Under the pieces are notes generated by a model that saw only the letters and a list, made by a program, of their open reading frames with translations, did no database searches and was not told the origin of the DNA. Below, in pieces: positions 1 to 32,631 of a stretch of DNA of 32,631 nt; position 1 is the stretch's first letter, and the number at the start of each line of letters is the position of its first letter. The position numbers were made by a program, and so were the translations under genes. Origin of the DNA: an uncultured Burkholderiales bacterium (GTDB lineage: Bacteria > Pseudomonadota > Gammaproteobacteria > Burkholderiales > Burkholderiaceae_C); NCBI GenBank assembly GCA_902825995.1, contig CADEDE010000025.1:1-32631 (forward strand), in the 5' to 3' direction.

Positions 1-127
1 GCGGCGACAAGGCCTCCTGCAAGGCCGGCGACGTGATCGTGCGCGTCGATCCGCGCTACTTCAGGCCCACTGAAGTGGAGACATTGCTCGGCGATCCTTC
101 AAAAGCCAAGCAAAAGCTGGGCTGGAC
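1..127 (+). repeat. Direct repeat A, copy 1 (gmd 3' region)
   Basis: Read base by base, 1-127 is identical to 2366-2492 in the same orientation. Identity stops at base 128 (A against T at 2493). The repeat may extend left beyond the window. Identity including third codon positions means recent duplication or gene conversion, and the pair could support homologous deletion of the 2.4 kb between them. Confidence 0.92.
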
Positions 128-245
128 ACCAACCACAACGCTTGCCGAACTGGTGAGCGAGATGGTTGAAAGCGACTATGTCGCTGCCAAGCGCGACAGC
201 CTCGTCAAACAGGCCGGCTACCAAGCTTTCGACCCTCACGAATGA
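1..245 (+). CDS. gmd: GDP-mannose 4,6-dehydratase, C-terminal end (cut by window edge)
   Basis: The reading frame is open from base 3 and ends at the TGA at 243-245. It encodes the typical Gmd C-terminus: the [18 protein letters not shown] stretch, the KLGW segment, and a tail ending in DPHE. Gmd converts GDP-mannose to GDP-4-keto-6-deoxymannose, the precursor of GDP-fucose, GDP-rhamnose and GDP-perosamine. Only about 80 of the usual 340-370 residues are visible, so it cannot be told whether the gene is intact upstream or is another fragment. Its first 127 bases match 2366-2492 exactly, while its 3' part resembles 818-906 more, so it looks like a mosaic. Confidence 0.75.
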
Positions 246-386
246 TCTGTTTCGGGCCGGCACGGCCACATGGCGATCTCTCGAACACAGGATAATCTGC
301 GCCATGACGCGCACCCAGGCCACCCTGATTGAGCGCGGCCGCGTAGGCGATCCGCGAGCGGTGCCCCGCACCGAGGAGCCCATCAC

Positions 387-610
387 ATGACATTGCGTGA
401 ACGCCTTCACCATCAGATCGACGCGCTCGACGCCCAGCAGTTGGCGGCTCTCGATGCTCTGCTGACCCACAGTTGACCCGCCCCGTGCGCGTGAAGCGTG
501 TGGCGGCAGCAACCCCGCTGCCCGCACCCTATTTGCGCGTTCAACGCCTGATGGCCGGACAACCCAGGTTTGCCCAAGACATCATCGACTCGCGTGAGGA
601 TCGCGCGTGA
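387..610 (+). pseudogene. Antitoxin gene of a PIN-toxin pair, apparently frameshifted
   Basis: An ATG at 387 opens a 29-codon reading (MTLRERLHHQIDALDAQQLA...) that stops at 474-476. A second frame then carries a basic, proline-containing stretch (RVQRLMAGQPRFAQDIIDSR) ending at the TGA at 608-610, which overlaps the GTG start of the PIN toxin at 607. Placed end to end the two frames resemble one short antitoxin of about 75 residues directly upstream of its toxin, so one indel near 455-470 would explain the break. A 28-codon reading at 304-390 overlaps the ATG as ATGA and may be a leader or chance. The family is inferred mainly from position; I do not recognise a DNA-binding fold. Confidence 0.5.
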
Positions 611-906
611 GGGTCTTTTTCGACACGTCCGCGCTGGCCAAGCTGTTTGTTCCGGAAGCCGGCACCGACGAGATGAACGCGATGTTGGCCCAGAACGGAA
701 TGGAAGTCTGGGTCTCCGCGCTGGCACCGCTCGAATTTCATTCGTTGGCATGGCGCCGACACCGGGAAGGCAAGTTGGACGCCGCCCGTGTGACCGCGCT
801 GCTCGACACGCTGGATGGCGAGATGGTTGAAAGCGACTACGTCGCCGCCAAGCGCGACAGCCTGGTCAAAAAGGCGGGGTACCAGGCGTTCGCCTATCAC
901 GAGTGA
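607..906 (+). pseudogene. PIN-domain (VapC-like) toxin N-half fused in frame to a Gmd tail
   Basis: The 99-residue reading starts at GTG 607, overlapping the antitoxin-like frame by four bases. Residues 1-70 are the front of a PIN ribonuclease: FFDTSALAKLF with acidic D6, and LEFHSLAWRRH with E43. From about residue 71 the sequence changes to [15 protein letters not shown] and on to the end, which is the Gmd C-terminus, not PIN. The second half of the PIN fold, with its remaining catalytic aspartates, is missing, so toxin activity is very unlikely. The junction lies near 815-822. Bases 818-906 align with 157-245 with about 12 mismatches in 89, so recombination between a gmd end and the toxin gene made this chimera. 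Confidence 0.8.
818..906 (+). repeat. Third gmd 3'-tail copy, inside the PIN chimera
   Basis: This stretch matches the gmd tail at 157-245 over its whole 89 bases, with the first 22 identical and later differences mostly at third codon positions. It is less like the third tail at 2522-2610. It includes a stop codon at the homologous place (TGA 904-906). Confidence 0.85.
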
Positions 907-921
907 GATGCATAAAACAGC

Positions 922-941
922 AATGATATCGTGATATCATT
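922..941. promoter_or_regulatory. Palindromic operator upstream of the FitAB/VapBC pair
   Basis: Two half sites, AATGATATC-G and TGATATCATT, abut to form a 20-base inverted repeat with one mismatch. It lies about 40 bases before the antitoxin ATG in an AT-rich patch that stands out from its GC-rich surroundings. FitA/VapB antitoxins with a ribbon-helix-helix fold, alone or with their PIN partner, bind such palindromes to repress their own operon, so this is the likely autoregulatory site. Confidence 0.75.
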
Positions 942-980
942 TTGCCGACGCGCCTGATCGTTGCGCGCGCGAGGTCTCAA

Positions 981-1229
981 ATGGCTCAAGTATTGGTTCG
1001 GAATATCGAAGACGATGTCAAGGCGCAGTTAAAGCGGCGCGCCACCCTGCACGGCTGGAGCATGGAAGAAGAAGTCCGCCAGATCCTGCGCGATGCCGTC
1101 GTGGAGCCGGGGCGCGCGCCCGTCAAACTGGGCTCCCTGGTGGCCGCGCGCTTTACTCGCATCGGCTTGTCGGGCGAGTTGCCGGAACTTCAGGGCCAAA
1201 CCGCTGTGGCCATGGATTTCGGCAAATGA
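981..1229 (+). CDS. FitA/VapB-type ribbon-helix-helix antitoxin
   Basis: An 82-residue protein. The first half (AQVLVRNIEDDVKAQLKRRA, then HGWSMEEEVRQILRDAV) has the beta-strand plus two-helix pattern of Arc/FitA antitoxins, in which the paired strands bind DNA. The C-terminal part would be the extended segment that occupies the toxin active site. GAGG at 971-974 sits six bases before the ATG and favours this start over an upstream TTG at 942. The stop overlaps the toxin start as ATGA, giving coupled translation. It probably represses the operon through the palindrome at 922-941. Confidence 0.9.
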   Translation: MAQVLVRNIEDDVKAQLKRRATLHGWSMEEEVRQILRDAVVEPGRAPVKLGSLVAARFTRIGLSGELPELQGQTAVAMDFGK

Positions 1230-1651
1230 TCGTTCTGGACACCAATGTCCTTTCGGCCCTGATGCAGCAGCAGCCCGACGCCCAGGTGGTGGCATGGCTG
1301 GACGATCAGCCTGCCGAATCCATCTGGATCAGCAGCATCACTCTGTTCGAGGCCCGCTACGGGCTGGCACTGCTGGCGTCCGGCCGGCGCAAGAAGCTGC
1401 TGCAGGAGCGCTTCAATGAGTTCCTGCAAGACGACCTGGAAAACCGCGTGCTGTTGCTCGATGCCGACGCGGCCACCCTGGCCGCGCAATTGGCTGCCGA
1501 ACGCAAAGAACGGGGCCGCCCGGTGGACATTCGGGATACCTTCATCGCCGGCATCGCCCTGGCCAGGCGCGCCACCCTGGCTACCCGCAACACGCGCCAC
1601 TTTGACGACTTGTCCGTCCCCGTGGTCAACCCCTGGGCAGCCGGTGAGTGA
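1226..1651 (+). CDS. FitB/VapC-type PIN-domain toxin ribonuclease
   Basis: A 141-residue PIN-domain protein of normal length. The acidic active-site pattern is complete: D5 in MIVLDTNVLSAL, E42 in TLFEARYGLALL, and D101/D104 in VDIRDTFIAGIA, with a late aspartate after TRNTRHF. PIN toxins are Mg-dependent RNases that cleave tRNA, rRNA or mRNA and are held inactive by the antitoxin encoded just upstream. The 4-base overlap with that gene and the complete motifs suggest a working module, in contrast with the broken PIN gene at 607-906. Confidence 0.92.
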   Translation: MIVLDTNVLSALMQQQPDAQVVAWLDDQPAESIWISSITLFEARYGLALLASGRRKKLLQERFNEFLQDDLENRVLLLDADAATLAAQLAAERKERGRPVDIRDTFIAGIALARRATLATRNTRHFDDLSVPVVNPWAAGE

Positions 1652-1805
1652 AGGCAGGCCGTGACGCCCTTTAGACTTCTGCGTCCGACGGATGAACATG
1701 CTGCTACCGTGTGAAATCCACTGCCAGAGACGGACTTGGTTGAACTCAGCCGGCAAGCTACCGCATTCAGCAAACAGCGCCAGAACTGACCCGAGCGTAC
1801 TTGCC

Positions 1806-2610
1806 GTGATCCCAACCAAGAAGACCGCCCTCATCACCGGCGTGACCGGCCAGGACGGCGCCTACCTGGCTGAATTCCTGCTGAAGAAGGGCTACGAAGT
1901 GCACGGCATCAAGCGCCGCGCCTCGAGCTTCAACACCACGCGCATCGACCACCTGTACCAGGATCCGCATGTCGATGGCCGCAATTTCATCCTGCACTAC
2001 GGCGATATGACCGACAGCTCCAACCTGGCGGCGCAAAGCCATGTGGCGGTGAGCTTTACGGCCTGGTGCAGGAAACGCCGCAGAAGGAGAGCACGGTCAA
2101 CTACCGCGAGGCCTACGGCCTCTACGCCTGCAACGGCATCCTCTTCAACCACGAAAGTCCAGTGCGCGGCGAAACCTTCGTCACGCGCAAGATCACGCGG
2201 GCCATCGCGCGCATCGCGCTCGGGTTGCAGGATTGCCTGTACCTGGGCAACCTGTCGGCCCTGCGCGACTGGGGCCATGCGCGCGACTACATCGAGATGC
2301 AGTGGCTGATGCTGCAACAGCAACAGCCGGAAGACTTCGTCATCGCCACGGTGATGCCCAGTTCGGCGGCGACAAGGCCTCCTGCAAGGCCGGCGACGTG
2401 ATCGTGCGCGTCGATCCGCGCTACTTCAGGCCCACTGAAGTGGAGACATTGCTCGGCGATCCTTCAAAAGCCAAGCAAAAGCTGGGCTGGACTCCGGCGA
2501 CGACCCTGGGTGAGCTGGTTCGTGAGATGGTCGAAAGCGACGACGAGGCCGCGCGGCGCGATACCTTGATCGAGCAGGCCGGCTTCGCGTCGTACGCATT
2601 TCACGAATAG
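1806..2610 (+). pseudogene. gmd: GDP-mannose 4,6-dehydratase with multiple internal deletions
   Basis: From GTG 1806 the product begins as normal Gmd with the nucleotide-binding TGVTGQDG and [10 protein letters not shown]. It then jumps between blocks that are separate in the intact enzyme. The first join (near 2032-2037) goes from DSSNL straight to [10 protein letters not shown]. The second (2051-2057) leads into [10 protein letters not shown] in another frame. The third (2092-2096) goes from KEST to VNYREAYG, removing the region of the catalytic YxxxK. The fourth (about 2350-2363) goes from DFVIAT to GGDKAS with another frame change, after which the C-terminus is normal. About 265 codons remain of roughly 350 and the frame runs 0, 2, 2, 1, so it cannot make active enzyme. 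It is conserved enough to be a recent casualty. Confidence 0.9.
2366..2492 (+). repeat. Direct repeat A, copy 2 (gmd 3' region)
   Basis: Identical to bases 1-127 in the same orientation. It starts just after the fourth deletion scar of the gmd pseudogene, so the scar and the left limit of the repeat may come from the same event. After 2492 the two copies diverge although both still encode a Gmd tail. Confidence 0.92.
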
Positions 2611-2628
2611 TGCGGGCGCGGTGCCTTT

Positions 2629-2655
2629 GCGCCGCCATCGACTTCGCGGCGGCGC
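2629..2655. promoter_or_regulatory. GC-rich dyad before the MarR-like gene
   Basis: GCGCCGCC at 2629-2636 and GGCGGCGC at 2648-2655 can pair as an 8-base stem with an 11-base loop. No T-run follows, so it is not a typical intrinsic terminator. It lies between the gmd remnant and the regulator start and could be an operator or a chance feature of GC-rich DNA. Confidence 0.25.
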
Positions 2656-2690
2656 CAGCGACGACGCGGCTGGGTTACATTACCCGTTCA

Positions 2691-3071
2691 ATGAATGAAC
2701 TGACTGAACTGCCGGCAATCATGGGCAGCCTCGGCACCGACCAGGAGGCCTCGCGCTTGACGGTTCTGCGCCTGCTGGCCGACCAGCCTGGCCTGTCGCA
2801 ACGCGACCTCTCGCGCGCCCTCGGCGTCAGCCTGGGCAAGACCCACTATGTACTGCACGCACTACTCGACAAGGGTCTGTTGAAAGCACACAACTTTCGG
2901 CGCAGTGACAACAAGATTGCCTACGCCTATGTCCTCACGCCGCGTGGAATCAGCGAGAAGCTGCGTATGACGCGATCGTTCCTGCGGCGCAAGGAAGTCG
3001 AGTTCGATGTGCTGCGCCAGACGATTGCCGGGCTGCGCAGCGAACTGGTCAACGAACGCGAAAGTCGGTGA
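2691..3071 (+). CDS. MarR-like EPS-associated transcriptional regulator
   Basis: A 126-residue single-domain winged-helix protein. Residues about 20-65 ([41 protein letters not shown]) form the helix-turn-helix. The wing is [22 protein letters not shown], followed by a C-terminal helix ([20 protein letters not shown]) that probably dimerises. This matches the small MarR-type regulators found in proteobacterial exopolysaccharide loci, usually beside ugd or gmd. Its place ahead of the operon suggests local control of the polysaccharide genes, though no operator was identified. ATG 2691 is chosen because the fold follows directly; an internal ATG near 2721 is possible. Confidence 0.85.
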
Positions 3072-3126
3072 TGGATGTGATCACGCCCTCTACCGAGGAC
3101 CACGCCCCTCGCACAGGAAACGACGA

Positions 3127-4482
3127 ATGAAGATAACTGTCATCGGCACAGGTTATGTCGGCCTGGTCAGTGGCGCGTGCTTGGCTGAACTGGGCAACCA
3201 CGTAGTGTGCCTGGACGTCGACGCCGAGAAAATCCGTGTCCTCAAAGAGGGCGGGCTTCCGATACACGAACCGGGATTGCTGGAGATCGTGCGCCGCAAT
3301 GTGACCGCTGGCCGCTTGACGTTTACGACCGACATGGCCGCCGCGGTCCATCACGGCACCTTGCAATTCCTCGGCGTGGGTACCCCGCCTGACGAGAACG
3401 GATCGGCCGACCTTCAATACGTGCTCGCAGCAGCGCGCACGATTGGCCGCCACATGACGGACTACAAGGTGATCGTCGACAAGAGCACTGTCCCGGTCGG
3501 TACGGCAGACAAGGTGAATGCAGCGGTCACCGCAGAGCTAGCGATGCGCCGCGTAGCCGTTGATTTTGCGGTCGTCTCGAACCCGGAGTTCCTGAAGGAA
3601 GGTGCTGCGGTCGAGGATTTCATGCGTCCCGATCGCATCGTTGTCGGGGCCGACGATGAACGCGCGGTCCAACTCATGCGCGCGCTCTATGCACCCTTTG
3701 TTCGAAACCACGACCGATTGCTGGTGATGGACGTGCGCAGCGCCGAGTTCACCAAGTACGCCGCCAACTGCATGCTTGCGACACGGATCAGTCTCATGAA
3801 CGAGTTCGCCATGGTGGCCGAAAAGGTGGGGGCCGATATCGAGGCCGTGCGCAGGGGCATCGGCAGTGACCCACGAATCGGCTATGACTTTCTCTATGCC
3901 GGTACGGGTTACGGCGGTTCGTGCTTTCCAAAGGACGTGACGGCACTGATACATACGGCTGAGGCCAACAATTGCGACATGCAGATACTGCGTGCCGTCG
4001 GGGCCGTGAATCGTCGTCAGAAGACCGTTCTCGTGGACAAGGTGGTTGCACGCTTCGGCCCTGATTTGACAGGACGTACCTTTGCCCTGTGGGGGCTGGC
4101 GTTCAAACCCAACACCGAAGACATGCGCGACGCCCCTAGCCGCGTTGTCATTGCCGACTTGCTGCGACGAGGCGCGCGTGTGCGCGCCTACGATCCCGTG
4201 GCAGGCCCGGAGGCACGCCGTGTCCTTGGCGAACTGCAAGGCCTGGAAATTCTCGATAGCGCCGAATCGGCGCTGACAGGATCCGATGCGCTGCTAATCG
4301 TGACCGAATGGAAAGAGTTCAGAAGCCCGGATTTCGACGCGATTCGCACGCTGCTCACTCAGCCCTTGGTTTACGACGGACGAAACCTCTATGAGCCGTC
4401 CGAGATGAAAACGGTTGGAATCGAGTACCACTGTATCGGCCGTGCGGCGCAAAGTGCGACGCCACCGTTGGGGCATGCATGA
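3127..4482 (+). CDS. ugd: UDP-glucose 6-dehydrogenase
   Basis: A 451-residue nucleotide-sugar dehydrogenase that oxidises UDP-glucose to UDP-glucuronate with two NAD+. It has the N-terminal Rossmann motif GTGYVGL (residues 7-13), [17 protein letters not shown], and the active-site C266 in [12 protein letters not shown]-terminal UDP-binding domain contains [17 protein letters not shown] about ten bases upstream supports ATG 3127. The sequence is of the canonical UDP-glucose type, not the WecC/WbpA type that oxidises N-acetylated sugars, although the wbpB-, wbpD- and wbpE-like genes follow at once. Either this enzyme accepts UDP-GlcNAc or UDP-GlcNAcA comes from elsewhere. Its stop overlaps the next start (ATGCATGA). 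Confidence 0.93.
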
Positions 4483-5537
4483 TCAACTTCGCCATCGTCG
4501 GCTGCGGCCGCATCGCCAAGCGCCATGCCGAGTTGCTGGGCACCGGACAGATCGCCGGGGCCCGGCTCGCGGCGGTTTGCGACATCGACCCGGTGCGCGC
4601 CGACACCTTCGCCACGCGCTACGGCGTCCCCGGCTTCACTTCGCTCGCGGACATGCTGAAGCATCCGGGCATCGACGCCGTCTCGGTGCTGACGCCGAGC
4701 GGGGAGCATGCAAGACACGCCGTCGAGATTGCAATCGCTGGCCGCCATATCGTCGTCGAAAAGCCGATGGCGCTGACGCTCGAGGATGCCGACGAGATGA
4801 TTGCCGCAGCCGACCGAGCTGGTGTGCTGCTCTTCGTCGTCAAGCAGAACCGTTTCAACGTGCCGGTGGTCAAGGCGCGTGAGGCACTCGAGGCCGGGCG
4901 GCTCGGCAAGCTGGTGCTCGGCACGGTGCGGGTGCGCTGGTGCCGTGACCAAGCCTACTACGACCAGGACGCCTGGCGCGGTACCTGGGCGCAGGACGGC
5001 GGGGTGATCGCCAACCAGGCGAGCCACCACGTGGATATGCTGGGCTGGTTCATGGGGCCGGTAGAGAGCGTGCACGCGCGCGGCGCGCGCGCCCTGGTGA
5101 ACATCGAGGCCGAAGATACCGTGGTCGCGACGCTGCGCTTTCGCAGCGGCGCTCTGGGTATCGTCGAGGCGACCGGCGCGACCCGCCCGCGGGATCTCGA
5201 AGGCTCTCTGTCGGTGCTCGGCAGCGGCGGCGCGATCGAGATCGGCGGCTTCGCGGTCAACAAAATTCGCCACTGGCAATTTGTCAGCCCCGACCCGACC
5301 GACGCCGAGGTGATGGAGCGCTACTCGGTCAATCCCCCGAACGTGTACGGGTTCGGCCACCAGGCGTACTACGAGCACGTGGTCGATTGCCTGGTCAACG
5401 GCAAGGCAGCGCTGGTGGATGGACACGAAGGACGCGGCAGCCTCGAACTCGTGTCCTCGCTCTATGAATCGATGGCCAGCGGCCAAGAGGTCAGCTTGCC
5501 GCTGACGGTCGTGCACAGCCGCCTCGGGAGGGGTTGA
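4479..5537 (+). CDS. wbpB: Gfo/Idh/MocA dehydrogenase, WbpB/WlbA-like (UDP-GlcNAcA 3-dehydrogenase)
   Basis: A 352-residue oxidoreductase with an N-terminal Rossmann fold ([16 protein letters not shown]8-x-G10) and the family lysine in VVEKPMAL (K95). The catalytic histidine region is [13 protein letters not shown] (H183/H184). WbpB/WlbA enzymes oxidise C3 of UDP-GlcNAc-uronic acid to the 3-keto sugar, which an aminotransferase then aminates. Genes for the next two steps follow, which is the main support for this assignment over other Gfo/Idh proteins. The start overlaps the ugd stop by four bases. Confidence 0.83.
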
Positions 5538-5541
5538 AGCA

Positions 5542-6042
5542 ATGGCCGCGCCGACCCTGCTGCGCGCCGAGGTCCGCAACGTGACCTGCGGCGAAGACGT
5601 GCGCATCGTCGAGCCGGCGAACGTCTACGAGTGCACGCTCGGCGACCGCTGCTTCATCGGCCCCTTCGTCGAAATCCAGCGCGGCGTGCGCATCGGCGCG
5701 GACACCAAGGTGCAATCACATGCCTTCGTCTGCGAACTGGTCACGATCGGGGCAGGCTGCTTCGTCGGCCATGGCGTCATGTTCGTCAATGACCTGTTCG
5801 CGATCGGCGGCCCGGCGCGTGGCCGGCGCGAGTTATGGAAGTCCAGCCGGGTCGGCGACCGTGTCTCGATCGGATCGAACGCGACCATCCTGCCGGTGAC
5901 GATCTGCAGCGACGTGGTGATCGGCGCAGGCGCCGTCGTCACCCGCGATATCACGGAGCCCGGCATTTACGCCGGCAATCCCGCCCGCCTGTTGCGCCCG
6001 CTTGCCAGTGTAGGCCCATCGCCGATCAAGCAACCGACATGA
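5542..6042 (+). CDS. wbpD: WbpD/WlbB-like UDP-3-amino-sugar N-acetyltransferase
   Basis: A 166-residue left-handed beta-helix protein built of hexapeptide repeats, for example CTLGDRCFIGPFVEIQRGVRIG, and later VSIGSNATILPVTIC and VVIGAGAVVTRDI. WbpD-type enzymes use acetyl-CoA to acetylate the 3-amino group of UDP-2-acetamido-3-amino-2,3-dideoxyglucuronate. The central HGVMFVND loop, containing a histidine, is typical of this group. The gene begins five bases after the wbpB-like gene and overlaps the aminotransferase start by ATGA. Gene order (B, D, E) supports the call. Confidence 0.83.
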   Translation: MAAPTLLRAEVRNVTCGEDVRIVEPANVYECTLGDRCFIGPFVEIQRGVRIGADTKVQSHAFVCELVTIGAGCFVGHGVMFVNDLFAIGGPARGRRELWKSSRVGDRVSIGSNATILPVTICSDVVIGAGAVVTRDITEPGIYAGNPARLLRPLASVGPSPIKQPT

Positions 6043-7169
6043 GTACTGCAGCCGCCACCGTGGTCCCGTTCGCCGATCTGCACGCACAGTACCGGTCGAT
6101 CCGCACCGAGATGGACGCCGCAATTGCCGAAGTGATCGCCAGTTCGGCCTTCATCCGTGGCCCGTTCGTCGAGAAGTTCGAGCGCGCCTTCGCCGAGGCG
6201 ATGGGCGTTGCACACTGCGTGTCTTGCGCGAACGGCACCGATTCGCTGTACATCGCGATGCATGCACTCGGCGTGAAGCTCGGCGACGAAGTCATCGCAC
6301 CGGCACATTCGTGGATCTCGACCACCGAGACCATCACGCAGGCCGGCGGAACGGTCGTGTTCTGCGACACCGACGCTGCCACCTTCACGATCGATCCCGC
6401 GTTGATCGAGGCCAAAATCACGCCGCGCACGGTGGGGATCATCCCGGTGCACCTGTACGGGCAACCGGCCGACATGGATCCGATCCTGGCGCTGGCGCAG
6501 AAGCACCGGCTCTGGGTCATCGAGGACTGCGCCCAGGCGCACCTGGCGCGCTACAAGGGCCGGCGCGTGGGAAGTTTCGGCCAGGCGGCTTCGTATTCGT
6601 TCTACCCCGGCAAGAACCTCGGCGCGATGGGCGACGCGGGCGCCGTGCTGACACCCGATGCCGCACTCGCGAAGCGCATGGCGATGTTCGCGCGCCACGG
6701 CGGCCTGACCAAGGGCGACCACCAGATCGAAGGCATCAACAGCCGGCTCGACGGCCTGCAGGCCGCCGTGCTGTCGGTCAAGCTGCCGCACCTGCCGGCC
6801 TGGACGGCGCGCCGCCAGGAAGTCGCCCGCGCCTACGGCGAACTGCTGGCCGGCATCGACGGGCTCACCCTGCCGCAGGTCGCCCCTGGCCGCGAACCTG
6901 TCTGGCACCTGTACGTCGTGCAACACGAGCAGCGCGATGCGCTCGCCAGGCACCTGGCCGGGCACGGCATCCAGACCGCCGTCAACTACCCGGTGGCGCT
7001 GCCCTTCCTGCCGGCCTACAGCCGCTTCGGCCACCCGCCGGCCGACTTCCCGGTCGCCCACCGTCACCAGTCGCGCATCCTGTCGTTGCCGATCTTTCCG
7101 GAGATCACGGCAGCGCAGATGCAGGCGGTGGCCGAAGCGATCCGATCCTTCGGCGCGAGCACCGCATGA
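6039..7169 (+). CDS. wbpE: DegT/DnrJ/EryC1 aminotransferase, WbpE-like
   Basis: A 376-residue PLP-dependent sugar aminotransferase. The PLP lysine is K192 in YSFYPGKNLGAMGDAG; VIEDCAQAHLARYKGRRVG carries the aspartate that contacts the pyridine nitrogen; the start is VPFADLHAQYRSI. WbpE converts the 3-keto uronic acid to the 3-amino sugar with glutamate as donor. The ATG at 6039 overlaps the preceding stop; a much longer open frame upstream is only read-through of the acetyltransferase in another frame. With the two preceding genes it completes UDP-GlcNAc3NAcA synthesis from UDP-GlcNAcA. No WbpI-like 2-epimerase is present, so the gluco form is expected. Confidence 0.87.
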   Translation: MSTAAATVVPFADLHAQYRSIRTEMDAAIAEVIASSAFIRGPFVEKFERAFAEAMGVAHCVSCANGTDSLYIAMHALGVKLGDEVIAPAHSWISTTETITQAGGTVVFCDTDAATFTIDPALIEAKITPRTVGIIPVHLYGQPADMDPILALAQKHRLWVIEDCAQAHLARYKGRRVGSFGQAASYSFYPGKNLGAMGDAGAVLTPDAALAKRMAMFARHGGLTKGDHQIEGINSRLDGLQAAVLSVKLPHLPAWTARRQEVARAYGELLAGIDGLTLPQVAPGREPVWHLYVVQHEQRDALARHLAGHGIQTAVNYPVALPFLPAYSRFGHPPADFPVAHRHQSRILSLPIFPEITAAQMQAVAEAIRSFGASTA

Positions 7170-8176
7170 AGCTGCAGGGCAAAAAGGTTCTCGTCACTGG
7201 CGCCGACGGCTTCATCGGCTCGCACCTGGTCGAACACCTCGTTGCCCAGGGCGCCGACGTGCGAGCCTTCGTCTACTACAACAGCTTCAACTCCTGGGGC
7301 TGGCTCGATGAGGCGGACGACCGCATCAAACAGTCGCTCGACGTTTTCGCCGGCGACATCCGCGATCCGCATGGCGTGCGCACGGCGATGCAGGGCTGCA
7401 ACGCTGTGATGCACCTGGCGGCGCTGATCGCGATCCCCTACTCCTACCATTCACCCGACACCTACATCGACACCAACATCAAGGGCACGCTGAACGTGGT
7501 GCAGGCGGCACGCGAGCTCGGTGTCGAGCGCGTCATGCACACCTCCACCAGCGAGGTTTACGGTACCGCGCGCTTCGTGCCGATCACCGAGGCACACCCG
7601 CTGCAGGGCCAGTCGCCCTACTCGGCGAGCAAGATCGGCGCCGACCAGATCGCGACCAGCTTCTTCCTGTCCTTCCAGACCCCGGTGGCGGTGATCCGCC
7701 CGTTCAACACCTACGGGCCGCGGCAGTCGGCGCGCGCGGTGATCCCGACCATCATCACGCAGATCGCCTCGGGAGCGCGACAGATCAAACTCGGCGCGAT
7801 GCACCCGACGCGCGACTTCAACTACGTGCGCGACACGGTGCGTGGCTTTGTCGCGATCGCGGAGTGCGATGCGGCGGTCGGCCAAGTGGTCAACATCGGC
7901 AGCAATTACGAGATCTCGATCGGCGACACCGCCCGCCTGATCGCCGGCTTGATGGGCCGGGAAGTCGAGTTCACCAGCGACGAGCAGCGGCTGCGCCCGC
8001 CCGGCAGCGAAGTCGAGCGCCTGTGGGCCGACAACTCGCGCGCGCGGGATCTCGCCGGCTGGGCGCCCGAGTACGCCGGCATCGAGGGCCTGAAGCGCGG
8101 CCTGATCGAAACGATCGATTGGTTCGGCAACCACGACAACCTGCGCCGCTACAAGGCCGGGACATACAACATCTGA
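7166..8176 (+). CDS. legB: LegB-like nucleotide-sugar 4,6-dehydratase
   Basis: A 336-residue extended short-chain dehydrogenase. It has TGADGFIGSHL (residues 11-20) for NAD+, the catalytic YSASK (Y152, K156) preceded by TSTSEVYGT, and the sugar-contact stretch FNTYGPRQSARAVIPT. LegB makes the 4-keto-6-deoxy derivative of GDP-GlcNAc (UDP-GlcNAc in some species), the first committed step to legionaminic acid. The sequence is of the retaining LegB type, not the inverting PseB type, which argues against pseudaminic acid. The start overlaps the aminotransferase stop (ATGA), and legC follows after eleven bases. Confidence 0.87.
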   Translation: MKLQGKKVLVTGADGFIGSHLVEHLVAQGADVRAFVYYNSFNSWGWLDEADDRIKQSLDVFAGDIRDPHGVRTAMQGCNAVMHLAALIAIPYSYHSPDTYIDTNIKGTLNVVQAARELGVERVMHTSTSEVYGTARFVPITEAHPLQGQSPYSASKIGADQIATSFFLSFQTPVAVIRPFNTYGPRQSARAVIPTIITQIASGARQIKLGAMHPTRDFNYVRDTVRGFVAIAECDAAVGQVVNIGSNYEISIGDTARLIAGLMGREVEFTSDEQRLRPPGSEVERLWADNSRARDLAGWAPEYAGIEGLKRGLIETIDWFGNHDNLRRYKAGTYNI

Positions 8177-8187
8177 GGCGCAACACA

Positions 8188-9378
8188 ATGGCTTCCTCTG
8201 CGGTCCTGCAGGACGCCCCGGTTGTCGCCGCGGTGTTGGATGCCGTGCGCCAGGTGCTGGGCGAACCCGCGCAGATGCTGGCACTTCACGAGCCCGAGTT
8301 CGCGGGCCATGAGTGGGACTACGTCAAGGAATGCCTGGATACGGGCTGGGTATCTTCGGTCGGCTCGTATGTGGACCGATTCGAGCGTGACCTCTGCACA
8401 TTCACCGGCGCGGCCCATGCCGTCGCCACGTCAAATGGCACCTCGGCGCTGCACATTTGCCTGCTGCTCGCCGGCGTGAAGCCGGGCGACGAGGTGCTGA
8501 TGCCGGCACTGACCTTCATCGCCACGGCCAACGCCGCCTCCTATGCCGGGGCGGTACCGCACTTCGTGGATTCCGAAGCCATCTCGCTCGGGGTGGATGC
8601 CGCCAAGCTCGATGCGCACCTGCGCGAGGCCGCCCGCGTGGTCGATGGCGTCTGCACCAACCGGCACACCGGCGCCATCATTCGCGCACTGGTGGTCATG
8701 CACGTGTTCGGCCACCCCGCCGACCTGGCCGCGCTCGACGAGGTGGCGCGCCGCTGGCACCTGGTGCTGATCGAAGACGCCGCCGAATCACTGGGCTCGA
8801 GCTACCACGGCCGCCACACCGGCAACGTCGGTTCGCTGTCCGCCCTCAGCTTCAACGGCAACAAGGTCGTCACCACCGGTGGCGGTGGGGCGGTCCTCAC
8901 CAACGACCCGGCCCTGGGCCGCCGCGCCAAGCACCTGACGACCACGGCGCGCACACCGCACCGCTGGAATTTCCTGCACGACGAGGTCGGCTACAACTAC
9001 CGCCTGCCGAACCTGAATGCCGCGCTCGGCTGTGCCCAGCTCGAACGCCTGCCTTCGATGGTGGCGCGCAAGCGCCGCCTCGCGGCGCGCTACGCCGCCG
9101 CCTTCGCGCCGGTCGATGGCGTCGGCTTTCTGCGCGAACCCGCGGGCACATCGAGCAACTACTGGCTCAACGCCATCGTGCTGGACGCCCGGCAGGAAGC
9201 CCGCCGCGACGACCTGCTCACCGCGCTCAACGATGCCAACTACATGTCGCGCCCGGCCTGGACGTTGATGCACAAGCTGCCGATGTACGCCGCCTGCCCG
9301 CGCAGCGACCTCACACTGGCCGAGCAGGTGGAAGCCCGCATCATCAACCTGCCCAGCAGCTCGAAGCTGGCCGACTGA
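8188..9378 (+). CDS. legC: LegC-type 4-aminotransferase
   Basis: A 396-residue DegT-family PLP enzyme with the LegC-specific N-terminal extension (LALHEPEFAGHEWDYVKECLDTGWVSSVG) and C-terminal INLPSS signature. The PLP lysine is K226 in SFNGNKVVTTGGGG; VLIEDAAESLGSSYHGRHTG precedes it. It aminates the 4-keto sugar made by LegB with glutamate as donor, giving the 4-amino-4,6-dideoxy sugar that LegH acetylates. The pairing with the gene just upstream is diagnostic of the legionaminic acid pathway. Confidence 0.9.
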   Translation: MASSAVLQDAPVVAAVLDAVRQVLGEPAQMLALHEPEFAGHEWDYVKECLDTGWVSSVGSYVDRFERDLCTFTGAAHAVATSNGTSALHICLLLAGVKPGDEVLMPALTFIATANAASYAGAVPHFVDSEAISLGVDAAKLDAHLREAARVVDGVCTNRHTGAIIRALVVMHVFGHPADLAALDEVARRWHLVLIEDAAESLGSSYHGRHTGNVGSLSALSFNGNKVVTTGGGGAVLTNDPALGRRAKHLTTTARTPHRWNFLHDEVGYNYRLPNLNAALGCAQLERLPSMVARKRRLAARYAAAFAPVDGVGFLREPAGTSSNYWLNAIVLDARQEARRDDLLTALNDANYMSRPAWTLMHKLPMYAACPRSDLTLAEQVEARIINLPSSSKLAD

Positions 9379-9382
9379 TGCC

Positions 9383-10549
9383 ATGAACCGCAGAATTTGC
9401 GCCATCACCGGGAGCCGGGCCGAATACGGCCTGCTTTATTGGGTTCTGCACGATCTGCGCGAGCGCGCCGGCATCGAGCTTCAGATCGTCGCGACGGGCA
9501 TGCACCTTTCACCCGAGTTCGGCCACACCGTGGACGAGATTGTGAAAGACGGCTTCAGCGTGTCGCGGCGCGTCGAAATGCTGCTGGCCAGCGAAACGCC
9601 AGGCGGCATCGCCAAGTCGGTCGGACTCGGCGTGATCGGCATGTCCGATGCGCTCGCGCAACTGCGCCCGGATGTGGTCGTGGTGCTCGGCGACCGCTTC
9701 GAGATCCTGGCGGCTGTTCAGGCCTGCCTCATTCACAACATCCCGGTCGCCCACATTGCCGGCGGCGACACGACCGAAGGCGCGTTCGACGAGTCGATCC
9801 GCCATGCCATTACGAAGATGGCCCAGGTGCACTTCGTCACCAACGAGCTTTCGGCACGCCGCGTGCGCCAGCTTGGCGAAGACCCGCGTCACATCCACGT
9901 GGTTGGAAGCCCAGGCCTCGACCATTTGCGCCGCCGGCCGCTGCTTGACCGGCCTGCACTCGAAGCCGCTCTGGGCGCGCCGCTGGGAGCGCGCAACCTG
10001 CTCGTTACCTTCCACCCGGTCACGCTCGAGGCCGACGCAGGCATGGGCCAGTTCACAGAACTGCTCGCCGCTCTCGACGCACTCGACGTCGGCACGACGC
10101 TGTGGTTTACGCGGCCGAATGCCGACACCGGCGGCCGGGCCATCGCTGCGGCGCTCGACGCATGGGCTGAGGCCCGGTCCGCTCGCACGCACACCTATGC
10201 GTCGCTCGGTCAGTTGCGCTACCTGAGCCTGATGGCCCAGGTCGACGCGGTTGTCGGCAATTCGTCGAGCGGTCTCTACGAGGCACCGTCGTTTGGCGTG
10301 CCTACGGTGAACATCGGCGAGCGCCAGCGTGGCCGGCTCGCGGCAGCGTCGGTGCTGCACTGCGCCGCCGAACGCCGGGAGATCGGAACCACCCTCGCCC
10401 GCGCCTTCGAGCTCGACTGCAGTGCTGTCGTCAACCCGTATGGGGACGGGCGCAGCGCGCAGCGCATCGTCGAACTGCTCGACCGGCTGCCCCCGGCCGG
10501 TGATCTGCTGAAGAAGCCCTTCCACCTGATCGGAGACGCGCGTGGCTGA
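9383..10549 (+). CDS. legG: Hydrolysing nucleotide-sugar 2-epimerase (LegG/NeuC)
   Basis: A 388-residue GT-B-fold epimerase. It begins with ITGSRAEYGLL (G10-S11-R12 with E14), has LGDRFEILAA, HIAGGDTTEGAFDESIRHAI and the late NSSSGLYEAPSFGVPTVNIGERQRGR segment that binds the nucleotide. It removes the nucleotide and inverts C2, giving 2,4-diacetamido-2,4,6-trideoxymannose as substrate for LegI. NeuC, acting on UDP-GlcNAc in sialic acid synthesis, is the closest alternative and cannot be excluded by motif, but legB and legC nearby favour LegG. It overlaps the next gene by eight bases. Confidence 0.88.
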   Translation: MNRRICAITGSRAEYGLLYWVLHDLRERAGIELQIVATGMHLSPEFGHTVDEIVKDGFSVSRRVEMLLASETPGGIAKSVGLGVIGMSDALAQLRPDVVVVLGDRFEILAAVQACLIHNIPVAHIAGGDTTEGAFDESIRHAITKMAQVHFVTNELSARRVRQLGEDPRHIHVVGSPGLDHLRRRPLLDRPALEAALGAPLGARNLLVTFHPVTLEADAGMGQFTELLAALDALDVGTTLWFTRPNADTGGRAIAAALDAWAEARSARTHTYASLGQLRYLSLMAQVDAVVGNSSSGLYEAPSFGVPTVNIGERQRGRLAAASVLHCAAERREIGTTLARAFELDCSAVVNPYGDGRSAQRIVELLDRLPPAGDLLKKPFHLIGDARG

Positions 10550-11618
10550 TCGAACCCTGGTGATCGCCGAGGCGGGTGTCAACCACAACGGTTCGCTCGA
10601 GCTGGCGCTACGCCTGGTCGATGTGGCCGCGGATGCGGGCGCCAATGTCGTGAAGTTCCAGACCTTCAAGGCCGAGCAGCTCGCCACCGCCAAGGCAGCC
10701 AAGGCCGAGTACCAGGTGGCGAACACCCAGGAGGCCGGTTCGCAGCTCGAGATGCTGCGCCGCCTCGAGCTTGCCCCGGCCGACCACGAAGCGCTGCTGG
10801 CGCGCTGCCGCGAACGTGGCATCCGCTTTCTGTCAACGGCCTTCGACGCCGAGAGCCTGTCCTTTCTGGCCACGCTGGACATGCCCGCGATCAAGATCCC
10901 GTCCGGCGACATCACCTGCGGACCGTTGCTGCTGCAGGCGGCGCGGCTGCGCCGGCCGCTGATCGTCTCGACCGGCATGTCCACGCTGGCCGACATCGAG
11001 CAGGCCCTGGGCGTGATCGCCTTCGGCCTGACCCAGGAACAAGAACCTTCCGGCCGCGCCGACTTCGACGCCGCCTATGCCAGCGACGAAGGCCGGGCGG
11101 CGCTGGTCCGCCACGTCACGCTATTGCATTGCGTGACCCAGTACCCGGCGCCCCCCGAGGCGGTCAACCTGCGCGCGATGGACACCATGGCGGCCGCGTT
11201 CGGCCTGCCGGTCGGGTACTCCGACCACACCGCAGGCATAGAAGTCTCGATCGCCGCAGTGGCGCGTGGCGCGCGGGTGATCGAAAAGCACTTCACGCTC
11301 GACCGCACGCTGCCCGGCCCTGACCACGCCGCATCGCTCGAGCCGAAGGAACTGGCACGAATGGTGACCTCGATCCGCAACGTCGAGCAGGCGCTCGGCT
11401 CGCCGATCAAGGCGCCGGCCGCGAGCGAGTCCGGCAACCGGCCGATCGCGCGGCGCAGCGTGGTAGCAGCACGGTCGATCCGCCGCGGCGAGACGCTTTC
11501 GGCCGACATGCTCACCAGCAAGCGGCCCGGCCTCGGCATCTCGCCGATGGACCTGTGGAGCCTGCTCGGCCGTCCGGCCGGACGCGACTACGCGCCCGAT
11601 GACGCAATCGAACCATGA
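10542..11618 (+). CDS. legI: Legionaminic acid synthase (LegI/NeuB family)
   Basis: A 358-residue condensing enzyme that joins phosphoenolpyruvate to the 6-deoxy mannosamine derivative to make the nine-carbon acid. EAGVNHNG (10-17), KFQTFKAEQL, KIPSGDITCGPLL, YSDHTAGIEVSIAAVARGARVIEKHFTLD and PGPDHAASLEP are the TIM-barrel landmarks. A C-terminal SAF domain (about 300-358, RRSVVAARSIRRGETLS) closes the neighbouring subunit's active site. The start is GTG 10542, with GGAG six bases before it inside the epimerase gene. The short insertion around residues 163-185 (TQEQEPSGRADFD) is typical of LegI-type synthases. Confidence 0.92.
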   Translation: MADRTLVIAEAGVNHNGSLELALRLVDVAADAGANVVKFQTFKAEQLATAKAAKAEYQVANTQEAGSQLEMLRRLELAPADHEALLARCRERGIRFLSTAFDAESLSFLATLDMPAIKIPSGDITCGPLLLQAARLRRPLIVSTGMSTLADIEQALGVIAFGLTQEQEPSGRADFDAAYASDEGRAALVRHVTLLHCVTQYPAPPEAVNLRAMDTMAAAFGLPVGYSDHTAGIEVSIAAVARGARVIEKHFTLDRTLPGPDHAASLEPKELARMVTSIRNVEQALGSPIKAPAASESGNRPIARRSVVAARSIRRGETLSADMLTSKRPGLGISPMDLWSLLGRPAGRDYAPDDAIEP

Positions 11619-12268
11619 CGCTGCCGATCATCATCGTCGGAGCCGGCGGGCATGCCATCGTGGTGGCGGACGCATTGCTGGCGGCGGGCGCGCGCGTGCT
11701 CGGCTTCACCGACGCCGACCCGGCTCGCCATGGCCGCACGCTCTGCGGCCTGCCGGTGCTCGGCGACGATCGGGTTTTGGACGGTCACACACCAGCGTCG
11801 GTGCAACTGGCCAATGGCATCGGCGGTGTCGGCAGCAGGCGCCGCGAACCGTTGCGCCGCAGCGTGCAGCAACGTCTCACAGCCGTTGGCTGGACCTTTG
11901 TGTCGGTACACCACCCGAGCGCAGTGGTGTCGCCGTTCGCACACGTGGGCGCAGGCGCGCAGCTACTCGCAGCGTGTGTCGTGCAGCCGGGCGCCCACGT
12001 GGGCGAGGGCTGCATCGTCAACACTGCGGCCGTGGTCGAGCATGACGTCACGCTGGACCCCTTTGTACACGTTGCACCGCGCGCGCTCGTCTGCGGCAGC
12101 GTCAGCGTCGGTGCGGACTGCCATCTTGGTGCGGGCGCTGTGGTACGCGAAGGCCTGCGTCTCGGCGCCGACACGGTGGTGGGTGCGGGCGCCGTGGTGA
12201 TTCGTGATTTTGGCGGAGGCGGCGTGCTGATCGGCGTGCCGGCCCGCCTGTTGGAACACAGCGCATGA
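11615..12268 (+). CDS. legH: NeuD/PglD-type acetyltransferase, likely LegH
   Basis: A 217-residue two-domain protein: an N-terminal Rossmann-like sugar-nucleotide domain (LPIIIVGAGGHAIVVADAL) and a C-terminal left-handed beta-helix (VHHPSAVVSPFAHVGAGAQL onward). The histidine in VVEHDVTLDPFVHVAP is the expected catalytic base. In legionaminic acid clusters this protein is usually LegH, which N-acetylates the 4-amino sugar from LegC. In sialic acid clusters the same family (NeuD) O-acetylates the finished acid. Position between legI and ptmE fits LegH. Stops and starts overlap by four bases on both sides. Confidence 0.83.
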   Translation: MTLPIIIVGAGGHAIVVADALLAAGARVLGFTDADPARHGRTLCGLPVLGDDRVLDGHTPASVQLANGIGGVGSRRREPLRRSVQQRLTAVGWTFVSVHHPSAVVSPFAHVGAGAQLLAACVVQPGAHVGEGCIVNTAAVVEHDVTLDPFVHVAPRALVCGSVSVGADCHLGAGAVVREGLRLGADTVVGAGAVVIRDFGGGGVLIGVPARLLEHSA

Positions 12269-13314
12269 AGAATTGGGAACAGGCCCTGGTCGGGCCGCAC
12301 ACAAGCCTGCGCGAGGCGTTGGAGACGATCGACCGCGCGGGCTGCCAGATCGCCTTGGTGGTCGGTACCGACCGCCGCCTGCTCGGCACGCTCAGCGACG
12401 GTGATGCGCGACGCGGGCTGCTCAGGGGCCTGAACCTCGGCGACCGGGTCGAGGCAGCGATGCACAAGTCCCCGACCTTCGCGCGGGCTGGGGAGGCGCA
12501 CCATTCCATTCTCGGGACGATGCGCCGGCTCGGCCTGCACCAGATCCCGGTGCTCGATGCGGCGGGTATCGTGATCGGCCTCGAGACCGTTGACGACTAC
12601 CTCGCCACTCCGGCGCGCGAACACTGGGTCGTGATCATGGCGGGCGGCCTGGGCACCCGGCTCGAAGATCTCACGCGCGACACGCCCAAGCCGATGCTCA
12701 AGATCGGTGCCCGCCCGCTGCTCGAAACGATCGTGCGCAGCTACGCCGAGCAGGGCTTTCGTCGCTTCTACTTCGCGGTCAACTACAAGTCCGAGCAGAT
12801 CGAGGCGCACTTCGGAGACGGCAGCGCGCTGGGCGTCGATATCCGCTATCTGCGCGAGCAGACACGCCTGGGCACTGCCGGTCCCCTGAGCATGTTGCCG
12901 GAGCGGCCCACGCTGCCCGTCGTCGTCACCAACGCCGACCTGCTGACCAAGGAAGACTACGGCCGCATGGTCGACCTCCACGTCGAGGCCGGCGCCGACG
13001 CAACGATGGCCGTGCGCGACTACGAGATGCAGGTGCCCTTCGGCGTCGTACGCGAACGCGACGGTCGCATCGAGGCGATCGAGGAGAAGCCGGTGCAGCG
13101 CTTCGTCGTCAGCGCCGGCATGTACGTGTTGTCGCCGCAAGCGCTGGACCTGGTGCCGCGCAACGAGTTCTTCGACATGCCGTCGCTGTTTGGGGCCATG
13201 GTCGAACGCGGCATGCGCACGCGTTGCCACGCCATCGACGGCTACTGGCTCGACATCGGCCGCCTGCCCGACTTCGAGCGCGCCAACATGGATTTCAACG
13301 AGGTGTTCCGGTGA
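12265..13314 (+). CDS. ptmE: PtmE-like sugar-1-phosphate nucleotidyltransferase with CBS domains
   Basis: A 349-residue fusion. Residues about 1-115 are a CBS pair (QIALVVGTDRRLLGTLSDGDARRGLL, then HQIPVLDAAGIVIGLE). Residues 120-349 are a nucleotidyltransferase with the loop IMAGGLGTRLEDLTRDTPKPMLKIG and VTNADLLTKEDY for metal binding. In Campylobacter, PtmE makes GDP-glucosamine from glucosamine-1-phosphate, feeding a GDP-linked legionaminic acid route. Its presence here is the best clue that LegB, LegC and LegH act on GDP- rather than UDP-sugars. The CBS pair is probably regulatory. It overlaps legF by GTGA. Confidence 0.87.
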   Translation: MKNWEQALVGPHTSLREALETIDRAGCQIALVVGTDRRLLGTLSDGDARRGLLRGLNLGDRVEAAMHKSPTFARAGEAHHSILGTMRRLGLHQIPVLDAAGIVIGLETVDDYLATPAREHWVVIMAGGLGTRLEDLTRDTPKPMLKIGARPLLETIVRSYAEQGFRRFYFAVNYKSEQIEAHFGDGSALGVDIRYLREQTRLGTAGPLSMLPERPTLPVVVTNADLLTKEDYGRMVDLHVEAGADATMAVRDYEMQVPFGVVRERDGRIEAIEEKPVQRFVVSAGMYVLSPQALDLVPRNEFFDMPSLFGAMVERGMRTRCHAIDGYWLDIGRLPDFERANMDFNEVFR

Positions 13315-14006
13315 TCGGGACGCGCAAAATCCTCGCGCTGATCCCGGCGCGGGGCGGCTCCAAAGGCCTGCCAGGCAAGAACACTCTGCCGGTCGCCGGC
13401 CGGCCACTGCTCGCCTGGAGCGTGGACGCAGCGCGTGCAGCACGCAGCGTCGACCGGGTCGTGTTGTCGTCCGACGACGACGCCATCATGGCCGCGGCGC
13501 GAGCTTGCGGTTGCGAAGTGCCGTTCGTGCGGCCCGCGGCACTGGGCAGCGACACCGCAACCACGATCGACGTGGTGATGCATGCGCTCGACGCGTTGCC
13601 CGGCTACGACCTGATCGTGCTGCTGCAACCCACCTCACCGCTTCGCACTGCGGCCGACATCGATGCCGCTTGCGAGCGCCTCGCATCCAGCGGCGCGCCG
13701 GCCTGCGTGTCGGTCAGTCCGGTCGATCAGAGCCCGTACTGGATGTACCGCCTCGGCGACAATCAAGGCCTCGTGCCGGTCGTCGAGACCCCGCCGGGTG
13801 TCACGCGGCGCCAGGATCTGCCGGCGGTCTACACACTGAACGGCGCCGTCTACGTGGCCGACATCGCGTGGTTGCGCCAGACACGCACATTCGTCACGCG
13901 CGAGACGGTGGCACATCTGATGCCCGCCGAACGATCCATCGACATCGACACCATTGCGGACTTCGCGGCCTTCGAGAAGTCCATCACCGAGAACGACCAT
14001 GCTTAA
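13311..14006 (+). CDS. legF: CMP-legionaminic acid synthetase (LegF/NeuA family)
   Basis: A 231-residue cytidylyltransferase that activates the nonulosonic acid with CTP. It carries IPARGGSKGLPGKN (12-24) and LLQPTSPLRTAADIDAA. Further along are ARERLASS-like helices, TRRQDLPAVYTLNGAVYVAD and the late DIDTIADF. The GTG start at 13311 overlaps the ptmE stop; the frame continues upstream only as read-through of ptmE. It overlaps the next gene by eight bases. Substrate choice between CMP-Leg and CMP-Neu5Ac rests on the surrounding leg genes. Confidence 0.88.
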   Translation: MIGTRKILALIPARGGSKGLPGKNTLPVAGRPLLAWSVDAARAARSVDRVVLSSDDDAIMAAARACGCEVPFVRPAALGSDTATTIDVVMHALDALPGYDLIVLLQPTSPLRTAADIDAACERLASSGAPACVSVSPVDQSPYWMYRLGDNQGLVPVVETPPGVTRRQDLPAVYTLNGAVYVADIAWLRQTRTFVTRETVAHLMPAERSIDIDTIADFAAFEKSITENDHA

Positions 14007-15315
14007 GTACCTTCGCCGCCGCGACATCGAGCTCGCCCCGTTCCGCAAGGACATCCCGGACAGCACACGCTACGGCTTGCCGCTGCAAGTGGGTTTCTGC
14101 AAGCGCTGCGTCATCTCGAACCAGCGTCCAAACTCGGCAGTCGAGTACGCACACACCAAGGACAGCAAGAAGGTAACGATCAACTTTGATGCCGACGGTG
14201 TCTGCGACGCCTGCCGCATGGCCGAACAGAAGCATGGAAGCATCGACTGGACCGAGCGCGAGCGACTGCTGCGCGAGTTGTGCGATCAGCACCGAAGCAA
14301 TGACGGCTCCTATGACTGCGTCGTGCCCGGCTCGGGAGGCAAGGACAGTTTCTACGCCGCGCACGTGCTCAAGTACAAGTACGGCATGCACCCGCTTACG
14401 GTGACATGGGCGCCGCATATCTACACCGAATGGGGTTGGCGCAACTTTCAAGCCTGGTTGCACGCGGGCTTCGACAACTTCCTATGCACGCCCAACGGCC
14501 GCGTGCATCGGCTCGTGACCCGTCTCGCGGTGGAAAATCTGTTCCACCCCTTTCAACCCTTTATCTTCGGCCAGAAGGCATTGGCGCCGAAGATGGCGGT
14601 GTTGCACAAGATCCCGCTCGTGTTCTACGGCGAGAACGAGGCCGAGTACGGCAACCCGATCGCTGACACGCAATCGGCCAAGCGGGATTGGTCGTACTTC
14701 ACGTCCGATGACAAATCGAAGATCTACCTCGGTGGCACGTCGGTGGCCGACCTGCAGGAACACTTCGGCGTCGATGCCCATGAACTGCAACCCTACCTGC
14801 CCGCCAACCCCGACGAGATCGAGCGCCAGAAGGTCGAGGTGCACTACCTCGGCTATTACCTGAAGTGGCACCCGCAGAGCTGCTACTACTACTCTGTCGA
14901 GCACGGCGGCTTCCAGGCCTCACCCGAACGCACACCGGGCACCTACAGCAAGTACAACAGCATCGACGACCGGATCGACGATTTTCATTACTACACCACA
15001 TTCATCAAGTTCGGCATCGGCCGCGCAACCTACGATGCAGCGCAGGAGATCCGTTCGGGCGACATCACACGCGACGAAGGCGTGGCGCTGGCACGGCGCT
15101 TCGACGGCGAGTTCCCCGAGCGTTTCGCCGAAGAGGTGTTCCGCTACCTCAGCATCCCGGAGAAGGAGTTCCCGCAGGCCTCGAAGATGTTCGAGCAGCC
15201 GCTGATGGATCGGGCCTACTTCGACAACCTGGCCGACTCGTTCCGCTCGCCGCACCTGTGGAAATACGAACACGGCGAATGGAAGCTGCGCCATGCGGTG
15301 TGGCACGGGGACTGA
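13999..15315 (+). CDS. N-acetyl sugar amidotransferase (first triad)
   Basis: A 438-residue PP-loop enzyme of the WbuX/PseA/WbpG group, which turns an acetamido group into acetamidino using ammonia from a HisH/HisF pair. C34 and C37 (CKRC) with C69 and C72 (CDAC) form a zinc site. SGGKDS (112-117) is the ATP-pyrophosphatase loop, here preceded by PG. EFFG-type motifs are replaced by FYGENEAEYGNP. It is about 65 residues longer than the second copy in this window. It directly follows legF, and HisF- and HisH-like genes come next, so its likely substrate is legionaminic acid or CMP-legionaminic acid. ATG 13999 overlaps the legF stop. Confidence 0.87.
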   Translation: MLKYLRRRDIELAPFRKDIPDSTRYGLPLQVGFCKRCVISNQRPNSAVEYAHTKDSKKVTINFDADGVCDACRMAEQKHGSIDWTERERLLRELCDQHRSNDGSYDCVVPGSGGKDSFYAAHVLKYKYGMHPLTVTWAPHIYTEWGWRNFQAWLHAGFDNFLCTPNGRVHRLVTRLAVENLFHPFQPFIFGQKALAPKMAVLHKIPLVFYGENEAEYGNPIADTQSAKRDWSYFTSDDKSKIYLGGTSVADLQEHFGVDAHELQPYLPANPDEIERQKVEVHYLGYYLKWHPQSCYYYSVEHGGFQASPERTPGTYSKYNSIDDRIDDFHYYTTFIKFGIGRATYDAAQEIRSGDITRDEGVALARRFDGEFPERFAEEVFRYLSIPEKEFPQASKMFEQPLMDRAYFDNLADSFRSPHLWKYEHGEWKLRHAVWHGD

Positions 15316-15318
15316 CCG

Positions 15319-16080
15319 ATGGCCAACGTGCGGCTGATCGCGCGGCTCGACATCAAGGGGCCCAACCTGATCAAAGGGGTGCATCTCGAAGGCCTGCGTG
15401 TCGTCGGTGATCCGCAGGAGTACGCACGCCGCTACTACGAGCAGGGTATCGACGAACTGATCTACATCGACATCGTCGCCAGCCTGTACGGGCGCAGCAA
15501 GCTGACCGAGATCGTGCGCCGCGCGGCGCACGACGTCTTCGTGCCGATGACGGTGGGTGGCGGCGTGCGGAATGTCGATGACGTGCGCGATCTGCTGCGC
15601 GCCGGCGCCGACAAGGTGGCGATCAACACCGCCGCGGTGCGGCGCCCAGAACTCGTCACCGAGGTCTCGCGCCGATTCGGTTCGCAATGCATGATGCTGT
15701 CGATCGAGGCCAAGCAGCAGGCCCCGGGCCGCTGGGAGGTCTTCACCGACTGCGGCCGCGAGCGCTCGGGTGTCGATGCGGTCGAGTGGGCCCGGCGCGG
15801 CGTGGCGCTGGGCGCCGGCGAGATCCTCGTCACTTCGATCGACCGCGAGGGCACGCGCAAGGGCTTCGACCTCGCGCTGACCCGCGCGATCGCCTCGGCT
15901 GTCACGGTGCCGGTGATCGCCAGCGGCGGCTATGGCGAACCGCAAGACCTAACGGACGTCGTGCTCGAGGGGACGGCGAATGCCGTCGCCTTCGCCGATG
16001 CCCTGCACTACCAGCGCACGACGCTTGCCGAACTGCGCGCCCACGCCCGGTCCGCCGGCATCCCGGTGAGATCGGTGTGA
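15319..16080 (+). CDS. hisF: HisF-like cyclase subunit homologue of amidotransferase triad 1
   Basis: A 253-residue TIM barrel with the HisF phosphate-binding glycines (TVGGGVRNVDDV; VIASGGYGEP). True HisF uses D11 and D130 to form imidazole glycerol phosphate. Here D11 is kept (RLDIKG) but position 130 is glutamate (SIEAKQ). With the HisH-like gene next and the amidotransferase before, it most likely channels ammonia to the PP-loop enzyme and does not serve histidine synthesis. It starts three bases after the preceding stop. Confidence 0.88.
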   Translation: MANVRLIARLDIKGPNLIKGVHLEGLRVVGDPQEYARRYYEQGIDELIYIDIVASLYGRSKLTEIVRRAAHDVFVPMTVGGGVRNVDDVRDLLRAGADKVAINTAAVRRPELVTEVSRRFGSQCMMLSIEAKQQAPGRWEVFTDCGRERSGVDAVEWARRGVALGAGEILVTSIDREGTRKGFDLALTRAIASAVTVPVIASGGYGEPQDLTDVVLEGTANAVAFADALHYQRTTLAELRAHARSAGIPVRSV

Positions 16081-16085
16081 ATCGC

Positions 16086-16724
16086 ATGCAGGTCACGGTC
16101 ATCGACTACGGCATCGGCAACCTCTTCAGCGTGGGCCGCGCGCTCGAGCATTGCGGTGCCGAGGTCACGTTCACCAGCGACCCGGCACTCATCGCGAGGG
16201 CGCCGCGGCTCGTGCTGCCCGGTGTGGGCGCGTTCGCCGACGGCATGAAGGGCCTCCGCGAGCGCGCCCTGGCCGAGCCGATCCGCCGCTACGCCGCGTC
16301 GGGGCGGCCCCTGCTGGGCATCTGCCTGGGCATGCAGATGCTCGCCACGGCCAGCAACGAGTTCGGTGAACACGAGGGACTCGGGCTGATCCCGGGGCGT
16401 GTCGTCGCGGTTCCCGATCACACGACCTCAGGCATGCCGCACAAGATCCCGCACATCGGGTGGAACGGGTTGCAGGCCCCTGCAGGCGTCTCGTGGAACG
16501 AAACCCTGCTGGGCGACACCCCCGAGGGCACCGCTGTCTACCTGGTGCATTCCTACGCCGTCACCCCCGACGACGACCCGGCCCACCGCCTCGCCGACTG
16601 TCTCTACGGCGGCCATCGCATCTGCGCAGCCATCCGGCGCGGCAACATCGTCGGCTGCCAGTTCCACCCTGAGAAGAGCGGTGCAGCGGGGCTGCGCATT
16701 CTGCGGCGCTTCATCGCCGGCTGA
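16086..16724 (+). CDS. hisH: HisH-like glutamine amidotransferase of triad 1
   Basis: A 212-residue class I glutaminase that releases ammonia from glutamine. The triad is intact: C80 in GICLGMQML and H194/E196 in FHPEKSG. VIDYGIGNLFSVGRALE at the N-terminus and PHIGWNGL are HisH landmarks. ATG 16086 is used, but GTG 16077, three codons upstream, overlaps the HisF-like stop as GTGA, has GGTGAG six bases before it, and may be the real start. It works with the preceding two genes. Confidence 0.88.
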   Translation: MQVTVIDYGIGNLFSVGRALEHCGAEVTFTSDPALIARAPRLVLPGVGAFADGMKGLRERALAEPIRRYAASGRPLLGICLGMQMLATASNEFGEHEGLGLIPGRVVAVPDHTTSGMPHKIPHIGWNGLQAPAGVSWNETLLGDTPEGTAVYLVHSYAVTPDDDPAHRLADCLYGGHRICAAIRRGNIVGCQFHPEKSGAAGLRILRRFIAG

Positions 16725-16756
16725 ATGCCCCTTTTGCGCCGCGAACCCGTCCCAAA

Positions 16757-18046
16757 ATGAGCTTGAGTCTCCTGCGCGCCGGTGCCATCTACGGGCTCGC
16801 CAATGCACTGTCCGCAGCGGTTCCCTTTCTTCTGCTGCCGATCCTCACGCGAGCGCTTCCGCCGCAGGACTACGGCGTCGTCGTCGGCTTCTTCCTGCTC
16901 GTCAGCGTCAGCACCTCGTTGGCCGGGTTGAACGTGCACAGCGCGGTCTCGGTCAAGTGGTTCGACCGCGACAAGGTCGAATTCCCCAGCTACGTCGGAT
17001 CGGCCCTGGTCCTTGCGGTGGGGAGCACTGCGCTGTGCGCAGCTCTGTTGCTGGTCGCAGGTACGCTGTGGCATGTCAGGTTCGGACTGGCAGTGTGGCT
17101 GTGGCCGCTCGCGGCGTTGCTTGCTGGCACGACCGTCGTGGCCGGGTTGCGCACGACCTTGTGGCAAAGCCAGCTGAGGGCTCTGCCGTCGGCGACGTTC
17201 CAGGTGATTGCGGCATCAATCAACATGGGCCTGTCGCTGATCGCCGTGCTGCTTCTGGGCCTCGGTGCAGAAGGCCGCGTGGCGGGGGCGGTGCTCGCCT
17301 CGCTGCTGGCAGCTGTCGCAGCGGTCCTCCTGCTGCGCGCATCGGGCGATTCGGTCTGGGCATGTTCGGCTCAGGACGTCCGTCGCCTTCTGCGATTCGG
17401 CGTGCCCCTCATTCCCCATGCGCTGGCCGGCGCGCTGCTGGCGTTGGCGGACCGCTTCACCGTGTCGGCGCGCCTCGGGACAGATGCGCTCGGCATCTAC
17501 GGTGCGGCGGCGCAGCTCGGGATGGTGATGAACGTGCTTGGCGACACGCTGGTCAAGGCAGTGTCGCCGTGGATGTACGCCCAGATGTCAGGACGCTTCG
17601 GCGGCGGACGCTTGCGCGTCGTCGGGGCCACGTACGTGCTGCTCCCGGCGTGGATCCTGGTTGCTGTGCTCTTGTGGTTGCTGCTGACCGTCGTCGGGCC
17701 AGCCCTCCTGGGCGAGCGTTACCAGGCCGCCATAGGCTTGTCGCTCTGGTTCCTGCTCGGCGGGGCAATGTCGTCGATCTACCTCAACATCGCCGGGTTG
17801 TTCTTCTTCACGGCCCGCAACGAATGGCTGAGCGCAGCGACCGTCAGTTCCGCGGTGCTTGCCGTCGTCATGGCCTCGATCCTGACAGCTCGCTATGGCC
17901 TGAGCGGCGCCGCCGCGGCTTACCTCTGCGCGCAAACCGCTCAGCTGGTGCTTTCGTGGCTGCTGTCCCAGCGTATCCAGCCCATGCCCTGGCACCGGCC
18001 GGCACTGGCACTGCGCACCCTGAGTCGCTCGTGGAGGAGGCGCTGA
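16757..18046 (+). CDS. wzx: Wzx-type lipid-linked oligosaccharide flippase
   Basis: A 429-residue polytopic inner-membrane protein of the MATE/MVF superfamily with about twelve hydrophobic segments. The start LLRAGAIYGLANALSAAVPF and LLPILTRALPPQDYGVV is the classic Wzx signature. A second half-repeat begins near FGVPLIPHALAGALLALADR, which contains the conserved DR. It would move undecaprenyl-linked repeat units to the periplasmic face. It follows the first amidotransferase triad after 32 bases, the largest gap for some distance. Confidence 0.9.
   Translation: MSLSLLRAGAIYGLANALSAAVPFLLLPILTRALPPQDYGVVVGFFLLVSVSTSLAGLNVHSAVSVKWFDRDKVEFPSYVGSALVLAVGSTALCAALLLVAGTLWHVRFGLAVWLWPLAALLAGTTVVAGLRTTLWQSQLRALPSATFQVIAASINMGLSLIAVLLLGLGAEGRVAGAVLASLLAAVAAVLLLRASGDSVWACSAQDVRRLLRFGVPLIPHALAGALLALADRFTVSARLGTDALGIYGAAAQLGMVMNVLGDTLVKAVSPWMYAQMSGRFGGGRLRVVGATYVLLPAWILVAVLLWLLLTVVGPALLGERYQAAIGLSLWFLLGGAMSSIYLNIAGLFFFTARNEWLSAATVSSAVLAVVMASILTARYGLSGAAAAYLCAQTAQLVLSWLLSQRIQPMPWHRPALALRTLSRSWRRR
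18033..18040 (+). promoter_or_regulatory. Strong ribosome binding site inside the end of wzx
   Basis: GGAGGAGG lies eight bases before ATG 18049 and also encodes the terminal arginines of Wzx. It is much stronger than most initiation sites in this locus, so the acetyltransferase may be made in excess of its neighbours. Confidence 0.6.
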
Positions 18047-18048
18047 CC

Positions 18049-18558
18049 ATGGGATGGCAGCTCCTGGCGGGCCTGCTCATGCGCTTGCGCGCGGTCTACT
18101 GGCGCGTGATCTACCGCAGCCTGCGCTCGCGCTACAGAGTCGACGCCGAATTCCGGTTCAACGGCGTCGGAATCCAGTTGTATGGAGATGGGTCGATCGA
18201 GCTGGGCGCGGAAAGCTACATCGGTGAGCTGTCCACGATCCAGGCGTGCGCCGGCCACCGGGTGCGCGTGGGCCGCCGCTGCAGCATCTCGCACAACGTG
18301 CGGATTTACACGGAGACGTCCGACGCCGATTGCGATTTCCGCGCCGGCGAGGATCGGCCAATACGAGCCAGCGTCGACATCGGCGACGGCGTCTGGATCG
18401 GAACGAACGTATTCATCGGCCCGGGCATCGCAATCGGCGACAACGCGGTGATCGGCGCCAACGCCGTAGTGACCCGCAACGTTCCCAACGGCGAAATCTG
18501 GGGGGGCGTGCCGGCAAAGTTCATCCGCTCGAAACGCGTGGAGGGCCAGCCTAGATGA
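18049..18558 (+). CDS. Hexapeptide-repeat O-acetyltransferase
   Basis: A 169-residue acyltransferase. A short hydrophobic, basic N-terminus (WQLLAGLLMRLRAVYWRVIYRSLRSRYR) precedes a left-handed beta-helix: IELGAESYIGELSTIQACAG, VRVGRRCSISHNVRIYTE, then VDIGDGVWIGTNVFIGPGIAIGDNAVIGANAVVTRNVPNGEIWGGVPAKFI. The last block is typical of maltose/galactoside-acetyltransferase-like enzymes that modify polysaccharides. The acceptor sugar cannot be told. It overlaps the next gene by four bases. Confidence 0.83.
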   Translation: MGWQLLAGLLMRLRAVYWRVIYRSLRSRYRVDAEFRFNGVGIQLYGDGSIELGAESYIGELSTIQACAGHRVRVGRRCSISHNVRIYTETSDADCDFRAGEDRPIRASVDIGDGVWIGTNVFIGPGIAIGDNAVIGANAVVTRNVPNGEIWGGVPAKFIRSKRVEGQPR

Positions 18559-20144
18559 TGCGGGTGGAGCATGGCTGGCATTCCGGTGTCATCGCGACAA
18601 CCATTGCTGACGCACGCCCGCACTCATCGGACCTGATGGCCGCGCTCGCGCACCTCGAATCGAACTTCGGCGTCTGCGCATGGCAAGTCGCAGGCATCCC
18701 GCTTTGGCCGCTGTTGCGCATCCGCTGGTTCTTCGCCGAATGGGCACGCCACTATGCCGCCCCCACCGGTCACGCGACGCAGCGCGGGATGGCTGGCCTC
18801 GTCAAGGGCATACTGAACGGTGCCCGTGCCGCGGCACGGGTGCGCCACGACGATGCACCCGGCAACGACCGGATGGCGACGCCTCGGGATCTGGTGTTCC
18901 TGTCAGACGGACTGTCCTTTGCCCGCCTGGGCGAACGATGGGCAGAGCGCTTCTGCGATCCGATCATCGCCAGCGCGGCGCAGCGCGGCCTGACCAACGC
19001 GCTGTGGACGCCATTGCACAATTACCATCAGCCGCGCCTGACGCCGTCAGTGCTCCTGCAGCCCGCCATCGATCGTGCGAATCTCGCGGGTGCCTTGAGG
19101 GGACGATTCGCACCACGCGATCTCCAGTTGCCCGATCACCGTGGCGCGCTCGACTGGCTCGCTGCGGCAGGCTTTGGCACCGCGGCGTTGCAAGCGGTGA
19201 AAATCCACTCCGATGGCGGCCGTTTGCATTCGGTTGCCTCCGCGTACCGACGTCGGCTCGCCAAAACCAGTCCGCGGCTGGCCTTCGTGGTGAGCTACTA
19301 CAGCCTCGAAGGCATGGCGTTTGTCTATGCCTGCCGCGAACTCGGTATACCGGTGGTCGACCTTCAACACGGTGTGCAGGGTGAATTCCACCCGGCCTAC
19401 GCGGCCTGGCCGAAGCCGGAGGAAGGCCGGCGACATGCCCTCCTGCCGGACCACTTCTGGGTCTGGTCGGATTGGGAACGCAAGGTGATCGAGGGTTGGA
19501 GCGCAAGTACCGGCCATTCGGCGGTCGTCGGCGGCAATCCCTGGCTGGGCGTGTGGCAACCCGGCTCGGCATGGTCGGGTGTCGCACCCGCCTTGGAGGC
19601 GGCGCGCCGGATGCGCGAGCGCGCCGACGGGCGCCCCGTGGTCCTGGTGACGCTGCAATTCGGGCTCGCCCCGGCGGAGCAGCTCGAGCCGCTGTGCCGC
19701 CTGATGGCCGAGGCCGGCGACCGCATGGTGCTCTGGGTGCGATTGCATCCGGCAATGCTGGAGCGCCGGGAGGAGGTCCGGGCGCGGCTGGATGTCGGCA
19801 TCCGGTTCGAACTCGACGGGTGCACGGACTTGCCCCTGCACGCCCTGCTGCCCGCCGTCGACGTGCACATGACCCACAGCTCCAGCACCGTCATCGAAGC
19901 GGCGCAGTTCGGCGTGCCCTCCGTGCTCACCACGTCCTATGGTGCCGAACTCTTCGCGCCGCTGTTGGGCACCGGATCGGCCGTTCTGGAAACAGGCGGC
20001 CCGGCCCAGCTCGCATCTACACTTATCCATTTGGTCGACACCCGTCGCGGCACCGTGGCGGCCAGGGATCCGGGGAGCGGCGGGGCAGCGCTCGATGCGT
20101 TGCTCAGCGGCGCTCCTTCGCATGTATGTCGGAGGACAGCTTGA
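18555..20144 (+). CDS. GT-B-like protein, candidate nonulosonic acid transferase
   Basis: A 529-residue soluble protein with no clear family by eye. Visible features suggest a GT-B fold. VFLSDGLSFARLGERWAE begins a Rossmann-like half, and VVSYYSLEGMAFVYACRELGIPVVDLQHG (Q271-H272-G273) resembles capsule-type transferases. VLWVRLHPAM contains an HP pair (H398-P399), and MTHSSSTVIEAAQFGVPSVLT has S442-S444 followed by E448. An HP pair followed by an S-rich motif is seen in several bacterial sialyltransferase families, where it binds CMP. With CMP-legionaminate made in this locus and no other transferase for it visible, transfer of legionaminic acid is a reasonable inference only. The ATG overlaps the acetyltransferase stop. 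Confidence 0.55.
   Translation: MMRVEHGWHSGVIATTIADARPHSSDLMAALAHLESNFGVCAWQVAGIPLWPLLRIRWFFAEWARHYAAPTGHATQRGMAGLVKGILNGARAAARVRHDDAPGNDRMATPRDLVFLSDGLSFARLGERWAERFCDPIIASAAQRGLTNALWTPLHNYHQPRLTPSVLLQPAIDRANLAGALRGRFAPRDLQLPDHRGALDWLAAAGFGTAALQAVKIHSDGGRLHSVASAYRRRLAKTSPRLAFVVSYYSLEGMAFVYACRELGIPVVDLQHGVQGEFHPAYAAWPKPEEGRRHALLPDHFWVWSDWERKVIEGWSASTGHSAVVGGNPWLGVWQPGSAWSGVAPALEAARRMRERADGRPVVLVTLQFGLAPAEQLEPLCRLMAEAGDRMVLWVRLHPAMLERREEVRARLDVGIRFELDGCTDLPLHALLPAVDVHMTHSSSTVIEAAQFGVPSVLTTSYGAELFAPLLGTGSAVLETGGPAQLASTLIHLVDTRRGTVAARDPGSGGAALDALLSGAPSHVCRRTA
20131..20136 (+). promoter_or_regulatory. Ribosome binding site that favours a TTG start for the second hisH-like gene
   Basis: GGAGGA lies four bases before TTG 20141. 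That TTG forms a TTGA overlap with the stop of the preceding gene and gives a protein beginning ITIVDYGVGN, as in most HisH proteins. An upstream ATG at 20126 lacks a comparable site, since this GGAGGA lies downstream of it. Confidence 0.6.
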
Positions 20145-20752
20145 TCACGATCGTCGACTACGGCGTGGGCAACCTCGGCTCGATCCGCAACATGCTTAAG
20201 AAGATCGGCGTCGACTCGGAAATCACGTCGGACGCTGTCCGCATCACCGCCGCCACCAAGCTCATCCTTCCCGGCGTCGGTGCGTTTGACGCCGGGATGG
20301 AGAGCCTCGAGCGGAGCGGCCTGATCCCGGTGCTCGGCGAACGCGTACTGGGCGCCCGGGTGCCGGTCCTGGGCATCTGCCTGGGCATGCAGCTGATGAC
20401 GCACGGCAGCACCGAGGGCATGCGTCGGGGCCTGGGCTGGATCGACGCGCAGGCGCTGCGCCTCCAGCCCACCGATGCGGCGCTGAAAGTCCCGCACATG
20501 GGCTGGAACCTGGTGCGTCCGGTGCGCGAGGCCGCGCTCGTGGACGCACTGCCGGAAGAACCGCGCTTCTACTTCGTGCACTCGTACTGCATCCGGTGCG
20601 AGCGGCCGGAGGACGTGCTGCTGACCACCACCTATGGCGAGCCTTTCCACAGTGGCTTCCACCGAGGCAACGTCTGGGGCGTTCAGTTCCACCCCGAGAA
20701 GAGTCACAAGTTCGGCATGCACCTGTTGCGCAACTTCGCGCAGCGCTGCTGA
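20141..20752 (+). CDS. hisH: HisH-like glutamine amidotransferase of triad 2
   Basis: A 203-residue glutaminase counted from TTG 20141 (208 from ATG 20126). The catalytic triad is intact: C80 in GICLGMQLM, H184 and E186 in QFHPEKSH. VPHMGWNLV and VHSYCIRC are family landmarks. It supplies ammonia to the HisF-like protein that follows, and then to the amidotransferase at 22644. It is clearly diverged from the HisH-like protein at 16086, so the two sets are not a recent duplication. Confidence 0.88.
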   Translation: MITIVDYGVGNLGSIRNMLKKIGVDSEITSDAVRITAATKLILPGVGAFDAGMESLERSGLIPVLGERVLGARVPVLGICLGMQLMTHGSTEGMRRGLGWIDAQALRLQPTDAALKVPHMGWNLVRPVREAALVDALPEEPRFYFVHSYCIRCERPEDVLLTTTYGEPFHSGFHRGNVWGVQFHPEKSHKFGMHLLRNFAQRC

Positions 20753-20754
20753 CC

Positions 20755-21516
20755 ATGCTGAAGACCCGCGTCATCCCCTGCCTGCTGCTGCGCGGCGCGG
20801 GCCTCGTCAAGACAGTGCGCTTCAAGAATCCGAAGTACATCGGCGACCCGATCAACGCGATCAAGATTTTCAACGACAAGGAAGTCGACGAACTGGTGCT
20901 GCTCGACATCAGCGCCTCGAAGGAGAACCGCGGGCCTTCGTTTTCGGTCATCGAGGAGGTGGCGAGCGAATGTTTCATGCCGCTGGCCTACGGTGGCGGC
21001 ATCCGCACGGTCGAGCAGGCGCGCCGTATCTTCAAGCTCGGCGTCGAGAAGGTCGTCTTCAACACGACCGCTTGGCGCGAGCCCGCGGTGTTGCGCGACG
21101 CCTCGAGCGAGTTCGGCGCCCAGGCCGTGGTGGCATCGATCGACGTGCGCCGCAGGCTGTTCGGCCGCTACGAGGTCTGCGTCGAGGGCGGCACCCGTGC
21201 GACGGGCATTGATCCGGTCGAGTATGCGCAGCGCATGGAGGCGGCCGGCGCCGGAGAGATCTTCCTGACCTCGATCGACCGCGACGGCACGATGCAGGGG
21301 TACGAACTCGAATTGCTGGCCAAGGTCACCGCGGCGGTCGGCATCCCGGTGATCGCCTCGGGCGGGGCCGGATCGGTGAGCGACTTTGGTGCCGCGATCC
21401 GCGAGGGCGGCGCGGCGGCCGTCGCGGCAGGTGCGATGTTCGTGTTCCACGGGCCGCACCGGGCCGTGCTGATCACGTATTCGCCGCGCGGAGAACTCGA
21501 GAAGGTGTTGGCATGA
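20755..21516 (+). CDS. hisF: HisF-like cyclase subunit homologue of amidotransferase triad 2
   Basis: A 253-residue TIM barrel with phosphate-site glycines in AYGGGIRTVEQA and VIASGGAGSVSDF. The cyclase residue D11 of true HisF is leucine here (PCLLLRG), while D130 is kept (SIDVRR). This is the reverse of the HisF-like protein at 15319. Loss of D11 makes imidazole glycerol phosphate synthesis very unlikely and fits an ammonia-channel role as in WbpG/HisF2/HisH2 systems. It begins two bases after the HisH-like gene and overlaps the next start by ATGA. Confidence 0.9.
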   Translation: MLKTRVIPCLLLRGAGLVKTVRFKNPKYIGDPINAIKIFNDKEVDELVLLDISASKENRGPSFSVIEEVASECFMPLAYGGGIRTVEQARRIFKLGVEKVVFNTTAWREPAVLRDASSEFGAQAVVASIDVRRRLFGRYEVCVEGGTRATGIDPVEYAQRMEAAGAGEIFLTSIDRDGTMQGYELELLAKVTAAVGIPVIASGGAGSVSDFGAAIREGGAAAVAAGAMFVFHGPHRAVLITYSPRGELEKVLA

Positions 21517-22634
21517 GGGCCCGCAGAATGCGTCGAGCCCCTGCGGTGGCGCTGGTGGTGGCTCTTGCGCTGCTTGGCGCGCTGTTCCTGTCCATGGTGG
21601 GCATCGACGCGCTCGAAGGCAAGAACGACTTCCAGTTCTTTGCCGACTCGCCGACATACCACGAAGCGGCCCGGGGCGGCTTGGGCCACGTCGAGACCTT
21701 GGCGGACATGGTGGGCGTGGCCGCCAACTTTCTCGGCCCACTGGTCCTGCTGCAACTGGCGGGTGAAAACTACTACGCGATCCTGGCATTGAATGCCTTG
21801 CTGCTGGCCTTTGGCGTGACGAGTCTGGCGCGATCGCTGCGGCTGGACGCGCTCAAGCTGTTGCTCGTGCTGCTCGTGAACCCGATGACGATTTCGAGCC
21901 TGCTGTCGGTCAACAAGGAAATCATCTCGCTGGTCTTCGTCGCCCTGCTGGTGCGCGCCCACGCAGTGGGCTCGATCGGCGCGCTGCTCCTGGCCGCCGT
22001 CGTGTCGGTGCTGGTGCGGTGGCAACTGACGATGGTGCTGATCGCCGCCAGCATGATGGTCGGCGCGGTGAATCCGCTGCGCCAGCACCGGCGCGCGACC
22101 CTGCTGCTCCTGCTGGCAGCGTTGTCGGTGGTTTACGTGCAGTTGGCCGCGACCCTGGAGCCGATCCGGATCAACTTCGAGGATGCCGCCGAAAGCTACG
22201 AAGGGTCCGGCTTCTACGAGAAGCTGGTTTCACTGCAGGACAGCGGCTGGTATTGGGCAATCTTCCCGGTCAAGGCGGCCCACCTGCTGTTCGGCATGGG
22301 CCTGCGGCTGGACCGCCTGTTCAACCCGACGAATGCCTACAACGACTTCTGGCAGCTGCTGCACTCGACCACGCTGCTGCTGCTCTTCGTCGCGCTGCTG
22401 CGTGCCCGGCGATTCAGGCTCGGCAACGACCTCGTCTATCTGAGCCTGATCTACGTGGCTGTGTTCGCGATCACGCCGATCTACACGCCCCGCTACTTCT
22501 ACCCGGTGTATGTGTTGTGGGCCGCGGCGTTGTGTACGCCGGATCGTTTGTCCGCCGTGTTCGGCGTGCGCCGGCTACGGCGCCGCGTCAAACCCGAACC
22601 ACGGATCGTCGCTGGCCCTGTTCCCGGTATTTGA
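21513..22634 (+). CDS. Polytopic membrane protein, candidate Wzy polymerase
   Basis: A 373-residue protein with about nine or ten hydrophobic segments. It starts with a basic N-terminus and a TM helix (VALVVALALLGALFLSMVG), followed by a polar stretch with DFQFFADSPTYHEAA. A conserved-looking VNKEIISLVFVALLVRAH follows. A larger polar loop (INFEDAAESYEGSGFYEKLV) lies before the last helices, and the end is TPIYTPRYFYPVYVLWAAAL. No family was recognised. O-antigen polymerases are highly divergent membrane proteins with one or two large loops, and no other Wzy candidate lies in the window, so this role is inferred. A lipid-carrier glycosyltransferase is the alternative. It separates hisF from the second amidotransferase gene. 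Confidence 0.55.
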   Translation: MRARRMRRAPAVALVVALALLGALFLSMVGIDALEGKNDFQFFADSPTYHEAARGGLGHVETLADMVGVAANFLGPLVLLQLAGENYYAILALNALLLAFGVTSLARSLRLDALKLLLVLLVNPMTISSLLSVNKEIISLVFVALLVRAHAVGSIGALLLAAVVSVLVRWQLTMVLIAASMMVGAVNPLRQHRRATLLLLLAALSVVYVQLAATLEPIRINFEDAAESYEGSGFYEKLVSLQDSGWYWAIFPVKAAHLLFGMGLRLDRLFNPTNAYNDFWQLLHSTTLLLLFVALLRARRFRLGNDLVYLSLIYVAVFAITPIYTPRYFYPVYVLWAAALCTPDRLSAVFGVRRLRRRVKPEPRIVAGPVPGI

Positions 22635-22643
22635 ATCGATCCA

Positions 22644-23759
22644 ATGACCGCCCGCCAGACCTGCACCCGCTGCATCATGGACACCAGCGACCCCGACATC
22701 GTCTTCGACGCTGCCGGGATCTGCAACCACTGCCATCGCTATGAGCGTGTCTCGCGCGAGCGCCTGATCCCGGTGGCCGAGCGCCGCCAGCACCTCGAAG
22801 CGCTCGTCGCCGAGATTCGCCGCTCCGGTCAGGGCAGGCCGTACGACTGCGTCATCGGCGTCAGCGGCGGCGTCGACAGCACCTACGTCGCCTGGCTGGT
22901 GAAGGACCTCGGGCTGCGCCCGCTCGCCGTGCACCTGGACAACGGCTGGAACTCCGAACTGGCCGTCGCCAACATCGAGAAGACGCTGAAGGTTCTGGGC
23001 ATCGACCTCTACACCCACGTGATCGACTGGGAGGAGTTCCGCGACCTGCAGGTCTCCTTCCTGAAGGCCTCCACCCCCGACGGCGAAGTGCCGACCGACC
23101 ACGCGATCTTCGCGCTGCTCTACCGGATGGCCGCAAAGAACGGCATCCGCCACGTCATCACCGGCACCAACGTCGCCACCGAGGCGGTGCTGCCCGAGAA
23201 GTGGGGCTACGGCTACTTCGACTGGCGCTACGTGAAGGACGTGCACCGCCGCTTCGGCACACAGCGGCTCACGACCTACCCGCACTTCTCGCTGGCGGGG
23301 CTCTTCTACTACGTGTTCCTGCGCCGCATCCGCATGGTTTCGATCCTGAACCACATCGAATACGACAAGGCGCAGGCGATGCAACTGCTTCAGGAAAAGC
23401 TCGGCTGGGTCTACTACGGCGGCAAGCACTACGAGTCGATCTACACGCGCTTCTTCCAGGCCTACGTGCTGCCGCGAAAGTTCGACATCGACAAGCGCAA
23501 GGCCCACTGCTCGACACTGATCTGCTCGGGCCAGATGACACGCGAGCAGGCGCTCGAGGCGATGCAGGAACCGGTCTTCCCAGAACGTGCGCTGCTCGAA
23601 GACCGCGACTACAGCATCAAGAAGCTCGGGCTGACGAACGAGCAATTCGAGCAGATCATGGCCGCACCGACCCAGACCTTCTTCGACTACCGCACCAGCC
23701 ACGGCCTGTTCGAGACTGCCAAGAAGATGGTGAACGCCGGGCGCAGGTCTATCGGATGA
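22644..23759 (+). CDS. wbpG: N-acetyl sugar amidotransferase, WbpG-like (second triad)
   Basis: A 371-residue PP-loop enzyme. C7/C10 (CTRC) and C27/C30 (CNHC) form the zinc site; SGGVDS at 74-79 binds ATP. HLDNGWNSELAVANIEK, TGTNVATEAVLPEKWGYGYFDW and GWVYYGGKHYESIYTRFFQAY are typical of WbpG/PseA proteins. In Pseudomonas aeruginosa O5, WbpG with HisH2/HisF2 makes the 3-acetamidino group of the diaminouronic acid. Here the wbpB/D/E-like genes make the equivalent precursor, so this copy may serve that sugar. It starts nine bases after the membrane protein gene. Confidence 0.9.
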   Translation: MTARQTCTRCIMDTSDPDIVFDAAGICNHCHRYERVSRERLIPVAERRQHLEALVAEIRRSGQGRPYDCVIGVSGGVDSTYVAWLVKDLGLRPLAVHLDNGWNSELAVANIEKTLKVLGIDLYTHVIDWEEFRDLQVSFLKASTPDGEVPTDHAIFALLYRMAAKNGIRHVITGTNVATEAVLPEKWGYGYFDWRYVKDVHRRFGTQRLTTYPHFSLAGLFYYVFLRRIRMVSILNHIEYDKAQAMQLLQEKLGWVYYGGKHYESIYTRFFQAYVLPRKFDIDKRKAHCSTLICSGQMTREQALEAMQEPVFPERALLEDRDYSIKKLGLTNEQFEQIMAAPTQTFFDYRTSHGLFETAKKMVNAGRRSIG

Positions 23760-24976
23760 GGCCGCTGCGCGTGCTCTATCTGCACATGATCGGCCCGTTC
23801 GGCGGCGCCTCGCGCAGCCTGTTCGAGGCGATCCGCGCCTTCCCGCCCGGCGCCGTGCAGCCGCGCTTCGTGACGCAACGCGGCAGCGTGACCGGCTTCT
23901 TCTCGCGCCTGGGGGAGGTGGTCGAATCGCGCGGCATGAGCCAGTTCGACAACACCCGCTACAGCCACTACCGCGGCACACGCTGGCTGGTGCTGCTGCG
24001 CGAGCTGGCCTACCTGCCCTTCACGGTGGTAGCGCTGCGCCGCGCGCGCCGGCGTTGGGGTGAGGTCGACCTGATCCACCTGAACGAGTTCACCGGGCTC
24101 GTCCCGCTCTGGCTCGCGCGCCGCATTTTCGGTGTGCCCGCGGTGGTGCACGTGCGCTCGGTGGCGCACGATGACACACGCTCGTGGCGCACGCGCTGGG
24201 TCCACCGCATGCTGCGCCGCGAGGCGCGCGCCGTCATCGCGATCGACGAGAACGTGCGCGCCAGCCTGCCCGCGAACCTGCCGGTCGAGGTCATCCACAA
24301 CGCCTTCTCGCCCAAGGAGGCGACCGGTGCGGACGAGGCCTTCGAGCGCCGCCTGCAGGTGCTGCGGCCAGAGTCGTTCAAGGTCGGGTTCGTCGGCAAC
24401 CTGCTGCTCGTCAAGGGCATCCACGAGTTGGTCGAGGCGGCACGCATCACGCGCGAGCGCGGCCTGGACGTGGAGTTCATCATCGTCGGCGACGATGTCC
24501 AGCCGTCGCGCGGCCTGAAGGCTCGCGTGGTCAAGGCGCTCGGACTGGCGCAGAACGTGCGCACCGAGGTCGAGGCGGCCCTCGACCGCCATGCGCTGCG
24601 CGACCGGGTTCACCTGGTGGGCTTCACGGCCGAGATTGCGCGCGCCTACCGCCACATGGACGTGCTGTGTTTTCCGTCCCACTACGACGCGCCGGGGCGG
24701 CCGATCTTCGAAGCCGCGTTCTTCGGCGTGCCCAGCATCGTGGCGGTGCGCGAGCCGCGCGCCGACACGCTGGTCCACGGCGAGACGGGCCTGGCGATCG
24801 CGCCGCGTTCCGCCGACCAACTCGCCGCGGCGATCGAGCGCATGGCCACCGACCGCAATGCGACGCGCCGCATGGGCGACGCGGCGCGCCAGATGGCCGA
24901 GCACAACTTCAGCGTGCAACGCAACGCGAGCCGGCTGCTGGGCGTCTACCGCCAGGTCACCGGCCAGGCGGCATGA
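23756..24976 (+). CDS. GT4-family glycosyltransferase
   Basis: A 406-residue GT-B transferase. The acceptor domain begins RVLYLHMIGPFGGASRSLFE, with a glycine-rich loop, and contains VDLIHLNEFTGLVPLWLARR. The donor domain has FKVGFVGNLLLVKGIHELVEAA and FPSHYDAPGRPIFEAAFFGVPSIV. The usual GT4 E-x7-E is D311-x7-E319 here, a conservative change. It would act on the cytoplasmic face to extend the lipid-linked repeat unit; donor and acceptor are not predictable. The ATG overlaps the amidotransferase stop, and the next gene starts eight bases later. Confidence 0.88.
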   Translation: MRPLRVLYLHMIGPFGGASRSLFEAIRAFPPGAVQPRFVTQRGSVTGFFSRLGEVVESRGMSQFDNTRYSHYRGTRWLVLLRELAYLPFTVVALRRARRRWGEVDLIHLNEFTGLVPLWLARRIFGVPAVVHVRSVAHDDTRSWRTRWVHRMLRREARAVIAIDENVRASLPANLPVEVIHNAFSPKEATGADEAFERRLQVLRPESFKVGFVGNLLLVKGIHELVEAARITRERGLDVEFIIVGDDVQPSRGLKARVVKALGLAQNVRTEVEAALDRHALRDRVHLVGFTAEIARAYRHMDVLCFPSHYDAPGRPIFEAAFFGVPSIVAVREPRADTLVHGETGLAIAPRSADQLAAAIERMATDRNATRRMGDAARQMAEHNFSVQRNASRLLGVYRQVTGQAA

Positions 24977-24983
24977 GACTGCG

Positions 24984-26117
24984 ATGACGGTGGCAGCTTC
25001 GTGGCGCAAGGTCGCTCGCTTCACTGGCATCTACGGCCCGGGCCGCACCCTGTTCAAGGCCGCCGGCCGCTTGCGCCTGGGCCTGGCGATGCCGACACTG
25101 CGGCGCGCCACACCCGACATCGGCGTCATCGGCTGCGGCCAGTTTGCCTTCGCGACCATCGGCTACTTCCTGCGCCGGCACGGCAGGCGCATCGCCGCCT
25201 GCTACGACATCGACGTGGCCACGCAGGCTTCATTTGCGCGCTCGCTCGGCGTGAAGGCGCAACCGCGCAGCGCCGAGGCGTTGCTCGCGCATGAAGGCCT
25301 GCGCACTGTCTACATCACTTCCAACCATGCTTCGCACACCCCCTACGCGCTGCAGAGCCTGGCACGCGGCATCGATACCTACATCGAGAAGCCTGTTGCG
25401 GTCAGCCAAGCGCAGCTCGCCGCGCTCATCGCCGCGCAGCGCCGCTCGAAGGCGCGTGTGTTCGCCGGCTACAACCGGCCGTTCGCGGGGGCGATCCGCG
25501 CGCTGCGCGAGCAGATGACCATCGACCCGACGAAGGGCATCACGCTGCAGTGTTTCGTGTCCGGCCACGTCATCGCGCCGGACCACTGGTACCGCCGCCC
25601 CGAGGAAGGTACGCGGGTGTGCGGCAACATCGGCCATTGGCTCGACCTGCTCGTCCACTTGCTCGCCTGGCGCGGCCTGCCCGACCGGCTGGAGATCGCG
25701 CTGACAGTGGCTGATGCGGCCGAACCCGACGACAACCTCGCGATCGGCATCTCGAGCGATCGCGGCGACCTGTTCTCATTGGTGCTGAGTTCGCGCACCG
25801 AGCCCTTCGAGGGCATCAATGAGACCATCCACATCCAGCACCACGGGACGATCGCAAAGATCGACGACTTCCGCCACCTGACGATCTGGCAGGGCGAGCG
25901 GCTCATGCGCCGGCGCTTCTGGCCCAAGGACGTGGGCCACGGCGGTGCGATCGGCCAGCCCTTCGGCGGCGCGATGCAGCGCGACTGGGACGAGGTTGTC
26001 CGCTCCACGCAGCTGATGCTGCACATTGCCGACATGGTGCGCAGCGGTACACGCCAATCGGTGTTTTCCTTCCGCGAGAGCGCGGCGCGATTGGCGCACG
26101 AGATCGAAGCCTTATGA
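24984..26117 (+). CDS. Gfo/Idh/MocA family oxidoreductase
   Basis: A 377-residue NAD(P)-dependent oxidoreductase. About 45 residues precede the Rossmann motif IGVIGCGQFAFATIGY (G50-x-G52), longer than usual. The family lysine is K136 in TYIEKPVAVSQ, and GNIGHWLDLLVHLLAW supplies the histidine region. Proteins of this type are regularly found just before the bi-domain oxidoreductase and heparinase-like genes in surface polysaccharide loci. The substrate is unknown. It ends by overlapping the next gene with ATGA. Confidence 0.85.
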   Translation: MTVAASWRKVARFTGIYGPGRTLFKAAGRLRLGLAMPTLRRATPDIGVIGCGQFAFATIGYFLRRHGRRIAACYDIDVATQASFARSLGVKAQPRSAEALLAHEGLRTVYITSNHASHTPYALQSLARGIDTYIEKPVAVSQAQLAALIAAQRRSKARVFAGYNRPFAGAIRALREQMTIDPTKGITLQCFVSGHVIAPDHWYRRPEEGTRVCGNIGHWLDLLVHLLAWRGLPDRLEIALTVADAAEPDDNLAIGISSDRGDLFSLVLSSRTEPFEGINETIHIQHHGTIAKIDDFRHLTIWQGERLMRRRFWPKDVGHGGAIGQPFGGAMQRDWDEVVRSTQLMLHIADMVRSGTRQSVFSFRESAARLAHEIEAL

Positions 26118-28264
26118 AGCAAGTCCTGCAGAACCTCAAGGACGGCTCCACCGAAGTCGCCGAAGTCCCTTGCCCGCGTGTCGGCAGTGGTCAGTTGCTG
26201 ATCCGCAGCACCAGAACGCTGGTCTCGGTCGGCACCGAACGCATGTTGGTCGATTTCGGCAAGGCCGGCCTGATCGACAAGGCGCGCCAGCAGCCCGACA
26301 AGGTGCGCATGGTGCTGGACAAAATCCGCACCGACGGGCTCATGCCCACGTTCGAAGCGGTTCGGAACAAGCTCGACCAGCCGATGCCGATGGGCTACTG
26401 CAATGTTGGCGAGGTGGTCGAAATCGGTGCCGGCGTCGCCGGCTTCGCGGTGGGCGACCGTGTGGCCTCCAACGGCCGCCATGCGGAAATGGTGGCCGTG
26501 CCGGTGAACCTCTGCGCCAAGGTGCCGTCCGCCGTCGGCGACGAGGCGGCGGCGTTCACGGTGCTTGGCGCGATCGCGCTGCAAGGCATCCGCCTCGTGC
26601 AGCCGACGCTGGGCGAGACGGTGGTGGTGACCGGGCTCGGCCTGATCGGCCTGGTGACGGTGCAACTCCTCAAGGCGCAAGGCTGTCGCGTGCTGGGGCT
26701 GGATTTCGACGCCGACAAGCTGGCACTCGCGCGCCGCGTCGGCGCCGAGGTGGTGGACCTGAAGAGCGGTGCCGATCCTGTGGCCGCGGCGATGGATTTC
26801 TCGCGCGGGCGTGGCGTGGACGCCGTGATCATCACTGCCAGCACGAAGAGCAGCGAACCAATGCACCAGGCCGCGCTGATGTGCCGCAAGCGCGGCCGCA
26901 TCGTGCTGGTGGGTGTGGCCGGTCTCGAGCTCTCGCGCGCCGATTTCTACGGGAAGGAACTCAGCTTTCAGGTCAGTTGCTCCTACGGCCCCGGCCGCTA
27001 CGACCCGAACTACGAGGACAAGGGGCACGACTACCCGCTCGGCTTCGTGCGCTGGACCGAGCAGCGCAACTTCGAGGCGGTGCTGGACATGCTGGCCGAA
27101 GGGCGGCTGGACGTGGCGCCGCTCATCTCGCACCGGTTCGACATCGCGCAGGCGCCGCAGGCTTATGCGGTGGTCGGCGGCAGCGAGCCTTCGCTGGGCA
27201 TCGTGCTGCGCTATGCCGAGGCCGCCGCCGCGCAAGCTGCCGGCACCGCCACCTCCGGGGCCTCCACGGCCCCCACGGAGCGCACCGTGGTGCTGCCCGC
27301 GGCCGCCAGCAGCACAGCCTCGCCCAGTGCGCCACGGGTCAGCGTGATCGGCGCAGGCAACTATGCCGGCGCGGTACTGATCCCGGCACTCAAGGCCGCC
27401 GGCGCGCGGCTGGCGCGCATTGCATCGGCTGGTGGCGCCAGCAGCGTGCACCTGGGCCGCAAATTCGGCTTCGCCGAAGCCACCACCGACAGCGCGGCGC
27501 TGCTGGCCGACCCCGGTACCGACGCGGTCGTCATCAGCACGCGCCACGACACCCATGCCGACTACGTGCTGCGCGCCCTGGCCGCCGGCAAGCACGTGTT
27601 CGTGGAGAAGCCGCTGGCGCTCAAGCTGGACGAACTGGATCGCATCGAGGCCGCCGCCACGGCAGCGCCCAAACAGTTGGTGATGGTGGGCTTTAACCGC
27701 CGCTTCGCACCGCAGGCAGTGAAGGTCAAGCAACTGCTGGCGGGCACCCCGGGGCCCAAGACCTTCGTGATGACGGTCAACGCCGGCGCTATCCCGGCGC
27801 AGCACTGGACGCAGGACCCGGCCGTCGGCGGCGGCCGCTTGGTCGGCGAGGGCTGCCATTTCGTGGACCTGCTGCGCTTCCTGGCCGGCGCGACGATTGA
27901 ATCGTTCCAGGTCGCGCGCATGGCTGCGGCCACGGCCGATACAGCCAGCGTGACCCTGCGCTTCGCCGATGGCTCGCTCGGCACCGTGCTGTACCTGGCC
28001 AACGGCAGCAAGGCCTTCCCGAAGGAGCGGCTGGAAGTCTTTGCCGCCGGCCGCGTGCTGCAACTGGACAACTTCCGCCGCCTTACCGGCTTCGGTTGGC
28101 CGGGGTTCACGAAAATGAACCTGTGGCGTCAGGACAAGGGCCAAGCCGCCTGTGCCGCTGCGTTCGTGCAGGCCATCCAGGCTGGCGGCGAGCCGCCCAT
28201 CACGCTGGCCGAGCTGCTGGAAGTGGGCCGCATCAGCATCGGGATCGAAGAGGCACTTCGATGA
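26114..28264 (+). CDS. Bi-domain oxidoreductase: MDR dehydrogenase fused to Gfo/Idh/MocA
   Basis: A 716-residue fusion. Residues 1 to about 375 are a zinc-type medium-chain dehydrogenase with TLVSVGTERMLVDFGKAGL, MGYCNVGEVVEIGAGVAGF and nucleotide-binding VVVTGLGLIGLVTVQLL. A low-complexity Ala/Thr/Ser/Pro linker spans about 378-407. Residues 409-716 are a Gfo/Idh module with VSVIGAGNYAG (G413) and FVEKPLALK (K499). The linker shows two intact domains on one chain, so two successive redox steps or an oxidation/reduction shuttle on one sugar is likely. The precise reaction of this family in glycan loci is not established to my knowledge. Confidence 0.88.
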   Translation: MKQVLQNLKDGSTEVAEVPCPRVGSGQLLIRSTRTLVSVGTERMLVDFGKAGLIDKARQQPDKVRMVLDKIRTDGLMPTFEAVRNKLDQPMPMGYCNVGEVVEIGAGVAGFAVGDRVASNGRHAEMVAVPVNLCAKVPSAVGDEAAAFTVLGAIALQGIRLVQPTLGETVVVTGLGLIGLVTVQLLKAQGCRVLGLDFDADKLALARRVGAEVVDLKSGADPVAAAMDFSRGRGVDAVIITASTKSSEPMHQAALMCRKRGRIVLVGVAGLELSRADFYGKELSFQVSCSYGPGRYDPNYEDKGHDYPLGFVRWTEQRNFEAVLDMLAEGRLDVAPLISHRFDIAQAPQAYAVVGGSEPSLGIVLRYAEAAAAQAAGTATSGASTAPTERTVVLPAAASSTASPSAPRVSVIGAGNYAGAVLIPALKAAGARLARIASAGGASSVHLGRKFGFAEATTDSAALLADPGTDAVVISTRHDTHADYVLRALAAGKHVFVEKPLALKLDELDRIEAAATAAPKQLVMVGFNRRFAPQAVKVKQLLAGTPGPKTFVMTVNAGAIPAQHWTQDPAVGGGRLVGEGCHFVDLLRFLAGATIESFQVARMAAATADTASVTLRFADGSLGTVLYLANGSKAFPKERLEVFAAGRVLQLDNFRRLTGFGWPGFTKMNLWRQDKGQAACAAAFVQAIQAGGEPPITLAELLEVGRISIGIEEALR

Positions 28265-28296
28265 GCGCAGCGAGTCGCGGGCACGGGTTCGGGTGA
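28261..28296 (+). other. 11-codon ORF bridging two genes
   Basis: ATG 28261 overlaps the stop of the bi-domain gene as ATGA, and its own TGA at 28294-28296 overlaps the GTG start of the heparinase-like gene as GTGA. Ribosomes could pass from one long gene to the next through this mini-ORF, since the GTG has only a weak Shine-Dalgarno. Alternatively a single indel between 28264 and 28293 has separated the ATG from the heparinase frame. Confidence 0.4.
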
Positions 28297-29936
28297 GCAG
28301 CGCGGTGGCGCAACTCGGCCGCCTGTGGCGCACTGTGCGTTGGCTGAAGGCCGAGCAGGTGTTCGGCCGCGTGCGCTTCCGGCTGCACCGCCCGCGCCCG
28401 GACGTCCGCCCGGCACCGCCGGTGCGTGCGGCACGGGCCGGCTGGGTGCCGCCGCCCGCGCGCGAGGCCAGCCTGGCCGGGCCGACGCGCATGCGTTTTC
28501 TGGCCGAGGAGCATGACCTGGCGGAGATCGGCTGGGACGCCCCCGGCATTGCACTGCTGTGGCGCTACAACCAGCACTATTTCGACGACCTCAACGCCAC
28601 CGGCGCGCCGATGCGTCGCGATTGGCATCGCGCCTTGGTCGAGCGCTGGCTGGCCGACAACCCGCCTGTGCGGGGCACGGCCTGGGCGCCCTACCCGGTC
28701 AGCCTGCGCATCGTCAACTGGGTGAAGTGGTTCGCCGGCGGCGAGGCGCCCGCGCCGGCGTGGGTGCACAGCCTCGCGGTCCAGGCCCGCTGGCTCATGC
28801 GGCGGATCGAGTGGCACCTGCTCGGCAACCACCTGTTGGTCAATGCGAAGGCGCTGGTCTTCGCCGGTCTTTACTTCGAGGGCGCCGAATCCGAAGCCTG
28901 GCTGGCCGAGGGCCTGCGCATCGTCGAGCGCGAGTTGCCGGAGCAGATCCTCTCCGACGGCGCCCAGTTCGAGCGCACACCGATGTACCACGCGCTGGCG
29001 CTGGAAGACCTGCTCGACCTGATCAACGTCATCGCGGCGCGCGCGCCCGCGGCCTCGGTTGCGCAACGGCTCGTACCCGAACTTCGCCGGCACAGCCAAG
29101 CCATGCTGCACTGGCTGCGCTGCATGCAGCATCCCGGCGGCGGGCTCGCACGCTTCAACGACTGCGCCGAGGGCATTGCACCGGCGACCGCCGACCTGGA
29201 GCGCTATGCCGCCGCCCTGGGCATCACGGCGGCGCCGGCCAGCGGTGAGGGCGTGCGGGTGATGCAGCCCAGCGGCTACATCCGCGCGGTGCGCGGCGCC
29301 GCTGTCGCGCTGCTGGACGTGGCACCGATCGGCCCCGACTACCTGCCAGGGCACGCGCACGCCGACACGCTGAGCTTCGAGCTCTCGGTGCACGGCCGCG
29401 AGGTGGTTGTGAATCGCGGCACCTCGATCTATGGAACGGGGCCGCGCCGGCAGCTCGAGCGCGGCACGGCAGCGCACAGCACGGTGCAAATCGGTGCCCA
29501 CGATTCATCGGAAGTCTGGGCAGGCTTTCGCGTCGGCCGCCGTGCCCGGCCCGGCCCGCTGAAGGTGCAGAGCTGGGTCGTCGAGGGTTCGCACGATGGC
29601 TATGCGCGCCTGCCCGGCTCGCCGCGCCACGAGCGCCGCTGGCAACTCGACGCCACAGCGCTTGTGGTCGAGGACCGCCTCAAGCCGCCTGCCCGCGAAG
29701 GCGCCGTCGCGCGCTTCCACCTCGCGCCAGGCCTCACGCTAGAGCGCGAGGACGAACGCACGTGGCGCGTCAACGACGGTGGCTCCATGGCTGTATGCGT
29801 CAGCGTGATCGTCGGCCACGCCCTACTCGAATCCACACAGCATGCGCAGCGCTTCGGTACGCTCACCGAGGCGGTGACGCTTGCGGTGCAGCTCGTGGAC
29901 GGCCAAAGCACTGTGCGCTGGAGTTGGGGCCCCTGA
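28293..29936 (+). CDS. Heparinase II/III-like protein
   Basis: A 547-residue protein. The N-terminal part is the alpha-helical toroid typical of alginate lyase/heparinase proteins (WRYNQHYFDDLNATG, AWAPYPVSLRIVNWVKWF, WHLLGNHLLVNAKALVFAG, LSDGAQFERTPMYHALALEDLLDLINV). The C-terminal part is the beta-sandwich with GHAHADTLSFEL (353-358), VVNRGTSIYG and the late HSTVQIGAHDSSEVW. No signal peptide is visible, so it is probably cytoplasmic or leaves by an unusual route. Members sit in many O-antigen loci beside WbuB-like transferases and the bi-domain oxidoreductase, where a lyase or C5-epimerase-like role on uronic acids has been supposed but is not settled. The start is GTG 28293, or GTG 28305. 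Confidence 0.85.
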   Translation: MSSAVAQLGRLWRTVRWLKAEQVFGRVRFRLHRPRPDVRPAPPVRAARAGWVPPPAREASLAGPTRMRFLAEEHDLAEIGWDAPGIALLWRYNQHYFDDLNATGAPMRRDWHRALVERWLADNPPVRGTAWAPYPVSLRIVNWVKWFAGGEAPAPAWVHSLAVQARWLMRRIEWHLLGNHLLVNAKALVFAGLYFEGAESEAWLAEGLRIVERELPEQILSDGAQFERTPMYHALALEDLLDLINVIAARAPAASVAQRLVPELRRHSQAMLHWLRCMQHPGGGLARFNDCAEGIAPATADLERYAAALGITAAPASGEGVRVMQPSGYIRAVRGAAVALLDVAPIGPDYLPGHAHADTLSFELSVHGREVVVNRGTSIYGTGPRRQLERGTAAHSTVQIGAHDSSEVWAGFRVGRRARPGPLKVQSWVVEGSHDGYARLPGSPRHERRWQLDATALVVEDRLKPPAREGAVARFHLAPGLTLEREDERTWRVNDGGSMAVCVSVIVGHALLESTQHAQRFGTLTEAVTLAVQLVDGQSTVRWSWGP

Positions 29937-31171
29937 TGCACATCCTCTTCCTCACCGACAACTTCCCTCCCGAGGTCAATGCGCCAGCCAGCCGCACGCA
30001 CGAACACTGCCGGCTCTGGGTGGGTGCCGGCCACCGCGTGACCGTGATCACCTGCGCGCCGAACTTCCCGAAAGGCCACGTATTCGACGGTTACCGCAAC
30101 CGGCTCTGGCAACAGGAGTGGATCGACGGCATCCGCGTCATTCGCGTCTGGACCTACATCACCGCCAACGAAGGCTTCGCGCGGCGCGTGCTCGATTACC
30201 TCAGCTTCATGCTGGCGGGCGGCCTGGCCGCACTGTTCGTGCGCGGCGCCGATGTCGTGGTGGGCACCTCGCCACAGTTCTTCACTGCGGTGGCGGCCTG
30301 GTTCGTGGCGGCGGTCAAGCGCCGGCCGTTCGTATTCGAGCTGCGCGACCTGTGGCCCGAGTCGATCAAGGCGGTCGGCGCGATGCAGGCCTCGCGCGTG
30401 ATCCGCGCGCTAGAGCGGCTCGAACTGTTCCTCTACCGACGTGCGGCGCGCATCGTCTCGGTCACGCACTCGTTTCGCCGCAAACTGCAGGAGCGTGGCA
30501 TCGACGGCGCGAAGATCGACGTGATCACCAACGGCGTGGATATCGCGCAGTTCTCGCCCAGGCCGAAGGATGCCGAGCTCGAGGCCCGGCTTGGGCTGCA
30601 GGGCTGCTTCGTCGCCGGCTACGTGGGCACGCACGGCATGGCGCACGCGCTGGAGACGCTGCTCGAAGCCGCCGACCGGCTGCGGCGCACGCCCGATGGT
30701 GCACGCTACCGCATCCTGCTGCTCGGCGATGGCGCCCGCAAGGCGGCCCTGGTCGAGCAGGCCCGTACGATGCAGCTCCACAACGTCGTGTTCTGCGACT
30801 CGGTGCCGAAGGACCAGGTCGTGCGCTACTGGTCACTGCTCGACGTGGCGGTGATCCACCTGCGCCGCACCGAGCTCTTCACGACCGTGATCCCCTCCAA
30901 GCTGTTCGAGTGCATGGGCATGGGCCTGCCGGTGCTTCACGGCGTGGCAGGCGAGTCGGCCGAAATCGTTGAGCGCGAAGGTGTCGGTCTGGTATTCGAG
31001 CCCGAGAACGCGGAGCAGCTTGCCGCGGGCGTACAACGCCTGCATGACGATCGCACGCTGAATGTGCAGTGCCGTGCAAGGGGCCTCAAGGCAGCCGGAC
31101 ACTACGACCGCAACGCGCTCGCGCTCGAGATGCTGTGCAAGCTGGAAGAAGCCGCCCAGGGGAGGCGCTGA
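29936..31171 (+). CDS. WbuB-like GT4 glycosyltransferase
   Basis: A 411-residue GT-B transferase. It opens HILFLTDNFPPEVNAPASRTHEH, characteristic of WbuB-like enzymes, followed by TCAPNFPKGHVFDGYRN, VGTSPQFFTAVAAWF and FELRDLWPESIKAVGAM. The donor half has ITNGVDIAQFSP, GYVGTHGMAHALETLLEAA and VIPSKLFECMGMGLPVLHGVAGESAEIVE, with the catalytic-site glutamates. WbuB of E. coli O26 transfers N-acetyl-L-fucosamine; here the donor is unknown. The stop of the heparinase-like gene and this ATG share one base (TGATG). It is the last gene of the polysaccharide run. Confidence 0.9.
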   Translation: MHILFLTDNFPPEVNAPASRTHEHCRLWVGAGHRVTVITCAPNFPKGHVFDGYRNRLWQQEWIDGIRVIRVWTYITANEGFARRVLDYLSFMLAGGLAALFVRGADVVVGTSPQFFTAVAAWFVAAVKRRPFVFELRDLWPESIKAVGAMQASRVIRALERLELFLYRRAARIVSVTHSFRRKLQERGIDGAKIDVITNGVDIAQFSPRPKDAELEARLGLQGCFVAGYVGTHGMAHALETLLEAADRLRRTPDGARYRILLLGDGARKAALVEQARTMQLHNVVFCDSVPKDQVVRYWSLLDVAVIHLRRTELFTTVIPSKLFECMGMGLPVLHGVAGESAEIVEREGVGLVFEPENAEQLAAGVQRLHDDRTLNVQCRARGLKAAGHYDRNALALEMLCKLEEAAQGRR

Positions 31172-31329
31172 CGACGACAAGTTCGGGGCGGCTGCCGACT
31201 TGGCTGGGATCAGATCACACCTGTCTGGAGGCTCGAATTCGAGTTCAGGCGCGAGATCCTGGCTCAATTGAAGCTAGATGGCTTGCCTGCCTGTTTGGGC
31301 AGCCTGGAGGGCCTCTGGGGCTACGGCAG

Positions 31330-31443
31330 CACGCGTTTCAGAAGAAGTCCAAGGCCGGCATCGCGACGCCACGGCAGGATGTTGAGTTGGTTGAGAACCG
31401 ATTGAAGGCAGTGCTCGCCCGTTATGGGCTTGGCCGGGGGTAG
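31330..31443 (+). pseudogene. 3' remnant of a phage Gp49/HigB-like toxin
   Basis: The last 37 codons before the TAG at 31441-31443 read HAFQKKSKAGIATPRQDVELV and then ENRLKAVLARYG, the well-known C-terminus of RelE-superfamily Gp49-like (HigB-type) toxins. Normal members have about 110-120 residues. Upstream of 31330 no frame gives the expected N-terminal strands, so most of the gene is deleted. The 158 bases between the glycosyltransferase stop and this remnant hold nothing else I can assign. The antitoxin gene follows after two bases. Confidence 0.75.
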
Positions 31444-31445
31444 CG

Positions 31446-31766
31446 ATGGAAAGCAAGCGTAGTCAGAAGGGTACCGAGAACGTGCTGGTCGACCTCGGGT
31501 TCGAGGACGCGGAAGAGTTGACGGCCAAGGCATCTCTCGCAGTCAAGTTGAACGAGCTGGTCGAAAGGCGTGGCCTCAGTCAGACGGAAGTCGCGGCGAT
31601 CACCGGGATGACGCAGCCTAAGGTGTCGCAGGTGCGGCGGTACAAGCTCCAGAACATCTCGCTCGAGCGCCTGATGCAGGCCTTGGTATCGCTCGACCAG
31701 CGGGTGGAAATCATTGTTCGACCTGCGCGTCGCGCGCACGGCGCTGGCATCACGGTGGCTGCATAG
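31446..31766 (+). CDS. HigA-like XRE-family antitoxin
   Basis: A 106-residue protein with a helix-turn-helix of the Xre type at about residues 35-90: LAVKLNELVERRGLSQTEVAAITGMTQPKVSQVRRYKLQNISLERLMQALVSL, then VEIIVRP. This is the usual partner of Gp49-like toxins, which lie upstream of their antitoxin as here. With the toxin gone it is an orphan that may still act as a DNA-binding regulator. It converges with the minus-strand ORF, overlapping it by 17 bases. Confidence 0.87.
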   Translation: MESKRSQKGTENVLVDLGFEDAEELTAKASLAVKLNELVERRGLSQTEVAAITGMTQPKVSQVRRYKLQNISLERLMQALVSLDQRVEIIVRPARRAHGAGITVAA

Positions 31767-32628
31767 AGATGGTCCCCCAATGTTCAGGCCTGGGGACTTC
31801 GGGCCAGGCTAAACGATCAAGCGGCTCTGCCATCGGCGCTTGCAGCACGACGTTGCTACGTGAGCAAAGCACGGCCAATCGCTCGTCGGCGGACAACAAG
31901 TCGTAGTTGCCTGGAAGCGCCAACGCCCGCTCTACGCGTTGGACGGTCACCGAGTCGAAGAGGACCTGCCGCATCCGCAACTGCAGTGCCTCCAATTTGC
32001 TCTTTGGTTGATGGCGTTCGGCCAGTCGCTGCGCGATGTCGCAGAACAGTTCCCTCATGGCGAGGTGATGCAGTTCCGCAAGGTGACCGACACTGGCACT
32101 GCCGTTTTCAAGCTCGGGAGCAACGTCGATCAGACATACGTGACTCCAAAGGCTGGGGTCGAGCGCGATTTTGGCGGCCAGTCGATTGAAGGCTCCGCGG
32201 AGCCTTGACACCAGCTCGTGCACCGAGACGACGGCAATCAGGTCGGCACGCTCCCAGGCGCGGGCTGACCGGGCGACAAGCGTGACCCAACCCGGGGCCA
32301 CCGAGTGCGCGGCCAGTTCCATCTTGCATCGTTGCCAAAGGTCCGTGCCGCAGTGATCCACCCCCCAAGCGACCGCGTTCGCCCACAGTGACAGCCGAAG
32401 GGCATCACCCCTGCGCAACTCGCACTCGAACCGGTCTGTGCTGGTGACGATCGTGAACGCGATCTGCCCTTCGTGCCCTGCCACGGCCAACACATCAAAT
32501 TTGGTCACGAGTTCCAGGACCTCTGCGCTCGGCACGCAGCTCATGGAGGCGAATCCGGCGTATCCGCTGACCATGTTTGTTGGCGCCGACCGAAAACTGA
32601 GCCACTTATGAGGGTTGTGCCGACCCAA
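31750..32628 (-). CDS. Unrecognised protein, N-terminus at or beyond the window edge
   Basis: A minus-strand frame of 292 residues from TTG 32628, open to the window end, so the true start may lie outside. Internal ATGs (in NMVSGYAGFASMSCVP) are alternatives. No motif, signal peptide or membrane segment was recognised; it has a helical central part (ELVSRLRGAFNRLAAKIALDPS, HLAELHHLAMRELFCDIAQRLAERH) and an Arg/Leu-rich C-terminal third. The length of the frame and lack of a convincing + strand alternative favour a real gene. It is oriented against the polysaccharide run and marks the right border. Confidence 0.6.
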   Translation of the reverse strand: MGRHNPHKWLSFRSAPTNMVSGYAGFASMSCVPSAEVLELVTKFDVLAVAGHEGQIAFTIVTSTDRFECELRRGDALRLSLWANAVAWGVDHCGTDLWQRCKMELAAHSVAPGWVTLVARSARAWERADLIAVVSVHELVSRLRGAFNRLAAKIALDPSLWSHVCLIDVAPELENGSASVGHLAELHHLAMRELFCDIAQRLAERHQPKSKLEALQLRMRQVLFDSVTVQRVERALALPGNYDLLSADERLAVLCSRSNVVLQAPMAEPLDRLAWPEVPRPEHWGTISMQPP

Positions 32629-32631
32629 AAC

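Follow-up and report, generated by a model that had tools for sequence, protein, structure and literature searches.

The window, a 32,631-nucleotide stretch from an uncultured Burkholderiales bacterium, encodes six proteins that make up two complete triads in one polysaccharide locus, with amidination as their predicted activity. We favour, with moderate confidence, a reading in which these two dedicated triads would amidinate two acidic sugars of one Wzx/Wzy repeat unit.

Two predicted amidination gene sets in one locus

Profile search of positions 13999-23759 recovered two TIGR03573 N-acetyl-sugar amidotransferases (NASATs; WbuX1 and WbuX2) and a pair each of HisH-type glutaminases and HisF-type barrels (Table 1). 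The sequence-only reading had described two PP-loop amidotransferases, two glutaminases with intact triads and two barrels in differently ordered sets, and all of these lie where it placed them. Set 1 runs WbuX1-HisF1-HisH1 and set 2 HisH2-HisF2-membrane protein-WbuX2; the PP loops read SGGKDS and SGGVDS, with two CxxC pairs in each protein, and Cys, His and Glu are present in both glutaminases. The marks of a NASAT are a PP-loop SGGXDS and a tetracysteine motif (PMC10607449, in extract); WbuX1 and WbuX2 both carry them, and both score above the family cut-off. A genome-wide search gave no other TIGR03573 match. A decayed set was ruled out, as all six frames are open and uninterrupted and retain their active-site residues.

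Table 1. Features of the locus, with the evidence for each assignment.
Feature	Position	Strand	Evidence
6-dehydrogenase of UDP-glucose type, unlike WbpA	3127..4482	+	best PDB 2y0e, 653.6 bits
WbpB/WlbA-type 3-dehydrogenase	4479..5537	+	best PDB 3q2k, 324.8 bits
Acetyltransferase, WbpD position	5542..6042	+	hexapeptide repeats
Aminotransferase, WbpE position	6039..7169	+	WbpE structures among best PDB matches (3nyu, 260.8 bits)
LegB 4,6-dehydratase	7166..8176	+	TIGR04180, 533 bits (cut-off 475)
LegC aminotransferase	8188..9378	+	TIGR04181, 528.2 bits (cut-off 420)
LegG/NeuC-type hydrolysing 2-epimerase	9383..10549	+	TIGR03568, 448.2 bits (cut-off 235.9)
LegI/NeuB-type nonulosonate synthase	10542..11618	+	TIGR03569, 478.1 bits (cut-off 399.65)
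NeuD/LegH-type acetyltransferase	11615..12268	+	TIGR03570, 213.1 bits (cut-off 160.8)
Nucleotidyltransferase	12265..13314	+	profile search
CMP-nonulosonate synthase (legF position)	13311..14006	+	best model PseF, 150.7 bits, under cut-off 205.7
WbuX1, amidotransferase 1, legionaminic type	13999..15315	+	TIGR03573, 403.3 bits (cut-off 203.2)
HisF1, ammonia-channel barrel, Asp130->Glu	15319..16080	+	WbuZ model 281.8 bits, hisF model 280.6 bits
HisH1 glutaminase	16077..16724	+	TIGR01855 above cut-off (193.5 bits); Cys, His and Glu present
Flippase (Wzx)	16757..18046	+	PF01943, 65.2 bits
GT-B-fold protein, possible nonulosonate transferase	18555..20144	+	predicted model
HisH2 glutaminase	20126..20752	+	TIGR01855 above cut-off (226.9 bits); Cys, His and Glu present
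HisF2 (AglZ/HisF2 type), Asp11->Leu	20755..21516	+	NF038364, 364.9 bits, over 310
Membrane protein, polymerase (Wzy) candidate	21513..22634	+	8 hydrophobic stretches
WbuX2, amidotransferase 2, WbpG type	22644..23759	+	TIGR03573, 308.1 bits (cut-off 203.2); clade A
GT4-type glycosyltransferase, directly 3' of WbuX2	23756..24976	+	family and neighbourhood
ADH/Gfo-Idh module	26114-28264

The polymerase candidate gave no match in Pfam; of 18 other clade loci, 8 have a membrane-type frame at the corresponding place. No family model matched the possible nonulosonate transferase, whose predicted structure (pLDDT 80.0) has GT-B epimerases and transferases as its Foldseek matches and whose nearest relatives carry LHP and HSS motifs. 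With a single flippase and a single candidate polymerase found in the window, there is probably one repeat unit. The ADH/Gfo-Idh module is also present in other clade-A loci without wbpBDE in view and in two of the nearest WbuX2 relatives, from Rubrivivax and a Burkholderiaceae MAG.

Sugar pathways and the probable substrate of each set

Set 1 had been assigned to legionaminic acid, and the sequence comparisons support this. WbuX1 is identical to the Legionella LpNASAT (8WEX) at 329 of 430 residues (76.5%), from which we take the 8WEX fold for it; it has the lid insertion of 8WEX in common, with a lid span of 39, and falls in a mostly leg-linked (Leg) clade. The LegB, LegC, NeuC, NeuB and NeuD models were all passed within the locus, and WbuX1, which starts with ATG, shares its first 8 bases with the 3' end of the legF-position gene. 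The nucleotidyltransferase of this pathway is presumably PtmE-like.

For set 2, comparison supports the proposed diaminouronic acid substrate: linkage to wbpB and to putative wbpD and wbpE homologues would fit it, but neither WbpA nor WbpI is found in the window. The 6-dehydrogenase in the window is of the UDP-glucose type and not WbpA, scoring 499.9 bits with the TuaD model (cut-off 700) and 77.5 bits with the TviB model. For the WbpB-type enzyme, 3q2k, which we take to be WlbA, and 3q2i (313.9 bits) are followed by a next structure at 95 bits. The acetyltransferase returned no PDB match at 1e-15, and so no WbpD structure; in 16 of the 18 clade genomes a homologue of it adjoins those of wbpB and wbpE. 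The aminotransferase scores higher with 2oga (342.5 bits) than with the WbpE structures. A WbpI-like epimerase was searched for in the window without result, TIGR00236 matching only LegG there (79 bits). UDP-GlcNAcA and any manno epimer would thus have to come from elsewhere, such as contig C51. Its TviB-type enzyme (483.9 bits, cut-off 592) and WecB-type enzyme (TIGR00236; 8sxv and 4neq about equal at 278.5 and 277.4 bits) are candidates for the missing 6-dehydrogenase and epimerase steps. The genome has a second polysaccharide locus, of XrtA type, on this contig.

It is conceivable, though we consider it unlikely, that set 1 acts on legionaminic acid while set 2 acts on another sugar of the repeat, either L-FucNAc (giving FucNAm) or the product of the ADH/Gfo-Idh module, which other clade-A loci without wbpBDE in view, Rubrivivax and the Burkholderiaceae MAG also have. 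E. coli WbuX is said to give FucNAm from L-FucNAc. HisF2 passes the WbuZ model (306.8 bits, cut-off 299.7) as well as NF038364, and therefore the models cannot separate ManNAc3NAmA from FucNAm. Moreover, fnlABC adjoin WbuX2 in many close relatives, and in known polymers with a GlcNAc3NAcylA residue the amidine is on another sugar, FucNAm or GalNAmA (PMC3210612, in extract). On both counts we dropped wbpBDE linkage as proof of substrate and, since it did not suffice, searched 13 whole genomes for FnlA, 12 from the WbuX2 clade plus G283. Genomes with fnlA scored 567-650 bits, all under the model's own cut-off of 730. Altogether fnlA-like genes occur in 13 of the 18 set-2-clade genomes (7 by the FnlA model, 6 more by tblastn), so that L-FucNAc is a frequent neighbour of WbuX2 too. 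However, the window genome has no fnlA-grade match, its best one scoring 121.3 bits and lying in an 836-aa frame, which makes L-FucNAc an unlikely substrate here. Nor is there such a match in G785 (130.9 bits), G802 (132.5), G798 (249.6) or G799 (239.7). Moreover, WbpB accompanies WbuX2 almost throughout the clade, and 8 of 9 Fnl-only rows belong to a separate clade in the tree. With the window genome and four clade genomes lacking an fnlA-grade gene, a diacetamido-uronic acid is the likeliest substrate of set 2.

Recurrence of the pairing

The sequence-only reading knew of no described locus with this pairing and proposed a genome search for two-amidotransferase loci; genome comparison showed the pairing to be widespread, with Steroidobacter agaridevorans and a Bradyrhizobium among the carriers. 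The WbuX2 clade comprises 20 rows, and in 18/18 genomes searched (all rows except L145 and L150) a nonulosonate-type amidotransferase lies 2.7-15 kb from WbuX2. Of 31 further census genomes, 4 have the pairing with other set-2 lineages. Among the 18, 17 have a WbpB homologue at 63% identity or more, and all 19 clade loci measured have a homologue of the GT4-type enzyme no more than 2.1 kb from WbuX2. Two of the homologue searches covered matches at 1e-40 or stronger, the neighbourhood survey and clade-A tree omit duplicates L152 and L190, and weak or partial second matches in G015 and G040 were left out. Genome-level co-occurrence is a weak argument for the pairing: in the 88 census genomes that have a WbuX, enzymes of WbpG type and of the Leg clade show no positive association (odds ratio 0.41, p 0.10), whereas relative to all genomes co-occurrence is enriched (7 with both, p 8.4e-5; once the window and its sister are taken out, 5 with both, p 0.0027). 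P. aeruginosa WbpG and E. coli WbuX are not among the sequences in the trees.

A role of the two sets in separate glycans, or silence of one of them, seems improbable. The XrtA-type locus on C51 could house a second glycan, but the window has a single flippase and a single polymerase candidate, all six frames are open with their active-site residues, and the pairing is held within 15 kb in every clade genome searched.

We regard as equally poor a reading in which both triads act on one nonulosonate, at N5 and N7, leaving the diamino-uronic acid with all its acetyl groups. Amidotransferase pairs around a single HisH/HisF in the Pse-like loci L023-L027 suggest double modification there. However, in our quick trees (SH-aLRT support, no bootstrap; the first with 117 rows minus one short row, L074) the family's longest inner branch divides WbuX2 from the clade of nonulosonate-linked enzymes. 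Moreover, WbuX2 in G799 is still 78% identical although its partner there is in a Pse-like instead of a Leg-type setting. WbpB tracks WbuX2 and not WbuX1: of the 22 Leg-clade census loci that have no WbuX2 in view, none has WbpB together with WbpD.

The two sets also differ in lid span and in HisF residues. A lid span of 39 was found in 22 of 30 Leg-clade rows and 0 of 87 others (six of those unmeasurable), and a barrel of HisF1 type in 25 of the 28 Leg-clade loci and 0 of 70 others; one G702 gene is counted twice in both sets of counts, L030 and L031 overlapping. Seven of 31 Leg-clade rows failed the leg label (L015, L037, L045, L079, L080, L081 and L087, several on short contigs). At positions 11 and 130, which we take to be those of the catalytic aspartates, HisF1 has D/E, HisF2 L/D and the genome's true HisF D/D, so that neither barrel has both aspartates of imidazole glycerol phosphate synthase. 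We therefore rejected, as virtually impossible, that HisF1 and HisH1 are extra histidine-synthesis genes outside amidination: HisF1 is 52% identical to the true HisF, but it falls just below the hisF cut-off (294.55) as it does below that of WbuZ, its Asp130 is replaced, its type keeps to Leg-clade loci, and the true HisF (contig C21) and a HisH adjoining a HisA-like gene (contig C4) are elsewhere.

Taken together, the pairing across distantly related bacteria suggests a common class of sugar coats that carry two amidines. On balance we lean towards a horizontally spread class of proteobacterial loci that would combine a 5-acetamidino nonulosonate with a 3-acetamidino diamino-uronic acid, each with its own ammonia-channelling triad, one WbpG lineage being tied to the pairing and the two HisF barrels having been recruited and disarmed independently.

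Proposed route and relation to known systems

The route that we infer for two amidinated sugars in one repeat unit is as follows. HisH would free ammonia from glutamine and the HisF barrel, no longer a synthase, would conduct it to a zinc/PP-loop amidotransferase, where ATP would activate the N-acetyl carbonyl and the oxygen would be swapped for ammonia, giving an acetamidino group. Set 1 would convert CMP-Leg5Ac7Ac to CMP-Leg5Am7Ac ahead of polymerisation. Set 2 would convert the 3-acetamido group of UDP-2,3-diacetamido-2,3-dideoxyuronic acid made by WbpB/E/D, in the gluco form, or in the manno form should an epimerase encoded elsewhere take part, and the glycosyltransferase adjoining WbuX2 would transfer the amidinated uronic acid. 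The AlphaFold2 model of WbuX2 (pLDDT 90.4) has 8WEX as its best PDB match (TM 0.66, ranks 1 and 2).

Each half has known counterparts. Set 1, with its leg genes, HisH and HisF alongside and the identity and lid of WbuX1, resembles the Leg5Am7Ac systems of Legionella (LpNASAT) and Campylobacter (PtmG). Set 2 resembles P. aeruginosa WbpG/HisH2/HisF2 (ManNAc3NAmA) and the Methanococcus maripaludis system, presumably AglXYZ. In Legionella, LPS gene ORF 28 is homologous to ptmG of C. jejuni, which takes CMP-Leg5Ac7Ac to CMP-Leg5Am7Ac, and the polymer is a legionaminic homopolymer (PMC3766260, in extract), whereas the window locus adds wbpBDE and a second triad. With P. aeruginosa and the Methanococcus MMP1081 system (PMC2952790, in extract) it shares a WbpB homologue, putative WbpD and WbpE homologues, an AglZ/HisF2-type barrel and a WbpG-type amidotransferase, but it lacks WbpA and WbpI, and WbuX2 forms its own, consistently paired clade. 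E. coli O145 WbuX/WbuY/WbuZ (L-FucNAm; PMC10607449, in extract) belong to the same protein families; unlike that system, the window genome has no fnlA-grade gene and most Fnl-only rows fall in another clade. Vibrio vulnificus has UDP-ManNAc3NAmA and CMP-Pse5Ac7Ac routes in one genome (PMC11676643, in extract), and a figure legend gives three V. vulnificus and two Campylobacter NASATs (PMC10607449), yet the published descriptions examined, in extract, contain no two-triad locus. Among the open-access passages searched, a scope that takes in few of the carbohydrate-structure journals, none described two amidinated sugars in a single repeat unit.

The lid span of 39 and the HisF residues D11/E130 as opposed to L11/D130 offer a simple predictor of a legionaminic-acid triad versus an other-sugar triad. 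On bacterial glycans, amidines are an uncommon source of positive charge. From the recurrence of a two-triad locus one would predict polymers whose two acidic sugars each have their carboxylate offset by an amidinium, and such an offset could alter how metals, cationic peptides, phages and host lectins bind.

Gene content of the locus

The entire 32,631-base contig C25, from a 2.82 Mb assembly, is the window, and a search of it with NCBIfam recovered two N-acetyl sugar amidotransferases (TIGR03573), two HisH and two HisF-type proteins. They are ordered WbuX1-HisF1-HisH1 (set 1) and HisH2-HisF2-membrane protein-WbuX2 (set 2). This confirms the proposal, made in the sequence-only reading, of two amidotransferase/HisH/HisF triads in one locus, with all six genes where that reading placed them. 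Searching the window genome for TIGR03573 gave no third WbuX; its true HisF lies on contig C21, and a HisA-like gene with HisH on contig C4. The polysaccharide genes share one strand throughout (Table), with matches over cut-off to models LegB, LegC, NeuC, NeuB and NeuD. The best structures for WbpB, by a wide margin over the next, are 3q2k and 3q2i, both WlbA.

Upstream, the gmd (GDP-mannose 4,6-dehydratase) pieces cover model positions 1-88, 166-253 and 286-339 and lie in different frames, thus the gene is apparently broken. An EPS-associated regulator (134.9 bits, over cut-off) immediately precedes the polysaccharide genes. The VapC-like and HTH_37 proteins flanking the locus are possibly toxin-antitoxin remnants. 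The ADH/Gfo-Idh fusion also occurs near other WbpG-like genes (e.g. loci L059, L060, L062, L083, L104 and L215), accompanied by the heparinase-like protein and GT4 in only part of them.

Coordinates of features in the window (C25), in another contig of the same genome (C51) and in two comparison loci
Source	Position	Strand	Feature
C25	1226-1651		PIN-domain VapC-like protein
C25	1692-2610		gmd remnants
C25	2610-3071		MarR-type regulator, TIGR04176
C25	3127-31171	+	Polysaccharide genes
C25	from 3127	+	1st block: UDP-glucose-type dehydrogenase, WbpB, probable WbpD and WbpE
C25		+	2nd block: LegB, LegC, LegG, LegI, NeuD, nucleotidyltransferase, putative CMP-nonulosonate synthase
C25		+	3rd block: set 1, flippase, acetyltransferase, GT-B protein (at 18555)
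C25		+	4th block: set 2 including membrane protein, then GT4
C25	to 31171	+	5th block: two oxidoreductases, heparinase-like protein, another GT4
C25	26114-31171	+	ADH/Gfo-Idh fusion, heparinase-like protein, GT4
C25	31446-31766		HTH_37 protein
C51 (L128)	1147-14151		Exopolysaccharide locus of XrtA/exosortase type, including TviB-, TviC- and WecB-type enzymes
L019	6912-8240, 11603-12829		Two Leg-clade amidotransferases
L029	8810-10126, 10137-11303		Two Leg-clade amidotransferases

HisF2 exceeded the cut-offs of both the AglZ/HisF2 and WbuZ models; HisF1 fell slightly below those of WbuZ and hisF. Among 38 HisF1-type proteins (at least 50% identity), 34 keep Asp11 with Glu at position 130, three have Gln at 130, and the one with both Asp is the true HisF of the window genome. 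HisF2-type proteins show Leu at 11 and keep Asp130 (66/68), as do 49 of 61 more distant HisF2-like proteins. Asp11 and Asp130 are the catalytic residues of HisF synthase, and the ammonia-gate positions Arg5, Glu46, Lys99 and Glu168 (numbering here) are invariant in both close groups. The loss of different residues suggests that HisF was recruited separately twice as an ammonia duct.

Probable substrates of the two sets

WbuX1 is 76.5% identical (329/430) to the Legionella pneumophila NASAT (8WEX), whose disordered lid of ~15 residues is said to be missing from other family members (PMC10607449). The corresponding cysteine-to-cysteine span is 39 residues in 22/30 Leg-clade rows and in 0/87 other rows, 6 of the latter being unmeasurable and one gene of genome G702 being counted twice. 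In a tree of 116 rows WbuX1 fell inside a 31-row clade (SH-aLRT 99), of which 24 rows carry the leg label and 7, several on short contigs, do not. HisF1-type barrels were found in 25/28 Leg-clade loci versus 0/70 others. C. jejuni ptmG makes CMP-Leg5Am7Ac and has a Legionella LPS gene as homologue (PMC3766260).

Loci L019 and L029 each hold one long-lid enzyme (span 39) and one lacking the long lid (span 24), perhaps amidinating a single legionaminic acid at both N5 and N7. Five genomes with Pse-like loci (L023-L027) have a single HisH/HisF pair amid two amidotransferases, which suggests a common ammonia source. The sister genome G003 (locus L015, same genus) matches the window in order from nucleotidyltransferase to WbuX2, minus the membrane protein. 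Its WbuX1 belongs to the lidless Leg subclade (48% identity to that of the window), whereas identity reaches 70% for HisF1 and 68% for HisH1, and so the amidotransferase seems to have been exchanged alone.

The longest inner branch of the family tree parts the WbpG-like clade A (38 rows), which includes WbuX2, from a 78-row clade holding the nonulosonate-linked enzymes. The predicted WbuX2 structure (pLDDT 90.4) has 8WEX as its best match. With 78 named loci added, WbuX2 fell in a 20-row clade (SH-aLRT 100) whose source records bear, among others, the names Rubrivivax, Burkholderiaceae, Hoeflea, Bradyrhizobium, Devosia, Rhizobium, Aurantimonas, Steroidobacter and Vogesella. One member (L145), on a 3.9 kb contig of an Armatimonadetes MAG, has two Bradyrhizobium sequences as its neighbours at a branch length of 0.04; the contig is perhaps misbinned.

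Of 18 WbuX2-clade genomes, 17 encode a WbpB homologue with 63% identity or more, which in every case shares a contig with WbuX2 at a distance of 5.9-18.2 kb; genome G798 has only a 46% paralogue, 24.6 kb away. WbpB, WbpD and WbpE homologues occur together in 16/18. Of 22 census loci from the Leg clade whose views lack WbuX2, none has WbpB with WbpD; those views span ~20 kb or less, narrower than the ones taken of paired loci, and one of the 22 (L031) is a piece of the paired genome G702. As counter-evidence, the fnlA-like genes of the L-FucNAc route occur in 13/18 clade genomes: 7/12 by profile model (567-650 bits, all below the cut-off of 730) and six further by tblastn. The window genome reached 121.3 bits, and neither it nor G785, G802, G798 or G799 gave a match of that grade; L-FucNAc therefore cannot be the set-2 substrate in all clade genomes. 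A separate 22-row clade holds 8/9 Fnl-only rows, and also 8/11 ADH/Gfo-Idh-only rows. Since published repeats pair GlcNAc3NAcylA with FucNAm or GalNAmA (PMC3210612), wbpBDE linkage alone is no proof of substrate. Gene comparison leaves the earlier assignment, legionaminic acid to set 1 and a diaminouronic acid to set 2, largely right and, at the level of the sugars, unproven.

WbpB requires UDP-GlcNAcA, as established for WlbA; the window dehydrogenase is of the UDP-glucose type. C51 encodes a TviB-type dehydrogenase (483.9 bits, cut-off 592; no PDB match at 1e-60) and a TviC-type epimerase (404.7 bits, cut-off 760), both below cut-off. The best structures for its WecB-type epimerase are nearly tied between UDP-diacetamidoglucuronate 2-epimerase and UDP-GlcNAc 2-epimerase, and a gluco or manno sugar is therefore possible.

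In the proposed mechanism, HisH would hydrolyse glutamine, ammonia would pass through HisF, and the amidotransferase would activate the acetamido carbonyl with ATP, a use proposed from the 8WEX structure (PMC10607449). By analogy with the Campylobacter route, the nucleotide sugar would be modified ahead of transfer. A homologue of the glycosyltransferase adjoining WbuX2 lies within 2.1 kb of WbuX2 in all 19 clade loci measured, which makes it a likely transferase of the set-2 sugar; more weakly, the GT-B protein may transfer the nonulosonate.

Recurrent pairing of the amidotransferases

Genomes were searched for 18 of the 20 WbuX2-clade members, and all 18 encode a second TIGR03573 protein on the WbuX2 contig, at distances of 2.7-15.0 kb with a median of 9.5 kb; G798 yields two additional matches. 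In 16/18 the partner is WbuX1 itself or at least 54% identical to it. The partners in G798 and G799 share ~30% identity with WbuX1, the former nonetheless beside leg genes and the latter in a Pse-like setting. The pairing in G062 and G785 was already known at the time of query construction, so a fair comparison sets 15/15 newly found genomes against 4/31 other clade-A census genomes (Fisher 7.6e-9), the 4 counting Leg-clade partners only. Another genome among the 31, G454, carries an additional WbuX copy, on a long branch, 4.4 kb from the first. The 15 are not independent: the four Rhizobium-type loci are closely related among themselves, as are the two from Hoeflea, and G785 has a near relative in one Bradyrhizobium. 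Pairs also occur outside the clade, in G003, G283, G099 and G702; they combine WbuX2 enzymes of other lineages with WbuX1 enzymes from several lineages.

Across the census of ~798 genomes (a number inferred from handle numbering), score thresholds placed a WbpG-like enzyme in 34, a Leg-clade enzyme in 28 and both in 7 (p 8.4e-5). Within the 88 genomes with fetched WbuX loci the positive association was absent (odds ratio 0.41, p 0.10), hence the strong statement concerns the WbuX2 clade and not the families at large. Several NASATs in a single genome have already been published (PMC10607449), and searches of an open-access library found no description of this class of locus. The window locus is a member of a recurrent class.
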